A DNA stretch of 64,000 bases from Cohnella sp. AR92. GTDB lineage: Bacteria; Bacillota; Bacilli; Paenibacillales; Paenibacillaceae. The stretch lies in NCBI RefSeq assembly GCF_003990975.1, contig NZ_RZJR01000012.1, positions 124,001-188,000 on the forward strand. The letters are read 5' to 3'. Shown in pieces: positions 1-64,000 of the stretch (position 1 is the stretch's first letter; every line of letters starts with the position of its first letter). A model generated the notes under the pieces. The model was not told the origin of the DNA. It saw only the letters and a program-made list of their open reading frames with translations, and did no database searches. Position numbers and translations under genes: made by a program.

Positions 1-850
1 CTCCAGCCATTATCGGTTCCTGGGGGTGCTGTTCCAGTTCTACGAGAAGCTGCTTTATCGAAGAGCAATCGGGTTTATCGGCTGGTCCCCTTATTTAACG
101 GGACGAGCGTTGACTTATGGTACACGATTCGGCATGACGGCCGCCGGCTGGTCCCCTTACCCATTGAACGAACACGAGCGGCGGCAAGCAAGGCAGCGAA
201 TGAGGGAGCACCTTGGAATTCCGAAGGAGCAGATTGTCGTAGGCATTGTCGGCTCCTTGAATTGGAACAGCAAGGCTGGGTACTGTTACGGTTATGAATT
301 AGTGATGGCGCTCCGCGAGCTTGAGCGCAAGGACATTACGGCGCTTATCGTCGGGGATGGAAGCGGCAAAGATAGACTTGCGAAGCTGGCCGAGGGCCAT
401 GACAACATCATGCTTGTCGGACGGGTACCGAGAGAGGAAGTATCGGCTTATTTATCGGCTATGGATCTGGCTAGTTTGCCGCAGAGCGTCGATCAAGTGG
501 GGAGCTTCCGGTATACGACGAAAATCAGCGAATACATGGCAATGGGGTTGCCGATCGTGACGGGTAAGCTCCCGATGGCCTACGATCTTGGAGACGGGAT
601 GATTAGGCTGGATGGGCTTAAGCCGTGGGAGCGGCGTTACATCGAATCCATGCGTGGGCTGCTGCGGCGTTTGGAGCCGGAAGATCTTATTCGGTGGCAA
701 GACGAAGTGCCCCGGGAGCTGCCTGCATTCAATAGAGGCAGGCAAGTCCAGATGACCTCGGAATTTATTCACGACATTCTGTCCGAGCAAAGACGAAGCG
801 AGAGAGAAAGGGGGAGTGCCTATGCTTCAGAACCTTCCATCGGAGGGTAG
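1..850 (+). CDS. Glycosyltransferase, GT4-like, 5' partial
   Basis: The reading frame is open to the left edge, so the N-terminus lies outside the window; the GTG at 26 is only the first in-window start-like codon. The visible part has the C-terminal half of a GT-B glycosyltransferase: a glycine-containing strand turn (VGIVGSLNWNS), then IVGDGSGKDRLAKLA, then VGRVPREEVSAYLSAMDLASLP, the typical order of the nucleotide-sugar binding domain. It probably transfers a sugar to a lipid-linked oligosaccharide at the inner face of the membrane. Its end overlaps the start of the following GT2 gene, so it is the visible head of EPS block A. The acceptor and sugar cannot be told from sequence. Confidence 0.75.
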   Translation, partial: SSHYRFLGVLFQFYEKLLYRRAIGFIGWSPYLTGRALTYGTRFGMTAAGWSPYPLNEHERRQARQRMREHLGIPKEQIVVGIVGSLNWNSKAGYCYGYELVMALRELERKDITALIVGDGSGKDRLAKLAEGHDNIMLVGRVPREEVSAYLSAMDLASLPQSVDQVGSFRYTTKISEYMAMGLPIVTGKLPMAYDLGDGMIRLDGLKPWERRYIESMRGLLRRLEPEDLIRWQDEVPRELPAFNRGRQVQMTSEFIHDILSEQRRSERERGSAYASEPSIGG

Positions 851-1787
851 GCAATCGCAAGACTCGATTCCCTTGGTCAGCGTCATTATTCCGACCTATA
901 ACGTCGAGCCATACATCGGACAAGCGATCGCTAGCGTTCTGGAGCAGACGATACAGAGCTTCGAGATTATCGTCGTGGACGATGGATCCACGGACGACAC
1001 AGTCAAGATCGTCTGCGGGATTGACGACCCAAGAGTCCGGCTCTTCCGGAACGCCCAGAATCAAGGCGTAGCCCAAGCGAGGAACATCGCTATCCGGCAA
1101 AGCAAAGGGACTTGGATTGCCATTCTAGACTCCGACGACTGGTGGGCTCCTAATCGTCTTGAACGTCTTCTGGCGGCAGCCCAGCGTTATGACGCGGCGG
1201 TTATATGCGACGATTTGCAGCTCGTGAACGATGGAGAACGGCAGCCGTTCGCTACGTTCCTGACTTCACGAGTGAAGGTGTTCGGAGCCATAACGAAGGC
1301 GACAATCGTAACTCCGGAGGCGATGATCAAGAACGACTTCGGTTACCTTAAGCCGATTGTCAGAAGAGACGTGTTCTCAGGCGAAGCGCTTCTGTACGAC
1401 CGGAATGCGAGAATCTCCGAAGATTTCAAGTGGTTGGTCGAGTGCCTCTGCGTTGGCCATCGGCTTGTCCTTTTGCCGGAGCCTTATTATTACTATCGCA
1501 GAAGAAGCGACTCTTTAAGCTCGCCCGACAACCTGGAGAAGGAGATCAGGGGAATCGGGGATCATATTCGGCTTTGCGAAGAGCTTATGACCAGATACGG
1601 GGACCGGCGACCTATCAAACAGGCGCTTAAGCTTCATATCTACGCCAAGAAGATAGACTTGGTTGAGCGAGTGGTCAAACGGAACTGGGGCAGCCAACGG
1701 TACATGAAGGCTATTTTTGTCATCGCCATTAAGCCAGGGGTGCTTCGCCCCCTGTTGCGGAATGTAAAGAACAGGCTATTCGCCTGA
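822..1787 (+). CDS. Glycosyltransferase family 2
   Basis: GT-A fold glycosyltransferase of about 321 residues. The N-terminus has the family signature VSVIIPTYNVEPYIGQAIAS followed by FEIIVVDDGSTDDT, and the metal/nucleotide-binding motif ILDSDDWW lies near residue 105. No membrane segments are evident, so it likely works on the cytoplasmic face using a nucleotide sugar. I chose ATG 822 because AAAGGGGGAG sits at the right distance; a GTG two codons earlier is possible. It overlaps the end of the upstream GT by about 29 bp, indicating translational coupling in one operon. The sugar is not predictable. Confidence 0.88.
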   Translation: MLQNLPSEGRQSQDSIPLVSVIIPTYNVEPYIGQAIASVLEQTIQSFEIIVVDDGSTDDTVKIVCGIDDPRVRLFRNAQNQGVAQARNIAIRQSKGTWIAILDSDDWWAPNRLERLLAAAQRYDAAVICDDLQLVNDGERQPFATFLTSRVKVFGAITKATIVTPEAMIKNDFGYLKPIVRRDVFSGEALLYDRNARISEDFKWLVECLCVGHRLVLLPEPYYYYRRRSDSLSSPDNLEKEIRGIGDHIRLCEELMTRYGDRRPIKQALKLHIYAKKIDLVERVVKRNWGSQRYMKAIFVIAIKPGVLRPLLRNVKNRLFA

Positions 1788-1815
1788 TCCCTAACCAGCG
1801 CAAGGAGTAATCGCC

Positions 1816-3321
1816 ATGAATATTGCCGCAAGACGCTTTAATAAGCACGTCCTCCAAAGGGGAATGGTCATCGGCGGGCTTCTTGCCGCTAGCGCGTTGT
1901 TGGGATGGGCAGTCCTGAATCCCGGAAGCGTACGATTGTTGATTACTGTCACGCTCGTCATCATGTTTGCAGCGATTCAGATCAAGAGCCCGAGGGCCGC
2001 CATTTTGTCCCTAATGGTCTTCCTGCCCTTCGTTGGGCACATCCGGCGCGTCTTGATCCCGGTTGCAGGCTGGAATACGCTGGACGCGCTCTTGGTCGTC
2101 AGTCCGATCGTCGTGCTTCTGCTTTCTTTAAACTGGCTTACCCGCAAATATATTCTAAGAGAAGAGATCGAGGGCGATACAAAGCTTTTCAAGATGGTTC
2201 GCATCATGCTCGTCATCGACCTTCTTCAGGTGTTTAATCCGCTGCAAGGCAGCCTGTTCGTCGGTCTGTCGGGCATCATCTATTACATCGTTCCGATTCT
2301 CATGATGATTCTCGGACGGGAATATCTGAATGAGAAAGCGATCCGGACGTTATTCAGTCTTGTTTTCTTGATAGGAATCCTCGCCGCGCTTTACGGATAC
2401 AAGCAGTATTGGTTCGGCTTCTTTTCGTTCGAGGAAGAATGGATTCAGCTGTCTGGCTATGTAGCCCTGCAAGTGTACACGATGGTCCGTCCTATCGGCT
2501 TCTTCACGAACGCGGCTGAATATGCTCATTACCTAAGCATTGCGATCACCGTTGGATGGGGTTACTTCCTGAGAGGGTCGTCCGGGGTCAGGCTGTTCGC
2601 CGCGGCCGGCGTTGTTCTCATGTATACGGCGCTATTCATCGAATCTTCCCGTTCCGCAATTGTGACCTGCACGACAGCGCTCTTCCTGATGACCGTCGTC
2701 TGTTCCAAGAAAGCGAGCTCCAAGGTAATCCTGACCTTGGTTGCCGTTGGTGTTCTCATTGCCCTCTTTTTCGGCATGCAGAGGCTGGGCAACGACAACG
2801 GACTTATCACTCACTCTGTCTCGGGGCTGGCCGATCCTATGGGGGAAGATTCTACATTGCCGGGGCATATTGATTACATGTTCAAGGGGTTCAAGGAAGG
2901 CTTCAGCAACCCGTTGGGGTACGGTCTTGGAGTTACGACGATCGCATCCGGCAAGTTCGGCGGTAAGGCGCTTTCCTCGGAGATCGATTGGAGCAATCAG
3001 TTTATTGCGACGGGACTCTTCGGAGGAGCGATCTATCTTCTTGTCTTCTTCCGAACTCTGTTCCTTGGCATAGCTAAGGCGAACGGAGGCAACATGCTGC
3101 CTTTGATTATCATGGGGATGCTCGTATCGGAAGCAGGCCAATGGTTGACCGGCGGACATTATGCAGTCGTCGCCATCCTGTGGTTGGCAATCGGCTACTT
3201 GGACAGAAGCACCGCCGATTCGCCAATAACCCGTCAGGCTATTAACCGGGAAGGAGCGTACGAGAATGCCGATCTCACTGAATTCTCTTCGTCTAGGCAG
3301 CCCGGCTTCCCGTTACTTTGA
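1816..3321 (+). CDS. O-antigen ligase/polymerase-like membrane protein (Wzy-like)
   Basis: Polytopic protein of 501 residues with roughly ten to twelve hydrophobic segments and a large central extracytoplasmic loop (about residues 320-385), the layout of the O-antigen polymerase/ligase superfamily. The motif region FTNAAEYAHYLSIAITVGWG and the later IESSRSAIVT fit the Wzy_C-type core. It presumably polymerises undecaprenyl-linked repeat units outside the membrane. Start ATG 1816 is preceded by AAGGAG at 1802. Its last 56 bp overlap the next acyltransferase gene in another frame. A second Wzy-like gene lies at 24294, so the window holds two polymerases. Confidence 0.8.
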   Translation: MNIAARRFNKHVLQRGMVIGGLLAASALLGWAVLNPGSVRLLITVTLVIMFAAIQIKSPRAAILSLMVFLPFVGHIRRVLIPVAGWNTLDALLVVSPIVVLLLSLNWLTRKYILREEIEGDTKLFKMVRIMLVIDLLQVFNPLQGSLFVGLSGIIYYIVPILMMILGREYLNEKAIRTLFSLVFLIGILAALYGYKQYWFGFFSFEEEWIQLSGYVALQVYTMVRPIGFFTNAAEYAHYLSIAITVGWGYFLRGSSGVRLFAAAGVVLMYTALFIESSRSAIVTCTTALFLMTVVCSKKASSKVILTLVAVGVLIALFFGMQRLGNDNGLITHSVSGLADPMGEDSTLPGHIDYMFKGFKEGFSNPLGYGLGVTTIASGKFGGKALSSEIDWSNQFIATGLFGGAIYLLVFFRTLFLGIAKANGGNMLPLIIMGMLVSEAGQWLTGGHYAVVAILWLAIGYLDRSTADSPITRQAINREGAYENADLTEFSSSRQPGFPLL

Positions 3322-4465
3322 TCTGATTAGGGGACTTGCCGCCGTTTACGTGATGGTATTCCATCTGCGCCCCCAGCTGTTCGTCGATTCCGCTTCGGCG
3401 ACGAGCAGCCCCCTGGCGGTCAAGGCTTTATATTTGTTCACTAGTCTTGGCTACCTACTCGTGATGGCCTTCTTCGTTCTCAGCGGCTTCTTGATGACGA
3501 CGAGCATTCTGAAGTCGATGCAGACGGACCAGTGGTCTTGGCGCCTCTACGTATCCAGCCGCTTGATTCGCCTCTGGATCGTGCTGCTGCCCGCTCTGCT
3601 GCTGACGTATTTCTGGGATTCCCTAAGCATGTCCTTCTACCGGATGGAAGGGTTTTTCGCTGAGAGCCTTGACTGGAAGACCTTCTGGGGGAATCTCTTC
3701 TTCCTTCAACAGATCCATGTCGATAACTTCGGTCGAAATGTTCCTCTATGGAGTCTCAGTTACGAGTTCTGGTATTACATGCTGTTTCCTTGCTTAATTC
3801 AAGTATTCTTCGCCAATTCCAGTTGGAAGAAGGCGTTCAGTCTCGTCCTTGCGGCGGGCATTATTTGCTTTATCGGGATGTCTATTCTCGCTTATTTCGC
3901 GGTATGGCTGCTGGGAAGCCTGCTGGCGGTTGTCCCTTTGGTCAGAGTAAGGAGCAAATCGATCCGGACCATACTGTTAGCGGGCTCGATTCTGCTTGTT
4001 ACCGCCATGCTGCTGTTCAGCAAATGGAAGGATCCCCACCTTCTGTCGGGAGAACTGGAGGCATTCCCGCTTTATTTCGGCGTCGGTGTGTCCTTCGCGA
4101 TACTGCTCTACTTTCTATTAAGCTTCTACAACGTTTACGAACGAGTCACCCCGCTCCGAAGAGACAAGGGCTTCTCCAGATGGCTGGCTAGAATCTCCTA
4201 TCCACTCTATTTAACGCACTGGCCTGTCCTCTTGTTCCTTACCAATGGGATAGGATATCAATCCTGGCAGCCGGACGCGTTGCATCTGATCTACGGAACG
4301 CTGATCGGGATCGGTCTCATCTTGTATGCGTGGCTTGTCGCAAGCATGACCGAAGCACATCTTCCGAGCATCAAAGCCAAGCTATTCAAGAATAGGCTTC
4401 AACCCGGAAGCAAACCGCAATGCTCCAAGCCAGTAGACGATATTACTCCCAAAGGAGGGGTGTGA
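3266..4465 (+). CDS. Acyltransferase family 3 membrane protein
   Basis: About 399 residues with the opening motif FDLIRGLAAVYVMVFHL, where the catalytic-type RGLAA...H arrangement is typical of acyltransferase-3 proteins (OafA/NodX type), followed by about ten hydrophobic segments. Such enzymes O-acetylate or otherwise acylate sugars during export. AAGGAG at 3251 supports ATG 3266, which lies inside the end of the wzy-like gene. It ends in a TGATG overlap with the next gene, itself an acyltransferase-3, so the two are translationally coupled and may modify different positions on the same polysaccharide. Confidence 0.87.
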   Translation: MPISLNSLRLGSPASRYFDLIRGLAAVYVMVFHLRPQLFVDSASATSSPLAVKALYLFTSLGYLLVMAFFVLSGFLMTTSILKSMQTDQWSWRLYVSSRLIRLWIVLLPALLLTYFWDSLSMSFYRMEGFFAESLDWKTFWGNLFFLQQIHVDNFGRNVPLWSLSYEFWYYMLFPCLIQVFFANSSWKKAFSLVLAAGIICFIGMSILAYFAVWLLGSLLAVVPLVRVRSKSIRTILLAGSILLVTAMLLFSKWKDPHLLSGELEAFPLYFGVGVSFAILLYFLLSFYNVYERVTPLRRDKGFSRWLARISYPLYLTHWPVLLFLTNGIGYQSWQPDALHLIYGTLIGIGLILYAWLVASMTEAHLPSIKAKLFKNRLQPGSKPQCSKPVDDITPKGGV

Positions 4466-5550
4466 TGAAGCCCAAGCTGCACCGGATCCAATATTTGCGG
4501 GCCTTCGCGGTCGTGCTTGTCCTCTTGTTCCATGCGACCATCACGCTGAACGAACGGATAAATTACGAGTACGCCTCAGGAATCTTCGGATTCGGTTACA
4601 TGGGGGTGGATCTATTCTTCGTCATCAGCGGCTTTATTATCTGCTATATTCATTACTCGGACTTCGGTGAGCGCAGGCGTCTTCGTTCCTACTACGTTCG
4701 AAGAATGACTCGTATCTACCCCGTCTATTGGATCGTGCTCGTTCCCGTTATCGCCTTTAATTTTCTCGTTCCAAGTTACGGAGACGGCTTCGAGCGAGAA
4801 CTTCCGGAAATCCTGCAATCCTGGTTTCTCATTCCGCAGAGCCATCAGCCTATTCTTCGGGTAGCCTGGACACTATGGCATGAACTGTTTTTCTACTTTC
4901 TATTCGGGTTACTGTTCATTTGGAATCGCAACTTAAAGCTACTCATCGGAACGATCGCGGTTTGGGGCATTCTCTCGTCAGGCTCGATGTTTATCCACGA
5001 TCATGGCGTCTGGCTATGGAGCGAGTACGTGTTCAGCCCTCACAATCTGGAATTCCTTGGCGGCTGCGGTATAGCGGTTCTGCTGCGCAGGAATAAGCTC
5101 AGTCCGAGAATGGCTTACTGGGCGCTCGGCATAGGAATCGTTCTGCTGTCAGGTGCATGGACGAATGAATATTGGCTGCATGTATCGATCCCGAGGGTCA
5201 TTGCATGGGGAATCCCTTCTTTCTTCCTGGTTATATCCGTCTGCGCTTGGCCGGATAATGCCAAGGTTTCTAAGAATGGGTTGTTTGCCTATCTAGGAGA
5301 CGCTTCCTACTCGATTTATCTCATCCACCTGTTAGGGATACATCTTTTCTATCAAGTATTTAATCGGCTGGACTTATTTAACCGGATTGGGAACTTCTCT
5401 ATGGTTACGGCTTGCGCTATTGGAGCGTTGGTTGCCGGATGCATGTTCTATTCCATTGTCGAAGCTCCGGTCATGAAGAGAATAAGGAACTGGGCAGCCA
5501 AGAAGAAATCGATCAAGCTCAGTGCTTCAAGTCCGGCGGCGGAGGGGTGA
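4465..5550 (+). CDS. Acyltransferase family 3 membrane protein (second copy)
   Basis: About 361 residues; RIQYLRAFAVVLVLLFHATI at the N-terminus is the acyltransferase-3 signature, and many hydrophobic helices follow. ATG 4465 overlaps the stop of the preceding gene (TGATG) and has AAAGGAGGGG just upstream, which decides against the longer frame beginning at 4420. It likely adds an acetyl or similar group to an EPS sugar. It is divergent in sequence from its neighbour, so it is not a recent duplicate. Confidence 0.87.
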   Translation: MKPKLHRIQYLRAFAVVLVLLFHATITLNERINYEYASGIFGFGYMGVDLFFVISGFIICYIHYSDFGERRRLRSYYVRRMTRIYPVYWIVLVPVIAFNFLVPSYGDGFERELPEILQSWFLIPQSHQPILRVAWTLWHELFFYFLFGLLFIWNRNLKLLIGTIAVWGILSSGSMFIHDHGVWLWSEYVFSPHNLEFLGGCGIAVLLRRNKLSPRMAYWALGIGIVLLSGAWTNEYWLHVSIPRVIAWGIPSFFLVISVCAWPDNAKVSKNGLFAYLGDASYSIYLIHLLGIHLFYQVFNRLDLFNRIGNFSMVTACAIGALVAGCMFYSIVEAPVMKRIRNWAAKKKSIKLSASSPAAEG

Positions 5551-5560
5551 AGCGGCAAGA

Positions 5561-6784
5561 ATGGCGAAGAATTACGATTATCTGATTGTCGGAGCGGGAA
5601 TCATCGGACTGACGATAGCAAGAGAGATCAAAAGAAGGCTGCCGGATTGCTCCGTCTGCATCATCGAGAAGGAGCGAGAGGTCGCCTTGCACGCCAGCGG
5701 AAGAAACAGCGGCGTTCTGCATGCGGGTTTCTATTATACGGCGGACAGCTTGAAGGCCAGATTCGCCCGCGAGGGCAATCTCGCGATGACGGCATATTGC
5801 GAGGAGAACGGTCTCAAGATCAACCGCTGCGGGAAGGTCGTTGTGACGACATGCGAAGAGGAACTCGAGAGTCTGGAAGAGCTTAAGAGAAGGGGAGACC
5901 GCAACGGGGTTGAGCTCGTCCCCATTGACGAGAAGCATCTATTTATGATCGAACCGAATGCACGCACCGTGGAGAAGGCGCTCTTCTCTCCGTTAACCTC
6001 TACTGTAGATCCTGTTGAGGTATGCCTCGCTCTTAAGCAGGAGATCGAACGGAAGGGGGTTGAGATCCTTTTCGAATGTCCCTTCGAAGGATGCCGCGAA
6101 CAGACGGTCTTTGCGGGGAAAGAGACGATTCATGCCGGATTCCTCGTGAATTCTGCTGGCTTATACGCGGATTCGATCGCCAAGCAGTTCGGCTTCGGGT
6201 TCGATTATACGATCATTCCCTTCAAAGGGATCTATCTCAAATACGAGAAGAACAAGACGGATATCCGGACAAATATTTATCCGGTTCCTAACCTTAACAA
6301 TCCGTTTCTCGGCGTTCACTTTACCAAGACGGTCGATGGTTCGATCAAGATCGGACCGACGGCAATCCCCACGCTGTGGCGAGAGAACTACAATGGCCTC
6401 CAGAACCTTAGCATGCCGGAGTTGGCCAACATTCTTTACTATGAATCGAAGCTGTTTCTAACCAATGCCTTCGGCTTCCGCTCCCTGGCGATGGAAGAGA
6501 TGAAGAAGTACATCCGAAATCACTTCATCAATTTATCGCTTAAGCTAGCTCCCAATCTGGACAAGGATGGCTTCGGGGCGTTCTTAAGGCCGGGAATACG
6601 CGCTCAATTGCTAAATAAGAAAACAATGTCTCTCGTTCAGGACTTTATCGTAGAGGGAGACGATCGCTCGATCCATATTCTCAATTCCGTATCGCCGGCC
6701 TTTACGTGCTCGATACCGTTCGCGGAATATATCGTCAAGCTCATTCTCGAGAAGCAAGGCGGGGAACAGGTCGAGGCGGGGTAA
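5561..6784 (+). CDS. lhgO: FAD-dependent oxidoreductase, L-2-hydroxyglutarate oxidase-like
   Basis: About 407 residues of the DAO/LhgO family. The Rossmann FAD motif YLIVGAGIIGLTIAREI is at the N-terminus, an acidic ribose-binding end (CIIEKE) follows, and the LhgO hallmark HASGRNSGVLHAGFYY is next. The family oxidises L-2-hydroxyglutarate to 2-oxoglutarate, passing electrons to the quinone pool. Finding it between acyltransferases and an epimerase in an EPS operon is unusual; it may oxidise a 2-hydroxyacid linked to the polysaccharide pathway, but that is inference. Start ATG 5561 has GGAGGGG 13 bp upstream, a longish spacing; an in-frame start at 5522 would overlap the upstream gene. Confidence 0.8.
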   Translation: MAKNYDYLIVGAGIIGLTIAREIKRRLPDCSVCIIEKEREVALHASGRNSGVLHAGFYYTADSLKARFAREGNLAMTAYCEENGLKINRCGKVVVTTCEEELESLEELKRRGDRNGVELVPIDEKHLFMIEPNARTVEKALFSPLTSTVDPVEVCLALKQEIERKGVEILFECPFEGCREQTVFAGKETIHAGFLVNSAGLYADSIAKQFGFGFDYTIIPFKGIYLKYEKNKTDIRTNIYPVPNLNNPFLGVHFTKTVDGSIKIGPTAIPTLWRENYNGLQNLSMPELANILYYESKLFLTNAFGFRSLAMEEMKKYIRNHFINLSLKLAPNLDKDGFGAFLRPGIRAQLLNKKTMSLVQDFIVEGDDRSIHILNSVSPAFTCSIPFAEYIVKLILEKQGGEQVEAG

Positions 6785-6850
6785 CCCGCTGATAAGGCTT
6801 GGTCACTTCCGAGAGAGAAATCATCCTTTTAATGGAACGGAGAATGAGGA

Positions 6851-7876
6851 ATGGAGACGGTCTTAGTAACGGGAGCAGGCGGTTATATCGGAAGCGTATT
6901 GGTCCCCAAGCTGCTCAGGCAGGGCTACCGGGTGAAGGCGATCGATCGCTTTTTCTTCGGAGCGGATACGCTGGCTGAGCATCCGAACCTTACGCTTGTG
7001 AGGGAGGACACGAGAAGGTTGACGCTTGAGTTCTTCGAAGGCGTCGATGCCGTAATCGATCTGGTCGCAATCTCCAACGATCCGAGCGGAGAATGTTTCG
7101 TGGAGGAGACTTATCAGATCAACTATCTGTCCAGAGTCAACACAGCGAAGCTGGCAAAACTCGCCGGAGCCAAGCGCTATATCCTTCCATCCTCCTGCAG
7201 TCTATACGGCTATCAAGAGCAAGAGGTCATCGTGGACGAGCGCTCGCCGACGAACCCGCTAACCACTTATGCGAAAGCGAATGAAATGGCGGAACGGGGC
7301 GTTCTAGAGTTGGCTGATTGGGGATACACGGTCATTATCCTCCGTCAGGCGACAGTATATGGATACTCGCCGCGAATGCGGTTCGATCTAGCGGTAAACT
7401 CCATGACGATCGAAGCTTGGGAGAATGGCATCGTGCCTCTGAATCGAGACGGCCGACAATGGAGACCGTTCATTCATGTCCAGGATACCTCGGATGTCAT
7501 GTGTCTTATGCTGAAGGCTGATCAAGAGTCGGTGAATGGAGAGATTTTCAATGTCGGTTCTGAGGCGAATAACTATCAACTGGGAAGGTTGGCTACGGAG
7601 GTCGCCTCCGCTTTTCCGGGAGAAGTACAGATCCAATGGGTCGGGGATGCCGATTTTCGCTCCTACCGTGTGAATTGCGACAAGATCTCTTCCGTTTTGA
7701 ACTGGTCTCCAAGCCGGACGGTTACTGAGGGCGTTCGCGAGATCTATGACGCTCTCTTCACGGGCAAGATTGTTCGGAACGCGCAGACGATTACGCTTAA
7801 ATGGTATCAAGAGCTATCCAAGTGGCACCGAATTATTAAGGATATCGAGCTTCATGGCGGCATTCTAAGATTGTGA
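6851..7876 (+). CDS. NAD-dependent epimerase/dehydratase (extended SDR)
   Basis: 341 residues. The N-terminal VTGAGGYIGSVLVPKLL is the extended-SDR NAD-binding motif, and ILPSSCSLYGYQ is the catalytic Ser region. The expected YxxxK reads TYAKANEMAE, so the residue four after Tyr is Asn unless the Lys two after Tyr substitutes. PFIHVQDTSDVMCLML and the later EIFNVGSEANNYQ match the C-terminal substrate domain of UDP-sugar epimerases. Likely makes an activated sugar for EPS block A. CGGAG eight bases before ATG 6851 supports the start. The gene ends 8 bp before the next start and belongs to the same operon. Confidence 0.82.
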   Translation: METVLVTGAGGYIGSVLVPKLLRQGYRVKAIDRFFFGADTLAEHPNLTLVREDTRRLTLEFFEGVDAVIDLVAISNDPSGECFVEETYQINYLSRVNTAKLAKLAGAKRYILPSSCSLYGYQEQEVIVDERSPTNPLTTYAKANEMAERGVLELADWGYTVIILRQATVYGYSPRMRFDLAVNSMTIEAWENGIVPLNRDGRQWRPFIHVQDTSDVMCLMLKADQESVNGEIFNVGSEANNYQLGRLATEVASAFPGEVQIQWVGDADFRSYRVNCDKISSVLNWSPSRTVTEGVREIYDALFTGKIVRNAQTITLKWYQELSKWHRIIKDIELHGGILRL

Positions 7877-7884
7877 GGGATGAT

Positions 7885-9087
7885 ATGAGGATTCTGGCGA
7901 CAGGCATGGAGTGGCACGAGCATCATCCGGGAGGGCTCAATCAATACTTCGCAGATTACTTGAGAGCCATGGTCGAACAAGGACATTCCGTCGAAGGGCT
8001 TATTAGCGGGGAAGGCAAGCCGCTTTCAGCTCCTGATTATGTTCGCGATATTGCAGAAGCGCTCCCCGCGCTGACGACGATGAAGCGCGTGAGGTCGTTC
8101 TACCGGGGGATCATAAGCCAGAGCAGGGAGAACGAGCCGAATGTATTCAATCCGCACTTCGCGCTATACGCTGCCATGGTCGGCAGGAAATCACTCCCCC
8201 GGCATATCCCTATCGTGACCCACTTTCACGGCCCATGGTCGCTGGAATCGCTAGCGGAGGAACAAGGCCGTTCTTTATCCAAGCTTCTGCGAATCCGTAT
8301 GAAGAAGAGCATCGAGCAGTCCATTTATCGAAGGTCCGACGCTTTCATCGTATTAAGCGACTATTTCCGAAGCTTGCTCTCCGAAGAGTTCGGGATCTCC
8401 GAGCAACGGATTCATGTGATTCCGGGCGCGGTTGATACGGAGCGATTCAAGCCCGCGCTGGATCGCGAAGCCTTGCGGAGACGGCTTCGAATCCGGCCCG
8501 AAGAGAAGCTTCTGGTCTGCGCGAGAAGGCTTGTTCGCCGCATGGGCATCGACAATCTGATCCGTGCGATGCCGGACCTTATACGGGAATCTTCTTCGCC
8601 GGTTAGGCTATGTATTATCGGGGAAGGACCTTTGCGCGGAGAGCTTCAGGGAGTCATTGATTCCTTGCAGCTCGGAAGCAGGGTGACGCTTCTCGGCAGG
8701 GTGAGCACGGAAGACCTCGTATCGTGGTACCAGGCGGCTGATCTAGCCGTCGTACCGACGATTACACTGGAGGGGTTCGGGCTCGTTACAGCAGAGGCGC
8801 TGGCTTGCGGAACTCCCGTGCTTGGGACACCTTACGGGGGGACAAAGGAGATCCTTACGCGCTTCTCGGAGAGACTTTTATTTGATGATGGGAGTCCGGA
8901 AGCGATCGCGAGGAAGGTATATTCTATCCTTAATGGTTCCGAGTCGATGATCGGGAGAGACGCATGCCGCGAACATGTTCTGCAGCATTATACATGGGGC
9001 AGGATTGCTGAGCGAATTACTGAAGTGTTTAATGAGGCTATTGAACATAGAAAGGAGTACTGCAGGTATGAAAGTAGCCTTCTATAA
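7885..9087 (+). CDS. Glycosyltransferase family 4
   Basis: About 400 residues of GT-B fold. The N-terminal acceptor domain begins ILATGMEWHEHHPGGLNQYF (glycine-rich loop). The C-terminal domain shows IIGEGPLRGELQ, then the retaining-GT4 E-x7-E motif in LEGFGLVTAEALACGTPVLG. It transfers a nucleotide-activated sugar onto the growing lipid-linked repeat in the cytoplasm. ATG 7885 is preferred because GAGGG precedes it by about 6 bp; GTG 7873 would extend it by four residues. It overlaps the following GT by 20 bp. Confidence 0.87.
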   Translation: MRILATGMEWHEHHPGGLNQYFADYLRAMVEQGHSVEGLISGEGKPLSAPDYVRDIAEALPALTTMKRVRSFYRGIISQSRENEPNVFNPHFALYAAMVGRKSLPRHIPIVTHFHGPWSLESLAEEQGRSLSKLLRIRMKKSIEQSIYRRSDAFIVLSDYFRSLLSEEFGISEQRIHVIPGAVDTERFKPALDREALRRRLRIRPEEKLLVCARRLVRRMGIDNLIRAMPDLIRESSSPVRLCIIGEGPLRGELQGVIDSLQLGSRVTLLGRVSTEDLVSWYQAADLAVVPTITLEGFGLVTAEALACGTPVLGTPYGGTKEILTRFSERLLFDDGSPEAIARKVYSILNGSESMIGRDACREHVLQHYTWGRIAERITEVFNEAIEHRKEYCRYESSLL

Positions 9088-10273
9088 TCATACGAGCACG
9101 GTCAGTGGCGGAGAGATCAACTTGCTCTCGATTGCGAGCAATCTGCAGGGTATCCATCCGATCATCTTCGCCCCAGAGGGTGACTTGATCGATCGGGCGC
9201 GCAAGGCGAAGATTCCTACGGTAACTCTCGATAGCTGCGAGGCTCGGCTGTCCCGCAATCCGATTCGCCTGGTTAAGGACAGCTTTGGCATGGCGGCGGC
9301 GGGCTTTCGATTCGCGAGGGCCATTCGCAATAAAGGCATAGACGTGATCCATGCTAATTCCCTTCGCGCGGGAATGATGGCGGCGACGTTCTCTTGGTGG
9401 CATCGCACGCCGACCGTCTGGCATTCTCAGGACATTCCTCCCGGCGGCTGGATAGGACGGGGAATGAGGCTGCTCGCACGTTTATCGGCCCGATCGATCT
9501 TATGCATCTCGCGCTCGGTCATGGAGGGCTTCGAGACACCCTCTCTGCAACAGAAGCTGGAGCTCATCCATAACGGAGTCGAGCCTAAATCGTTCTCGCC
9601 GGAGGAAAGGAGGCGAATCCGCAGCGCTCTGAGGGCAAAGTGGGAAACTCCGGACACCGCGAAGCTTGTCGTTATCGTCGGGCAGATTACCCCATGGAAA
9701 CGCCAGGCCGATGCAATCCTTGCATTGGAGAAGCTGGTTCGCAGAGGACAGAACGCCTATCTGTGGATTATCGGGGAAGCGAAGTTCAGAGAGGAGAATC
9801 GTGTCTATCTGGCTTCCCTTCATGACCTTGTCAGGAAGGCAAACCTCATGGAACGGGTGCGCTTCACCGGGTTCCGGGACGATGTGATGGAGCACTGCTG
9901 CGCGGCTGACGTGCTCTGGCTTTGCTCGGAAAATGAGCCGTTCGGACGAGTCATCATCGAGGCGATGTCCCAGTCTGTCCCCGTCGTCGCAACGAACGGA
10001 GGGGGCGTTCCGGAGATTATTGAACCGGAACGCAGCGGGCTGCTTTATGCGACAGGGGACATTACGGCGCTTGCCGATCAGACCGAACGGCTGCTGTCGG
10101 ACGACTGCTTCCGTCAGCGGATCGGCGAAGCTGCGTCGGACCGGGTCGCCTTGCAGTTTACGATTCGCAGCGCAGTGCAGAAAATAGAGAGCGTCTACCG
10201 CAAGATTCTCGCCGACTCCAAACAAGGGACACAACGACCGAAGGAAGGACAAACCTATGAGCAGTCCTTATAA
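9068..10273 (+). CDS. Glycosyltransferase family 4
   Basis: About 401 residues. Starts MKVAFYNHTSTVSGGEINLL, a classic GT4 N-terminus with the GG loop. DVIHANSLRAG and later ENEPFGRVIIEAMSQSVPVV give the GT-B domain landmarks and the E-x7-E motif. AAAGGAG at 9050 fixes ATG 9068, inside the end of the upstream GT; the longer frame from 8975 is unsupported. It is followed with a 17-bp overlap by another GT4, so these genes are tightly coupled. Donor and acceptor unknown. Confidence 0.87.
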   Translation: MKVAFYNHTSTVSGGEINLLSIASNLQGIHPIIFAPEGDLIDRARKAKIPTVTLDSCEARLSRNPIRLVKDSFGMAAAGFRFARAIRNKGIDVIHANSLRAGMMAATFSWWHRTPTVWHSQDIPPGGWIGRGMRLLARLSARSILCISRSVMEGFETPSLQQKLELIHNGVEPKSFSPEERRRIRSALRAKWETPDTAKLVVIVGQITPWKRQADAILALEKLVRRGQNAYLWIIGEAKFREENRVYLASLHDLVRKANLMERVRFTGFRDDVMEHCCAADVLWLCSENEPFGRVIIEAMSQSVPVVATNGGGVPEIIEPERSGLLYATGDITALADQTERLLSDDCFRQRIGEAASDRVALQFTIRSAVQKIESVYRKILADSKQGTQRPKEGQTYEQSL

Positions 10274-11438
10274 AATTGCCATCGTTCACGATTACTTGAA
10301 TCAGATGGGCGGTGCGGAGCGGGTTGTCGGCCTGCTTCACCAGATGTTCCCGGAGGCTCCTATTTATACGACCATTCTGGATCATGAGCGGCTATGGCCG
10401 GAGCTTGCGATGGCGGACATCCGAACTTCCTGGATGCAGCGAATTCCAGGCATTCTGAAGCACTCCAAGCACTTCTTCTGGCTGTACCCATTCGCCGTAT
10501 CCACCATGAAGGTCAAAGGCTACGATCTGATCATCAGCTCAAGCAGCGCTTTCGCGAAGGGCGTCACCGCACGCGGTTCGACCCGCCATATCTGCTATTG
10601 CTACACCCCGATGAGATTCGCTTGGGACTTCTCTACGTACATGGAGTCGAACGAAGTGAGTTCCCTGCAGAAGGCGATCGCGCGATGGGCCATGCTTCCG
10701 CTCCGGCTCTGGGATAAGCGCAACTCCGGCAAGGTCGATCGGCTCGTGGCTATCTCATCCATTGTTCAACGTCGCATCGAGAGCTATTACGGCCTCCCTT
10801 CCGATCTGATCTTCCCGCCCGTGAACGTAGCCAGGTTCAAGCTATCGGAAATGCCGCCGGAAGATTATTATCTGGTCGTCTCTAGGCTCGTTTCCTATAA
10901 GCGGATCGATCTGGCTGTTGAAGCCTGCACGAGGGCAAAGAAGAAGCTAATCGTGATCGGAGACGGTCCGGATCGAGTTCGTCTGGAGTCGCTTGCAGGT
11001 CCGACCGTACGTTTTATGGGAAGGCTATCTGATGGTGAGATCGAACGATACATGCAGCATTGTCTCGCTTTTCTTTTCCCAGGACTCGAAGACTTCGGCA
11101 TTACGCCGCTTGAGGTAAACGCTTGCGGTCGTCCGGTTATCGCCTTCCGCGGGGGAGGCGCTCTTGATACGATAGATCCTGCCGTCAACGGTCTCTTCTT
11201 CGATAGGCAGAGCGTACCCGACCTCATCATGGCCATGGAAGAAGCAAAGTCGCGGAACTGGGATTCTGCTTCAATCCGGCGTCACGCCGAGAAATTCGGA
11301 GAGCAGGAATTCCGGAATCGGCTGATTCAGCTTGTTCAATCCGTAATGGGGCTACAGCCTTCTATCAACGAAACAGGGCTTTCCCCGGAGTCGTATTTCG
11401 ACAGGCGAGAAAGCCCACTGCGCTCTAATATCCGATAA
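10257..11438 (+). CDS. Glycosyltransferase family 4, WbaZ-like
   Basis: 393 residues. IAIVHDYLNQMGGAERVVG is the WbaZ/mannosyltransferase-type N-terminus; HICYCYTPMRFAWDF and the C-terminal DFGITPLEVNACGRPVIAFR (with the E-x7-E-like region) fit GT4. Last gene of EPS block A on this strand; its stop overlaps the 3' end of the convergent tail-fibre-like gene by 14 bp. It is paralogous to the gene at 27843 (both open with IVHxxL...ERV and carry VNxxxF/EDFGI blocks), which suggests both EPS blocks add a related, possibly mannosyl, residue. Confidence 0.87.
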   Translation: MSSPYKIAIVHDYLNQMGGAERVVGLLHQMFPEAPIYTTILDHERLWPELAMADIRTSWMQRIPGILKHSKHFFWLYPFAVSTMKVKGYDLIISSSSAFAKGVTARGSTRHICYCYTPMRFAWDFSTYMESNEVSSLQKAIARWAMLPLRLWDKRNSGKVDRLVAISSIVQRRIESYYGLPSDLIFPPVNVARFKLSEMPPEDYYLVVSRLVSYKRIDLAVEACTRAKKKLIVIGDGPDRVRLESLAGPTVRFMGRLSDGEIERYMQHCLAFLFPGLEDFGITPLEVNACGRPVIAFRGGGALDTIDPAVNGLFFDRQSVPDLIMAMEEAKSRNWDSASIRRHAEKFGEQEFRNRLIQLVQSVMGLQPSINETGLSPESYFDRRESPLRSNIR

Positions 11439-14400
11439 AGATAATCGTTCCGGAATAGGACGTCTTGCTGTTCGGATTCAACTGAATCGCATTACCGTAA
11501 TTTGTCTGGAGGATGGCGGAAGCCGGCATTCCGGTCGTGTTCTGGAGTAGCGTTGCCTGAGCCATATCGGTCAGAGGGAACTGGAATGGAATGCTCTGAG
11601 CGGTAGAGGTACTGTTGACGTAATTCTTAAGAGTAAGAGTGATTTGCCACATCTGATAATACCCGTTCACAAGTCTCATCGGGGCTTGGTCGATGAACAC
11701 GTTGCCTCCCGAAGTTCCTTTATAGGCCTTGTCGCTTCGAGCCTGGCCATTGATTGTGAAGTAGCCTCCGAGAATGTTGAAGCTTGTGTTGTCGAAGGAG
11801 CCAACCCACTTGGCGGCATTGTCTCGAATGCGAATCCCCGGCAGCGTATCGGAGTTATAGTAGGTGAAGCCGCTTAGTCCGGGCTCATAAATGATCGTCC
11901 CTCGACATTGACCCACGATAACGGATTCGGCCGTCGGATACGCCGAAAGAGTGTTGGAAACATCGACATACCAGCCGAAGCCTGGATTGCGAATCGTCAC
12001 GCCGATGAGTCCGCCCGCGCCAAGTCCGGGGTTGCTGTTCCATGATTCCGAATAGATGGCGGCGTTGCCGATTCCCTCGAAACGAACGCTGTCGAGCACC
12101 CATTCGATAAGAAAAGCTATCGGGTTCACTCCGCTTACCGGAGCCTCCTGATAGATGCCGAACGGGCAGACGGAGAGATGGCATCGGAGGAAGAACGTCT
12201 CCGGATGGCCGGAATGATCGGAGGCGACAGCGATTGCGGCGAAGGAAGCATGATCGAGTGTACAGTCGATAAAATTATGGTCGCCTTGGTCGTTCTTGAA
12301 ATAAACGTTGTAGTAAGAGCCGCTGAAGTAACAATGCGTCATCGAGGAATGGCTTGCGCCGTTTATGACGAGACCATGTCCGAAGTCGGAGATATTAACC
12401 CGATTTAGGAAGGAGCGTTTCGTCATCTCCACGCCATTGTAAGCACGAGTTTTTACTCCAAGCGTCCAGGTTCCCGTTCCCCCTCGAAGCGTTACGTCCT
12501 CCATCCCGGTTGTAAACCCTGAACCGGGAGGGTTCATAAGGATGGCTGCGACACCGTCTCCAAGACTAGTATCTACCGTAATTAGACTAACTCCCGCCCC
12601 CATCCCTTTGATGATGATCTTATTCAGAACCAGTTGCTTCCTTAGGAAGTATTCCCCGGCCGGAATAACTAAGGTTCCGCCTCCTAAGGTGTTCAGCGTC
12701 GCGATCGCGTTCTGAAAAGCGGCTGTCGCATCCGTTCCGGCCGTCGCATTCAGAATGACTTGGCCTCGAATGCCAGCTCCCGTACCGATGACCGTCGTCG
12801 AGATTGTCACGTTCGAGGAACCGTCGAAGGTTGCTGAGCCCGACACGCCCCCCGTCAGGGAGATCGTGCGGGCAGTCTGCAGTTTGGCTGCCTGATCGAC
12901 GATGCCATCGCCATTCGCGTCATAAACACTCTTCTTCATGTCGCCGAAATTCGGAGCGGAAGTGGTGATCGTCACGTCCCTGGAGCCGTCGAAGTTGGCG
13001 GATCCCGACACATCTCCTGCAAGGATAATGTTACGAGCGTTCTGCAGCTTGGCGGTCTGATCGACGACCCCGTCGCCGTTCGCGTCATAAACGTTCTTCT
13101 TCATGTCCCCGAAGCTTGGAGCGGAAGTGGTGATCGTCACGTCCTTGGAGCCGTCGAAATTGGCGGATCCCGAAACGTCTCCCGCAAGGATAATGTTGCG
13201 AGCGTTCTGCAGCTTGGAGGCTTGATCGACGATGCCGTCGCCGTTGGTGTCGTAAACGCTCTTCTTCATGTCGCCGGTGCTTGGAGCGGAAACGGTAATC
13301 GTTACGTCCTTGGAACCGTCGAAGCTGGCAGATCCCGACACATCTCCTGCAAGGATAATGTTGCGAGCGTTCTGCAGCTTGGCTGCCTGATCGACGATAC
13401 CGTCGCCATTGGTATCGTAAGTACTTCTCGACATATCGCCTGATCCGCTTCCGCCGCCGCTAACGGCACTTATGGCAAATGCGGAAGCGGGTATTAAGGC
13501 AGCCATCAACGGATGTGCCGTACTGTTCGGGTGGATTCCATCGTTTGTATAGGAGGCCTTCCAAACGGGATCGCCGTTTGTCTTGCTTGTCGTAACGATT
13601 ATGCCTGTGTCAAATACGGCATCGAGACCGATTGGAGCGGGAATTACTGATCCCGACACGGTTTGGACAGACGATCCGTGAAGCCACCGATTAAGGTCGC
13701 CCCATACTTCATTGCCACCGTTCGCTCTCAATTTGAAATTGGCGGCGGTAGGAGTTTGGTTGGCTACCGTGCTAAAGCTGTCAGTCGACGATGTGCTGAC
13801 GCCGGGAACGCAGGAATAAACCTTAACGCCAGCATTCTTGATTCCGCTTATCAGCGTTTGATAGAGATTTGTAATAGACGAGATAGCGGTACTGCCCTGG
13901 TTATGAGGCGAATTAATGTCGTTTACCCCATACTCGATCATAGCATGCGTGCAATAGGGCAGGAAGCTAAAGCGATCGCTAACGTAAGTGGAGACATATC
14001 CGTTGTTCATAACGACGTCTTCCAGCGATTCTCCGTTTCCTCCGAGATCGATCCATGAGCCTCCGGCGGCATTAACAGCCATCTGCATGAAGCCGTAGGA
14101 GAGGCCATAGGTGCTGCTCCCCATTCCAACACCCTTAGAGATGGAATCGCCGAACAAAGCGACGACCGGATAAGGGGCGGAGCCGGGATTAGGCCTGCCT
14201 ATGCATAGGATCGCACCATATCCGTTGCCCTCGCGTGGAGACAGCATGCTCCAGGTGGAGCTCTCGGTCGTCGCCCCGTTAACTATAGTCGTACCGTTAT
14301 AGTATTGGGAATTGTTGAAGACACCGGCAGTTTGGTTGGTCAGATCCCCATCGATCCAACCGTCCCCCGCGCTAATGGACATCCGCCAGTTGAGCGGCCA

Positions 14401-14976
14401 TTTGGTCTTGGCATAGATACGCAGGTATACCGTCTGCCCTTTCGTGAAGGCGCCGCGGAACTTGTCGGTGCGGACGGTTTGATCCGAGCCGACCGTAATG
14501 GTTCGAGAGGCGTTAACCGTCAAGGGGTAGAATGTGACATCTCCCGTCCCAGACGGCACTTCGAGCGTCACCTTCAATTCGAGAGAGGCCGTATTCCACG
14601 AGCTTGGATTTTGGAAGACCCACTGCACGTCCGAGCTGTTCACGGTAAAGATATGCTTCTGGCGGAACGTTACTCCTCCTTTGGTGCCTGTCACGCTGTC
14701 CTTGCCCGCATAGGTCTCGGCACCTGTGAAGCTTGCTTCGTTCCGCTTGCCGACAACGCGGATATTCGGAAGGTTATAGGCGACGATAGCGGAAGAGGCA
14801 GATCCCCCGGAGAGAGTCGTCGCGATCGACACGTTGGCAGAGCCGTCGAAGGCAGCCTTGCCGGTAACATCTCCAGTCAAGGCGATCGTTCTTGCCGTTT
14901 GGAGCTTTGCGGCTTGATCGACCACACCATTGTTGTCTTTGTCGTAGACACTTTTCTGCATGTCGCCGCTGGCCAT
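11425..14976 (-). CDS. Phage tail-fibre-like SGNH hydrolase / beta-helix protein with Ca-motif repeats
   Basis: 1183 residues, no signal peptide. Order: one copy of a 56-residue module (residues 1-56: GDM...YDKDNNGVVDQ...TGDVTG...FDGSANV); a beta-sandwich-like region to about 270; an SGNH/GDSL hydrolase (ALFGDSISKG near 275, GVNDIN near 355, DGIHPN near 478); four tandem copies of the same module (about 512-736); and a C-terminal right-handed beta-helix of the pectate-lyase-3 type starting GTLVIPAGEYFLRK. The DxNGDGxxD segment resembles an EF-hand/dockerin Ca loop. Such module trains occur in phage tail fibres, so an origin as a depolymerase/esterase acting on surface polysaccharide is likely. 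AGGAG upstream supports ATG 14976. It stands alone and antisense within EPS genes. Confidence 0.8.
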   Translation of the reverse strand: MASGDMQKSVYDKDNNGVVDQAAKLQTARTIALTGDVTGKAAFDGSANVSIATTLSGGSASSAIVAYNLPNIRVVGKRNEASFTGAETYAGKDSVTGTKGGVTFRQKHIFTVNSSDVQWVFQNPSSWNTASLELKVTLEVPSGTGDVTFYPLTVNASRTITVGSDQTVRTDKFRGAFTKGQTVYLRIYAKTKWPLNWRMSISAGDGWIDGDLTNQTAGVFNNSQYYNGTTIVNGATTESSTWSMLSPREGNGYGAILCIGRPNPGSAPYPVVALFGDSISKGVGMGSSTYGLSYGFMQMAVNAAGGSWIDLGGNGESLEDVVMNNGYVSTYVSDRFSFLPYCTHAMIEYGVNDINSPHNQGSTAISSITNLYQTLISGIKNAGVKVYSCVPGVSTSSTDSFSTVANQTPTAANFKLRANGGNEVWGDLNRWLHGSSVQTVSGSVIPAPIGLDAVFDTGIIVTTSKTNGDPVWKASYTNDGIHPNSTAHPLMAALIPASAFAISAVSGGGSGSGDMSRSTYDTNGDGIVDQAAKLQNARNIILAGDVSGSASFDGSKDVTITVSAPSTGDMKKSVYDTNGDGIVDQASKLQNARNIILAGDVSGSANFDGSKDVTITTSAPSFGDMKKNVYDANGDGVVDQTAKLQNARNIILAGDVSGSANFDGSRDVTITTSAPNFGDMKKSVYDANGDGIVDQAAKLQTARTISLTGGVSGSATFDGSSNVTISTTVIGTGAGIRGQVILNATAGTDATAAFQNAIATLNTLGGGTLVIPAGEYFLRKQLVLNKIIIKGMGAGVSLITVDTSLGDGVAAILMNPPGSGFTTGMEDVTLRGGTGTWTLGVKTRAYNGVEMTKRSFLNRVNISDFGHGLVINGASHSSMTHCYFSGSYYNVYFKNDQGDHNFIDCTLDHASFAAIAVASDHSGHPETFFLRCHLSVCPFGIYQEAPVSGVNPIAFLIEWVLDSVRFEGIGNAAIYSESWNSNPGLGAGGLIGVTIRNPGFGWYVDVSNTLSAYPTAESVIVGQCRGTIIYEPGLSGFTYYNSDTLPGIRIRDNAAKWVGSFDNTSFNILGGYFTINGQARSDKAYKGTSGGNVFIDQAPMRLVNGYYQMWQITLTLKNYVNSTSTAQSIPFQFPLTDMAQATLLQNTTGMPASAILQTNYGNAIQLNPNSKTSYSGTIIFIGY
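12768..13440 (-). repeat. Four tandem 168-bp coding repeats
   Basis: Four consecutive 168-bp units inside the tail-fibre-like gene, each encoding about 56 residues that start SGDM/FGDM-KK-VYD-NGDGIVDQ and run through LQNARNIILAGDVSGSA. Unit starts are 168 bp apart (about 13440, 13272, 13104, 12936). The middle copies are nearly identical in DNA, suggesting recent homogenisation. A fifth, more diverged copy opens the protein. Confidence 0.85.
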
Positions 14977-15000
14977 GTTCGCATCATCTCCTAAACAATA

Positions 15001-15038
15001 TTCTTTATATTTTGAAGATACGATTGGTATCCAAGTGG
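15001..15038 (-). promoter_or_regulatory. GATAC-N5-GTATC palindrome with likely promoter for the tail-fibre-like gene
   Basis: GATACGATTGGTATC at 15017-15031 is a perfect palindromic half-site pair. Read on the minus strand, TTGGAT (15034-15029) with a 17-bp spacer and AATATA (or slightly further TATAAA) can serve as -35 and -10 for the gene starting at 14976. The palindrome overlaps this promoter, so a regulator bound here should control the gene. Confidence 0.55.
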
Positions 15039-15188
15039 ATTATGGGACGAAGGGCATGTCTTTCTATCAATTCAATCCAGCATGTACAGGTCTTCTTACC
15101 ATAACGTATGCTGTCGAAAAAATTCGGATTGGATACTTAGTACCTATTTATTTTATCTAATGTTTAACAAAACTAGGATAAATACATT

Positions 15189-15217
15189 GACCAGATACAT
15201 AATGTATCATAGTATGT
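15189..15217 (+). promoter_or_regulatory. Sigma-A promoter with GATAC-N5-GTATC palindrome as spacer
   Basis: -35 TTGACC (15189-15194), 17-bp spacer AGATACATAATGTATCA (15195-15211), -10 TAGTAT (15212-15217). The spacer is an almost perfect palindrome built on GATAC/GTATC. It lies about 100 bp before the GT2 gene at 15317 and has the same geometry as the promoters at 17464 and 41211. Confidence 0.75.
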
Positions 15218-15316
15218 AAATGTATGGAGTAAATGCAGCGGATCGTATAAAAAAACGTTGCGAGTTTAAGCCGTGTTAAAGGCCCCCGCATGCGACAAAT
15301 GGGAGGGAAGACGGAT

Positions 15317-16297
15317 ATGACAAAGAACGGATCTGTCGGAGTCAGCGTGGTTATTCCCGTTCGAAACGGAGCTAAGTTCATTCTGCAAACGTTAGAATCG
15401 ATTGCCCGGCAATCCTACCAAGGTATTGAAGTGATTGTCATCGATGACGGCTCGACAGATGAAACCGTTCGAATTGTTCAAGCCTTCGTGAATGCGGATC
15501 CGAGGTTCAGGATCTTTCCCAATGCCGGAGGCCAAGGAGTCGAAATTGCACGTAACTACGGTGTCTCGTTGTCAAGCGCGGACTGGATCGCGGAATGCGA
15601 TGCGGATGACCTATGGCATGAAGATAAGCTGAGTCGGCAAATTCGATTTCGTGACAGCTGGAATCATGAGATTCCCCTTGTCATGCTAGGAACGGCAGCG
15701 CAGCTTATTAATGAAAAAGGAGATGTAGTCGGAACTCTGAGCGCCAGCCCGACAAGCTTTGAAGAATACTTGGAATGGATGGCCAGAGGCGACTATTTCT
15801 TAGTGAACCATTCGTCCGTCTTTTATGAGAAGCGCACTTTCCTGAATGTGGGGGGATATAAGCAAGGGTATACCGGCGCGGAGGATCCGGAGCTGAGCTC
15901 GCGAATGGCTGAACACGGAGCGGTCGTCAATATACCGGAACCCTTATTCAAATATCGCAAGCACTTAGGAAGCTTGATGCTGGCTACTACATCGACTCAG
16001 GATATCAATTTTCTTCGGATCAAGGAGAACATCATTCGCAGGCGAAAGGGCCAGGAAGAGCTTACTTACGATCAGTTTCTTGCTGAGTTTAAGCAGAAGA
16101 TGACTGCGGAGGGAATGAGGCGTTTTAACCGCAACGTCAAAGGAACGTTTTATTACCGCAAAGGCTCGATCCATCTCGTCAACGGGCAACTGCTACAAGG
16201 GATGTTCTTTTTGTCCCTCGCTTCCTTCTATAATTCTAGAAGAGTGTGGAGCGGGCTGCGGAGAAATATGCGACACTACCGAACGAGTGGAGGATGA
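15317..16297 (+). CDS. Glycosyltransferase family 2
   Basis: About 326 residues. GVSVVIPVRNGAKFILQTLE and IEVIVIDDGSTDETVRIV are GT2 hallmarks; AECDADDLWHEDK carries the DxD motif and GAEDPELSSRM the distal acidic ED motif. Start ATG 15317 has GGGAGGG at 15300; an upstream ATG at 15290 is less favoured. First gene of a two-gene unit with the aminotransferase at 16304, led by the palindromic promoter at 15189. It may add the amino sugar made by its partner; inference from adjacency. Confidence 0.87.
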   Translation: MTKNGSVGVSVVIPVRNGAKFILQTLESIARQSYQGIEVIVIDDGSTDETVRIVQAFVNADPRFRIFPNAGGQGVEIARNYGVSLSSADWIAECDADDLWHEDKLSRQIRFRDSWNHEIPLVMLGTAAQLINEKGDVVGTLSASPTSFEEYLEWMARGDYFLVNHSSVFYEKRTFLNVGGYKQGYTGAEDPELSSRMAEHGAVVNIPEPLFKYRKHLGSLMLATTSTQDINFLRIKENIIRRRKGQEELTYDQFLAEFKQKMTAEGMRRFNRNVKGTFYYRKGSIHLVNGQLLQGMFFLSLASFYNSRRVWSGLRRNMRHYRTSGG

Positions 16298-16303
16298 GCG
16301 AAT

Positions 16304-17455
16304 ATGGACATCCCTGATACGCCGATATTGTTGTACAGGCCTTTTCTTCCGCCGATGGAAGAATACATGAGAGAAATAGAAAGAATATGGTCGACCGTTA
16401 CGCTAAGCAACAACGGCCCGATTCATCAAGAGTTCGAAGCTAAATTGACGGAACGCTTGCATGTGGAAAATGTATCGTTATTCGTAAATGGTCATATGGC
16501 TTTGGAGATTGCGATCAAAACGCTAGGGTTGCAAGGCGAGGTCATTACGACTCCCTTTACGTTTGCTTCGACTGTTCACGCAATCTCCAATTGCGGTCTG
16601 ACTCCCGTCTTCTGCGATATCCGCCCGGAGGACTTCAATATCGACGCATCGAAGATCGAGGATTTGATTACCGACAAGACGTCCGCGATAATCCCGGTTC
16701 ATGTATTCGGAACTCCGTGCGATGTGGTGTCCATCGATCGGATCGCCCAGAAGCATAAGCTGAAAGTAATCTATGACGCGGCGCATGCTTTTGGCGTAAG
16801 TGTAAATGGAACCGGAATCGGCAACTTTGGCGACATCTCCATGTTCAGTCTTCATGCGACAAAGGTATTCCATTCCATTGAAGGCGGAGCCTTGGCATAT
16901 AATCATCGACCTTATAAACCGCTGATGAACAAGTTGAGAAACTTTGGGATTCACTCCCCGGAAGCGGTTGATTTGATCGGCACGAACGCGAAAATGAACG
17001 AATTCCAAGCTGCGATGGGCGTCATTAACTTGAGGTATATCGATGTCGAATTGGAGAAACGAAGGAAGCTGACGCTCCAATATCGCCAAAGGTTAAGTTC
17101 TATCAAGGGTTTGACTTTGATGCATGATAAACCCGGCGTGATTCCCAATTACGTTTACTTTCCCGTATTGATCGAATCCGACGAATTCGGGATGACAAGG
17201 GACGAGCTGCATGACCGGCTGAAACAAGTAAATGTGTTTACCAGAAAATACTTTTATCCGCTATGCAGCGACTTTGATAGCTACAGGCATCTGGGAAAGG
17301 CTGGACAACTTAGGTATGCAAGATCCATAGCTTCAAGAGTGCTCGTTCTACCTTTATATTCGACGCTTTCTGAAGAAACGGTGGATTATATTTGCGATTC
17401 GGTTCATTATATCTACGAATTTGGCGGGTTAACGGCCGAATCTCCTGTTAATTAA
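16304..17455 (+). CDS. DegT/DnrJ/EryC1/StrS family aminotransferase
   Basis: 383 residues, a PLP-dependent sugar aminotransferase. TTPFTFASTVHAI is the cofactor-phosphate region, IYDAAHAFGV contains the Asp that contacts the PLP ring nitrogen, and MFSLHATKVFHSIEGG contains the Schiff-base Lys. The C-terminal FTRKYFYPL is typical of this family. It converts a nucleotide-linked ketosugar to an aminosugar using glutamate as donor. GTGGAGG upstream and 6 bp separation from the GT2 stop show co-transcription. The ketosugar-forming dehydratase may be RmlB at 36.7 kb, but that is speculative. Confidence 0.87.
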   Translation: MDIPDTPILLYRPFLPPMEEYMREIERIWSTVTLSNNGPIHQEFEAKLTERLHVENVSLFVNGHMALEIAIKTLGLQGEVITTPFTFASTVHAISNCGLTPVFCDIRPEDFNIDASKIEDLITDKTSAIIPVHVFGTPCDVVSIDRIAQKHKLKVIYDAAHAFGVSVNGTGIGNFGDISMFSLHATKVFHSIEGGALAYNHRPYKPLMNKLRNFGIHSPEAVDLIGTNAKMNEFQAAMGVINLRYIDVELEKRRKLTLQYRQRLSSIKGLTLMHDKPGVIPNYVYFPVLIESDEFGMTRDELHDRLKQVNVFTRKYFYPLCSDFDSYRHLGKAGQLRYARSIASRVLVLPLYSTLSEETVDYICDSVHYIYEFGGLTAESPVN

Positions 17456-17463
17456 TTCTTTAT

Positions 17464-17492
17464 TTGACATGATACAATACGTATCATAAAAT
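17464..17492 (+). promoter_or_regulatory. Sigma-A promoter with GATAC-N5-GTATC palindrome as spacer
   Basis: -35 TTGACA (17464-17469), 17-bp spacer TGATACAATACGTATCA (17470-17486), -10 TAAAAT (17487-17492). The spacer is a palindrome with perfect TGATAC/GTATCA arms. It lies 26 bp before the start of the 29-residue peptide gene, nearly the same distance as in the second precursor promoter at 41211. Confidence 0.82.
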
Positions 17493-17518
17493 AAAAATTA
17501 GAAAGCGAGGTGATAGGA

Positions 17519-17608
17519 ATGAAGAAATACGATGCTCCGCAAATCATCGTTCACCAAGCCGTGGTGTTCGAGCACTTCCCAAGCTACTCCGGCAGAGGGC
17601 CTCGCTAA
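17519..17608 (+). CDS. Orphan RiPP-precursor-like peptide (29 aa)
   Basis: ATG 17519 to TAA 17606-17608 encodes 29 residues: MKKYDAPQIIVHQAVVFE, then HFPSYSGRGPR. A GAGGTG ribosome binding site sits 6 bp before the ATG. The first 18 residues match those of the Gly/His-rich peptide at 41267 (identical VHQAVVFE block; K-x-Y-x-x-P upstream), while the tails differ, the pattern of a RiPP leader with a variable core. The YxxP element resembles the leader motif bound by PqqD-like proteins in lasso-peptide systems. No modification genes flank it, so processing in trans by the 41-46 kb locus is likely. A strong terminator follows, making it a one-gene unit. Confidence 0.7.
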   Translation: MKKYDAPQIIVHQAVVFEHFPSYSGRGPR

Positions 17609-17643
17609 TTGGCTAATGACTAGCGGGGAGTCAGAACGGACGA

Positions 17644-17674
17644 AGAGAAGATTGAATTTTCAATCTTCTCTTTT
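17644..17674 (+). terminator. Rho-independent terminator after the orphan precursor
   Basis: Perfect 13-bp stem (AGAGAAGATTGAA / TTCAATCTTCTCT) with a 2-base minimal loop, followed by TTTT. It lies about 36 bp after the peptide stop. Confidence 0.85.
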
Positions 17675-17892
17675 CCTATATATGCACTAAAGTCAGCAAG
17701 AAGCTCCAATCGTCTATCGACCGAGAAGAAGATAAGACTTTCGGCCCTCCTCGACAAAAATAGAACCTGCGTGTTAGCTATCGAGCAGGAATTGCGACAG
17801 GCTCTACCGATCAATGCTTGTATAATGAGGGTAATAAAGGCTCATAACGTTCGGAACTGAACTTACTATGTCGGAAAGGTTAGTGTTGAAGG

Positions 17893-18048
17893 ATGAGAGC
17901 CGATTCGTTGATAGAGATGGAGAGAGAGCAAATGGAGAGAGAAGAGACGGAGAAAGTCAGCGTTGACATTCGAACCATACTGGAGCAGCTCGGTCTGAAC
18001 TACAACAATTGGCAGCTGGCGAACGCGGCCGAAGAGAACGGCGATTAG
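17893..18048 (+). CDS. Small hypothetical protein (51 aa)
   Basis: ATG 17893 to TAG 18046-18048 encodes a strongly charged N-terminal half rich in Glu/Arg and a C-terminal half with VSVDIRTILEQLGLNYNNW, then an acidic tail ending EENGD. A -10-like TATAAT is at 17821-17826 and a terminator follows directly, which supports an expressed unit. The start is uncertain: internal ATGs at 17917 and 17932 are preceded by purine-rich sequence. I do not recognise the family. It could be a peptide precursor or small regulator. Confidence 0.4.
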   Translation: MRADSLIEMEREQMEREETEKVSVDIRTILEQLGLNYNNWQLANAAEENGD

Positions 18049-18088
18049 AAAGCGATTAGAAAGCAATTTAAGCGCCCCGCAGGACAAG

Positions 18089-18128
18089 AAAGGATTGAAC
18101 CGCTCTTAATAGCGGCTCAATCCTTTCT
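18089..18128 (+). terminator. Rho-independent terminator
   Basis: Stem AGGATTGAACCGCT / AGCGGCTCAATCCT with one internal A/C mismatch and an ATAA-type loop, then TTTCTT. It can serve the small ORF ending at 18048 and, in the other direction (AAGAAAGG side), less well the regulator gene. Confidence 0.75.
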
Positions 18129-18174
18129 TGTTGAATACCATGCCGCTGACATAGCGGTCTTCGGTTTATGGCTT

Positions 18175-18594
18175 CTATGGCTTCTCCGATGCATTGGAGG
18201 CTTGTCTCGGGGCTTCGGCCGCCGTTGCTCCCATCGCGCGCTCGGCCCGCACGAAGGCGATGAATCGTTTGGCCTCCTCCGTGCTTAGCTTGCGTCCATC
18301 CACCGTAAGGGTGAACTGCTCCAGGATCTCCTGTTCGGACAATTCCAGTTGATCGACGAAATCCCGAACGATGGGGTCGAGGGTAATCTCGGGACGTCTG
18401 GTTCTTCCGAGCATATAATCCACGGAGACTCCGAAGATGTCCGCGAGCTTAATAAGCGTGTCGAAATCAGGCTGCCGCCGGTTCTTCTCATAATGAGACA
18501 AAGCGGCGCGAGAGATTCCAAGGGAGGTAGATAATTGTTCCTGCGTAAGTCGCTTGGCATCACGTAGTTCTGCGATTCTATCACCGATATTCAT
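18175..18594 (-). CDS. XRE-family transcriptional regulator (SinR-like)
   Basis: 139 residues. The N-terminal helix-turn-helix reads IAELRDAKRLTQEQLSTSLG, ISRAALSHYEKNRRQPDFDT, LIKLADIFGVSVDYMLGRT, a textbook HTH_3 domain of about 65 residues. The rest is predicted helical (IVRDFVDQLELSEQEILEQF) with a disordered Ala-rich tail, and could be an oligomerisation or SinI-binding-like part. It lies between a RiPP-like gene and the PilZ/EPS genes, as expected of a biofilm-type regulator. Its own promoter region carries the inverted repeat at 18639-18670, suggesting autoregulation. Confidence 0.85.
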   Translation of the reverse strand: MNIGDRIAELRDAKRLTQEQLSTSLGISRAALSHYEKNRRQPDFDTLIKLADIFGVSVDYMLGRTRRPEITLDPIVRDFVDQLELSEQEILEQFTLTVDGRKLSTEEAKRFIAFVRAERAMGATAAEAPRQASNASEKP

Positions 18595-18638
18595 CCTCTT
18601 AACGACTCCCCCCTCAGCTATAAATCCATCATAATACG

Positions 18639-18670
18639 TTTTGTTTCAAAAATTCTACAATGAAACAAAA
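18639..18670. promoter_or_regulatory. Inverted repeat TTTTGTTTCA-N12-TGAAACAAAA upstream of the XRE gene
   Basis: Two perfect 10-bp arms (18639-18648 and 18661-18670) separated by 12 bp. On the minus strand a TTGTAG/TATTAT -35/-10 pair with an 18-bp spacer overlaps the arms, so a dimer bound here would block the regulator's own promoter. The divergent PilZ side starts at the other edge. The cognate protein is most simply the adjacent XRE regulator; this is inferred. Confidence 0.6.
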
Positions 18671-19275
18671 TGTCGCATAATAAAGCGCTTCCTCGAAAAA
18701 TACACTTGACACGTTACGAATTGTATCGTACTCTTAGACTCATAAAGGATACGATATGTATCATATTAATTCCAGTATGTCCGTCTGGCCCCTCATTTAT
18801 ACCAGCGGAACACTGCGCGGAGGGGATTCCAACGGAGGAACTTCAACAAGAGGTCTCCACCAGCAATCGACGTTCTCATGTGCGGATTCAATTGCTGAGC
18901 GATACCCGAGCGACGATTCGGATCGTTCGAATCAACGGCAATATGGTCCGTTCCAGCCCCGGTCCGATTCTCCTGCTGAACATCAGTCCCGGCGGCTGCG
19001 GCTTCCGAACCGCGCTCGTGTTTCCCGTCTCAACGAGAATCTGGTTGGAGATCGAATGGAACTCCGGACATGGATCCTTGAGGCTTGCGGGCCATATCGT
19101 CTGGAGACAGCCCGTCGATACGGCCTACCGTTACGGAATGCAGTTCCGTCCGATGTCGCAGGCGGAGAAAAGAATGCTGAATCACGAGCTGAATCGGCTT
19201 CTTCTCGAGCTGTGTCCCGGCCAGTCCCGAATCCATCTTCTGTACAGAGCCCAGAATGAGCGACTTCGCTACTAA
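18670..19275 (+). CDS. PilZ-domain protein (start uncertain)
   Basis: The frame from ATG 18670 would give 201 residues, but only residues from about 55 on look like protein. NRRSHVRIQL (the R-x3-R c-di-GMP-binding motif) and LNISPGGCGFRT (the [D/N]-x-S-x-x-G motif) identify a PilZ domain, followed by a beta barrel (LRLAGHIVWRQP). PilZ proteins sense cyclic di-GMP and commonly tune exopolysaccharide synthesis, which fits the CpsB gene 20 bp downstream. Two palindromic promoter elements lie within codons 13-34, so translation probably starts after 18770. No ATG is available there in frame; ATT 18826 or GTG 18880 (inside the R-x3-R region) are weak choices. Confidence 0.65.
   Translation: MSHNKALPRKIHLTRYELYRTLRLIKDTICIILIPVCPSGPSFIPAEHCAEGIPTEELQQEVSTSNRRSHVRIQLLSDTRATIRIVRINGNMVRSSPGPILLLNISPGGCGFRTALVFPVSTRIWLEIEWNSGHGSLRLAGHIVWRQPVDTAYRYGMQFRPMSQAEKRMLNHELNRLLLELCPGQSRIHLLYRAQNERLRY
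18706..18769 (+). promoter_or_regulatory. Promoter with two GATAC-type palindromes upstream of the PilZ gene
   Basis: -35 TTGACA (18706-18711), 17-bp spacer CGTTACGAATTGTATCG holding a one-mismatch palindrome, -10 TACTCT (18729-18734). A second, perfect site GATACGATATGTATC is at 18748-18762, followed by a TATTAA -10-like element at 18764. Their position inside the nominal PilZ reading frame argues that the real PilZ start is further downstream. Confidence 0.65.
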
Positions 19276-19295
19276 GCTTGGAGGAGCAGTGACTC

Positions 19296-20054
19296 ATGAT
19301 CGATATTCACTCTCATCTCTTGCCGGGGATCGATGACGGCTCGTCCGGGATGGAAGAGTCTCTCGAGATGGCGCGGGCAGCCGCCGGGCAAGGAATAACC
19401 AAGATTATCGCCACCCCGCATCATCGCAACGGCCGATATATGAATGCCGCTGCCGGCGTACGTGAGGCGGTGCTTCAATTGAATGACAGGCTGAAGCAAG
19501 AGGGCATCCCTCTCGAGGTGCTGGCCGGCCAAGAGATTCACCATACCCGGCACCTGCTGGAGGATTGGGAGAAGGGGCAACTGCTCACGCTCGCCGATAC
19601 CCGCTATATTCTGATCGAGCTCTCGGCCGGCTTCGAGTTTGCCCGTCTGACCGATTTGATTCACGAGCTGAAGCTGCTCAAGCTGATTCCCGTCATCGCG
19701 CATCCCGAGCGCTATCCAGAGCTCATACGCCATCCGGACGGATTCGCGGAGCTGACCGAGCTTGGGGCTCTGGGGCAGGTGACCTCTCATTCGCTGCTGG
19801 GACGCTTCGGGAATGCCATTCGAAGAGCCGCTTTCCGAATGTGCCGGGAAGGAACGATTCATCTCTTGGCATCCGACGCCCATGATCCCCATAGGCGAGG
19901 CTTTGACCTGAAGGAAGCCTATCAAGTCGCCCGTCAGGAAGTCAGCCCTTCCTTCGCAGACCTCATGCTTGCCAACGCGGAAGCCCTGCTGCGGGACGAG
20001 CCGATCCAGGCGGCGGAGCAAACGAAGCGTTGGCGCAAAGCTTGGTTTTTCTAA
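19296..20054 (+). CDS. CpsB/YwqE-type PHP tyrosine-protein phosphatase
   Basis: 252 residues. MIDIHSHLLPGIDDG and IATPHHRNGRYMN carry the metal-binding His/Asp set of the PHP family, with AHPERYPEL and LASDAHDP completing the active site. It dephosphorylates the tyrosine-rich tail of the BY-kinase encoded two genes downstream, so controlling EPS assembly. GGAGGAG at 19280 supports ATG 19296. It begins EPS block B with wzz and the kinase. Confidence 0.9.
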   Translation: MIDIHSHLLPGIDDGSSGMEESLEMARAAAGQGITKIIATPHHRNGRYMNAAAGVREAVLQLNDRLKQEGIPLEVLAGQEIHHTRHLLEDWEKGQLLTLADTRYILIELSAGFEFARLTDLIHELKLLKLIPVIAHPERYPELIRHPDGFAELTELGALGQVTSHSLLGRFGNAIRRAAFRMCREGTIHLLASDAHDPHRRGFDLKEAYQVARQEVSPSFADLMLANAEALLRDEPIQAAEQTKRWRKAWFF

Positions 20055-20087
20055 CTTATTCCTTCTACCAATCGGAGGTTCTAAAAG

Positions 20088-20870
20088 ATGGAACTTAAAG
20101 AGAGCTTAAGCATCATTCGCAAAAAAATCTGGATGATCGCCGCGATCGTGCTGACCGCAACCGTTCTGTCCGGTATCTATACGCTCTTCTATGTAGCTCC
20201 GACCTATGAAGCATCCACTAAGCTGCTCGTGAACCACCAGGACCGCTACAGCGACGGCACGCCGATGCTGGATTGGAACGCGGTCAACACGAACATCATG
20301 CTGATGAACTCCTATAAGGAGATTATCCAATCCGAGGCCATCTTGAATGCCGTAGCCGCGGCGCATCCGGAGTTCGGTTTGACCGGCAAGGAGCTCATGT
20401 ACTACATAACCGCTTCTTCCTCTACCGATTCCCAGATCATGACCGTCAGCGTGCGCGACGGAAGCTACGAGCGAGCCGTCAGCATCGCCAACTCGGTCGC
20501 CGAGGAATTCCGCAAGCAGATCCCCACGATCATGAAGGTCGACAATGTCGCTATCCTAACCGCCGCCAATCCCAACGACGAGCCCACCCAGGTCGCACCG
20601 AATCCCCCGTTGACCGTCATTCTGGCGTTCCTGCTCTCCTCTATGTTCGCCATCGGGCTCGTTTTCCTCTTAGATTATCTGGACGATACGTTCAAGTCGG
20701 AATCCGACGTCGAGAAATACCTGGAGCTTCCGACCTTAAGCCTGATTCACGCCATCCGCAAGGATGACCTGACCCCAAAGACATCCGCATCGGCTACGCC
20801 GCCTAATCAACAGCTTTCGAACGAATCCCACCCCATAGGAGAGAAGAGCTATGCCACGTTCAACTCATGA
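20088..20870 (+). CDS. Wzz-type polysaccharide co-polymerase (YveK/CapA-like)
   Basis: 260 residues. Two membrane segments frame an extracytoplasmic domain: IWMIAAIVLTATVLSGIYTL (residues 13-35) and LTVILAFLLSSMFAIGLVFL (about 178-200). The Pro-rich NPNDEPTQVAPNPPLT just before the second helix is typical. It sets chain length and activates the separate BY-kinase, as in Firmicutes where the adaptor and kinase are split. CGGAGG precedes ATG 20088. Overlaps the kinase gene by 20 bp. Confidence 0.9.
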   Translation: MELKESLSIIRKKIWMIAAIVLTATVLSGIYTLFYVAPTYEASTKLLVNHQDRYSDGTPMLDWNAVNTNIMLMNSYKEIIQSEAILNAVAAAHPEFGLTGKELMYYITASSSTDSQIMTVSVRDGSYERAVSIANSVAEEFRKQIPTIMKVDNVAILTAANPNDEPTQVAPNPPLTVILAFLLSSMFAIGLVFLLDYLDDTFKSESDVEKYLELPTLSLIHAIRKDDLTPKTSASATPPNQQLSNESHPIGEKSYATFNS

Positions 20871-21564
20871 TTCGAAGCCCAAGCTGGTCGCCCTCGCCAA
20901 CCCCGCCTCTCCGCTGGCGGAAGCTTATCGAACCTTAAGGACGAACATTCAGTTCTCCGGCATCGATGAACGCGTTCAATTCCTCATGGTCGCATCCGCC
21001 CAATCCGGCGACGGCAAGTCCACCACGATCTCGAATCTCGCCATCACTTATGCCCAAGAGGGCAAGAAGACGCTGCTGATCGACGGGGATTTGCGCAAGC
21101 CATCCCTGCACCACATGTTCGGAATCTCGAACCGCCTCGGATTGACGAACGTGCTCGTGAACGAGCATCCGTGGAACTCGGCGCTGCGGGCTTCCGATAT
21201 TCCCAATCTGTTCATTATGACGGCCGGCGCTCTTCCTCCGAACCCGTCGGAGATTCTCGCTTCCCAACGGATGAGGAACCTCATGGAGGAGCTGAGCGAG
21301 GAGTTCGACATGATCCTCTTCGATACCCCGCCGATCCTGGCGGTGACCGACGGACTCATCATCTCCTCCCTCTGCGACGGAGTCGTGATGGTCATCAAGT
21401 CGGGGAGAACGAAGCATGCTCTCGCCCGCAAGCTGAAGCAGAGCCTGGAGCATGCCAAGGCACGCATCTTCGGTGTTGTCCTGAACAACGTGAAGCGCAA
21501 GACAGGAGAAGGCTACTACGATTATTACCGCTACGGGTACGGTTACGGACAGAAGAAATCCTAG
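20851..21564 (+). CDS. BY-type tyrosine kinase (CpsD/CapB/YwqD-like)
   Basis: 237 residues. Walker A SAQSGDGKSTTISNLA, Walker A' TLLIDGDLRKP and Walker B MILFDTPPILAVTD are all present. The C-terminus is a tyrosine cluster (YYDYYRYGYGYG) that is autophosphorylated in this family. Together with the Wzz adaptor and PHP phosphatase it forms the phosphorylation cycle that regulates polymer export. AGGAGAG precedes ATG 20851. Confidence 0.92.
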   Translation: MPRSTHDSKPKLVALANPASPLAEAYRTLRTNIQFSGIDERVQFLMVASAQSGDGKSTTISNLAITYAQEGKKTLLIDGDLRKPSLHHMFGISNRLGLTNVLVNEHPWNSALRASDIPNLFIMTAGALPPNPSEILASQRMRNLMEELSEEFDMILFDTPPILAVTDGLIISSLCDGVVMVIKSGRTKHALARKLKQSLEHAKARIFGVVLNNVKRKTGEGYYDYYRYGYGYGQKKS

Positions 21565-21639
21565 CATTCTCCACTTCTTCTCCCTCTCTCCGCTCTCTGG
21601 AATACCTTCCAACGCCTCTGTTTGTTCGTTCGGCTCCGT

Positions 21640-21770
21640 CCGAAGGTAAAGCCTGCTGTACCTTTATCACCGCAGGCACTCGGCCATGCTGTGGGTATGG
21701 ATGCCTTAGACGTGGATCGTCGAGGGTGTGGCGTGAGGAGGGGTTGAATGCCCCATCCAGTTATACTTGT
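21640..21770 (+). ncRNA. Candidate EAR (eps-associated RNA) antitermination element
   Basis: The 231-bp gap between the kinase and first sugar transferase is where Bacillales eps operons carry the EAR/epsC RNA. The sequence is rich in pairings: GCCTGC (21651-21656) with GCAGGC (21672-21677); CTCG (21679) with CGAG (21721-21724); GACG (21709-21712) with CGTC (21718-21721; the last base is shared with the CGAG arm); GGGG (21740) with CCCC (21751). No ORF fits. EAR prevents premature termination in long EPS operons. I could not compare it with the covariance model, so the name is a positional guess. Confidence 0.4.
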
Positions 21771-21795
21771 ATCTTTCTGTTAAGGGGAGATTCAC

Positions 21796-22476
21796 ATGAA
21801 CGAGATAGATATGCAAGCCTCATGGGTACCCGACGCCGCTTATTCGGCGCCCGTCAAGGCTATTGGATTGGAGAAGAGAGAGACCGGCAAGCGAATACTG
21901 GATGTGCTCGTTGCATCGGCAGGCCTTCTAGCGGTCTCGCCGATTATGCTTGTTGTCGCGCTGCTCATCAAGCTGGAGGACCCTCGCGGTCCCGTGTTTT
22001 TTGCCCAAGTAAGAGTCGGCAAGGATGCCAAGAGATTTCGCATGTTCAAGTTCCGTTCGATGGTCACCGACGCGGAAGCCCGTCTGGCGCAGCTGATGGA
22101 GAAGAACGAGATTAGCGGTGCCATGTTCAAGATGAAGGACGATCCGCGCGTCACCCGAATCGGGCGATTCATCCGCCGTACCAGCATCGACGAGCTGCCG
22201 CAGCTCTGGAACGTCCTGCGCGGCGATATGAGCATCGTCGGCCCCCGTCCTCCTCTGGAGTGGGAGGTCGCTTTGTACAGCGAATACGACTATCAGCGCC
22301 TGGCCGTCGTCCCCGGCTGCACCGGCCTCTGGCAAGTGAGCGGCAGGAATCAGCTGTCGTTCGAAGAGATGGTGGAGCTGGATTTGAGGTACATCGACCA
22401 ACGAAGCATTATATTCGATATCAAGATTATGCTTCGAACAGTCGGGATGATCTTCGGGTCGAAGAATGCTTACTAG
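21796..22476 (+). CDS. Undecaprenyl-phosphate sugar phosphotransferase (bacterial sugar transferase)
   Basis: 226 residues of the short PglC/WcaJ-C type: one N-terminal membrane helix (ILDVLVASAGLLAVSPIMLV), then KFRSMVTDAE, DPRVTRIGRFIRRTSIDELP, SIVGPRPPLEWE and GLWQVSGRNQLSFEEMVELD, the complete catalytic block including the conserved DE and RP motifs. It loads the first sugar-1-phosphate onto undecaprenyl phosphate. Supported by AAGGGGAG before ATG 21796. A terminator hairpin follows; a second enzyme of the same type is 110 bp downstream. Confidence 0.9.
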   Translation: MNEIDMQASWVPDAAYSAPVKAIGLEKRETGKRILDVLVASAGLLAVSPIMLVVALLIKLEDPRGPVFFAQVRVGKDAKRFRMFKFRSMVTDAEARLAQLMEKNEISGAMFKMKDDPRVTRIGRFIRRTSIDELPQLWNVLRGDMSIVGPRPPLEWEVALYSEYDYQRLAVVPGCTGLWQVSGRNQLSFEEMVELDLRYIDQRSIIFDIKIMLRTVGMIFGSKNAY

Positions 22477-22510
22477 TACATAACCTATGACTATTGCGCA
22501 TCCTAGATTG

Positions 22511-22549
22511 ATGACCTGTTCTACATACTCCATGTAGAGCAGGTCATTT
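22511..22549 (+). terminator. Terminator hairpin between the two sugar transferases
   Basis: 15-bp stem TGACCTGTTCTACAT / ATGTAGAGCAGGTCA with one T-G wobble and a 5-base loop, followed by TTTTC. A full-strength terminator inside an EPS operon is what an EAR-type antiterminator upstream would need to override. Confidence 0.85.
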
Positions 22550-22588
22550 TCTATTAAATAAATAGATGGATAGGTGGAGGTAGAATGA

Positions 22589-23302
22589 ATGGAATCAATT
22601 AATACTGTCCAAATGGAGACCGTAGTCCGCATTGAGCAGATCGACTGGGAGCCTCAGTACAAAACTAAATCAAGTTCTCTATCTGCATACTGGAGAATAG
22701 CTATCAAACGCTGCATTGATTTGGTCGGAGCTTTTGTCGGATTAATCTTGCTGAGCCCCTTCATGTGCCTAATTGCCCTCTTAATCAAGATAAACGATCC
22801 GAAAGGTCCTGTATTCTACCGACAGCGGCGTATCGGGCAATACTCGAGAACGTTCGAGATCATCAAGTTCAGATCGATGATTCACGACGCCGAGAATCAT
22901 CTCAAGAAGACTCCCCATCTTTACGAGAAGTATGTGTCCAATAACTATAAGCTAGAGTCAGACGAAGATCCACGCATTACCCGATTCGGTCGATTCTTGC
23001 GTAAAACAAGCCTGGACGAACTCCCTCAATTGGTCAACGTATTGACTGGAGATATGAGCTTGGTCGGACCGCGTCCGGTCGTTCGGCAGGAACTCAAAGA
23101 ATATGGTTACCGCTCGTTCCAACTATTGTCGGTCAAACCAGGTATCACTGGCTACTGGCAGGTATCGGGCCGCAGCAACGTCGGATACCCGGAACGCGTA
23201 GACCTAGAACTGTATTATGTTAATAATCAATCTCTATTATTCGATTTAAAGATTCTGTTAAGGACCGTATGGATTGTTCTTCTTCGACGTGGAGCTCATT
23301 GA
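22589..23302 (+). CDS. Undecaprenyl-phosphate sugar phosphotransferase (second copy)
   Basis: 237 residues. AIKRCIDLVGAFVGLILLSP membrane helix; FEIIKFRSMIHDAENHLKK; DPRITRFGRFLRKTSLDELP; SLVGPRPVVRQEL; GITGYWQVSGRSNVGYPERV. All catalytic blocks of the bacterial sugar transferase family are intact. GGAGG at 22577 supports ATG 22589. Having two priming enzymes suggests two different repeat units are started by block B, or that one serves block A. From here on the DNA becomes A+T-richer. Confidence 0.9.
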   Translation: MESINTVQMETVVRIEQIDWEPQYKTKSSSLSAYWRIAIKRCIDLVGAFVGLILLSPFMCLIALLIKINDPKGPVFYRQRRIGQYSRTFEIIKFRSMIHDAENHLKKTPHLYEKYVSNNYKLESDEDPRITRFGRFLRKTSLDELPQLVNVLTGDMSLVGPRPVVRQELKEYGYRSFQLLSVKPGITGYWQVSGRSNVGYPERVDLELYYVNNQSLLFDLKILLRTVWIVLLRRGAH

Positions 23303-23321
23303 GCAAAGAGGGGAGAAATGC

Positions 23322-24263
23322 ATGATTAAGTCGCCTTTAGTTGGTGTGGTACTAGTTAATTTCAATGGACATAATGACACTATGGAATGCTTGAAATCAC
23401 TTAAGAAGTTAACTTATCTAGCCGTGAAAATATATGTTGTTGATAATGGATCGAAGGAAACTCCAGAAGCCTTGTTTAGGAAAGCTAAGGGGTTATTTGA
23501 CGAGCAAAATTTAGAACTAATGAGCTTGAAAGATAATTTGGGTTTCGCCGGGGGTAATAATATCGGGATTCGTAAAGCGATCTCTGATGGCGCCCAATAT
23601 ATTTGGTTACTAAATAACGATACCGTCGTAGATGAAGAGTCTCTTGGACACTTAGTTCTTATGTTAGAGAATAATGAACGTTGTGGAATAGTAGGTTCGA
23701 AAATTTACTTCTATGGAACGAATAAGATTTGGTTTGCTGGGGGGACAATCAATAGATTCGGTATTCCGCATCATAGAAGATACTGTGAAGTGGATTATCA
23801 ATCTTCATTAGACGAAGAAAAGGTGCCAATTGATTATATTACCGGATGCAGCTTATTGGCACGTTCAGAAATGATTAACGAAATTGGTTTATTGGATGAG
23901 GATTTCTTTCTGTACTACGAAGATACAGAGTATTGTAGAAGGGCTGTTAGACTAGGGTGGGGGCTAGAGTACCAGCCGAAATCGCTTATATGGCATAAAG
24001 TTAACGCTTCAACTAAGAGTAAGCTTAGAGATCCAATACCACTGCTGGATTACTATGATATTCGTAATAGTATTTTGTTTGTTCGAAGAAGTTATCATAC
24101 TACACAAAAAATTTTACCCTTCATAGGAATAGTTATCAAAATAATTAAAAAACACATTAGATTGATGATTCGACCTGAAACAAGGAAAATCAACAAAATA
24201 AAGATGATTTATCATGCTATTTATGATGCGATTCATAGTCGTTATGGAGTTTACAGAACATGA
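23322..24263 (+). CDS. Glycosyltransferase family 2 (rhamnosyltransferase-like)
   Basis: About 313 residues. VGVVLVNFNGHNDTMECLKS and YVVDNGSKETPE, then DNLGFAGGNNIGIRKA and YIWLLNNDTVVDEE, match the WbbL/RfbN rhamnosyltransferase-type GT2s, with FFLYYEDTEYCRRA as the distal acidic motif. ATG 23322 is preceded by AGAGGGG. A+T-rich codon use differs from block A. A rhamnosyl role would fit the rml genes at 35.8 kb but is not proven. Confidence 0.87.
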   Translation: MIKSPLVGVVLVNFNGHNDTMECLKSLKKLTYLAVKIYVVDNGSKETPEALFRKAKGLFDEQNLELMSLKDNLGFAGGNNIGIRKAISDGAQYIWLLNNDTVVDEESLGHLVLMLENNERCGIVGSKIYFYGTNKIWFAGGTINRFGIPHHRRYCEVDYQSSLDEEKVPIDYITGCSLLARSEMINEIGLLDEDFFLYYEDTEYCRRAVRLGWGLEYQPKSLIWHKVNASTKSKLRDPIPLLDYYDIRNSILFVRRSYHTTQKILPFIGIVIKIIKKHIRLMIRPETRKINKIKMIYHAIYDAIHSRYGVYRT

Positions 24264-24293
24264 ATCTATTGAAATTATGAAAGGTGATTAGTT

Positions 24294-25655
24294 ATGGGGG
24301 AAAACTCCAAAGGGCAAGTAAGTTACTACTTGTTAGTGTTTTTTATTTTCATTGTTTTTTTTAGTGGTATTATCAATATTCCTTTAAGTAGCAGCAATGC
24401 ATCGACGTACTTAATTGATGCAATGATTTTTTTGATGATTTTTTCATACATAATTTATTCCTTTAAAAGTAAACAAGTAATAGTAAATAATTTCAACACA
24501 ATCTACTTATGTTTATTGATAATTTATCTTGCTATGTTTTTATGGGGAAACGAATCGATTTTTACCAAGATACTTTCACTTAGAGATAAAATACTTTATG
24601 TTTTCGTTGCTTTATTTATTTTCCGGTTTATTAAGTCTAGCTTCCAAGTAGACAAGCTTCTCCGAATTGTATATTTATTAGGTTTCATTTTTAGTGTGTT
24701 TGGCATTTTTCAATTCATCTTTCGTGACGTGTTACCTGTTTGGTTATTAACTCCGAATAATATCGACTTATTTGGTTTTTATGGAACGGATATTATTAGA
24801 AGTACGGGATTGCTTGGGAATACAATTATTTATGGAAATATAATGCTGCTTTTCTTATCTATATTCATAAATAAATCAATTTCGTCTTTGAAAGTTAAAG
24901 ATATTATGTTTAGTGCAATTGTGCTTATATCTATTTTCACTACTTTTTCTAGAACAGCAATTGTTGGAGCGTTTATTGTTTTGCTTCTTTCAATGAGTCG
25001 AATCATTAAAGACAGTATCACACGAAATGCTACGAAAGGAAAAATTCTATTTCTATTCTTTGGTTTTATTTCAGCAATTATCATTGCATTAGTTATAATA
25101 TTTAATTCAAGTCTTAACAATAGTATTAAAAATTCATTTATATACAGTGGACTGTTTTCACAAAACAACGCTTCAGTACAAAATTCAACTGAAATGCATA
25201 AGAACTTCATAACAGATGCAATAGTTTTATTAAAGGAACATATGTGGTTTGGATTAGGTATTGGATCTCAGAGACACGGGTCACTTTACTCTATGTCAAA
25301 TGTATTTATTACGGATAGTGCATTTTTTGCTACTCTAACTGAGTTAGGTATTATTTTATTTATAATCTATTCGGCTTTTATAGTTTTAAGTATGTATTAT
25401 GCTTTTAAAGTTAGAGCAATCAAAGAGTATAGATATCTTGCAAATGGATTTTTGATTTTTAGTCTCTATGAATATTCGTTCGCTAACATTGTGAATTCAT
25501 CGTACTTCGGGAAAGTTTTTTACTTGCTTTATTGGATGTTGTTTGGATTTATTTTGACAATTTACCATATTAACTTTAAAACAAATAAACAAGAATATAT
25601 TCTAACTTCTAATCAGTCTAAAATACACATGCGTGATAATCCAATTGCAACATAG
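24294..25655 (+). CDS. O-antigen polymerase/ligase-like membrane protein (Wzy-like)
   Basis: 453 residues, about twelve hydrophobic helices, with a loop around residues 280-330 that includes MHKNFITDAIVLLKEHMWFG and GLGIGSQRHG, the Wzy_C-type region. The DNA is among the most A+T-rich of the window, common for wzy genes and consistent with horizontal origin. AAAGG precedes ATG 24294. It probably polymerises the block B repeat after flipping by the Wzx at 28984. Confidence 0.8.
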   Translation: MGENSKGQVSYYLLVFFIFIVFFSGIINIPLSSSNASTYLIDAMIFLMIFSYIIYSFKSKQVIVNNFNTIYLCLLIIYLAMFLWGNESIFTKILSLRDKILYVFVALFIFRFIKSSFQVDKLLRIVYLLGFIFSVFGIFQFIFRDVLPVWLLTPNNIDLFGFYGTDIIRSTGLLGNTIIYGNIMLLFLSIFINKSISSLKVKDIMFSAIVLISIFTTFSRTAIVGAFIVLLLSMSRIIKDSITRNATKGKILFLFFGFISAIIIALVIIFNSSLNNSIKNSFIYSGLFSQNNASVQNSTEMHKNFITDAIVLLKEHMWFGLGIGSQRHGSLYSMSNVFITDSAFFATLTELGIILFIIYSAFIVLSMYYAFKVRAIKEYRYLANGFLIFSLYEYSFANIVNSSYFGKVFYLLYWMLFGFILTIYHINFKTNKQEYILTSNQSKIHMRDNPIAT

Positions 25656-25679
25656 TTTAGTAGCAAGGAGTTGCAATCA

Positions 25680-26777
25680 ATGAAGAGCAAACTTTATATC
25701 TTACATGAAAGTGGAGCCCCAAGGCATTTCGAGGCTCTATTTTTTTTGAATAAGAACGATGTACATTACGATGAGATTATCTCCTCGGAGTTTTCAGTTA
25801 CTAAACAACTAATAAAAAGTTTTCTAAAACAAAGACCTCGATTGTTCTTTCGCGCTTTACGAAATTTAAGAATAATACTGTATTTCTTATTTACACGTGA
25901 TAAAGAAATCATTATTGGCGCAGCCCCTTATGACTGGTTCATATACTATCTTTGCATTATCAAGAGAAGGCATAAAGTAATCTATTATTCTTCGTGGCCA
26001 TATTGGGACTTCTCTAAGTATCCTAAGAAAATATTTTTCCGTAGTCAGAAGAAAAAGTGGGAGCAGTTTCTAAAGGATATTAGAGTCGTTGCAGTAACTG
26101 AACATGTCAAAAAAGGTCTGCAGCAGTATACCAGGCATATAACAGTTATCCCTCACTGCATTAATGAACAGATATTCAAGCCTAGCACTCATAAGTCAAA
26201 TGAGAGCCTTAGAATTTTGTACGTAGGTAGGCTTGTTGAGGAGAAGGGGCTTAATATCTTATTTAACTTGATCGGGAAATTTAAAGGAAGATCGGACATT
26301 GAATGGTGGTTTGTAGGAGATGGCCCATTAAGAAACCAAGTAGAGAGTTTATCAAGCGATTACTCGACAGTACGATATTTAGGACATACTTCTAAGCAGA
26401 ATGAACTCGCTGTTATTTACAATCAATGTCATGTTCTTGTGTTGCCATCATTACAAAGTAAGACCTGGGAAGAGTTGTTTGGGATTGTGCTGATAGAAGC
26501 AATGGCATGTGGAACTGTTCCTATATCGACAGACTCCATTGGGCCAAAAAGCATTATAAAATCAGCAGAAGATGGATTCATTATCTCATCAAACGACATA
26601 GAGAGAATGTTAGGGAAATGCATAGAGTCATGTGCTAACGATAGAAAATTATTGAGTAACATGTCAATGAATGCTGTAAACAGTGTGAAAAGAAAGTATA
26701 CGATAAGTGAGACAGCTAAGTTGTGGAAGAATGTTTTAAAGAAACAAAACGAGGTGATTGTTTCTGCTAACCATTGA
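25680..26777 (+). CDS. Glycosyltransferase family 4
   Basis: About 365 residues. The C-terminal GT-B domain is clear: ILYVGRLVEEKGLNILFNLI, WWFVGDGPLRNQVE, and the E-x7-E region ELFGIVLIEAMACGTVPIST. The N-terminal half is less conserved but contains KVIYYSSWPYWDF. AAGGAG at 25665 supports ATG 25680. It overlaps the next GT gene by 20 bp. A+T-rich like its upstream neighbour. Confidence 0.85.
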   Translation: MKSKLYILHESGAPRHFEALFFLNKNDVHYDEIISSEFSVTKQLIKSFLKQRPRLFFRALRNLRIILYFLFTRDKEIIIGAAPYDWFIYYLCIIKRRHKVIYYSSWPYWDFSKYPKKIFFRSQKKKWEQFLKDIRVVAVTEHVKKGLQQYTRHITVIPHCINEQIFKPSTHKSNESLRILYVGRLVEEKGLNILFNLIGKFKGRSDIEWWFVGDGPLRNQVESLSSDYSTVRYLGHTSKQNELAVIYNQCHVLVLPSLQSKTWEELFGIVLIEAMACGTVPISTDSIGPKSIIKSAEDGFIISSNDIERMLGKCIESCANDRKLLSNMSMNAVNSVKRKYTISETAKLWKNVLKKQNEVIVSANH

Positions 26778-27846
26778 CCTGAGAATGATTGATCATTCAG
26801 GAATAGGTACTTACCTTACGAATATTGTCCCACTTGTCGTCGAGAAGCTGCCGGACATTCCAGTTTGCATATTGGGGAACCCGAAGAGAATTCAAGAAGT
26901 AATTAAGTTCAATAGTCGAGAAGTGATATGCAAGCCATTACAGGCCCCAATTTATTCACTTCAAGAGCAATGGGAAATGCTACGAACAATTCCTAAGGAG
27001 ACGAGACTATTCTGGTCGCCGCACTTTAATATTCCAGTGTTGTATTTCGGTAAGCTCTTGGTTACCATTCATGATGTGTTTCATAAAGCAATGCCGCAAT
27101 ATGCTGGAGCGATACATAAGAAACTCTACGCTGAATTGATGTTTCAAGCAGTCAGGCGCAAGGCGGATCAAATCATAAGCGTATCCCAATTTACTAAAGA
27201 TGAGTTCCATCGTTTGGTTGGAGAGGTACGGCAGCCGATTCAAACCGTATACAACGGAATTAATAATAATTGGTTCGTAATCGAAAGGCGGAGCAGTCAA
27301 TTGGATGCTCCGTATTTTTTATTCGTGGGGAACGTGAAGCCAAATAAAAATCTTTCGAGGCTCATTAGGGCGTTCAAAAAAATTATGGGTCATATCCCCC
27401 ACAAGCTTGTGGTCGTCGGGAAGAAGGATGGCTTCATCACCGGAGACCCTAAGGTGTGGAACGAGATCACTGAGCTTGGAGACCGAGTTGTCTTCACTGG
27501 CTATGTTGAAGACGAAGTTCTTCAACAATACTATGCCAACGCAACAGGTCTGGTGTTTCCTTCCTTATATGAGGGGTTCGGATTCCCACCGTTAGAGGCA
27601 ATGGCAGTCGGAACGCCAGCCCTTGTCTCTAACGCGGCATCATTACCGGAAGTATGCGGTGATGCGGTTCTTTACTTTAATCCTAATGACGAGAATGAGA
27701 TTTCCGCTTGCATGCTCCATCTCATAGAAAATGTTGATTTGCAGGAGCGACTACGGGAGATGGGGGCGGCTCAAGCACAGAGATTCCGCTGGCAAGCTTC
27801 TGCTGATCAGACGGTTACTTTAATCCATGAGGTGATGGGGGCATGA
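26758..27846 (+). CDS. Glycosyltransferase family 4
   Basis: 362 residues from a TTG start. [20 protein letters not shown] is the standard N-terminus of this GT4 group (IDxRM...SGIGxY), [10 protein letters not shown] and [11 protein letters not shown] follow, and [20 protein letters not shown] supplies the E-x7-E motif. GAGG lies close to the TTG at 26758; the next in-frame ATG at 26785 would cut into the conserved start, so TTG is preferred. The stop overlaps the next gene (ATGA). Confidence 0.87.
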
Positions 27847-29009
27847 AAGTAGCTGTCGTGCATGAATGGCTGGACACATATGCGGGTTCGGAACGAGTAT
27901 TGGAGGAGATATTGGCCTTATATCCTCAGGCAGACTTGTTTACAATCGTAGATTTTATTGGTCCTGAAGGAAGAGCATTTATTGGTTCCCGTACCGTAAC
28001 CACTTCATTTATTCAGAAGCTGCCCTTCTCTCGCAAGAAATTCAGAAACTATTTGCCTCTGATGCCACTTGCTGTTGAACAGTTTGATTTATCCTCGTAT
28101 GACTTAATCATCTCGAGCTCTCACGCCGTTGCAAAGGGAGTTATCACCGGGCCAGACCAAATGCATATCTCCTATGTCCATACCCCGATAAGATATGCAT
28201 GGGATCTGCAGCATCAATATCTTAAAGAAACGGGAAACGACCGTGGAGTAAAAGGATGGGTGACTCGATGGTTGCTTCATCGAATTAGAATGTGGGATAG
28301 CAGAACAGCTAATGGAGTGGATCACTTCATTGCGAATTCGGGATACATCTCGAACCGTATCCAGAAAGTATACCGACGCGAATCCGAAGTCATATACCCG
28401 CCCGTACAGGTAGAGAAATTCGAAGTTCATTACGAGAAAGAGGACTTTTATTTGACCGCATCCAGAATGGTTCCCTATAAAAAAATTACCCTAATTGTGG
28501 AAGCTTTTAACCGTATGAAGGATAAGAAGCTTGTCGTTATAGGTCAGGGACCGGAGTACAAGAAAATCGCAGCCATTGCGGGGTCTAACATTGAACTTCT
28601 AGGGCATCAGCCCTTCGATGTGCTCAAGAGTTATATGCAACGGGCGAAAGCTTTCGTATTCGCTGCTGAAGAGGATTTCGGAATTATTCCCGTTGAAGCC
28701 CAAGCCTGTGGAACACCAATCATAGCATTCGGTAAGGGGGGGAGCCTGGAAACGGTCAGGAGCTATCCGGAGGTGCACCCTACAGGTCTGTTCTTCTGGA
28801 ATCAGACGCAGGATGATATTATTGAGGCTGTAAAATGGTTTGAGAGTCATCAGGACGAGTTCTTGCCTATTCACTGCAGAAGCAATGCAGAGCAATTCTC
28901 AACGGAGCGATTCCGTAGTAAGTTCCAAAAATTCGTTAATAGGCAACTAAACTCTAGAAGCCGTTTTGCCATGGAGGATTACGATGTCGTTGCGACAGCA
29001 AGGCGCTAA
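27843..29009 (+). CDS. Glycosyltransferase family 4, WbaZ-like
   Basis: 388 residues. [35 protein letters not shown], and AAEEDFGIIPVEAQACGTPI are conserved blocks shared with the gene at 10257, to which it is paralogous across its length. Likely a mannosyl-type transferase, in keeping with the GDP-mannose gene manC two genes later. Starts within an ATGA overlap and runs 26 bp into the flippase gene. Confidence 0.87.
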   Translation: MKVAVVHEWLDTYAGSERVLEEILALYPQADLFTIVDFIGPEGRAFIGSRTVTTSFIQKLPFSRKKFRNYLPLMPLAVEQFDLSSYDLIISSSHAVAKGVITGPDQMHISYVHTPIRYAWDLQHQYLKETGNDRGVKGWVTRWLLHRIRMWDSRTANGVDHFIANSGYISNRIQKVYRRESEVIYPPVQVEKFEVHYEKEDFYLTASRMVPYKKITLIVEAFNRMKDKKLVVIGQGPEYKKIAAIAGSNIELLGHQPFDVLKSYMQRAKAFVFAAEEDFGIIPVEAQACGTPIIAFGKGGSLETVRSYPEVHPTGLFFWNQTQDDIIEAVKWFESHQDEFLPIHCRSNAEQFSTERFRSKFQKFVNRQLNSRSRFAMEDYDVVATARR

Positions 29010-30459
29010 AGCTACCAAGTGGACAGCATTGTCTATGATTTATACGACCGTTTTTCAATTTCTTCAGCTCATTGTCCTCTCCAGAATGTTAACGCCAGAG
29101 GATTATGGAATCATGGGAATGGTTATGGTCGTCGTTGGCGTTGCTGTCGCATTTGGCGATATGGGAGTTACGAATATTGTCTTTCATAAGCAGGATATTT
29201 CCAGAGACCAGTTGTCCGGCATTTATTTGGTTAATCTCATATCGGGTACTGGTGTATTTATTTTAATGTTATTGAGTAGTCCATTAATGGCAATGTTATT
29301 TCAGGAGTCAAGAGTGACTGCTCCCCTCTACTTGGTATCTGTCGTCTTTCTGCTCACTCCGATAGGTCAGTTGTATCAAGCCTTGCTGCAGAAAGAAGTT
29401 CGTTTCCGCACATTAGCTCTCTTCGATATCGCTTCTTCTACTTCGGCATTTATTACTGCGTTCATATTGGCAAGCTTGGGATATGGTGTATATGCGCTTG
29501 TTTGGAGTCAAATTATTAATTTGGGACTGAAATCTATTTGTTGCTTTATGGTTGGTGTACGTAAATGGAAGCTATCCTATTCTTACCGCAGGCAGGAACT
29601 TGTGGAGTATATTCGTTTCGGTTCCTATCAAATTGGTGAGAAACTAATTCATTTTTTAAGCTCGAACTTTGATTACATTCTAATTGGCCGTTTTTTCGGT
29701 GCGGAGATTCTTGGCATGTATTCGTTCGCTTACAATCTGGTCATTATGCCTGTTCTGAAGATCAATCCCGTTCTATCTCAAGTCGCGATGCCTTTATTAG
29801 CCAAGATTCAAAGCAGGAATGAACAATTAAAAGTAGCGTATTACCAAATGCTTCGAATACTCAGTATGGTGAACGCGCCGATCTACGCTGGTTTAATAGC
29901 GACGGCACCGTATTTGATCCCTCTTGTGTTTGGCGATAAATGGGAGTCCGCCATCGTGTACGTTCAAATCCTTGCTGTGATGGGTTACTTTAGATCCATG
30001 ATAAGCCCAGTTAGCTCATTGCTCGTCGCAATTGGACGAGTCGATCTTGGCTTCAAGTGGACTTTAGTTCTTATGCTGGTTATGGTTCCCAGCATAGCAG
30101 GGGGAGCGTATTTAGGGGAGACACTGGGAGTTGCCATTGCATTCGTAGGCTTGCAATTTACCTTTTTTCTGTTGAAATATGCGTGGATAATGCGACATTT
30201 GTTCAACAGCACATTATTGGAGTACTTACTGATAGGTCTACCTGCTGTTACTATCAGTACTCTAATGGGCGGTACTGTAGCTCTGATTCCGATGATGAAG
30301 TTAGAACTGACTCCGATCGTTATTCTGGCACTTCAGATCCTTACAGGAACGGCCTTATATGCGTTAATGAATTGGCGGTTTAATCGATCAGCGGTTGATT
30401 ACATCTTAGAATTAACAGTGTTAAGAGGAAGAAGATCAGGGATCAATGTTGCCGGATAA
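28984..30459 (+). CDS. Polysaccharide flippase, Wzx/TuaB-like
   Basis: About 491 residues with roughly 12-14 hydrophobic helices. SLRQQGAKATKWTALSMIYT followed by RMLTPEDYGIMGMVMVVVGV is the conserved opening of the MOP-superfamily lipopolysaccharide flippases (polysaccharide synthesis type). It translocates undecaprenyl-linked repeat units across the membrane. GGAGG at 28974 fixes ATG 28984. It is the only flippase in the window. Confidence 0.88.
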   Translation: MSLRQQGAKATKWTALSMIYTTVFQFLQLIVLSRMLTPEDYGIMGMVMVVVGVAVAFGDMGVTNIVFHKQDISRDQLSGIYLVNLISGTGVFILMLLSSPLMAMLFQESRVTAPLYLVSVVFLLTPIGQLYQALLQKEVRFRTLALFDIASSTSAFITAFILASLGYGVYALVWSQIINLGLKSICCFMVGVRKWKLSYSYRRQELVEYIRFGSYQIGEKLIHFLSSNFDYILIGRFFGAEILGMYSFAYNLVIMPVLKINPVLSQVAMPLLAKIQSRNEQLKVAYYQMLRILSMVNAPIYAGLIATAPYLIPLVFGDKWESAIVYVQILAVMGYFRSMISPVSSLLVAIGRVDLGFKWTLVLMLVMVPSIAGGAYLGETLGVAIAFVGLQFTFFLLKYAWIMRHLFNSTLLEYLLIGLPAVTISTLMGGTVALIPMMKLELTPIVILALQILTGTALYALMNWRFNRSAVDYILELTVLRGRRSGINVAG

Positions 30460-30483
30460 AAAGATATTGGAGGAGAGCGCAAG

Positions 30484-31884
30484 ATGAAGCTCATATTGTT
30501 GTCTGGCGGTTCCGGGAAGAGACTTTGGCCATTATCGAACGACTCTAGATCCAAACAGTTCTTAAAGGTGCTTCGCAATCAAGATGGAGAGTTTGAATCC
30601 ATGGTTCAGCGAGTATGGCGCCAACTTGGTAAAGCGAATTTGCAGCAGGATACTTATATCGCTACAAGCATGAATCAAACAGAAGTTCTGCGGAACCAAT
30701 TAGGGGAACAAGTACCAATCATAACGGAACCAGAACGAAGGGATACGTTCCCTGCAATCGTGTTGGCAGCTTCTTATCTGGCCTCCGAAGTCAACGTGGA
30801 TCCGGATGAAACGGTAGTTGTTCTCCCTGTAGATCCTTACGTTGAGTATGATTTCTATGAACGGGTGGAAGAGCTCTGCCGGGTTGTGGATAGATTCGAA
30901 GCAAATATTGCCTTGATGGGAGTGAGGCCAACTTATCCTTCGGAGAAGTACGGATATATCGTACCAGATCAGCAATTAAATAGGATAGATCGCGAAAGTG
31001 TTCTAAGAGTTAGCCACTTCCGTGAGAAACCCCGTCAAGATCAAGCGTCCGAACTGATAGAACAATCGGCGCTTTGGAATTGCGGGGTTTTTGCTTTTAA
31101 ATTGCAATTTGCCATTCGTTTGCTCGAGCAACGAAATCTACCCGTCTCATTTCCGGAATTGGTTAAAGAGTATGGTCGATTAACGAAAAAAAGCTTCGAT
31201 CACGAGGTCGTAGAGAAGACGAACAATATCGTTGCCTTGCCATACGAGGGGACGTGGAAGGACTTGGGTACCTGGAATACGTTGACCGAAGAGATGAACA
31301 CCTCGCAGATCGGCATAGGAATTGTGAGCGAGGATTCACATAATACTCATCTAATTAATGAACTGAACATTCCTGTTACTATAACGGGCTTATCAGGAAT
31401 CGTCGTCGCAACAAGCCCGGATGGAATTCTGGTAGCGGACAAGGCCAGTACGCCTCGATTGAAAGAGTTGGTTCATGGTTTGAATCAGCGTCCCATGCAT
31501 GAAGAGCGTCGGTGGGGAGAATACAGTGTAGTCGATTACACCGAATTCCCAGATGGAAGAAAATCATTGACCAAAAAAATACGGATATTTGCAGGCAAGA
31601 ACCTCAGTTATCACTTCCACTTCAAGAGAAGCGAGGTATGGACGATTATTGCGGGTTCGGGAGAGTTGGTTCTGGAAGAGGAACATCGACTTGTCAGAGA
31701 AGGAGATGTGATTCACATTCCTCCGAACTGCAAGCACAGTATTCTGGCGAGTGAAACGATGGATATTATTGAAGTTCAATTAGGTACCAGTCTTATCGAG
31801 GAGGATATCTATCGTTTGACCATGGACTGGACGGAGATACTCGGATTCTGGATCGCAAGCCAGAGAAACGAGGTGGAAGCATGA
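30484..31884 (+). CDS. manC: Mannose-1-phosphate guanylyltransferase with cupin domain
   Basis: 466 residues. The N-terminal nucleotidyltransferase motif LLSGGSGKRLWPLSNDSRSK is the GDP-mannose pyrophosphorylase signature, with FREKP and WNCGVFAFK further on. The C-terminus is a type II mannose-6-phosphate isomerase cupin (LSYHFHFKRSEVWTIIAGSG, VREGDVIHIPPN). Makes GDP-mannose from mannose-1-phosphate and GTP, possibly with isomerase activity. GGAGGAG before ATG 30484. Confidence 0.9.
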   Translation: MKLILLSGGSGKRLWPLSNDSRSKQFLKVLRNQDGEFESMVQRVWRQLGKANLQQDTYIATSMNQTEVLRNQLGEQVPIITEPERRDTFPAIVLAASYLASEVNVDPDETVVVLPVDPYVEYDFYERVEELCRVVDRFEANIALMGVRPTYPSEKYGYIVPDQQLNRIDRESVLRVSHFREKPRQDQASELIEQSALWNCGVFAFKLQFAIRLLEQRNLPVSFPELVKEYGRLTKKSFDHEVVEKTNNIVALPYEGTWKDLGTWNTLTEEMNTSQIGIGIVSEDSHNTHLINELNIPVTITGLSGIVVATSPDGILVADKASTPRLKELVHGLNQRPMHEERRWGEYSVVDYTEFPDGRKSLTKKIRIFAGKNLSYHFHFKRSEVWTIIAGSGELVLEEEHRLVREGDVIHIPPNCKHSILASETMDIIEVQLGTSLIEEDIYRLTMDWTEILGFWIASQRNEVEA

Positions 31885-32390
31885 GAATAGCTGTAGTTGG
31901 AACGGGATTTGTAGGTCTTAGTAACCAGCGTCTGTTATGCGGAACTCGGTCACCAGGTTATTTGCGTCGATCAAGATGAAGACAAGATCGATATGCTAGG
32001 AATGGACAGATTCCTATTTATGAGCCGGGGCTAGAAGTCCTTTGTACGCATGAATATCATGGAGGAGCGCCTTGAATTCACTACGGATACCACCGTTGCT
32101 ACTCAGTTATCAGACTTAATTATACTTGTGGTCGGAACACCCTCCTTGCCAACCGGCGAAGCCAATCTGACTTACATAGAGAAGGCTACAAGCGATGTTG
32201 CGATAGCAATGAACGACCACAAAGTAATTGCGATTATGGTTTCAGTCGAAACTAATCACCGAATTCAAGGCGTATTAAAACGTCCGATTCTGATTGACGG
32301 TCGAAACATGTTTTGTTCTGAGGAATGATGCAAGCAGGGATTCAATATTACTCTGTCGGTCGCTCTTATCGCAATTGCAGGAATAGACGG
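31881..32390 (+). pseudogene. Degraded UDP-glucose/GDP-mannose dehydrogenase remnant
   Basis: ATG 31881 begins MRIAVVGTGFVGLS, the NAD-binding start of UDP-sugar 6-dehydrogenases. By about codon 15 the frame breaks; VICVDQDEDKID, then IPIYEPGLEVL, appear in shifted frames. A middle piece keeps LIILVVGTPSLPTGEANLTY, and the C-terminal LKRPILIDGRNMF and, after another frameshift, MMQAGIQYYSVGR follow directly. So several frameshifts plus a large internal deletion have joined the N-terminal third to the C-terminus. It cannot make active enzyme. It suggests the block B polymer once contained a uronic acid. Confidence 0.85.
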
Positions 32391-32432
32391 TTATCAAATA
32401 AAAGTTAAATCTATAGTGTTGGAGGCATTATC

Positions 32433-35400
32433 ATGCTAAAGCTACTACTTCGCTCTACCTTATGCCTAATCATGCTGCTCTCCGTAATCGGAATAAACGC
32501 ACTGGCTGCTGAAGGGCCTTCAACGGCCCCTCAGTCTCCTGCTTATAAAATATTATTGTTTACAAAAACCGAAGAATACCATCACGATTCCATTCCTGAA
32601 GCAGTGGCGGCAATTCGTCAACTTGGCAGACAAAATGGGTTCGCGGCGGACGTGACGGAAGATGCTTCTATGTTTACCGATTCCGGACTAGCTCCATATC
32701 ATGCAGTGGTATTTCTACTTACGACAGGTGATGTACTAAACGCCCAACAAGAAGCGGCATTCGAGAGATACATTGAAGCAGGTAACGGTTATGTCGGGAT
32801 CCATGCCGCTAGTGATACGGAATACGATTGGGCTTGGTACGGTGGATTAGTAGGAGCCTATTTGAAGAATCATCCGGACGTTCAATCAGCTAATATTCTC
32901 ATAGACGATAATACCCATCCTTCCACTGCGGACCTACCTCAAACCTGGACCCGTTCGGACGAGTGGTATAACTTTAGGGTTAACCCTCGTGGTTCCGTTC
33001 ATGTATTAGCCAGAATTGATGAGGGAACATATTCGGGCGGTAGTATGGGGGTGGATCATCCCGTCACTTGGTGTAATGCCTATGATGGAGGGCGTTCTTG
33101 GTACACGGCGGGCGGTCATGTGAAAGAGAGCTATAAAGATCCTCAGTTTTTAAAGCATATTTTAGGGGGAATTCAATATGCAGCTGGCGTCAAATTCGGA
33201 GACTGTTCTGCTTCGGTAGATCGCAACTATGAGAAAGTAATTCTAGATAGCAATTTGCAGGAACCTGTGGATCTTAGTGTAGCCCCTGATGGAAAGATTG
33301 TTTATGTTGAGCGTAATGGGAGTATTAAAATATACAACCCAACAACAGAAACAAGTTTATTGGCCGGGAATCTAAAAGTATCGGTAACTGGTGACGATGG
33401 CTTAATGAGCGCTGTGCTTGATCCGAATTACCCGTCTAAACCTTGGCTCTATCTGCTATATTCGCCGGAAGGAACAGAGTCGATCTATCGGGTCTCGAGG
33501 TTCAATCTTACATCTGATCGAGTCGATATGACTTCCGAAAAAATCCTTTTGAAGGTACCGATTCAACGTGATGATTGTTGCCACGGCGGAGGTGCAATGG
33601 AGTTTGATTCACAAGGCAATTTATATATCCCGATCGGTGACAATACTAATCCGTTCGAGTCCAACGGGTTCGCTCCGTTAGATGAAAGGGCAGGAAGAGC
33701 TTTTAAAGATTCACAAAGAACCGCTGGTAATAGTAACAATCTCGCCGGAAAAATTCTAAGAATACGCCCTTTAGATGACGGCTCCTATACTGTTCCTGAT
33801 GGGAATTTATTCCCTAAGGACGGGTCAATGGGCAAACCTGAAATATATATCATGGGGGTTCGTAATCCGTTCCGAGTAACTGTGGATTCGAAGAACAATT
33901 GGATTTTCTTCTCAGATGTTGGTCCAGACGCTAATGTGGACGATCCATTAAGAGGCCCCAAAGGTTATGACGAGTGGAATTTGGCAAAGTCGCCAGGGAA
34001 TTATGGATGGCCATATTGTATAGCTAATAATCAGCCCTATCGTGATTTTGATTTTGGGACTAAAACTAGTGGTGAGCTTTTTTCGTGTGAACAACCAGTC
34101 AATAGCTCGCCAAATAATACAGGAGTTCAAGCTTTACCGCCTGCTCAGAAAGCTTGGATCTGGTATCCGTATGGGAAGTCGACCGAGTTCCCCCAATTGG
34201 ATGATGGTGGCGGAAGAACGGCAATGGTTGGCCCTATTTATACCTGGAAAAAGGAACTCATGTCCCAAATTAAATTCCCTAGCTACTACAATCAAAGCCT
34301 CTTAATATATGACTGGTCTCGGAATTGGATCAAAACAGTTAAGTACGATGAGAACGGAAAGATCATTTCGATCTTGCCATTCTTACCTACGTTCAAATGG
34401 GATCACCCAATCTCAATGAAATTTGGAGAAGACGGGGCCCTATATATGATTGAATATGGGGAAGGAACCAAGGAAAGTAACGGTAAGTTGGTACGCGTCC
34501 AATACAATGCAGGCGTTCATAACCCGGTGGCAGTTGCTAAAGCAGATAAGACAAATGGAGCAACACCGCTTGTTGTGCAATTTTCTAGCAAGGGGTCCTT
34601 CGACCCTAATGGAGAAGAACTAACTTACCTATGGAAATATGGTAGCTCTTCATCTACATTACCCAATCCGAAGTTCACTTTTACTAAGGCTGGTAATTAT
34701 AACGCTACACTTACTGTTACGAATCGTTCTGGCAAAACTTCGAATGCAATTATTCCAATCACGGTTGGAAATAATGCTCCGGTGGTTACTGTAACGAATC
34801 CACCTGAAGGCGGATTCTTTTCATGGGGGGAAAAGGTCCATTACCAAGTGAAAGTTCTAGATGCTGAGGACGGGAGCACAGACAATGGCAAAATCAGTTG
34901 TAGTTTGATTACTGTACAATCAAAATTAGGACATAACGAACATAGCCATCAGACTGGGCAGCATACCGGCTGTTCCGGTGAATTCGACACGATACTCGGC
35001 GACTCTGAACTTGAAGACTTGTTCTACATTGCTACTTTTAGCTTTAGAGACAGTGGCGCCAAAAACGTATTGCCTATCAGAACAACAAAGGAAGTTATTC
35101 TTCAACCGAAGAGGAAACAAGCTGAATACTACACGAGCATGAGCGGAGTAACCGTTATGGAGCTCAAGGATAAATCTGGTGGCAAGAACCTAGGGAATAT
35201 AGACGATGGGGATTGGATTGCATTCAAACCGATTAACCTTAAAAACATTAACTCCATAACATTTAGAGTTGCCTCTGGTGGGCTAGGGGGAAATATATCT
35301 GTCCGTTCAGATTCGTTATCTAACCCGGAATTGGCGAAGATAACTGTTTCTAAAACGGAGTCTTGGCAAGATTACCAAGAGATAACCGTTCCGATAAAAG

Positions 35401-35513
35401 ATCCAGGGGGCACTCATGAACTTTTCTTTGTGTTCACCTTAAAGAACGGAGCGAAAGGTCTTTTCAATTTAGACTGGATTCAGTTCAATGGGCCGGGTAT
35501 TTCGCATTCTTAA
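32433..35513 (+). CDS. Secreted ThuA / sugar-dehydrogenase / PKD / CBM6 protein
   Basis: 1026 residues. A signal peptide (LLLRSTLCLIMLLSVIGINA, then ALA cleavage) is followed by a ThuA trehalose-utilisation-like domain (about 40-250; ILLFTKTEEYHHDSIPEAV, GYVGIHAASDTEYDW), a PQQ-type glucose/sorbosone dehydrogenase beta-propeller (about 265-690; DDCCHGGGAMEFDSQGNLYI, GVRNPFRVTVD), a PKD domain (about 695-780; SSKGSFDPNGEELTYLWKYG), and a CBM6-like C-terminal domain (about 885-1025). Probably an extracellular sugar-oxidising enzyme bound to polysaccharide. TGGAGG precedes ATG 32433. A terminator follows. Confidence 0.85.
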   Translation: MLKLLLRSTLCLIMLLSVIGINALAAEGPSTAPQSPAYKILLFTKTEEYHHDSIPEAVAAIRQLGRQNGFAADVTEDASMFTDSGLAPYHAVVFLLTTGDVLNAQQEAAFERYIEAGNGYVGIHAASDTEYDWAWYGGLVGAYLKNHPDVQSANILIDDNTHPSTADLPQTWTRSDEWYNFRVNPRGSVHVLARIDEGTYSGGSMGVDHPVTWCNAYDGGRSWYTAGGHVKESYKDPQFLKHILGGIQYAAGVKFGDCSASVDRNYEKVILDSNLQEPVDLSVAPDGKIVYVERNGSIKIYNPTTETSLLAGNLKVSVTGDDGLMSAVLDPNYPSKPWLYLLYSPEGTESIYRVSRFNLTSDRVDMTSEKILLKVPIQRDDCCHGGGAMEFDSQGNLYIPIGDNTNPFESNGFAPLDERAGRAFKDSQRTAGNSNNLAGKILRIRPLDDGSYTVPDGNLFPKDGSMGKPEIYIMGVRNPFRVTVDSKNNWIFFSDVGPDANVDDPLRGPKGYDEWNLAKSPGNYGWPYCIANNQPYRDFDFGTKTSGELFSCEQPVNSSPNNTGVQALPPAQKAWIWYPYGKSTEFPQLDDGGGRTAMVGPIYTWKKELMSQIKFPSYYNQSLLIYDWSRNWIKTVKYDENGKIISILPFLPTFKWDHPISMKFGEDGALYMIEYGEGTKESNGKLVRVQYNAGVHNPVAVAKADKTNGATPLVVQFSSKGSFDPNGEELTYLWKYGSSSSTLPNPKFTFTKAGNYNATLTVTNRSGKTSNAIIPITVGNNAPVVTVTNPPEGGFFSWGEKVHYQVKVLDAEDGSTDNGKISCSLITVQSKLGHNEHSHQTGQHTGCSGEFDTILGDSELEDLFYIATFSFRDSGAKNVLPIRTTKEVILQPKRKQAEYYTSMSGVTVMELKDKSGGKNLGNIDDGDWIAFKPINLKNINSITFRVASGGLGGNISVRSDSLSNPELAKITVSKTESWQDYQEITVPIKDPGGTHELFFVFTLKNGAKGLFNLDWIQFNGPGISHS

Positions 35514-35578
35514 CGCCCTACTTGACGAACCGTGTTTACGACTCTACTAGCACTAAGAAGAACCTTAACTTCATACGT

Positions 35579-35633
35579 AAAACGGTCTGAAGGACTGCGC
35601 CACTATCTAGGCGTACCGAATCAGACCGTTTTT
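35579..35633 (+). terminator. Rho-independent terminator
   Basis: Outer stem ACGGTCTGA / TCAGACCGT with an inner GCGCC/GGCG pairing in the 30-base loop, ending in TTTTT. It closes the ThuA-protein transcription unit. Confidence 0.8.
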
Positions 35634-35772
35634 GTATTTATATGCGAATCAAATTTGATCGCAATTCCTTCTAGGAGGACATCCGCAAGAGGACGTGTTT
35701 CGAGAACAGCCTTGGGGTAAAGTTCCAAATTACCATTAATAGTGACTGAACAGGAGAAGGAGGCGAGCCTGC
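35634..35772. other. Short intergenic region before rmlA
   Basis: No convincing ORF. It contains AGGAGAAGGAGG directly before the TTG start of rmlA. I see no strong -35/-10 pair. Confidence 0.4.
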
Positions 35773-36666
35773 TTGAAAGGAATTTTGCTGGCAGGAGGAA
35801 GCGGGACGAGGCTGTATCCGCTGACGATATCCGTATCGAAGCAACTGCTTCCGATCTACGATAAGCCGATGATTTACTACCCGTTGTCCGTTCTGATGCT
35901 GGCGGGCATAAGGGAGATTCTGATTATTTCGACTCCGTTGGATATTCCGAGATTCCAGCAACTGCTTGGAGACGGCTCCCAGTGGGGACTTTCTTTATCT
36001 TACGAGGTTCAGCCGTCGCCGGATGGAATCGCGCAAGCGTTTCGCATCGGCGAGACGTTCATCGGACAAGACGACGTTGCCCTCATCCTCGGCGACAATC
36101 TTTTCCACGGTCATGGGTTGACCGAGCTGCTCCACTCCGCCATGAAGCGCAACCGCGGAGCGACGGTATTCGGATATGCGGTGCAGGACCCGGAGAGGTT
36201 CGGAGTCGTGGACTTCGATGCCGACGGCCGCGTTCTCTCCATCGAGGAGAAGCCGAATCAGCCTGCGTCCGAATACGCGGTCACAGGGCTCTACTTCTAT
36301 GACAATCGGGTAGTCGATATCGTCAGGAGCATGAAGCCTTCCGCTCGAGGAGAATTGGAGATTACCGACGTGAACAAAGCCTATCTGAAGGAGGGGCGGC
36401 TTCGGGTCGAACTCCTCGGCCGCGGCTTCACTTGGCTCGACTCCGGAACCCACGAATCGTTGATGATGGCTTCGCAATTCATCGCGACGATCGAGAAGCG
36501 GCAGAGCCTTAAGATCGCTTGTCTCGAAGAGATCGCTTATCGGTGCGGGTACATTAGCGCGGAGCAGGTACAGGAGCTTGCGAAGCCGATGGCCAAGAAC
36601 GAGTACGGCCAATATTTGTTGAAGCTTGTGTCGCGACGTTCCCTCCAACCCAGGGCTTATGTGTGA
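35773..36666 (+). CDS. rmlA: Glucose-1-phosphate thymidylyltransferase
   Basis: 297 residues. [40 protein letters not shown] and [12 protein letters not shown] are the RmlA signatures, with FLGDN-type ILGDNLFHG and the lysine-containing IEEKPNQP. It makes dTDP-glucose, the first step toward dTDP-rhamnose. The start is TTG 35773, preceded by GGAGAAGGAGG. The DNA returns to higher G+C here. Confidence 0.93.
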
Positions 36667-36738
36667 GACCCTGAAGCGTAGGCTTGCATTGTATAGAGAG
36701 AACAGCCATTTACCAAGGGCGACGAAGGAGAATTGTAC

Positions 36739-37728
36739 ATGAAGCTGCTAGTGACCGGCGGCGCCGGTTTCATCGGAAGTCAGTTCATTCGCTATATGTC
36801 GGCTAAGTATCCGGAGTACCGCATCGTCAACCTCGACAAGCTGACGTACGCGGGCAACCTCGACAATCTGAAAGAGCTGGACGCGAAAGCGAATTACGAG
36901 TTCGTTCGAGGAGACATTGCCGACGGAGGAGAAGTCCGCAAGCTGATCGGCGAAGGCGGCTTCGACGCCGTCGTCAACTTCGCGGCGGAGTCCCATGTGG
37001 ACCGCAGCATCGAGGACGCGTCGATCTTCGTGCGCACGAACGTGCTTGGCACGCAGACGCTGCTGGAGGCCGCACGCCAGGCGGGAGTGGGGAAGTTCGT
37101 TCAGATCTCGACCGATGAGGTGTACGGCACCTTGGGAGAGAACGGCTACTTCACGGAACGGACGCCGTTGGCCCCGAACAGTCCCTACTCCGCGAGCAAG
37201 GCTGGCGCCGACCTGCTGGTCCGCGCCTACTACGAGACTTACGGGATGAACGTCAACATCACCCGCTGCTCGAACAACTACGGCCCATACCATTTTCCCG
37301 AGAAGCTGATCCCTCTCCTTATCACGAACGCTCTTCAAGACAAGCCGATTCCGGTGTACGGCGACGGACTCAACGTGCGCGATTGGCTGCACGTCCGCGA
37401 TCATGCGGCGGCCATCGACAGGGTGCTGCACGGCGGGAAGCCGGGCGAGGTCTATAATGTCGGCGGGCATAACGAGAGAACGAACCTCGATATCGTCCGC
37501 TTCGTTCTGACCCGCTTGGGCAAGCCGGACAGCCTAATCACGTTCGTCGCGGACCGCCTCGGCCATGATCGCCGTTATGCCATCGACGCGACGAAGATTC
37601 GCGAGGAGCTGGGTTGGGAGCCGTCGATCTTCCTCGAGCAGGGGCTTGCGGAGACGGTGGACTGGTTCGTGGACAATCGGGATTGGTGGACCAAATCCAG
37701 GATCGGAGAGAACAATCATGGCGCATAA
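36739..37728 (+). CDS. rmlB: dTDP-glucose 4,6-dehydratase
   Basis: About 329 residues. KLLVTGGAGFIGSQFIRYM (NAD-binding), YEFVRGDI, NFAAESHVDRS, VQISTDEVYG (the dehydratase TDE motif), YSASKAGADLLVRAY (YxxxK) and NNYGPYHFPEKLIPL are all diagnostic of RmlB. Produces dTDP-4-keto-6-deoxyglucose. GGAG at 36727 supports ATG 36739; it overlaps rmlD by 11 bp. rmlC is not next to it. Confidence 0.94.
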   Translation: MKLLVTGGAGFIGSQFIRYMSAKYPEYRIVNLDKLTYAGNLDNLKELDAKANYEFVRGDIADGGEVRKLIGEGGFDAVVNFAAESHVDRSIEDASIFVRTNVLGTQTLLEAARQAGVGKFVQISTDEVYGTLGENGYFTERTPLAPNSPYSASKAGADLLVRAYYETYGMNVNITRCSNNYGPYHFPEKLIPLLITNALQDKPIPVYGDGLNVRDWLHVRDHAAAIDRVLHGGKPGEVYNVGGHNERTNLDIVRFVLTRLGKPDSLITFVADRLGHDRRYAIDATKIREELGWEPSIFLEQGLAETVDWFVDNRDWWTKSRIGENNHGA

Positions 37729-38608
37729 ATTCGGACGGGTTGCGGTGACGGGAGCGGGGGGCATGCTCGGCGTCGATATGTGCAAGGCGCTGGAGCCGCA
37801 TGCGGAGCAAGTGCTGGCATGGGACCGGACCGCTCTGGACGTCACCGACCTGGAAGCGGTCTTGACCATGTTCCGAATCCACCAACCGGAAGCCGTCGTG
37901 CATTCGGCGGCTTATACGAAGGTCGATCAAGCGGAGGCAGAGCCGGATCTGGCGTTCCGGGTGAATGCGATCGGCGCGCGCAACGTGGCTCTCGCGGCGG
38001 AGGCGGCCGGAGCCAAGATGGTCTACGTGAGCACGGATTACGTGTTCCCCGGGACGAGCGAGAAGCCCTTGAACGAGTATCAGGACACAAGCCCGATCAA
38101 CGTCTACGGCGAATCGAAGCGGGGTGGCGAGTGGCTCGCCAGCGGCTTGGTTTCGCGCCTCTTCATCGTTCGGACCTCTTGGCTGTACGGCGATCATGGG
38201 CCGAACTTCGTGAAGACGATGCTGAAGCTGGCGGAGAAGAAGGAGCCGATACGGGTAGTCGGCGATCAGATCGGCTGCCCGACGTACACCGTCGATCTCG
38301 CCAGGACGATCGTCCGGCTGCTGGAGACGGAGAAGTACGGAACCTATCATGTCTCCAACTCCGGAGCCTGCTCGTGGTATGAGTTCGCCGAACGAATCTT
38401 CGACCTTGCCGGGCTGTCCGTCGATCTATCGGCGGTGACCAGCGAGCAATTCAAACGCCCCGCTCCGAGACCGGCATATTCGGTCCTCGATCATATGGCC
38501 CTTAGGGTGAACGGCTTCCCGCCGATGAGGGATTGGGAGACCGCGCTTAAGGAATACCTGCGCCATAATCAACTGCTCAGGCAAGAATCGAGGCCTATCG
38601 AATGCTGA
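37718..38608 (+). CDS. rmlD: dTDP-4-dehydrorhamnose reductase
   Basis: About 296 residues. VAVTGAGGMLGVDMCKAL, VVHSAAYTKVDQAE (the RmlD AAYT-VD-AE motif), YVSTDYVFPG, YGESKRGGE (YxxxK) and FIVRTSWLYG identify RmlD. It reduces the final keto intermediate to dTDP-L-rhamnose. Starts within the end of rmlB and overlaps the nucleotidyltransferase gene by 7 bp, so the rhamnose genes and the following genes seem to be one transcript. Confidence 0.93.
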   Translation: MAHKFGRVAVTGAGGMLGVDMCKALEPHAEQVLAWDRTALDVTDLEAVLTMFRIHQPEAVVHSAAYTKVDQAEAEPDLAFRVNAIGARNVALAAEAAGAKMVYVSTDYVFPGTSEKPLNEYQDTSPINVYGESKRGGEWLASGLVSRLFIVRTSWLYGDHGPNFVKTMLKLAEKKEPIRVVGDQIGCPTYTVDLARTIVRLLETEKYGTYHVSNSGACSWYEFAERIFDLAGLSVDLSAVTSEQFKRPAPRPAYSVLDHMALRVNGFPPMRDWETALKEYLRHNQLLRQESRPIEC

Positions 38609-39768
38609 CCATCGAGCTGCTGGAGCGATCGTACAACAAGCAATCTCCGCTTCTGGCATGCGAGCGGGACTATCGGGCCTCCTTGGAGGAGATCGGAAGT
38701 CAGGGGGTGGCCGGTCCGATCTATCAGATTCTGAAGGAGAACCAGTCGCTTACGAGCGTGCCGGCGTTCTTCAAGGAAGGGTTGGAACGGCAGCGGGAGC
38801 GTCATTCGTATCTAAACCTGTTGATCAAGAACGAAGCGGAGCGGATCGTCGCCGCTCTGGACAGCGAAGGGATTCCGGCCATCGTCCTGAAGGGGCTATG
38901 GCTTTCCCGCCGTCTCTATGGAAGCAGCGGCGTTCGCCAGACCGGGGACGTCGATCTGCTCATCCATAAGGAGCAATTGGAGGCTGCCTCCAAGGTTCTT
39001 CTATCGCTAGGGTACATAGACGTGGATATCGAGAGGCACAGCTCCTATCATCACCTGTTCGGCAAGTGGAACCCCAGCACCAAGATGCCGATTCATGTGG
39101 AGCTTCATTGGCATGTCGTGCAAACGGATTATTGCCGAATGGAATGCGACTCGTTATGGGAGCAATCCCAGCCGCTTCCTTCCCGCGATCGGATCCGGGA
39201 GCTGTCCATTCCGGACTTGTTCTACACGTTATGCTTGCACGGCGCCAAGCACAACATGGCTTCGCTGAAGCACGTCCTGGATATCGTGCGGACGATTCAT
39301 CTCTACGGCGCCCAGATCAGCTATGAGAAGCTGCTCCGCAGGGCGAGAGAGGATCATCTTTACGGCATGGTCGTCATGGCCTTATCCGTCGTCTATCGTC
39401 TCATGCCGCACCTGATGCGGGTGAAGCCTTTCGGCGAGACGAAGACCTGGTTCCCTTGGAATCAGGAGCTGGCATGGAGGAAGGAAGAGGATTATCGGCT
39501 GTTCCGTTTCAAGGGACTGGCCTACTACCTTCATCAAGTGTTGTTCACGCTGGGGAAGCTGGATCTTCCGAGATACCGGATTCTATACCTCTGGCGAATG
39601 GTCTTCCCGCCTCCCGAGCTGATCCGAATCTACTTGGGGCGGCCGGCTACGGATTCGAGCTTTGGGCTGTACATGCGTTGGATTGGACGTTTCCGGCAGG
39701 CGGGCAGGAGGAAGGCGGCTCCCGCGCGCGCCGCCGATATCATCATTCAAGGGGAAGACCTTCGATGA
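38602..39768 (+). CDS. Nucleotidyltransferase family protein (PadeN-like)
   Basis: 388 residues. IPAIVLKGLWLSRRLYGSSG then VRQTGDVDLLIHKEQLEAA shows the nucleotidyltransferase D-x-D motif (DVDLL), with a His-rich stretch and a helical C-terminal half; it fits the NTP_transf_5 group. Members occur in lasso-peptide loci such as paeninodin and in HPr-kinase/PqqD clusters. It overlaps rmlD and shares an ATGA overlap with the LCP gene, so it could act on EPS or on the RiPP 1.5 kb downstream. The substrate is unknown. Confidence 0.78.
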   Translation: MLTIELLERSYNKQSPLLACERDYRASLEEIGSQGVAGPIYQILKENQSLTSVPAFFKEGLERQRERHSYLNLLIKNEAERIVAALDSEGIPAIVLKGLWLSRRLYGSSGVRQTGDVDLLIHKEQLEAASKVLLSLGYIDVDIERHSSYHHLFGKWNPSTKMPIHVELHWHVVQTDYCRMECDSLWEQSQPLPSRDRIRELSIPDLFYTLCLHGAKHNMASLKHVLDIVRTIHLYGAQISYEKLLRRAREDHLYGMVVMALSVVYRLMPHLMRVKPFGETKTWFPWNQELAWRKEEDYRLFRFKGLAYYLHQVLFTLGKLDLPRYRILYLWRMVFPPPELIRIYLGRPATDSSFGLYMRWIGRFRQAGRRKAAPARAADIIIQGEDLR

Positions 39769-40715
39769 AACTTGGTAGAAGAAGACGTTGGCTCTGGATT
39801 AGTTTATCGGTCGTTACGGTGCTTATAGTCGGAGCTTTGAGCTTGATCGGCTATCTCTACTGGTCGGTCAAAGAAACGGCAAGCGAGATTTACGAGCCGC
39901 TTCCCTCGGACCGTCCGAGGTACGTGAGCACGGACAAGGAGATACCGGCGTCGCCTGCTCCCGTGCAGACGGAACAATTGTCTCCGTTCTCCGTCCTGCT
40001 GCTCGGAGTAGATGAACGCGAGAACGACAGAGGGCGCTCGGATACGATCATCGTGATGACCGTCAACCCGAAGAGCAAGAAGATCCTGATGTACAACATC
40101 CCTCGCGATACGCGGACGGAGCTGGTGCTTCGGGGAACCCAGGATAAGATCAATCACGCCTATGCCTATAACGGAATCGAAGGGTCGCTGGCGACGGTCG
40201 AGAAGTTCGTCGACATGCCGATCGACTATTACGTCGAAGTGAACATGGAAGGCTTCAAGCTCATCGTGGATACGCTGAACGGCGTCGACGTGAACAATCC
40301 GTTCGCATTCGATTACGAGGGCGAGAAGTTCCCGGCCGGGCAGCAGCATCTGAACGGAGAACAGGCGCTTAAATTTTCCCGCATGAGGTACGACGATCCG
40401 AGAGGCGACTTCGGACGGAACGACCGCCAGAAGCAAGTCATTCAGGATGTCATCCACCGGGCGACGAAGTGGAACAACACGAGCGCGCTTCCGTCCATTC
40501 TGAACGCTATCGGGGACCACGTCCGTACGAACCTGACCTTCGGGGAACTGCAGGATCTGGTGCTGAAGTACAGGAAAAACCTGAACGACATCGAGACCAC
40601 CTTCATCGAGGGGCAAGGGACGATGATCAACGGGATCTACTATTACGTGGTCGATCAGAAGGAAAGGGACCGGATACACGAGCTGATGAAGCAGCAGCTG
40701 GCCGCGACGTCCTGA
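39765..40715 (+). CDS. LytR-CpsA-Psr (LCP) family phosphotransferase
   Basis: About 316 residues. A cationic N-terminus and one membrane helix (LWISLSVVTVLIVGALSLIG) precede the LCP domain: FSVLLLGVDERENDRGRSDT, MYNIPRDTRTEL, KINHAYAYNGIEGSL, VEVNMEGFKLIVDTLNGVDV, LKFSRMRYDDPRGDFGRNDR. The catalytic-type Arg/Asp set is present. LCP enzymes attach undecaprenyl-linked polymers to peptidoglycan outside the cell. Start ATG 39765 overlaps the preceding stop (ATGA), so the upstream extension of this frame is not used. Confidence 0.92.
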   Translation: MKLGRRRRWLWISLSVVTVLIVGALSLIGYLYWSVKETASEIYEPLPSDRPRYVSTDKEIPASPAPVQTEQLSPFSVLLLGVDERENDRGRSDTIIVMTVNPKSKKILMYNIPRDTRTELVLRGTQDKINHAYAYNGIEGSLATVEKFVDMPIDYYVEVNMEGFKLIVDTLNGVDVNNPFAFDYEGEKFPAGQQHLNGEQALKFSRMRYDDPRGDFGRNDRQKQVIQDVIHRATKWNNTSALPSILNAIGDHVRTNLTFGELQDLVLKYRKNLNDIETTFIEGQGTMINGIYYYVVDQKERDRIHELMKQQLAATS

Positions 40716-40727
40716 GGAGGAGAGAGA

Positions 40728-41255
40728 ATGAGAAGAACGTTTGCGTTCGGCGCCATTCTGGTTCTGCTCTGGACAGGCCTGATCTTCGTATTTTCCTCGG
40801 AGCCGTATAAGAAGCAGAGCATTCAGCCATTGCTGCATGAGCGGCTGTCCGGGAGCCCGCTGCTTCAAGACATTCCGGATATCTCCTTCACTTATGACGA
40901 CAGTACGGTTTCTTCCCGGAAGGATCCGTTCGAATTCCTGGAATTCATTTTCCGCAAAAGCGCTCATCTGTTCATGTACGGCATGCTGGCGATATTCTGG
41001 AGCCTGCTTCTGGGCAAGATTTGGCGACTACGCGGCTGGCGGCTTCTGCTTCCCGTTCTGGCGGTCGTGGCGGCAACGGCCTCCCTGGACGAGTGGAATC
41101 AGTCTTTCGTAGAAGGCCGAACCTCCTTGCCGAGCGACGTGGGGATCGATCTTGCCGGAGGATTGTTGGGATTCCTGTCGTTACGTGCGATCGCAATGCT
41201 ACATAATGTGTTGACTAGATACAGGTTGTATCATAGAATAAGGACAGAAAAGTGA
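40728..41255 (+). CDS. VanZ-family membrane protein
   Basis: 175 residues. FGAILVLLWTGLIFVFSSEP opens the protein, and IFRKSAHLFMYGMLAIFWSL followed by ASLDEWNQSFVEGRTSLPSD are VanZ-like hallmarks (R-K-x-x-H-x-x-x-Y; D-E-x-x-Q). About four membrane helices. Function unclear; the family includes the teicoplanin-resistance accessory protein. GGAGGAGAGA supports ATG 40728. The last 15 codons overlap the palindromic promoter of the precursor gene. Confidence 0.85.
   Translation: MRRTFAFGAILVLLWTGLIFVFSSEPYKKQSIQPLLHERLSGSPLLQDIPDISFTYDDSTVSSRKDPFEFLEFIFRKSAHLFMYGMLAIFWSLLLGKIWRLRGWRLLLPVLAVVAATASLDEWNQSFVEGRTSLPSDVGIDLAGGLLGFLSLRAIAMLHNVLTRYRLYHRIRTEK
41211..41239 (+). promoter_or_regulatory. 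Sigma-A promoter with GATAC-N5-GTATC palindrome as spacer (RiPP operon)
   Basis: -35 TTGACT (41211-41216), 17-bp spacer AGATACAGGTTGTATCA (41217-41233), -10 TAGAAT (41234-41239). It lies inside the 3' end of the vanZ-like gene and 27 bp before the TTG start of the precursor. Near-identical architecture to the promoter of the orphan precursor at 17464. Confidence 0.8.
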
Positions 41256-41266
41256 GGTGATACAAA

Positions 41267-41440
41267 TTGAAAACCTATGAGAAACCAGAGGTGTTGGTTC
41301 ATCAGGCTGTCGTATTCGAAGGCCATTCGCAGCCTTCCGGTCATCCCGGTTGGCCATGGCCTGGAGGCGGTCATGGCGGCGGTGGCGGCCATGGCGGCGG
41401 TGGTCACGGAGGCGGTGGCGGCGGCCATGGCGGCTGGTAA
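41267..41440 (+). CDS. Candidate RiPP precursor, Gly/His-rich core (57 aa)
   Basis: TTG 41267 to TAA 41438-41440. The leader MKTYEKPEVLVHQAVVFE shares K-x-Y-x-x-P and the identical VHQAVVFE with the peptide at 17519. The core begins GHSQPSGHPGWPWPGGG and continues as runs of Gly punctuated by His (HGGGGG, HGGGG, HGGGGGG), ending HGGW. GAGGTG lies 7 bp before the TTG. Followed by genes for an HPr-kinase-like protein, a PqqD-like protein, a peptidase-like protein and an exporter, so it is the likely substrate. The core could be crosslinked, phosphorylated, or bind metal through the regularly spaced His; none of these is shown. Confidence 0.72.
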   Translation: MKTYEKPEVLVHQAVVFEGHSQPSGHPGWPWPGGGHGGGGGHGGGGHGGGGGGHGGW

Positions 41441-41483
41441 TCGGCACCGCGGCATGGCTAAAGCAAATCTTGCATGCACGCAG

Positions 41484-41509
41484 GGGAGAGAGAGCTTGCT
41501 CTCTCTTCC
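41484..41509 (+). promoter_or_regulatory. Stem-loop between precursor and modification genes
   Basis: 12-bp stem GGGAGAGAGAGC / GCTCTCTCTTCC with one G-T wobble and a TT loop, not followed by a U-tract. Probably a leaky attenuator or RNA-stabilising hairpin that keeps the precursor transcript in excess over the enzyme genes. Confidence 0.6.
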
Positions 41510-41537
41510 ATGACGATCGACATAGGAGGAACTCCAG

Positions 41538-42338
41538 GTGATTGAGAGATGGCAGCGCTTCGGCAGCTTGCTGGTTCGGCTTAGGTTCGTTAGCGCCAAT
41601 GCGGCTGCGTTCACGAAGCATACGATCGGCGATCAATATGTAGACGTAGCCCCGGGTACGGAGCCCGATTATTCGCTTACGCTTGAAGACGGCTACGGCG
41701 AGAACTACGACGAGGTGACACCCGTCGGCTACGAGAAGAACGAGCGGGGCGACTTCAGGGTGTCCCGGGCAGACTTCTTGGTGGAATCGACGGCGGACTT
41801 GCGGGAGGCGCACATCCGCTTCTATAACTACTTCGGGCTTCGGACGGCGCTGCTGAATTGGTACAGCCGGATCCTCTCCAGGCTGGATTGGGGGATGCTG
41901 ATCCATTCCTCGTGCATCGTTCAGGACGGGCAGGCTTACCTCTTCTCCGGATATTCCGGAGCCGGCAAGTCGACGATCGCTTCGATGTCGCAGCCGAGAC
42001 CGATTCTTGCCGATGAGACGACGGTGGTCGAGATTCGCAAGGATGGCCGGATCCTGATTCACGATTCGCCTTTCCGCAACGACTTTAAAGAGCCCTACCG
42101 CGAGGGCCCCGTTCCTCTGAAGGGAATCTACCTTATCAAGCAGTCTCTGAATATCGAGCAGCATCGAATGACGAAGAGCGACGCGATGTTCGCCTTGTTC
42201 GACAAGATTGTCCATTGGCGGCACGAGAACGCGGACACGATCGGGCTCATTCGCCTTAGCAAAACCTTGGTGGATCGGGTTCCCGTATACGAATTGGAAT
42301 TTCAGAAAAACGATCGATTCTGGGAGGCAATCTCATGA
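41538..42338 (+). CDS. HPr kinase/phosphorylase-like protein (PadeK-like)
   Basis: 266 residues from GTG 41538 (AGGAGGA 8 bp upstream). A short HprK-like C-domain is evident: GMLIHSSCIVQDGQAYLFSG, then Walker A GYSGAGKST near residue 140, ILADETTVVEI and IHDSPFRNDF. In paeninodin-type lasso loci a homologous kinase phosphorylates a serine of the peptide; in other bacteria HPr-kinase-related proteins pair with PqqD relatives. Here both candidate cores contain a Pro-Ser...Gly segment that might be the target. Ends in ATGA overlap with the PqqD gene. Confidence 0.85.
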   Translation: MIERWQRFGSLLVRLRFVSANAAAFTKHTIGDQYVDVAPGTEPDYSLTLEDGYGENYDEVTPVGYEKNERGDFRVSRADFLVESTADLREAHIRFYNYFGLRTALLNWYSRILSRLDWGMLIHSSCIVQDGQAYLFSGYSGAGKSTIASMSQPRPILADETTVVEIRKDGRILIHDSPFRNDFKEPYREGPVPLKGIYLIKQSLNIEQHRMTKSDAMFALFDKIVHWRHENADTIGLIRLSKTLVDRVPVYELEFQKNDRFWEAIS

Positions 42339-42601
42339 GACTGGAAAGACTGCAAGCGGTAGAAGTGCTGAAGATGGACGGAGAAGTCATCATTCTTAAC
42401 CAGGAGACCTTCGCGGTCACGAAGCTCAACGGCACGGCGGGCTGGATCTGGGAACAGCTCGATAGCGGTCTCACTCAGGAACAGCTGGTTGAGAAAATGG
42501 CGGCGGAGTACGAGGGAGCGGACACCGAGCAGATTCGCGCGGATCTCGACCGTTTTATCGATCAGATGTCGGGCATCGGGCTGATTCAGCGTGCGGGATG
42601 A
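42335..42601 (+). CDS. PqqD-like RiPP recognition protein
   Basis: 88 residues. VIILNQETFAVTKLNGTAGW, IWEQLDSGLTQEQLVEKMAA and IRADLDRFIDQMSGIGLIQR give the winged-helix PqqD fold used to bind RiPP leaders (RRE). In lasso-peptide systems the equivalent B1 protein binds the YxxP leader element, which both peptides here carry. It overlaps its neighbours on both sides, so it is translationally coupled to the kinase and the peptidase-like protein. Confidence 0.88.
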   Translation: MRLERLQAVEVLKMDGEVIILNQETFAVTKLNGTAGWIWEQLDSGLTQEQLVEKMAAEYEGADTEQIRADLDRFIDQMSGIGLIQRAG

Positions 42602-43139
42602 GCTTCTCAGCACGTTCCACGGACTCATGAAGGCGAAGGGGGAAGTGATTCTTCCGGCCTCGGGTCTGAGCATGTACCCCTATATTCTGCCCCGGGATGA
42701 ATGCCGATTCGTTCCCTTTGACGGACGAATGGCTCCCGGACAGATCGCTCTCTTCGTCAGCGAGGAAGGCGTGCTGATCTCCCATCGCCTGCACCTTGCG
42801 GAGCTGCACCTTGCGGAGCCCTGGAATAAGGAAGAACGATATTGGCTGCGCGGAGACGGCAACTTCAGCGGCGACCGCCCGGTCGGCCGGGCGCAGATGA
42901 TCGGGATCTTGGTCGAGGTAACGCGCAACGGGAGGAAAATAGCCGAGAAGCGCTTCGACCGGAGATGGTGGGGACGGCTGGCGGTCCGGTACCCGCGGCT
43001 GCTGAAGCTATCGGCCCATGCCTCACGGTGGCGTGCGAAGCGAGAGTCGGCCTTCACGGACGAAGGAGGAGGACAAGATGGCGTCTCGAACCGCTTCCCT
43101 GAATCTCCCGCAAGAGGAGCAGCCTCCGGGAATCCATAA
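42591..43139 (+). CDS. S24/S26-like peptidase without membrane anchor
   Basis: 182 residues. ILPASGLSMYPYILP contains the nucleophile-serine motif of signal peptidases (G-x-S-M-x-P), VLISHRLHLAE places a His-Arg where the S26B class has its catalytic His, and YWLRGDGNFSGDRPVGRAQM matches the S26 [K/R]GD-N-D box. No membrane helix is seen, unlike true signal peptidases. Most likely the leader peptidase of this RiPP system, replacing the transglutaminase-like B2 of lasso loci; inference. GTG 42591 overlaps the PqqD stop; the C-terminal 20 residues overlap the ABC gene. Confidence 0.72.
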   Translation: MRDELLSTFHGLMKAKGEVILPASGLSMYPYILPRDECRFVPFDGRMAPGQIALFVSEEGVLISHRLHLAELHLAEPWNKEERYWLRGDGNFSGDRPVGRAQMIGILVEVTRNGRKIAEKRFDRRWWGRLAVRYPRLLKLSAHASRWRAKRESAFTDEGGGQDGVSNRFPESPARGAASGNP

Positions 43140-45270
43140 AGGAACGGACGAAGAAGCCGATCCGGAAGCATGGAGTTCCCCGCTCTCGGAGGAGGGGCGA
43201 ATGGAACGAAGGACGGTCGTTCTTCGGGCCGCCGGACTCGAGATTCGCGATGCCCAGGGAAGGTGCCTCCGTTCGATCGAACGGCAATCGGTAGCCGGAG
43301 CCGTCGTGCGCGAGACGGGCGGCGGGGCTTGGCTCGAGCTGGAGCTGACGGACGGCGGCGTCGTTCGGGCGGCGATGAGCGCTCTTGCCGGGGCGAGCGG
43401 CTTGCAGGCATTCCGGGATAAGGTTGAACGATGGGCGAGTCAGACGAACGAAGGCTTCCGGGAAAAGGCTAATGGCGAGTCTACGCAAGAGGGAACCGAG
43501 ACCAAGCTGACCTGGCGAAGAAGGCTTAAGGCGCTGTCCGGCCTGCTGGGCTACGCCGTTCCCCATCGCAAGGCGATTCTATTCTCCTGCGCAGTGCTGC
43601 TCGTCGGAGTCGGATTCGAAGCGCTGCCCCCTTATCTGATGAAGCTCATGGTCGACGAAGGCATTCTGCAAGGCTCGGTTACGAGATTCGTCGGCTTGAT
43701 CGCGCTTCTTCTGTCGGTTTATTTTCTCCAGGCTGGATTCCAGGTTCTCCGCACCTCCATTACGATTCGAATCGGCAACCGAATGATGAGCCGTATTCGC
43801 AAGGATATGTTCGACAAGCTGATGAAGCTGTCCGTTCGCTATTATGAGAATCGAGCGACCGCGCCTTTTATCGGGCGCATTCAATATGACACCTCGTGGG
43901 TGCAGGGCTTCCTGAGCGAAGGAATCCCGCAGCTCGCTGCCCAGACGGTTATGGCATGCGCGATCTTCGCCATCCTGTTCGCGATCGATTGGCGGCTTAC
44001 GCTCGGAGTCGCGGCGCTGCTTCCGATTTGCGCCTTGCTGGTGCTCTGGCTGTGGCCTAGGATGCGCTCGCGGATGAACCGCACCTGGAATACGCAATAT
44101 TGGCTGCAGAAGTACATAGGGGAAGCCCTGCAAGGCATTCGGGTCATCAAGGCTTTCCGCCGCGAGGACGAAGAGAAGCGGCGTTTCAGCCAGTTCAACG
44201 AGGAAGCGGTTCGGAGGGCCATCGATCAGCAACGCATGCTTCAATGGCTCCAGCCGGGAATGAATCTGGCCATCTCCGCGGGAATCGCGCTCGTTTGGCT
44301 TATCGGCGGCCAGTACGCGATTCGAGGCTCGTCGAGCCTCGGGACGCTGATCGCCTTCACGACCTACCTGTCGATGTTCCTCGGCCAACTGCGTTGGAAC
44401 ATGAATCTGGCGAGCCAAGCGAACGCATCGATCGCTGCTGCCGACCGAATTTTCGATCTGCTTGGCACGGACGATGAACTGCAGGTGGAAGGCGAGGCGG
44501 TAAGAATGCCTGCGGCCAAGGGCGAGATCGCCTTCGAAGAAGTAACCTTCGGTTACGAGAAGGGGCGCGAGGTGCTAAGAGACTTCAGCCTGCGGATCCG
44601 GCCGGGGGAGAAGATCGGCATCACCGGCCATACGGGAGCCGGCAAGTCGACGCTCCTTCAATTGCTTGGCCGTTTCTACGATCCGGACGCCGGAGCCGTT
44701 CGGCTGGATGGAGTCGATCTTAAGCGGATCGATCCGGCGGATCTGCGGAAGAGCATCGGCATTGTCTTCCAAGACACGTTCCTGTTCGACGGAACGATCG
44801 CGGAGAACATCGCTTACGGCGTCGCGGATGCTTCGCCGGAACGGATCATGGAGGCGGCGCGCCTTGCCCGCGCCCATTCCTTCATCGAGCGCCTGCCCTT
44901 CGGGTACGACACCCGGGTAGGGGAGCGCGGAGTGAGATTGTCCGGGGGAGAGAAGCAGAGAATCTCCATCGCCCGAACGCTGCTGCTGAACCCTGCGATC
45001 CTGCTGCTGGACGAAGCGACTTCTTCCGTCGACCAGGAGACGGAGCGCGATATTCAGGAAGCGCTGGACGTCCTGAGCGCAGGAAGAACGACCATTGCGA
45101 TCGCCCATCGCTTGTCCACCCTGCGGAACTCGGACCGGATCGTCGTGCTCGAGCAGGGAAGGCTCGCCGAGATCGGAACGCACGAGGAGCTGGTCCGTCG
45201 CGGCGGCATTTATCTCAAGCTGCTCGAAGCGAGGCGCGAGCTTCCGAGACAGGCCGCAACGGCGGGCTGA
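43078..45270 (+). CDS. ABC exporter (fused membrane and ATPase), DUF1854-partner type
   Basis: About 730 residues. An extra N-terminal domain of about 150 residues (RTVVLRAAGLEIRDAQGRCL) precedes six helices (from AILFSCAVLLVGVGFEALPP) and an ATPase domain: Walker A TGHTGAGKSTLLQLLG, Q-loop VFQDTFLFDG, signature VRLSGGEKQRISIA, Walker B AILLLDEATSSVDQ, H-loop IAIAHRLSTL. Likely exports the modified peptide, possibly after or with leader removal, though the extra domain is not a C39 peptidase. AAGGAGGAGG supports ATG 43078; an alternative start at 43201 has GGAGGGG. The partner DUF1854 gene follows. Confidence 0.9.
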   Translation: MASRTASLNLPQEEQPPGIHKGTDEEADPEAWSSPLSEEGRMERRTVVLRAAGLEIRDAQGRCLRSIERQSVAGAVVRETGGGAWLELELTDGGVVRAAMSALAGASGLQAFRDKVERWASQTNEGFREKANGESTQEGTETKLTWRRRLKALSGLLGYAVPHRKAILFSCAVLLVGVGFEALPPYLMKLMVDEGILQGSVTRFVGLIALLLSVYFLQAGFQVLRTSITIRIGNRMMSRIRKDMFDKLMKLSVRYYENRATAPFIGRIQYDTSWVQGFLSEGIPQLAAQTVMACAIFAILFAIDWRLTLGVAALLPICALLVLWLWPRMRSRMNRTWNTQYWLQKYIGEALQGIRVIKAFRREDEEKRRFSQFNEEAVRRAIDQQRMLQWLQPGMNLAISAGIALVWLIGGQYAIRGSSSLGTLIAFTTYLSMFLGQLRWNMNLASQANASIAAADRIFDLLGTDDELQVEGEAVRMPAAKGEIAFEEVTFGYEKGREVLRDFSLRIRPGEKIGITGHTGAGKSTLLQLLGRFYDPDAGAVRLDGVDLKRIDPADLRKSIGIVFQDTFLFDGTIAENIAYGVADASPERIMEAARLARAHSFIERLPFGYDTRVGERGVRLSGGEKQRISIARTLLLNPAILLLDEATSSVDQETERDIQEALDVLSAGRTTIAIAHRLSTLRNSDRIVVLEQGRLAEIGTHEELVRRGGIYLKLLEARRELPRQAATAG

Positions 45271-45326
45271 ACGAAGACGGAGAGGAATCGTCCGTTTAGG
45301 GAATGGAGCGAGGAAGGAGGAGCGCG

Positions 45327-45953
45327 GTGAACATCGGCACGAACAGAAGCGAAGCGGACAGAATCGGTTCGGAGAGAAGCGGCGTGGAAAGTCGCGGCGT
45401 GGTGAGCGGCGGGGTGGATGTAATCGGCGTGGAGAGAAGCGGTGATAGAAGCAGCCTGGAAAGAAGCGCCGTGGAGTGCAGCTGGATCACCGCGGAGAGC
45501 ATTCGTTTCCGCCGGGAAGAAGGCGGCTCCTTGCGGGCCGAATGGGGCTCGCGAGCCGGATATGTTCGGGTGCGCCGTTTGTTTCCGCTCTCGTCGCCGG
45601 ACAGCGCCATCTGGATCGGGGATCGTTCCGGTTCCGAGTGGGGAGTGCTTCGATCCCTCGCCGGATTGGAGCCCGCAAGCCAAGCGGCGCTGGCCGAAGA
45701 GCTAAGGCTAAGCCCGTTCCTGCCGAGGATCGCCAGAGTCGTGTCGCTCCAGCGCCGCTTCGGAGAGTTTCGCTGGACGGCGGAGTCAGACGCCGGAGAG
45801 ATTGTTTTCCATACGGGGCCCCTGTACGAATCGGTTACGGCCCTTCCGGGCGGCGAACGCGTGGTCATCGACCGTAACGAGCAGAGGTACGTGCTGCCGG
45901 AAGACCGTGTGCTAGACAGCAAGACTCGCAAGAAGCTTGCCAAGTGGTTATAG
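45327..45953 (+). CDS. DUF1854-family protein, ABC exporter partner
   Basis: About 208 residues from GTG 45327 (AAGGAGG 6 bp upstream; ATG 45303 is an alternative). The N-terminal 45 residues are low complexity (RSEADRIGSERSGVESRG), coded by a degenerate GAAGCGG-type repeat. From about residue 70 the DUF1854 landmarks appear: YVRVRRLFPLSSPDSAIWIG, RLSPFLPRIARVVSLQRRFG, TGPLYESVTAL, RYVLPEDRVLDSKTRKKLAK. DUF1854 proteins are found next to an ABC transporter with an extra N-terminal domain, as here, and are thought to work with it; mechanism unknown. Confidence 0.8.
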   Translation: MNIGTNRSEADRIGSERSGVESRGVVSGGVDVIGVERSGDRSSLERSAVECSWITAESIRFRREEGGSLRAEWGSRAGYVRVRRLFPLSSPDSAIWIGDRSGSEWGVLRSLAGLEPASQAALAEELRLSPFLPRIARVVSLQRRFGEFRWTAESDAGEIVFHTGPLYESVTALPGGERVVIDRNEQRYVLPEDRVLDSKTRKKLAKWL

Positions 45954-45969
45954 AAGAGGAGAGTTCCGA

Positions 45970-46149
45970 ATGAAGGTACACGAATTCTATTGCTTAAGCT
46001 GCGAACAGATGAAGGAAATCGACCCGTCCGCGGCCGTATTCAAGACAGGCTTCTACCGCACCGAATATCCCCTGGGGTACTGCCGCGAATGCCAAGAGAA
46101 GGCGCTGCTGCCCGAGAAACGGCCGGTTCTCGCCCCGATCGGATCCTAA
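45970..46149 (+). CDS. Small zinc-ribbon-like protein (59 aa)
   Basis: MKVHEFYCLSCEQMKEIDPS carries CxxC and YPLGYCRECQEKALLPEK a second CxxC, with about 30 residues between, a zinc-ribbon arrangement. GAGGAGAG precedes ATG 45970, only 16 bp after the DUF1854 stop, so it is the last gene of the operon. Role unknown; it could bind metal or nucleic acid. Confidence 0.7.
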   Translation: MKVHEFYCLSCEQMKEIDPSAAVFKTGFYRTEYPLGYCRECQEKALLPEKRPVLAPIGS

Positions 46150-46272
46150 AGGGCATTAGCAAGGGCTAATCAGCACGTTCCCCCACATCCCACCGTACGC
46201 CCCATACACTCATTCTTCGTTTCTCCCAACCGCGGCGCCCCAAGAGAGCGAGGCGTTTTAATGCTCGAAGTA

Positions 46273-46342
46273 TTGCCGCAGGACACTAACTCCGCCGCTC
46301 ATAGGGTGCCAGCCCGCCGAGATGTTGCTGCAGGACACTAAC
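46273..46342. repeat. Direct repeat TTGCYGCAGGACACTAAC, two copies
   Basis: 46273-46290 and 46325-46342, 17 of 18 bases identical, 52 bp start to start. The spacing matches that of the palindrome array just downstream. Confidence 0.75.
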
Positions 46343-46437
46343 AAAGCCGCGAAGAGTTGCGCCCCGCACAGAAGTTTCCTCTAACACTCTCGAACGCGTT
46401 CCCGATCTTCTTTCCTCCAATAAAGGGGGCGGGATTA

Positions 46438-46608
46438 TATATGATATTTCATATACATTTTTGAGAAAAACTTGATTTTCAAAGATTATATATGATTTAT
46501 CATATATATTTAGTCCTCTCACCGGAAAAGCGGCCGATTATAGCTGAAATATCATATACATTGCTTGATAACGGTTTTTGATCTGTAATATATATGAAAT
46601 TTCATATA
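46438..46608. repeat. Array of four palindromes TATATGA-N4-TCATATA spaced about 51 bp
   Basis: Copies at 46438-46455, 46489-46506, 46541-46558 (left arm TAGCTGA, two mismatches) and 46591-46608. Start-to-start distances are 51, 52 and 50 bp, close to five DNA turns. The similarity extends outward (GATTA before, CATTT/TATTT after), giving roughly 27-bp repeats with about 24 unrelated bp between. Function unknown; looks like an iterated protein-binding site. Confidence 0.8.
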
Positions 46609-46729
46609 TAATTTACTGTCTTTACCCCGCTGCAGCGAAATAGCGTGCCCTCCAACGTCCTAGCGAATCACCGCTTCCATGCCATTCGCGGGACGTGTTA
46701 CCTCTGAGATTGTGCGAGTGGGGTAGCTT

Positions 46730-46830
46730 AGATTGCTTAGGTGGCTTAAGGTGGCACGGGTGGCGTGGCTTAGGTGGCATACGGCTTAAGGTGGCACGGT
46801 TGGCTTACGTTGCATGTGTAGCGTAAGATT
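46730..46830. repeat. Degenerate GGTGGCTTA tandem repeat
   Basis: Repeated GGCTTA, GGTGGC and GGTGGCACGG words in imperfect tandem. It does not code in any convincing frame. Confidence 0.5.
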
Positions 46831-46908
46831 AGTTATGTGAATACATTCACATACCTCTGCTCAAAAAAATAGCAGACAACACTGCGCCAATCCAAGATCG
46901 GCCTAACG

Positions 46909-47982
46909 TCATCTGCGAGAATCGAGCCATACCTCATCCGGCGGAGTATCATTGGGTGTTCCGGATGTTTTACTGTCACTGCCGCGACTCCCGTCACTCC
47001 CATCGCCCCTAGTGCTGTCGCACTCATCACCGCTCGCGTTATCGCTCCCATCGCCCCTAGTGCTGTCGCTCTCATCTCTGTTCGCGATGTCGCTCTCATC
47101 ACCGCTCGCGTGATCGCTTCCATCGCCGATCCAATCGCTCTTGCCGCCCCAATAGCCGCTGCCGTCTTCTCCCGCCGCCAACTCCACGAACGCGCGATGA
47201 ACCTCGCGAATCTGCTGCAGGCTGTGGAAGCCGACGATGACCTCGTCGATCTCCGGGATGCTTCGGATGAAGGAGAGAGAGCCTTCGAGCGGAGTTAAGC
47301 CTTGCTGCGACCACGTCCAGTGCAGTGCGGCAAGCGGCGCGCGCAGGCGATCGTGCGCGGGAGGTAGGCTTGAGGGGGCGAGGAGAAGCAGGCCGTGCAA
47401 GAGAACGGACCGAGCCTGAATCTCGATGCCGGCGTTGCGCAGCTGTCGAAGATGGCCGTTCGTAAGAAGCTTGCGATCCAAGGCGTTGATCGGAAGCTGT
47501 ACGAGATCGGGCGTGTACCGCTCCATCAGCCGGTCGAGCTCGTCCGCTCCGTTAAAGACGGAGAAGCCGATCTTGTCCGTGCGTCCCTCTGCCTTCCAAT
47601 CCGTCATCCGTTCCCAGATTCGCTCGCCGCCCGGCTTGAGCAGATCCTCTCCTTGGCGGACGACAACGGCATACACCGGCCGCCTTCTCATCGTTTTAAG
47701 GGATCGCTGAAAAGCCGCCTCCATGCGGCCGATCGGCTCCGGGCCGATCCATTCCTCGGGGAACTCGGGCGTCTTGGTAATAATGCGCGGGAACGCATAT
47801 CCTTCCTTGATATGCCCGATAATCGACTCGCTGTCTCCGTATCCGGGCGCGGTATCGATCGTCTCGATTCCCGCTTGCCGGGCATAAGCCATGATGGCGG
47901 CGACTTCTTGAAACGGCACCCTGCCATGGTCAAGAACGCGGTTCCCTAGGCCGAAGGGGATGGTGCCAAGGGCCAGCTTCAT
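46909..47982 (-). CDS. Aldo/keto reductase with repetitive Ser/Asp tail
   Basis: About 357 residues. KLALGTIPFGLGNRV, IETIDTAPGYGDSESIIG (catalytic Asp...Tyr), ITKTPEFPEEW (Lys) and IGFSVFNGADELDRLM are aldo/keto reductase features; residues 1-285 cover the TIM barrel. The final 65 residues are six imperfect 8-residue units of the type xxxGDxSD (STRGDGSD, NASGDECD), coded by 24-bp repeats at about 46985-47130; this tail is not part of the family. GGGAGGAG supports ATG 47982, which overlaps the upstream gene (ATGA). Likely an NADPH-dependent sugar or aldehyde reductase. Confidence 0.82.
   Translation of the reverse strand: MKLALGTIPFGLGNRVLDHGRVPFQEVAAIMAYARQAGIETIDTAPGYGDSESIIGHIKEGYAFPRIITKTPEFPEEWIGPEPIGRMEAAFQRSLKTMRRRPVYAVVVRQGEDLLKPGGERIWERMTDWKAEGRTDKIGFSVFNGADELDRLMERYTPDLVQLPINALDRKLLTNGHLRQLRNAGIEIQARSVLLHGLLLLAPSSLPPAHDRLRAPLAALHWTWSQQGLTPLEGSLSFIRSIPEIDEVIVGFHSLQQIREVHRAFVELAAGEDGSGYWGGKSDWIGDGSDHASGDESDIANRDESDSTRGDGSDNASGDECDSTRGDGSDGSRGSDSKTSGTPNDTPPDEVWLDSRR
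46985..47130 (-). repeat. 24-bp tandem repeats coding the aldo/keto reductase tail
   Basis: About six 24-bp units, arranged partly as a 48-bp higher-order repeat (CCCCTAGTGCTGTCGC occurs twice, 48 bp apart). They code for xxxGDxSD octapeptides. Confidence 0.75.
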
Positions 47983-49223
47983 CCGATCAGCTCCTCCCTG
48001 TACAAGCTTTGATCGCGTTCCGTCGGGGGGATGGGGGTGCCATCTCCTTGGAAAAGCATAACGTGAACGTTGCCGGACGAATCGCTGGCGGCAACCCCGA
48101 TCCGGCTGAGCGACTCCGGCGGAATGGTGGTGGAATCGAACAAACAGAACCATTCGCGTTTATGGGAGAGCGGCTCGAAGCTTCCGTGGCGAAAGTGTCC
48201 GTCCTTCGTCTTGAGAGCCAGGAAGGGCTGGGCGCCGAAGGTGTCTTTGTTCGAGCGGACCCGGAGCAGCAGGCCGGAATCGTGCTTCTCGAACTCGGCT
48301 TCGAGCTCAAGCGGGCGGATGTCGCGCAGGCCGAGGCTCTGCCTGGCGGCATTAAGCGCTCCGGAATGCTCCCAACGCACGTTGGGATACTTGCGCTCGG
48401 CTTCCTTGAGCAGACTGTACACGTACTCGACAACGGGACTCAGTTCCATGCTGTCGCGGCTGTAGAAGGCGAGCACGGTCGGGTATCCTTCATCCGCGCG
48501 GCGGAACGCAAGCTCCGTCTCCGTCTGATTCAGTTGGCGATCGTGATTCTCGGTCGGCAAGCATTTGAAAATGGTGCGGTTGCAGGAGCCTTCCCGCTGA
48601 ATATCGTCGTAGGAAGGGCGGTAGTGGGACCAGTCCCACACCGCTCTCCGCCACTCCATGGAAGCTCCGGTCTCCTGCTCTATCGAACGCTTGAGACCCC
48701 GATACCGGGAGACGGAGCGGTTCGCGAAGTCGAACGGGATCCACTGCTCAAGGAACCAGTGCGTGTCCGAACGCTCGGAGTAAGGACCGGGGTGGAAGCA
48801 GGCGGGGAACCAGCCCCGCTCGACGACTTGCCGCGTCAACCGGCCGATCATCTGCGGATAATGAAGAAAGGCAGCGTTGCGTTCGGAAGGAATTCCGGAA
48901 GCGAAGGAGGGCCGAAAGTGCCAATGAAGCTCGTCCTTCGAAGCATCCGCTTGCAGAAACCGGGAATAGCGATCCAGGATCTCGTGCGGATTAGGATCAT
49001 CGTTCGGGTAGCCCGTCTCGGATAAGGAAGAATCGGCCGCGAACCAACTGAAGATCCAGCCATGACCGGTCGGATCGGCATGGCGTTCGCGGAATTCCGC
49101 GCTCGTCGCCTCCGAGATCATGGAGTCGATCCGATCCCAGGAGATCGCTTGCGCATCCGGCGAGTCGCGAAGAGGTCCTTCCGCATCGACGCAATGCACG
49201 ACATAAACCGTAGGATTCGCCAT
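47979..49223 (-). CDS. Hypothetical protein, polysaccharide-deacetylase-like (WbmS-like?)
   Basis: About 414 residues. Starts MANPTVYVVHCVDAEGPL, where VDAEGP resembles the Asp-containing first motif of NodB-type deacetylases; HWHFRPSFASGIPSE, PACFHPGPYSERSDTHWFLE and later VEYVYSLLKEAERKYPNVRW fit a divergent (beta/alpha)-barrel of that kind. Such proteins occur in surface-polysaccharide loci. GAAGAGG supports ATG 49223. It is coupled (ATGA) to the aldo/keto reductase. I cannot assign a substrate. Confidence 0.55.
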   Translation of the reverse strand: MANPTVYVVHCVDAEGPLRDSPDAQAISWDRIDSMISEATSAEFRERHADPTGHGWIFSWFAADSSLSETGYPNDDPNPHEILDRYSRFLQADASKDELHWHFRPSFASGIPSERNAAFLHYPQMIGRLTRQVVERGWFPACFHPGPYSERSDTHWFLEQWIPFDFANRSVSRYRGLKRSIEQETGASMEWRRAVWDWSHYRPSYDDIQREGSCNRTIFKCLPTENHDRQLNQTETELAFRRADEGYPTVLAFYSRDSMELSPVVEYVYSLLKEAERKYPNVRWEHSGALNAARQSLGLRDIRPLELEAEFEKHDSGLLLRVRSNKDTFGAQPFLALKTKDGHFRHGSFEPLSHKREWFCLFDSTTIPPESLSRIGVAASDSSGNVHVMLFQGDGTPIPPTERDQSLYREELIG

Positions 49224-49316
49224 GTTCCAAACCTCTTCCTCAACATTTTCAAACGACGAGATTGAATGGATGACCTGCAGCAATTGCAAGTCTTAAGCCC
49301 CTGTTACGGCTCTCAA

Positions 49317-49361
49317 GATACGAAGTGTAATGAATCTCGGTTAAATGATACAAAGAGTAAC
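49317..49361. promoter_or_regulatory. Two weak GATAC-type sites between divergent genes
   Basis: GATAC-AAAGA-GTAAC at 49347-49361 has one mismatch to the palindrome seen elsewhere; GATAC-GAAGT-GTAAT at 49317-49331 has two. A minus-strand TTGACA is at 49400-49395 with TATACA downstream. They may place the 47979-49223 gene in the same regulon, but this is weak. Confidence 0.3.
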
Positions 49362-49514
49362 TATATGAGATAAATGTATAGGCAATCGATAGAGATGTCA
49401 ACCCAATCGGGAGCTTCCGCGCTCGTCTCCGTTCCTTCTACCTATTTCAGTAGGCTCGAAGTCCCCTTTGTTAAATTTTTCGTAAATTTCCAGTAGGATC
49501 AAAGCTCGCAATGC

Positions 49515-49520
49515 TATAAT
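49515..49520 (+). promoter_or_regulatory. Probable -10 element of the ABC transporter operon
   Basis: Perfect TATAAT 39 bp before the ATG at 49560. No good -35 is seen at 17-18 bp spacing. Confidence 0.45.
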
Positions 49521-49559
49521 GAGAAAGTTGTTTCTTATATTGGCCATGGAGGGGAATTC

Positions 49560-50480
49560 ATGTCTCAGGTACCTGCTGCATGTCTGCAGGATGTGACGAA
49601 GAGCATCGGCGGTCGCAAGATAATCGATCGCGTGTCTCTTGAGATCTATCCGGGCGAGGTCTTCGGTTTTCTGGGACCGAACGGCTCGGGCAAAACAACG
49701 ACGATACGCATGATGGTCGGCTTGATGGCGTTGTCTTCCGGGGACATCACCATCGGCGGACACAGCGTCAAGACTCACTACTCGCAATCGGCGGCGCAGG
49801 TCGGCGCGATTGTCGAGAACCCGGAGATGTACAAATACTTAACGGGCTATCAGAACCTTGTGCACTATGCCCGGATGAATCCTTCGATCACGAGAGAGCG
49901 GATCGACGAGGTCGTCAAGCTGGTCGGCCTGGAAGGAAGAATCCATGACAAGGTCAAGAAATATTCGCTCGGCATGCGCCAACGGCTCGGGGTTGCCCAA
50001 GCCATCATGCACCGCCCGAAGCTGCTCATTCTGGACGAGCCCACGAACGGCCTCGACCCGGCGGGGATTCGGGAGCTGAGAGATTACTTAAGACAGCTCG
50101 CGAAGGACGAAGGCACCGCGGTATTCGTCTCCAGTCACCTTCTCTCGGAGATGGAACTGATGTGCGACCGGGTCGCGATTCTGCAGAAGGGACAGATCAT
50201 CGATATCCGCTCGATCCGCGGTACGGAAGCGAATGCGGACCAAGAGGAGATCGCCCTGTTCGACGTGGATCACCCGGAGAATGCGCTGGGCGTGCTGGAA
50301 GGCAGAGGGAACGGCAAGCTCGAGGACGGCCTGCTGCAGATTACCGCGAACCGGGAACTGATCGCCGAGACGAACCGCCGTCTGGTGGAAGCGGGAATCC
50401 GGGTCTACGGCATCCGCACGAAGACCAAGTCGCTTGAAGACCAATTCCTCGAGGTTACGGGAGGTGAGACGGTTGGCTAA
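49560..50480 (+). CDS. ABC transporter ATP-binding protein (BcrA/YxlF type)
   Basis: 306 residues. Walker A GFLGPNGSGKTTTIRMMVGL, Q-loop region GAIVENPEMYKYL, signature YSLGMRQRLGVAQAI, Walker B LLILDEPTNGLDP, and H-loop VFVSSHLLSEME. The roughly 80-residue C-terminal extension is usual for bacitracin-type ATPases. With the permease next to it, it forms an ABC-2 exporter, possibly for antibiotic or lipid efflux. GAGGGGAA supports ATG 49560. Confidence 0.92.
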   Translation: MSQVPAACLQDVTKSIGGRKIIDRVSLEIYPGEVFGFLGPNGSGKTTTIRMMVGLMALSSGDITIGGHSVKTHYSQSAAQVGAIVENPEMYKYLTGYQNLVHYARMNPSITRERIDEVVKLVGLEGRIHDKVKKYSLGMRQRLGVAQAIMHRPKLLILDEPTNGLDPAGIRELRDYLRQLAKDEGTAVFVSSHLLSEMELMCDRVAILQKGQIIDIRSIRGTEANADQEEIALFDVDHPENALGVLEGRGNGKLEDGLLQITANRELIAETNRRLVEAGIRVYGIRTKTKSLEDQFLEVTGGETVG

Positions 50481-51279
50481 TTTCTGGAAGCTGGTCCAGA
50501 ACGAGAATATGAAAATCTACCGTCGAATTCGAACGTGGATCATGCTGGGAATCATCGTTCTCGTGCCGGTGCTGATCTCCGTCATTTATATCATCGCTTC
50601 AGGCGACAACGACGCTAACAACTGGTGGATGATGAATCTGGAGACGACCATTCTCTACCAGCTCATCGCTATTTTCTCCGTCGTCATTGCGGCCGATTCC
50701 GTAGCAGGGGAGTTCTCGACCGGAACGATCAAGCTGCTGCTGATCCGCCCTTGGAGCCGGTCGATGATCCTGCTCTCCAAGTTCCTGTCGCTCGTTCTGT
50801 TCACCCTGTTGTTGATGGCGATATGCTTCGTCGTGACCTGGGGGTTGAACGCGGTGCTGTTCGGAATCAGCTCGGATACGAGCGATCTGATCCCGGCTGC
50901 TTCTCCCGTTGCGGGAGATTCCGCTTGGGCCTACATCTCCTTGTTCTACTTGTACTTGTTCATCGCTCAGATCATGATCGTGACCGTAGCCTTCCTGCTG
51001 TCTTCGGCATTCCGGAGCGGCGGTCTCGCCATCGGCTTGTCGATCTTCATGCTGTTCTCGGGCACCCTGATTACGGGAATGCTGAGCCTGACGGAGAAGC
51101 CTTGGGTGAAGTACGTGTTCTTCGCGAACATCGATCTGACCTCCTATCTGAACGGGGGAGTTCCGCTCCCCGATCAAGACATGACGTTGGGCTTCTCTCT
51201 CGGGGTGCTGCTCGTCTACTTTATCGTGTTTAATGCCATCTCCTGGACGGTATTCAGCCGAAGGGATGTAGCGGCTTAA
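50473..51279 (+). CDS. ABC-2 type permease
   Basis: About 268 residues with six hydrophobic segments (first: IMLGIIVLVPVLISVIYIIA). VAGEFSTGTIKLLLIRPWSR is the conserved cytoplasmic loop of ABC-2 permeases that contacts the ATPase. TTG 50473 has GGAGG just upstream and overlaps the ATPase stop by 8 bp. Confidence 0.88.
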   Translation: MANFWKLVQNENMKIYRRIRTWIMLGIIVLVPVLISVIYIIASGDNDANNWWMMNLETTILYQLIAIFSVVIAADSVAGEFSTGTIKLLLIRPWSRSMILLSKFLSLVLFTLLLMAICFVVTWGLNAVLFGISSDTSDLIPAASPVAGDSAWAYISLFYLYLFIAQIMIVTVAFLLSSAFRSGGLAIGLSIFMLFSGTLITGMLSLTEKPWVKYVFFANIDLTSYLNGGVPLPDQDMTLGFSLGVLLVYFIVFNAISWTVFSRRDVAA

Positions 51280-51293
51280 GGAATGGATTTGTC

Positions 51294-51349
51294 GAGGGCT
51301 GTTTTCGCGGGTTCGCCGATGGCGATTCGCGAAACAGCCCTCTTTTTTT
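51294..51349 (+). terminator. Rho-independent terminator
   Basis: Long stem GAGGGCTGTTTTCGCG / CGCGAAACAGCCCTC (one bulged T) with an inner GCC-GAT-GGC tip, followed by seven T. It ends the ABC-2 operon. Confidence 0.92.
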
Positions 51350-51361
51350 GCCGGACATGAC

Positions 51362-51395
51362 TTGACTAAAATCCTAAATAGATACAAAATGTATC
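51362..51395 (+). promoter_or_regulatory. Promoter with GATAC-N5-GTATC palindrome over the -10 region
   Basis: -35 TTGACT (51362-51367), 17-bp spacer, -10 CAAAAT (51385-51390). GATACAAAATGTATC occupies 51381-51395, so here the palindrome covers the -10 rather than filling the spacer. It drives the acyltransferase gene starting at 51422. Confidence 0.65.
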
Positions 51396-51421
51396 TATCC
51401 TTTGTTGAGGAGTGGAGATTC

Positions 51422-52612
51422 ATGAAAGAACGTCTCGCTCAACTAGACTCCCTTCGCGGAATAGCCGCCGTTATCGTTGTTCTTACCCATTTAATCGCCA
51501 ATGCCCTTATTGCGGTAATGCCCGGCTTCCTCCGCCAAGCGTTAACGGCGACGCTGTCCCCTTTTAGCGTGCTTACGAATGGGCGAGCGGCGGTGATCTC
51601 CTTTTTTATCCTCAGCGGATTCGTTCTCTCGCTTCCGATTCTTCAAGAAGGAAGAATCCATTATTCCTCTTATTTGGTTAGGCGCTTCTTCCGGCTTTAC
51701 ATTCCTTATCTTGCGGCGATAGCCCTGTCCTTGATATTCTACTCGTTATGCAGGCATCATCTTCCTATCGGCGCCCTTAGCGATGACGTTAATCATACGT
51801 GGCTTAGCATTCATCCAAGCGTCATCTGGGAGCATATTATCGCCGTCGGAAGCATCCACTCCAGCGAGATCGACGTCGTCATCTGGTCGCTCGTTCACGA
51901 GATGCGAATATCGATCGTTTTCCCCTTCGTCGTTTTGCTGCTGAAGGATGCGAGATGGTTTTATTCGATCGCAATCGGCATGGCGCTGTCGGCGCTCGGA
52001 ATCGCGAACAGCTACTTCCATTGGCAGACCTACGAGGGGATGCCGACCACGTTGTTCGACAGCCTGCATTATTTGAATTTCTTTATCATCGGGATGCTGT
52101 TGGCGAAGCATAGAATGGCGATTATCCGTTTCTATACGAATCTCTCCAGGAGGATCCGAATAGGGGTCTTGGCCGGAGCGTTTATTTTCTACAATTACGC
52201 GATTGCCCCCGTAATCGTCCTCAAAGAGGTCGTCTCCAAGCATGCGGCGATCGAGTGGGCATCCTACATGATGCTGGGGGAATGGATAACCGCCATCGGC
52301 GTGATCGGATTTATCGTCATTGCCTTATCCTCCGCCGCGGCCAAGAAGCTTCTGACGAGAAGAGCGCCTTTATTCCTGGGGAATATCTCCTACAGTTTGT
52401 ATCTCTATCATTTTCCCATTATGCTGCTGCTGATCTTTACCCTCTACGGCGCCGTTCCTCTAACCCTGCTGATGGGAATCTCCTTTACGCTGTCGATCGG
52501 GATTAGTTATATCAGCTATCGGTGGATCGAGAAGCCGTCGATCGCCTTGGGCAGGTTCTTAACCCGGGAACGGAAAAAGACGACGGAGGCCGGTTATCCG
52601 GCTGCGAACTGA
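51422..52612 (+). CDS. Acyltransferase family 3 membrane protein
   Basis: About 396 residues. RLAQLDSLRGIAAVIVVLTH carries the family RG-AA-H motif, and about ten helices follow, with FFILSGFVLSLPIL as the second conserved block. It may O-acylate surface glycans. TGAGGAG supports ATG 51422. Expression is probably under the GATAC-site regulator, linking it to the EPS/RiPP programme 10-36 kb away. Confidence 0.88.
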   Translation: MKERLAQLDSLRGIAAVIVVLTHLIANALIAVMPGFLRQALTATLSPFSVLTNGRAAVISFFILSGFVLSLPILQEGRIHYSSYLVRRFFRLYIPYLAAIALSLIFYSLCRHHLPIGALSDDVNHTWLSIHPSVIWEHIIAVGSIHSSEIDVVIWSLVHEMRISIVFPFVVLLLKDARWFYSIAIGMALSALGIANSYFHWQTYEGMPTTLFDSLHYLNFFIIGMLLAKHRMAIIRFYTNLSRRIRIGVLAGAFIFYNYAIAPVIVLKEVVSKHAAIEWASYMMLGEWITAIGVIGFIVIALSSAAAKKLLTRRAPLFLGNISYSLYLYHFPIMLLLIFTLYGAVPLTLLMGISFTLSIGISYISYRWIEKPSIALGRFLTRERKKTTEAGYPAAN

Positions 52613-52629
52613 ATGGAGAGAATTTGAAC

Positions 52630-52663
52630 GCCATGCCTCCCGTTGGAGAGCATGGCTTTTTTA
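52630..52663 (+). terminator. Rho-independent terminator
   Basis: Stem GCCATGC-CTCC / GGAG-A-GCATGGC with a CGTT loop, followed by TTTTTT, just after the acyltransferase stop. Confidence 0.88.
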
Positions 52664-52890
52664 TTTGCGCAGTAATGTCGAGGACGGCAGAATGGCGCTG
52701 ACGGATGCGCCGTCCCGAACCCCCGCCGACCTGTCGTCCGAGTCTAGAGCGAAGGTTGAGGGTACTTAGAGGATAATGAATTTATTCGTCGATCCCGTCC
52801 CCGGCGGCGGCGAGAGGGTATGAGGCTCCCCTTCTACGCCCAAGCTAGATTATTGGGGGCGGGAGAGGACGCAATCGAAGGGGTGTGCGC

Positions 52891-54333
52891 ATGGGATGGA
52901 TTATCGGCATTCTGCTTATCTTTATTTTTCAGGCGGCTACCATTCTGGTGGTGGAGCACCGGCGGCCGTCGCATGCGGTGGCGTGGCTGTTTATCCTGTT
53001 TGTCGTCCCCGTCGTCGGCTTCGCGCTCTATTACTTCCTGGCCAGGGATTATCGCAGGCGGAGACGCATCCGGCGAGCGGGGTCGCTGGAGGATCGCATC
53101 AGCGCCAGGCAGCTGGAGCAGGTCCGGATCGTGAAGAAGCCGTCCGAGCTGGCGAACCCGCAGTTCGCGGAGCAAGACCGATTGTTCCGGCTGCTGCAGC
53201 ATTCCGGGGCGGCTCCGATTACCGGCTGCAACCGCTGCAAGGTGCTGACGAACGCCGCCGCGACCTATGAAGCGATGCTGGAGGCGATCCGGCAGGCGAA
53301 GCGCACGGTACATATCTCGTCCTATATCATCCGAGACGACATCACCGGCAAGGTATTCCGGGAGACGCTGATCGCATCGGCGCGCAGGGGGGTCAAGGTT
53401 CGTCTCATGTACGACGGAATCGGCAGCTATAAGCTGACGGAGAAGTACCTGGAGCCGCTCCGCGCGGCCGGAGTGAGCGTGGCTTGCTTTTTTCCGCTGC
53501 GGCCGTCCTTCATGAACAAGCGGATCAATTACCGCAACCATCGCAAGATCCTGGTCGTGGACGGGATCAAAGGCTTCGTTGGGGGCATCAACATCGGGGA
53601 CGAGTATCTCGGAGGCAACCCTCGTCTCGGCTTCTGGCGGGATACCCATCTCATGCTCGAGGGGGATGCGGTGTTCAGCTTGCAGGAGATCTTCCTGAAG
53701 GACTGGGAGCTGGCGTCCGGAGGCGAACCGATATCGGCCGAAGCGGAGCTGCCTCTGCTGTTCCCCGAGCACGACTGCACGGGGGACGAGCCGGTTCAGA
53801 TCGTGTCGGGCGGACCGGATCGCGGAACGGAGGCGATCCACGATACGCTGTTCGCGGCGATCTGCTCCGCCAAGAGACGAATCTGGATCACCACTCCGTA
53901 TTTCATTCCGAGCCCGAGCCTTCGCACCGCGCTGAGAACCGCGGCGATGAGCGGGCTGGACGTGAGGATCATGATCCCCCTCGTCCCCGATACGAAGCTT
54001 GTCCATGCCTCTACGTTATCCTACATCGAGGAGATGCTGAGAGCCGGCGTACGGGTGTGGCAGTACGAGACGGGCTTCGTGCATGCCAAGGTCGTGATCG
54101 TCGACGAGCTGCTCGCGATCCTGGGAACGGCGAACATGGACCTAAGGAGCTTCTTCAACAACTTCGAGACGAACGCGATTCTGTTCCATCCTACTCTCAT
54201 CGCCAGATTGGAGACGGACTTCGTGAAGGATCTGGCGGACGGGGTGGAGATGCAGCTGGAGACGTTCCGGCGCAGGCCGTTCAAACGGAGAATCGGCGAG
54301 GCGGTCGCCCGAATGCTGGCTCCTCTGCTATGA
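52891..54333 (+). CDS. cls: Cardiolipin synthase
   Basis: About 480 residues. Two N-terminal helices (IIGILLIFIFQAATILVV, VAWLFILFVVPVVGFALYYF) then two phospholipase-D HKD motifs: NYRNHRKILVVDGIKGFVGG near residue 215 and GFVHAKVVIVDELLAILGTA near 395. It condenses two phosphatidylglycerols to cardiolipin. AAGGGG lies 7 bp before ATG 52891. It runs convergently into the LigD-polymerase gene, overlapping its end by 6 bp. Confidence 0.93.
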   Translation: MGWIIGILLIFIFQAATILVVEHRRPSHAVAWLFILFVVPVVGFALYYFLARDYRRRRRIRRAGSLEDRISARQLEQVRIVKKPSELANPQFAEQDRLFRLLQHSGAAPITGCNRCKVLTNAAATYEAMLEAIRQAKRTVHISSYIIRDDITGKVFRETLIASARRGVKVRLMYDGIGSYKLTEKYLEPLRAAGVSVACFFPLRPSFMNKRINYRNHRKILVVDGIKGFVGGINIGDEYLGGNPRLGFWRDTHLMLEGDAVFSLQEIFLKDWELASGGEPISAEAELPLLFPEHDCTGDEPVQIVSGGPDRGTEAIHDTLFAAICSAKRRIWITTPYFIPSPSLRTALRTAAMSGLDVRIMIPLVPDTKLVHASTLSYIEEMLRAGVRVWQYETGFVHAKVVIVDELLAILGTANMDLRSFFNNFETNAILFHPTLIARLETDFVKDLADGVEMQLETFRRRPFKRRIGEAVARMLAPLL

Positions 54334-55224
54334 CAAGCCGGGAAGCATCCGGATGACTTGAGCCAGGGGCTGCTTCGGATGATCGGCGATCAGATCGCCC
54401 ATCCGGCGAAGCCGCTCTCCGATGTTGAGCAGGTTGAAGTCGGCCGGCTGCGCTCCGCGGCGCACCTCTTCCCGGGTAAGCGGGGTAGAGACGGGAGCGC
54501 CCGGCCGCGCTCGGGGGGAATAGGGAGCGATCAGCGTTCGCCCTGAATAGAACTGAAGGTAATCCAGGTAGATGAGCGAGCCCCGGTTCTTCTTCAGCCG
54601 TTCGACGGTGAACAATTGCGGGTTCTGGGCGGTCAAGTACTCGCTCACGAACTTGCCGAAGCCGCGAAGCTCGTCGAACGTCGGGCCTTTGACGATCGGC
54701 ATGACGACCTGGACGCCTGTCGCTCCGGAAGTCTTCGGCACGGCGGAGAGGCCAAGGGAGTCCAGCAGCCCCATGACGATCTCGACCGCCTCCATCAGCC
54801 GCGGCTCCACCTCGAGAGTGGGATCGATGTCGAGGATCCAGCGGTCGGGAAGCGGATCGTCGATGCGGTCGCACGCCACATGGAACTCCAACGCGTACTG
54901 GCTTCCCAGCCAGAGCAGCGTAGGAAGGGAATCGAGCACGATGTAGCGAATCCCCTCGACATCGGCCGTGCGTACATAATCGGGGGCGGGCACGGGGCAA
55001 TTTTTCTGGTAGAAGGACACTCCGTGAATGCCCTCGGGATAACGGATCGTGGTCAAGCTCCGCTGTGTCGCGTGAGTCAGGAGATAAGGGGCAAGCTCGG
55101 CCAGCTTCTGGATGTAATTCAGCTTCGTTACTCCGGCATCCGGCCAGATGAGCTTGTCGGGATGGGACACCTTCAGCTCCACATCGCCCAGCTTGATCAT
55201 TGTCGTACCGGCGGCAGTCGGCAT
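54328..55224 (-). CDS. ligD (pol): LigD-type polymerase/primase
   Basis: 298 residues. VSHPDKLIWPDAGVTKLNYI, SFYQKNCPVPAPDYV, LLWLGSQYALEFHV, and DRWILDIDPTLEV (with the catalytic D-x-D) are the LigD polymerase landmarks, plus SGATGVQVVMPI. It is a stand-alone polymerase domain of the NHEJ system that fills gaps at double-strand breaks. AAAAGGAAG precedes ATG 55224 at a long spacing; ATG 55200 lacks a ribosome site. The partner ligase is divergent at 55303. Confidence 0.9.
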   Translation of the reverse strand: MPTAAGTTMIKLGDVELKVSHPDKLIWPDAGVTKLNYIQKLAELAPYLLTHATQRSLTTIRYPEGIHGVSFYQKNCPVPAPDYVRTADVEGIRYIVLDSLPTLLWLGSQYALEFHVACDRIDDPLPDRWILDIDPTLEVEPRLMEAVEIVMGLLDSLGLSAVPKTSGATGVQVVMPIVKGPTFDELRGFGKFVSEYLTAQNPQLFTVERLKKNRGSLIYLDYLQFYSGRTLIAPYSPRARPGAPVSTPLTREEVRRGAQPADFNLLNIGERLRRMGDLIADHPKQPLAQVIRMLPGLS

Positions 55225-55302
55225 AAGGGGATCATCTTCCTTTTCTGCGATCGATTCGCCTTAGCATTCCCTATTTCCCCCTAAATCAAGGAGCTGTTGC
55301 CC

Positions 55303-56253
55303 ATGGAACTGAAGCCGGTCATTCCGTTCGAGCCGATCTCGTCCGATCGCATTCCGGCTGGAGACAGATGGATCTACCAGATCAAGTGGGACGGCGTTCG
55401 CATGCTGATGTACCGGGACAGCTCTGGCATCCGGCTGATCAATCGCAAGCGCAACGTCCGAACCGCGCAATATCCGGAATTCCACCCATTTGACTTGGCC
55501 TGCGACGCCGACACATTTATCCTCGACGGGGAGATGATCGCCTTCGACGACAGCAAGCCTTCCTTCCACGAGGTCATGAAGCGGGACGGCTTGCGCAGGA
55601 CGGGCAGCATAGAGGCGGCGGTCAAGCGGATTCCGGTCGTGTACATGGTATTCGACATTCTGTTCCATAACGGGGAATGGACGATAAACCGCACGCTGGA
55701 GGAGAGGCAGAAGCTGCTGCGCTCGGTGCTCAAGACAGGACCGCTCGTGCAGCTGACGGAATCGTTCCCCGACGGAGAGGCGCTGTTCGAGGCCATGAAG
55801 GCGAGGCAGATGGAGGGAATCGTCTGCAAGGATCTCGATAGCGCGTATGCGCTGGACGGGAAGGACGGGCGGTGGGTGAAGAGGAAAATCTCCCGGGATC
55901 TCTATGCGGCAATAGGAGGAGTCACGTACAAGGACGGGCGAGCGAATGCGCTGCTTCTCGGACTCTATGCGGAGGATGGCCGATTCGTCTATGTGGGGCA
56001 TGCGGGTCCGGGAAAGCTGGCGCATGCCGAATGGACGCGGTTCGTTAGACGACTGCTTGAAGCGCCCTTGGAACGCATGCCGTTCGCGAATCGGCCGGAA
56101 CGAATCAAAGACGCGGAATGGACGATTCCGCGTCTCGTCGTGAAGGTGCATTACTTGGAACGGACCCCGGGCGGGACGATGCGCCATCCGACCGTACAGG
56201 CGGTCATGGATGCCATGAGCCCCGGGGAGTGCCGATTGGATCAGCTGCTATAG
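55303..56253 (+). CDS. ligD (lig): ATP-dependent DNA ligase (LigD ligase domain)
   Basis: About 316 residues. Motif I IYQIKWDGVRMLMYRD has the adenylated Lys; IKDAEWTIPRLVVKVHYLER is the C-terminal OB-fold region; MEGIVCKDLDSAYALDGKDG and GRWVKRKI are motifs IV and V. It seals breaks after end processing. AAGGAG at 55288 fixes ATG 55303. In many bacteria polymerase and ligase are one LigD protein; here they are separate, divergently transcribed genes. No Ku gene lies in the window. Confidence 0.9.
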   Translation: MELKPVIPFEPISSDRIPAGDRWIYQIKWDGVRMLMYRDSSGIRLINRKRNVRTAQYPEFHPFDLACDADTFILDGEMIAFDDSKPSFHEVMKRDGLRRTGSIEAAVKRIPVVYMVFDILFHNGEWTINRTLEERQKLLRSVLKTGPLVQLTESFPDGEALFEAMKARQMEGIVCKDLDSAYALDGKDGRWVKRKISRDLYAAIGGVTYKDGRANALLLGLYAEDGRFVYVGHAGPGKLAHAEWTRFVRRLLEAPLERMPFANRPERIKDAEWTIPRLVVKVHYLERTPGGTMRHPTVQAVMDAMSPGECRLDQLL

Positions 56254-57140
56254 TTCAGCTTGGCGAATAGACTCAGCTTATCCGGGTTCCGAACGATAAA
56301 GATGCGGCGAATGACGCCTTCGGCGGTTTGGATCATAGCGACGTTATCGACTCGTCCCTCCGAGAGAACAAGCATGCCGGGACCGCCGTTGATTTCGATC
56401 GGCTTGAATTGGAAGCCTTCTTCCGAAGCCCGGCTTTGGCGCATAAGCCCAAGAAGGAAACGGGAGACGAAGTCTGGGCCGACAATCGGCCGCACGGCCG
56501 CGCTCGCCTTGCCCCCGCCGTCGGAGATCAGGACGACATCCTTGGCGAGCAGGGACAGCACCTCATCCACTTTGTCTTGGCGAAGCAGTGCGAGAAAATC
56601 CCGAATCCATTCGGATTGTTCAGCCTCCGGCGAAGGAGCCCGCTCCGAGGGTTCCTGCAGGGGCAGCTCCTGCCCGATCTTCTGCTTGGCGCGGCTGTAG
56701 AGCTTGCGGCAGTTCGCCTCGTTCTTCTCCAGGATGCCCGCAATATCGGCGTACTCGAAGCCGAGCGCCTCGCGCAGGACGAATACGGCCCTCTCCGCCG
56801 GGGACAGCCTCTCTAGAAGCACCATCGTGCCGTAGGAAAGCATCTCGTCGCGGGAGACGATCTCGAACACTTCGTCCTGCGAAGTCGGGAGCGGCTCCGG
56901 CAGCCATTCGCCGAAATAACTCTCCCTCCGCTTCCGGGCGGACTTGCCTAGATCCCGGCAGCGATTCGTAACCATCTTGCACAGATAGGCTTGCGGCGCC
57001 TGCTCCAGTCCTTGCGGCTTCGAGTCGTATGCTTTCAGGAAGACGTCCTGCACGACATCCTCCGCGTCGGCGAACGATCCCGTCAACTGATAAGCAAGCG
57101 ACATCAGAAGCCTGCGATGTTGCGTAAACAAGTGCTCCAC
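56241..57140 (-). CDS. ECF41-type sigma factor with SnoaL-like domain (SigJ-like)
   Basis: 299 residues from GTG 57140 (AAGGAG 8 bp upstream). Region 2 (LLMSLAYQLTGSFADAEDVV, QDVFLKAY) and region 4 (LSPAERAVFVLREALGFEYA, DIAGILEKNEANCRKLYSRA) are intact. The linker WLPEP and the C-terminal DGGGKASA are the two signature motifs of the ECF41 group, whose SnoaL-like tail modulates activity instead of an anti-sigma factor. ECF41 genes usually neighbour oxidoreductases; the flavoenzyme at 57171 is its likely target. Confidence 0.9.
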   Translation of the reverse strand: MEHLFTQHRRLLMSLAYQLTGSFADAEDVVQDVFLKAYDSKPQGLEQAPQAYLCKMVTNRCRDLGKSARKRRESYFGEWLPEPLPTSQDEVFEIVSRDEMLSYGTMVLLERLSPAERAVFVLREALGFEYADIAGILEKNEANCRKLYSRAKQKIGQELPLQEPSERAPSPEAEQSEWIRDFLALLRQDKVDEVLSLLAKDVVLISDGGGKASAAVRPIVGPDFVSRFLLGLMRQSRASEEGFQFKPIEINGGPGMLVLSEGRVDNVAMIQTAEGVIRRIFIVRNPDKLSLFAKLNYSS

Positions 57141-57170
57141 TTCCGCTGCTCCTTCCCTGTCTCCAAGCCT

Positions 57171-58355
57171 TTACTTCATCATGCTGGCCGCATTCCAAGT
57201 GAGCATCTTGATCCGATAACCCATCTTGCCGGCAACGACCATGTCGAGCCCCCATTTATGGACCCAGGTCAATCCTTTGTCGGGTCCGAGTCCGATGCAG
57301 AAGAGCTGCAAGAAGCCGGCATGACGGGGCGCCTGCTCTCCGGCGAGATCGGCCGCGATGACTTTGCCGAGTCTGACGGCTTGAGGCACGGCTTCCTTGC
57401 AAGTCATGCCGTCCGCGCGCCCGGTCAGAGGATCGACCACGCGCGCGCAATCTCCGATGCTGTAAACTCCCGGGGCTCCCGGAATCCGGTAGCTGGCGTC
57501 GACTTGAACGAAGCCCTCCTCCGTTACCGGCAGCCCCCACTGCTTAACCGCCGGATTCGGAATCAGACCCAACGTCCACACGCACAGGCCGACAGGCAGA
57601 AGCTTGCCGTTGGACAACGTCAGGCTTCCTTCCTCCTCCCGCAGCACCCGGCAGCCATGCTCCACCTTGACTCCGTTGTCGGCAAGAATCTGTTCCAGAC
57701 GCGCGGCAACCTTCTCCGGGGCTTCCGGCAGAAGCCTCTCGTTAGCGTCGAACAAGACGATTCTCAACTCGTTCGGGTTTAGCCCCAACTGCTCGGCATC
57801 CCGCCGGGCATAGAACGCCAATTCGGCCGAGGTCTCCATTCCGGTGATGCCCGCTCCCGCGACGGCGATCGTCATCAGGCGCGATCGCTCGAGAGGGTCG
57901 TTCTCCGACGCCGCCCTCTTCAGATTTTCTTTCCAGCGCTTCCGAATCTCCAGCGCATCCTCCAGCGAAGCGAGCGGAAGTCCGCCCATGTGCGGTTCCG
58001 GCTTGCGGATCCTGCTGCCCGCGGCGACGACCAGAATGTCGTATTCCATCGTCTGCTCCGCGCCGGCGGCATCCCGCAACCGTACCTTTCGCTCGTCGGC
58101 ATCGATCTCCGTTACGCTTGCTTGAACAAGCTCAACTCCTTCAGGAAACAAGCGGGTCAGCGGAACTCGAATATCTTCTTCGGTGACGGCCGGCTTGAAC
58201 AGCAGAACCTTGCGCAGATGGTAGGGGTTTGGGTCGATCAGAAGCAGGCGTACAGGCTCTTTAAGGTTACCTTTCGAGATTTGCGAGCGAATCTCCTTCA
58301 CCGCATGAATTCCGGCGTGTCCGGCTCCGATCACGATGCAAGTCAGCTGTCTCAT
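57171..58355 (-). CDS. NDH-2-like FAD-dependent NAD(P)H oxidoreductase
   Basis: About 394 residues. CIVIGAGHAGIHAVKEI is the FAD-binding fold, DILVVAAGSRIRKPE the second conserved strand, IAVAGAGITGMETSAELAFY the NAD(P)-binding fold, and GVYSIGDCARV the C-terminal FAD motif. Resembles type II NADH dehydrogenases. GAGGAGG fixes ATG 58355. Tandem with the ECF41 sigma gene. Confidence 0.88.
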   Translation of the reverse strand: MRQLTCIVIGAGHAGIHAVKEIRSQISKGNLKEPVRLLLIDPNPYHLRKVLLFKPAVTEEDIRVPLTRLFPEGVELVQASVTEIDADERKVRLRDAAGAEQTMEYDILVVAAGSRIRKPEPHMGGLPLASLEDALEIRKRWKENLKRAASENDPLERSRLMTIAVAGAGITGMETSAELAFYARRDAEQLGLNPNELRIVLFDANERLLPEAPEKVAARLEQILADNGVKVEHGCRVLREEEGSLTLSNGKLLPVGLCVWTLGLIPNPAVKQWGLPVTEEGFVQVDASYRIPGAPGVYSIGDCARVVDPLTGRADGMTCKEAVPQAVRLGKVIAADLAGEQAPRHAGFLQLFCIGLGPDKGLTWVHKWGLDMVVAGKMGYRIKMLTWNAASMMK

Positions 58356-58517
58356 ATAGGGGTTCCTCCTCATGAAGGATCTCTTGGATCCTGTTTGACC
58401 GTATAACGATCGAAGGACGATTTCCGTGACAAGGAAGTGCCACCGGAAAGCCGCTATCCGCATAGAATAGCAAAGTCGGACCAAGTGCCATTACCTTAGT
58501 CGGGAGGAAGATCCATC

Positions 58518-58730
58518 ATGGGCAGCCCTATGTCGGTTCCAGCGGCCATTCTGGCGTTGTTTCTCATCTTCTGGACCGGATCGTCCTGGTTCGTCGCCTT
58601 GCATCCGAAGCTGTTCCGGCGCGTGTTCCGGAGGGCGGCCGATGAGCGGGGCGGCCTCGCATTCGTGCGGGCGGCGGCTATCGTTTACGGGATCGCGGGC
58701 TTTATCCTTCTGCTGCTGCCGAATCTCTGA
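58518..58730 (+). CDS. Small membrane protein (70 aa), unknown
   Basis: Two predicted helices (AAILALFLIFWTGSSWFVAL and AAAIVYGIAGFILLLLPNL) with a cationic loop between (KLFRRVFRRAADERGG). GGGAGGAAG supports ATG 58518. No family recognised. Confidence 0.65.
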   Translation: MGSPMSVPAAILALFLIFWTGSSWFVALHPKLFRRVFRRAADERGGLAFVRAAAIVYGIAGFILLLLPNL

Positions 58731-58794
58731 CTCTTTTCAAACCGATTCCAGTTTGCTAACATAAAAACCAAAAAAGCAAAGGAACTGGCGCCGC

Positions 58795-59439
58795 ATGTCC
58801 TCCTCCTTGGAAACCAGGGCTTATTACGAACTTCGACGCAGAATCATCTCTGCCGAATACTTGCCGGGAGCTCTGCTGTCCGAGAACGATCTGGCCGATC
58901 AGCTTCAGATGAGCCGCACGCCGATTCGGGCCGCGATCTCCCTTCTGATCACGGAAGGCTATGTGGAATCGCTTAGAGGCAGAGGGGTTCTGGTCAAGGA
59001 CATCTCCTTCCGGGAATTCGGAGAGATGCTCGAGACGTTTATCTCCTTGCAGATCTACTCGCTGGACACGGCCGGCCGGAGAGGCCTCGACCTCGACCTG
59101 GAAGCCTTAAGAACGATATTGCGGCAGCAAGAAGAAGCGATGAAGGGCCCAGACATTCCCGCTTACTACGAGAACTCTTTCTCCTTCGGCAAGACCATCG
59201 TTCAGACGGTTCACAACGAGCATATGATGAAGATCCTGGAGCAGATGCAGGGCCGGTATATGTTCAAAATGGTCTCCTATCGCAAAATGTATCCGCAATA
59301 CAAGCCCCATCAATCGCTGGCATCCAATAGGCTCATCCTCGAGGCGTTGGAGCGGGGCGACCTGGCGAGAGCCAAGACGGTCGTTCTGGAGATCTACACG
59401 AGCTCTTACGAACAGATGAAGCTGAACGGCATGATGTAA
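58795..59439 (+). CDS. GntR-family transcriptional regulator (FCD type)
   Basis: 214 residues. The winged helix-turn-helix reads YYELRRRIISAEYLPGALLS, ENDLADQLQMSRTPIRAAIS, LLITEGYVESLRGRGVLVKD, typical of GntR. The C-terminal helical ligand domain is of the FCD type. It may control the metallophosphoesterase and sugar ABC genes downstream. AAAGGA lies 12 bp before ATG 58795, a longish spacing. Confidence 0.9.
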   Translation: MSSSLETRAYYELRRRIISAEYLPGALLSENDLADQLQMSRTPIRAAISLLITEGYVESLRGRGVLVKDISFREFGEMLETFISLQIYSLDTAGRRGLDLDLEALRTILRQQEEAMKGPDIPAYYENSFSFGKTIVQTVHNEHMMKILEQMQGRYMFKMVSYRKMYPQYKPHQSLASNRLILEALERGDLARAKTVVLEIYTSSYEQMKLNGMM

Positions 59440-59469
59440 TCCGGCGCCGCCCCGCGGCGGGACAGTTCC

Positions 59470-59505
59470 AAAGGCTATCGCCTGCGCGCAGGCGGCAGCC
59501 TTTTT
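59470..59505 (+). terminator. Rho-independent terminator
   Basis: AAAGGCT ... GCCTGC-GC-GCAGGC ... AGCCTTTTT; outer and inner stems are separated by a small internal loop. It follows the GntR gene. Confidence 0.85.
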
Positions 59506-59677
59506 CTAGTTCCTGCTTCCGTTTTCCTCACGATCCGCTCGTTTTCCTCTCGATCCACGCGTTTGCTTCTCCTCCCGAAGTTTTAACACAAATCAGGAAG
59601 ATCGCTAATATTCAACTTACATACAACCTGCATACTGAATCTCGTGAAGCAGTTTTCTTACGAGAGGGGATAGCGGG
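59506..59677. other. Intergenic region upstream of metallophosphoesterase genes
   Basis: Contains two imperfect direct copies of CGTTTTCCTCNCGATCC (about 59520-59560) and a CTCGT...ACGAG inverted repeat (about 59641-59664) just before the ribosome site. The latter may be the GntR operator. No ORF. Confidence 0.4.
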
Positions 59678-60661
59678 ATGAGCGTTCAAGTCGATCGCAA
59701 AGCATTCGAGATATTCGTTGATGAAGAGAGGTTCCAATCGGACAAGCGGCCGTGGTTCGGCCAGGTACCGGAGCGGCTGGGCAGAGATTACAAGTTCGCG
59801 GTCATGGGCGACCGCTGCGGAATGCAAATAAAGGGCGTGTTCGAGAAAGGGCTTGCGGTCCTGAAGGACTTGAAGCCGGACTTCGTTCTCTTCGTAGGGG
59901 ACCTGATCGAAGGCTATTGGAACGACAAAGCGGAAGCCATCGAAGAATGGAACGAGATCGACGCCAAGATTCAAGAGACCGGTCTTCCGTTCTACCCGAC
60001 GATCGGCAACCACGACTTCGGCACGCAAGCGGTCGTCGACGCTTGGGGCGAACGCAAAGGCCATGAATATTACGCCTTCCGCCTCGGAGACGAGCTGTAT
60101 CTGTTCGTTAACACGGAAGACCCGTTCGATCCGCTTCCGGATGAATTCCGCGTCTTGGTCAAGCGGATTACGGAGAAGGTTCACGAGGATCCGGAGCATG
60201 CCGCCGACCATCTGCGAGATTTCTACGGCGAGATCATGGCCGGCCTGACTCCGGAGCAGCTGAAGGAGATGGGCAAGATCACGATGAAGATCGGCGACCG
60301 CCAGCTTGCGTTCTTCGAGAAGGTTCTGGCGGACAACGCGGACGCGAAGCATACGTTCGTGACCATGCACCGCCCGGGCTGGAAGACGGAAGATCCCGCC
60401 TTCGCCAAGCTGGAGCAGATGCTGAAGGGACGCGAATATACGATTTTCTCCGGCCACCTTCACAGCATGGAATACACGAAGCAGGACAACCGCCGCTACA
60501 TTCAGCTAGGCCGCACGGGCGCGGCTCCGCACGGCACCGGACGAGGCGACGAGAACCTTGTGCTATGGGTAACCGTGGAAGACGGCATGCCCTCCTTCCG
60601 GGTCTTGCACCTGGACGGCGTGGGCGACATCGAGCACTACCCGCCTGTACAACACCGCTAA
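59678..60661 (+). CDS. Metallophosphoesterase
   Basis: 327 residues of the calcineurin-like phosphoesterase family. Metal-site motifs: AVMGDRCGMQ (first Asp; the usual D-x-H is D-R-C here), LFVGDLIEGY, PTIGNHDFG, TMHRPGW and SGHLHSME. The altered first motif may change metal preference. AGAGGGGA supports ATG 59678. Cytoplasmic, no signal peptide; substrate unknown, perhaps a phospho-sugar or nucleotide connected to the ABC importer downstream. Confidence 0.87.
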   Translation: MSVQVDRKAFEIFVDEERFQSDKRPWFGQVPERLGRDYKFAVMGDRCGMQIKGVFEKGLAVLKDLKPDFVLFVGDLIEGYWNDKAEAIEEWNEIDAKIQETGLPFYPTIGNHDFGTQAVVDAWGERKGHEYYAFRLGDELYLFVNTEDPFDPLPDEFRVLVKRITEKVHEDPEHAADHLRDFYGEIMAGLTPEQLKEMGKITMKIGDRQLAFFEKVLADNADAKHTFVTMHRPGWKTEDPAFAKLEQMLKGREYTIFSGHLHSMEYTKQDNRRYIQLGRTGAAPHGTGRGDENLVLWVTVEDGMPSFRVLHLDGVGDIEHYPPVQHR

Positions 60662-60679
60662 TAGAAGGAGGAACCCCGC

Positions 60680-61504
60680 ATGAAGGCAGTCTGCTTCGCT
60701 CATCTGACGGACATTCACCTCAACGCTCCGGAGAAGAACAACCCACTCTTCGGCCTCGACATGACGGCTAAGCTGAGAGCGGCATTCGCCGATCTCGCCA
60801 GCCTGAAGACGAAGCCGGCCTTCGTCCTTATCAGCGGAGATCTGACCCAGGACGGAGACTTGGAGGATTACAAGCATCTGAGAACGGTTCTGGACGAAGA
60901 ATCGGCGAAGCTCGGCGTGCCGGTTCACGTGGGACTCGGCAATCACGATTTCCGTTCACCGTTCCGCCAAGGCTTCCTCGGCGAGGAGCCTTCGGAGAAG
61001 AACTACTACTATGCCTTCACGCATGAAGGACTGCGCATCGTGATGCTGAGCACCCAAATCCCGGGCTCCCATGACGGCAAGGTAGACGAAGATCAGCTTA
61101 AGTGGCTGGAGGACGTCCTGTCCGAGCCGGCGCCGCAAGGCACGATCGTCGTTCTGCACCATCCGATCACGGCAACGCCCAGCGCTTTGATGGACAGCCA
61201 CCTGCTGCTCAATATCGACGAGCTGGCCGCAGTCTTGAAGGGTCGCGACGTGATCGGCGTTCTTTCCGGCCACATCCACTTCCACAACATCGGAAGCCTG
61301 CACGGCATTCCGTGCGCGGCCGCGACGGGCGTCGCCTTCGGCATGGATTCGACTTCCGCTTCGACGATGCGCTTCCTGGACAACTCCGGATACAACTTAG
61401 CTGCGGTCAAGAACGGGAAGCTCTCGATCCAGCCTCGTTACCTGCCGGGCGAGCATCGGATGTTATTCGAATGGGATCCGGCCAAGCAGCCGGCTCATGC
61501 TTAA
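60680..61504 (+). CDS. Metallophosphoesterase, CpdA-like
   Basis: 274 residues. AHLTDIHLNAPEKN (D-x-H), LISGDLTQDGDLEDY, VGLGNHDFRS, VVLHHPITATP and GVLSGHIHFHNI form the complete dimetal site of the cyclic-nucleotide phosphodiesterase (CpdA/GpdQ) type. AGAAGGAGG precedes ATG 60680, 18 bp after the previous gene. Likely co-transcribed with it and with the sugar ABC genes. Confidence 0.88.
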   Translation: MKAVCFAHLTDIHLNAPEKNNPLFGLDMTAKLRAAFADLASLKTKPAFVLISGDLTQDGDLEDYKHLRTVLDEESAKLGVPVHVGLGNHDFRSPFRQGFLGEEPSEKNYYYAFTHEGLRIVMLSTQIPGSHDGKVDEDQLKWLEDVLSEPAPQGTIVVLHHPITATPSALMDSHLLLNIDELAAVLKGRDVIGVLSGHIHFHNIGSLHGIPCAAATGVAFGMDSTSASTMRFLDNSGYNLAAVKNGKLSIQPRYLPGEHRMLFEWDPAKQPAHA

Positions 61505-61552
61505 TCAGGCAAGCGATTCTGTAACGTATAGAAAAGGGAGAGAGTAAACCAA

Positions 61553-62917
61553 ATGGCAAAATTCAAAGGATTGGCGGCATCCGCGCTTTCGTTGTCCCTG
61601 GTGGCACTGACGGCATGCGGCGGCAACGGCAGCAACAACTCGGCGTCGAACGCTAGCGCAAGCGACGCCGGAAGCTCGGCCGGAGCTTCCAGCTCCGCGT
61701 CCGCCTCGTCTTCGGACAAACCGGTCACCATCACGTTCTACAGCTACAACCTGGCGACGGCCGGACAGAAGGACGGCACTCAGCAGCTGATCGACGAGTT
61801 CGAAGCGGCCAATTCGAACATCACGGTCGAAGGCATCCCGGTCGCTTCTACCGACATTAACGCGAAGGTTCAAGCGGACCTCGCGGCCGGCACCGCTCCG
61901 GACGTCGCTCAGCTCGTCTTCGACGGCCTGGATTATATCGCGAACAACTTCGGCGCCAAGCCGCTCGAAGATATCGTTCCGGCCGACGAATTGGCGGAGA
62001 CGTTCGAAGGCTTCAACCAGAACGGCTTGAAGCTCGGCCAACTGAACGGCATAACCTACGGCCTGCCGTTTACGTTCAGCACGCCGGTTCTGTTCTACAA
62101 CGCCAGCCTGTTCGAGAAGGCGGGCCTCGATCCGAACTCGCCTCCGGCGACTTGGGAGCAAGTCAAGGCGGACGCGCTGGCCATCAACAAGGCGACGGGA
62201 GCGTCCGGCGTTCAGATCGGCGGCTCGGCCGGCAACGATTGGCTCGTGCAGGGCATTATCGGAAGCAACGGAGGCAAGGTGCTCTCCGACGACCGCAAGA
62301 CGATCGAATTCGGTTCCCCGGAAGCGGTCGAAGCGATTCAAATGTGGCAAGACATGGTGCGCAGCGGCGCGAACAGCAAGATGAACGACGGCGAAGCGAT
62401 GGAAGCGTTCAGCCAAGGCAAGCTCGGCATGTTCCTCTTCACGAGCGCTCTGCAAAGCTCGTTCCTTACCGCGTCGCAAGCCGGCGGCTGGGAGCTGAAG
62501 GCCGCCGCCATGCCAGCCTTCGGCGACAAGGCGACGACTCCGGTCAACTCCGGCAGCGCGCTGTTCATCCTCTCGAACGATAAAGCTAAGCAAGAGGCAG
62601 CTTGGAAGTTCCTGAAGTTCGTCACCGGCGAACGCGGCTACACCATCATCACCTCCAAGATCGGTTACCTGCCGCTCCGCCCGTCCACTCTGGAAGACTC
62701 CCAATACTTGAAGGATTGGGTCGAACAGAATCCGCTTATCAAGCCGAACCTGGCGCAGCTGGACCGTCTGTCCCCATGGCTGTCGTATCCGGGCTCGAAC
62801 TGGAGCCAGATCGAGCAGATTCTGCTCGAAGCGGTGCAGAAGTCGATCCAATCGACCGATAACGTCGCGACGATCATGCAGGATGCGCAGAAGCGCGCTC
62901 AAGATCTCATGCCGTAA
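61553..62917 (+). CDS. Sugar ABC transporter substrate-binding lipoprotein
   Basis: 454 residues. A lipoprotein signal ends at LVALTACGG (lipobox LTAC), followed by a Ser/Ala/Asn-rich linker and the family-1 solute-binding fold: TITFYSYNLATAGQKDGTQQ, AAGTAPDVAQLVFDGL, GITYGLPFTFSTPVLFYNAS. Resembles UgpB-like binding proteins for sugars or glycerophosphodiesters. The paired phosphodiesterases upstream make a phosphodiester ligand attractive. GGGAGAGA precedes ATG 61553. A hairpin separates it from the permease. Confidence 0.9.
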   Translation: MAKFKGLAASALSLSLVALTACGGNGSNNSASNASASDAGSSAGASSSASASSSDKPVTITFYSYNLATAGQKDGTQQLIDEFEAANSNITVEGIPVASTDINAKVQADLAAGTAPDVAQLVFDGLDYIANNFGAKPLEDIVPADELAETFEGFNQNGLKLGQLNGITYGLPFTFSTPVLFYNASLFEKAGLDPNSPPATWEQVKADALAINKATGASGVQIGGSAGNDWLVQGIIGSNGGKVLSDDRKTIEFGSPEAVEAIQMWQDMVRSGANSKMNDGEAMEAFSQGKLGMFLFTSALQSSFLTASQAGGWELKAAAMPAFGDKATTPVNSGSALFILSNDKAKQEAAWKFLKFVTGERGYTIITSKIGYLPLRPSTLEDSQYLKDWVEQNPLIKPNLAQLDRLSPWLSYPGSNWSQIEQILLEAVQKSIQSTDNVATIMQDAQKRAQDLMP

Positions 62918-62929
62918 CCGAATGGCTCG

Positions 62930-62969
62930 CTTGAAGACAGAGGGCGCTCGCAAGCCTTCTGTCTTCAAG
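62930..62969 (+). promoter_or_regulatory. Intercistronic stem-loop
   Basis: 12-bp perfect stem CTTGAAGACAGA / TCTGTCTTCAAG with an inner GGC/GCC pairing and no U-tract. Such hairpins between binding-protein and permease genes stabilise the upstream message. Confidence 0.75.
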
Positions 62970-63004
62970 CCCTGTTCAAGCTCGAAAGGAGGATTTTCCC
63001 CACA

Positions 63005-63976
63005 ATGAATCTCGATACCGCAGCGACTAGCGCTCCGATCGGCAAGCGGCAGGCAGCGCCGCGAGTGAAGGTGCGCAAATCCTGGCCCGTCCGGCTTCGC
63101 GGACTAAAGCCCTACCTGTATCTTCTGCCCGTTATGCTGTCCATCGCTTATTGGATTTACCGTCCGCTCATTCAGACGTTCCGCCTTAGCTTCTACCAAT
63201 GGAACCTGCTTCCGACCTCCCCGGAGAAGTTCGTGGGCTGGGAGAATTTCAGGAACATCGTCACGCTTCCCGAGATGGGCAAGGCTTTGCTCAATACGCT
63301 GTATTACACGATCGGCGTCATTCCGTTCTCGCTGATCATCCCGATCGCGATCGCGATCATGACCGACAGCATTGGCAAACGCTCGAAGAACGCTTACCGC
63401 GCCCTGATTTTCCTCCCCATGATCATGGCTCCCGTCGCGGTCTCCTCCGTCTGGCGCTGGATCATGCACCCGACGAACGGCATCCTGAACCGAACGCTGC
63501 AATCCTGGTTCGGACTCGGCGAGCCGATTCGGTTCTTCACGGATGAGCGTTGGGCCATCTGGTCCGTCACTTTCATCACGGGCTGGAAGCTGATCGGATT
63601 CAGCACGCTGATCTTCTCCGCGGCGATGACCGGCATCAACAAGGAATATTACGAGGCCGCCAAGATCGACCGCGCGACCCGCCTGCAGACCATTCGCTAT
63701 ATTACGCTTCCGCTCTTGTCGCCGACGATTCTGTTCATGGCGATGCTCAGCACGCTGTTCGCATCCGAATGGAGCTTCTCTTACGTGAACGTGCTCACGC
63801 AAGGCGGTCCATTGAACTCCACGACGAACATCTACTACTTGCTCTGGAAGTACGGCTTCCAAACGTTCTCCGTAGGTTGGAGCTCGGCTGCGGCTGTGCT
63901 TATTTTCCTCGGCTTCGGACTTATCGCCCTCGGCTTCATGAAGCTGACCCGAAAGCTGTCATTCTTCGACGATTAA
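63005..63976 (+). CDS. Sugar ABC transporter permease (MalF/UgpA type)
   Basis: 323 residues, six helices. YLYLLPVMLSIAYWIYRPLI, LLNTLYYTIGVIPFSLIIPI, and the EAA loop YYEAAKIDRATRLQTIRYIT LPLL-type region identify a binding-protein-dependent permease. AAAGGAGG is 12 bp before ATG 63005. The second permease begins just after it. Confidence 0.9.
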   Translation: MNLDTAATSAPIGKRQAAPRVKVRKSWPVRLRGLKPYLYLLPVMLSIAYWIYRPLIQTFRLSFYQWNLLPTSPEKFVGWENFRNIVTLPEMGKALLNTLYYTIGVIPFSLIIPIAIAIMTDSIGKRSKNAYRALIFLPMIMAPVAVSSVWRWIMHPTNGILNRTLQSWFGLGEPIRFFTDERWAIWSVTFITGWKLIGFSTLIFSAAMTGINKEYYEAAKIDRATRLQTIRYITLPLLSPTILFMAMLSTLFASEWSFSYVNVLTQGGPLNSTTNIYYLLWKYGFQTFSVGWSSAAAVLIFLGFGLIALGFMKLTRKLSFFDD

Positions 63977-63992
63977 GGAAGGAGATCCACCC

Positions 63993-64000
63993 ATGCGTAT
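63993..64000 (+). CDS. Start of next gene (probable second sugar ABC permease), 3' partial
   Basis: ATG 63993 is preceded by AAGGAAGGAG. Only three codons are visible; the identity is inferred from gene order. Confidence 0.4.

Follow-up and report, generated by a model that had tools for sequence, protein, structure and literature searches.

A candidate DUF1854-associated branch of the linear polyphosphorylated peptides in Cohnella

The locus described here raises the question of what a soil-type bacterium would make from a small Gly/His-rich open reading frame that is followed by genes for an HprK-like kinase, a PqqD-like protein, a soluble signal-peptidase-like protein and an exporter. An earlier note on the window (the whole analyzed stretch of 64,000 nucleotides, contig C5:124001-188000) had read it as a RiPP operon of an undescribed class distinct from lasso peptides. 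We consider it likely that the locus belongs to a divergent, DUF1854-type branch of the RiPPs called "linear polyphosphorylated peptides" (LPP), which Popov et al. reported for Bacillota (Nat Commun, 20 May 2026; PMC13381572), and that an RRE, a kinase, a peptidase and an exporter act in the scheme proposed below; the probable product is an exported phosphopeptide without its leader. The RiPP reading stands, since kinase, RRE and soluble peptidase genes adjoin a small precursor gene, whereas "undescribed" no longer applies, the core set having been in print as LPP since that publication (PMC13381572).

Gene content and surroundings

All the genes that the earlier note had named are found in the window, in the order it gave:

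38602..39768, plus strand: NTP_transf_5 nucleotidyltransferase, LppN-like (PF14907, 152.5 bits)
39765..40715, plus strand: LytR-CpsA-Psr (LCP) glycopolymer transferase (PF03816, 169.4 bits), a neighbor kept in the branch
40728..41255, plus strand: VanZ-like membrane protein (PF04892, 54.8 bits), a neighbor kept in the branch
41254..41261, plus strand: Shine-Dalgarno sequence of the precursor gene, GAGGTGAT, the same in 5/5 Cohnella loci compared, window included
41267..41440, plus strand: candidate precursor peptide, LppA-like, 57 codons, TTG start
41484..41509, plus strand: hairpin in the precursor-kinase interval (folding z -2.37)
41538..42338, plus strand: HprK-like kinase, LppK-like (P-loop GYSGAGKST)
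42335..42601, plus strand: discrete RRE/PqqD protein, LppB-like (PF05402, 64.8 bits, cut-off 23.4)
42591..43139, plus strand: soluble SipW-type (S26) peptidase, LppS-like (Ser27/His65/Asp95 in alignment A4; fold of the model)
43078..45270, plus strand: ABC exporter of the DUF1854-associated lineage (NF052233 match; exporter tree)
about 45327..45953, plus strand: DUF1854 protein, putative exporter partner (PF08909, 89.0 bits)
45970..46149, plus strand: small CxxC..CxxC zinc-ribbon-like protein (DUF3973, 18.9 bits, E 0.0016, short of the cut-off of 25)

The overlapping gene order that had been described is real, except that a 97-nt gap with the hairpin inside it splits the precursor gene from the kinase gene; the nucleotidyltransferase does lie upstream, with the LCP and VanZ genes intervening before the precursor. 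A hairpin 3' of the precursor gene recurs in five relatives (z -2.96 to -3.77) with differing stem sequences, and it is possible that it serves as an attenuator of the downstream genes. The GTG start of the DUF1854 gene was chosen because of an upstream AGGAGG; at the N-terminus its product carries a repeat-like, Ser/Arg/Gly-rich extension (45327-45460) that is absent in relatives.

Sixteen loci carry the DUF1854 exporter set (the window, L064-L067, L069, L170-L178 and L188), and the order NTP-LCP-VanZ-precursor-kinase-RRE-S26-ABC-DUF1854-DUF3973 is found in seven of them, the window among these. Most related loci have an NTP_transf_5 gene close to the kinase gene, and the nearest named relatives of the window locus are Cohnella species. 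Membership of the LCP, VanZ and DUF3973-like genes in the cassette is uncertain. Exopolysaccharide genes, including those for Wzz, a flippase and a sugar nucleotidyltransferase, lie upstream of the cassette; LPP clusters are often found in capsular polysaccharide loci (PMC13381572). Within the same exopolysaccharide region, the minus strand encodes a 1183-residue protein (11425-14976) that contains a GDSL-lipase-like stretch as well as repeats of the unit NGDGIVDQAAKLQ...ISLAGDVSG. Beyond the cassette, a 436-residue protein on the minus strand (47979-49289) had no Pfam match at E<=0.001, and its neighbor, an aldo/keto reductase (46909-48153), has a Gly/Asp/Ser-rich repetitive tail.

The precursor and its processing enzymes

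The precursor consists of the leader MKTYEKPEVLVHQAVVFEG, then HSQPSG, then a Gly/His-rich tail ending HGGW; its Gly/His-rich core is GHGGGGGHGGGGHGGGGGGHGGW. With the window excluded, the precursor-family profile recognized a precursor (E<1e-3) for 69 of the 72 loci that have a kinase and an S26 gene, an independent figure of 41/44 given that 28 of the 72 had supplied profile rows, and the same profile found 0/72 matches on the letter-reversed loci. Two of the three misses (L083 and L176) are close to contig ends, and the third, L129, matches at 0.0035. Four columns, Tyr4, Pro7, Phe17 and Ser24, are invariant in an alignment of 36 precursors drawn from the wider family (A2), in which gaps bring the serines into register. 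Between the window and its nearest relative, L064, codons 2-26 show nine synonymous and three non-synonymous differences; the leader is near-identical in the two, and the core varies freely, L064 having only QRPSGKWPPRGRH after the His. The small ORF that the earlier note expected to be conserved at this site is present in relatives and, judged by its sequence, is a genuine precursor. The only Ser/Thr in the 14-residue L064 core is the PSG serine, which leaves no other candidate in L064 if the kinase acts as in Paenibacillus alginolyticus, where LppK puts several phosphates on core Ser3 (PMC13381572). The window precursor also has Ser21, so that Ser24 is not its sole possible site.

The published precursor motif is YxxPxVLxHQxIxFETxxS (PMC13381572), and the window leader matches it at Y, P, V, L, HQ, F and E, with Gly at the T-1 position and the serine two residues later. 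Among 23 distinct precursors of the DUF1854-type loci, one of which is a doubtful ORF (L172 7448-7585), the cut-site triplet is FGT in 17, FEG in three and FER, FEH and FET in one each; among the 57 other precursors it is FET in 56, the 57th (L072) having been picked up by the search pattern in error. Position F+5 in these 57 is Ser in 52, Cys in four and the L072 mismatch in one, whereas the serine of the branch stands at F+6 in 17 precursors; in the five Cohnella loci nearest the window it is the PSG serine, at F+7. Thus, 22/23 branch precursors depart from the published motif in lacking FET and in having Ser one or two residues later. The window precursor would also escape the second-round motif Px9Fx[T/A] used as a filter, and the main text of the paper mentions neither Cohnella nor DUF1854 (PMC13381572).

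Other cores differ in kind. L170-L178 have one to three precursors each (for example, L178 8429-8647), with a strongly conserved core, NISNxxFYxWCxxxxFxPxIC, whose two conserved cysteines set it apart from the low-complexity cores elsewhere. A second Gly/His-rich core, ending GGGHWPF, occurs in Terrilactibacillus (L139 6626-6829), distant from the window (E 3.1e-4).

The enzymes keep the residues expected of LPP proteins. Kinase Lys144 is present in 16/16 DUF1854-type and 43/43 other loci, and the window kinase has the P-loop and the invariant residues of the HprK-like LPP kinases, for which the 36-72% identity range is not needed. The window RRE is discrete and of the LppB kind: its best PDB sequence match is LppB (9x8z, E 2.2e-11), compared with 8.1e-5 for TbiB1 and 0.021 for the paeninodin RRE. 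Equivalents of the leader-binding residues N33 (16/16 DUF1854-type and 41/43 other loci; 57/59 in all) and D70 (16/16 and 40/43; 56/59 in all) are widely kept; position 39 is Ile/Val in 16/16 DUF1854-type loci versus Cys in 34/43 others. LppS, the SipW-like leader peptidase, uses S29, H68 and D93 and acts with the RRE LppB to remove the leader (PMC13381572); equivalents of all three residues are found in 16/16 DUF1854-type and 43/43 other loci. The S26-like protein of the window had been described as having no membrane helix, in agreement with a highest 19-residue Kyte-Doolittle mean of 1.01. It had no Pfam or NCBIfam match at E<=0.1, and the fold of its model is nearest to the signal peptidase complex and LexA-type chains, with a best Foldseek E of 2.2e-3 and nothing at E<=0.001. 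The NTP_transf_5 gene (38602-39768) supplies the NTP transferase of LPP clusters, LppN (PMC13381572). An HprK-like kinase with a PqqD-like protein also recalls the SynChlorMet cassette, ScmC being the best NCBIfam match of the kinase; the SynChlorMet cut-offs are not reached (ScmC, 38.3 versus 125 bits; ScmD, 20.7 versus 100). L068 (8578-9393) is a decayed copy in which the kinase P-loop is broken (SDAREST), the S26 gene is absent and a precursor was not found.

The exporter and the extent of the branch

The exporter of LPP clusters is LppD (PMC13381572). The window has no MsbA-like exporter of the LppD lineage, its ABC exporter lying on the DUF1854-associated side of the exporter tree; we therefore treat the locus as belonging to a variant branch and not as strict LPP. 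That tree was built with 18 selected non-DUF1854 loci, all but L095 yielding a long ABC piece, and eight selected DUF1854 loci outside LPP. All 16 branch exporters join the ABC transporters that adjoin DUF1854 outside LPP loci, and the 17 LppD exporters stand apart from them; the dividing branch measures 1.42 with a support of 99, and the 16-locus group has a support of 98. The L187 exporter lands by LppD, on a long branch flagged by the tool. The exporter and DUF1854 protein of the window resemble the "cyanophycin metabolism-associated" pair NF052233 and NF052234, but both score below the curated cut-offs (488.3 versus 880 bits and 54.8 versus 150 bits, respectively). DUF1854 is frequent (134/394 genomes of the family) and is therefore no marker of these peptides. 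In L181 (5288-9436), a DUF1854 gene without an ABC transporter lies between LCP and DUF3973 and may have stayed behind when a cassette was lost.

The joint kinase, RRE and peptidase tree, with 59 rows, places the 16 loci on one side with an SH-aLRT of 90, which falls below the starred level of the tool; 0/500 label shuffles did equally well. Near-copies and incomplete or odd loci (16 named, including L068, L072, L073, L138 and L139) were left out of this tree, as were rows without one of the three proteins. The RRE-only tree gives the 16 loci as a grade beside the lasso side and not as one group (three changes), which speaks against a simple clade, albeit on only 94 columns. The DUF1854-type loci form a separate, divergent branch of the LPP family, which the exporter brings out more clearly than the RRE tree does.

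Compared with the reference LPP locus, the lpp cluster of P. alginolyticus DSM 5050 (L113 here), the window shares the Y-type leader, the HprK-like kinase, the discrete RRE, the soluble SipW-like peptidase with its S/H/D residues, the NTP transferase, an ABC exporter, the exopolysaccharide neighborhood and a cassette without cyclase or B2. Unlike it, the window has FEG where L113 has FET at the cut site, the serine at F+7 where L113 has it at F+5, a Gly/His-rich core, NTP-LCP-VanZ genes upstream, and a DUF1854 partner for its exporter, which belongs to the DUF1854-associated lineage.

Alternative readings and the proposed pathway

Paeninodin-type lasso loci have a kinase, an NTP transferase, a discrete RRE and an ABC exporter in common with the window. 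A lasso cluster is nevertheless rejected, as it was in the earlier note: the window contains no lasso cyclase and no B2 gene, the leader is of the Y type and not the W type, and in the RRE tree, from which four unassignable RREs were left out, the 70 LPP-side RREs, that of the window included, are split from eight lasso RREs at 100/100. The earlier note had named a cyclase and B2 gene elsewhere in the genome, paired with this leader, as a finding that would refute its reading; a cyclase and the genome's one B2 match do occur on contig C19, and the only Asn_synthase match on C5 lies outside the window and is a short stretch of low significance (4.1e-6). It is very improbable that the C19 locus supplies cyclase and B2 in trans to make a lasso peptide of the window precursor. 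Such sharing would suit a genome that encodes both enzymes and the [YW]xxP motif common to both leaders, but the C19 lasso locus (L075) encodes a separate W-type precursor (leader WHEPTL) beside its cyclase, kinase, RRE and B2, the window has a Y-type leader and an LPP-side RRE, its core lacks the Asp or Glu that a ring would need, a B2 gene is absent genome-wide in 5/18 searched cassette-bearing genomes, and LPP and lasso RREs are reported to discriminate (PMC13381572). L075 (7699-11698) is a complete paeninodin-like lasso locus, with its precursor on the minus strand (9573-9716; leader KKQWHEPTLETLDV) and an adjoining sulfotransferase-like gene, in the very genome that carries the Y-type cassette of the window. 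Across species the cassette nonetheless often adjoins lasso genes: within the stretches covered, these are present in 18/56 related loci, but in 0/16 DUF1854-type loci. In L187 (5799-13936), a lasso cassette (kinase, B2 and RRE) between VanZ/LCP and DUF1854-DUF3973-ABC fills the slot of the phosphopeptide cassette of the window, which may reflect a swap of cassettes where an exopolysaccharide locus ends.

Two further readings accept much of the same evidence. That the locus is a strict LPP cluster altered by ordinary drift, with no separate branch warranted, is in our view unlikely; the core enzymes are the same, the RRE-only tree gives a grade and the joint-tree support is only 90, but against this stand the split between the exporter lineages (16/16 versus 17/17), the deviating motif in 22/23 branch precursors and the exchange at RRE position 39. 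Quite improbable is a core that acts mainly as a metal-binding or surface peptide, with a kinase directed at something else, for example, a sugar or another protein. The composition of GHGGGGGHGGGGHGGGGGGHGGW, the similar core of L139 and the location within an exopolysaccharide gene region would fit this, but it is the serine that persists and not the histidines, L064 and L067 keeping the PSG serine without the Gly/His repeat, and a homologous kinase acts on the precursor (PMC13381572).

Under the DUF1854-type LPP reading, which we prefer, the gene content, its conservation, the kept catalytic and binding residues and the membership in the branch are established, and we infer leader binding, phosphorylation and cleavage from the P. 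alginolyticus system. The RRE would bind the YEKPEV part of the leader via Tyr4 and Pro7; the kinase would phosphorylate the PSG serine, core Ser24, probably with more than one phosphate; and the soluble SipW-type peptidase, aided by the RRE, would remove the leader after F-E-G, near Gly19, the exact cut at Gly19 being a guess. The ABC transporter and the DUF1854 protein would then export the Gly/His-rich core, the role of DUF1854 as export partner being likewise a guess, and the NTP transferase may decorate the phosphates with an additional group, a guess also made for LPP and paeninodin-type peptides. For signal-peptidase-type enzymes, a small residue before the cut is suitable. The relatives L067 and L069 have Arg or His at the published T-1 position, which is unsuited to such enzymes, so the cut site may differ within the branch; in P. 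alginolyticus, T-1 of the leader mattered for cleavage (PMC13381572).

The exopolysaccharide region and the adjoining LCP gene hint at a cell-surface or matrix/exopolysaccharide role for the peptide; the authors of the LPP study speculate on a cell-surface or matrix role as well (PMC13381572). A bolder and rather unlikely extension is that the branch is a second phosphopeptide class, in which one exporter swap went together with a shifted phospho-serine, a shifted cut site and new cores, Gly/His-rich in Cohnella and NISNxxFYxWCxxxxFxPxIC with conserved cysteines in relatives. The LCP enzyme encoded upstream would then join the exported phosphopeptide to exopolysaccharide or a wall polymer, yielding a conjugate of ribosomal peptide and glycopolymer.

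These comparisons tie a formerly orphan locus to a RiPP family in which RRE structures have been solved (PMC13381572), and they indicate that the LPP family is wider than published, with a branch whose exporter is of a different lineage and has a DUF1854 partner, and whose precursors would evade the published motif search. The branch offers natural variants of the phosphorylation site and of the leader cut site, and peptide export would provide a first concrete setting for asking what DUF1854 does.
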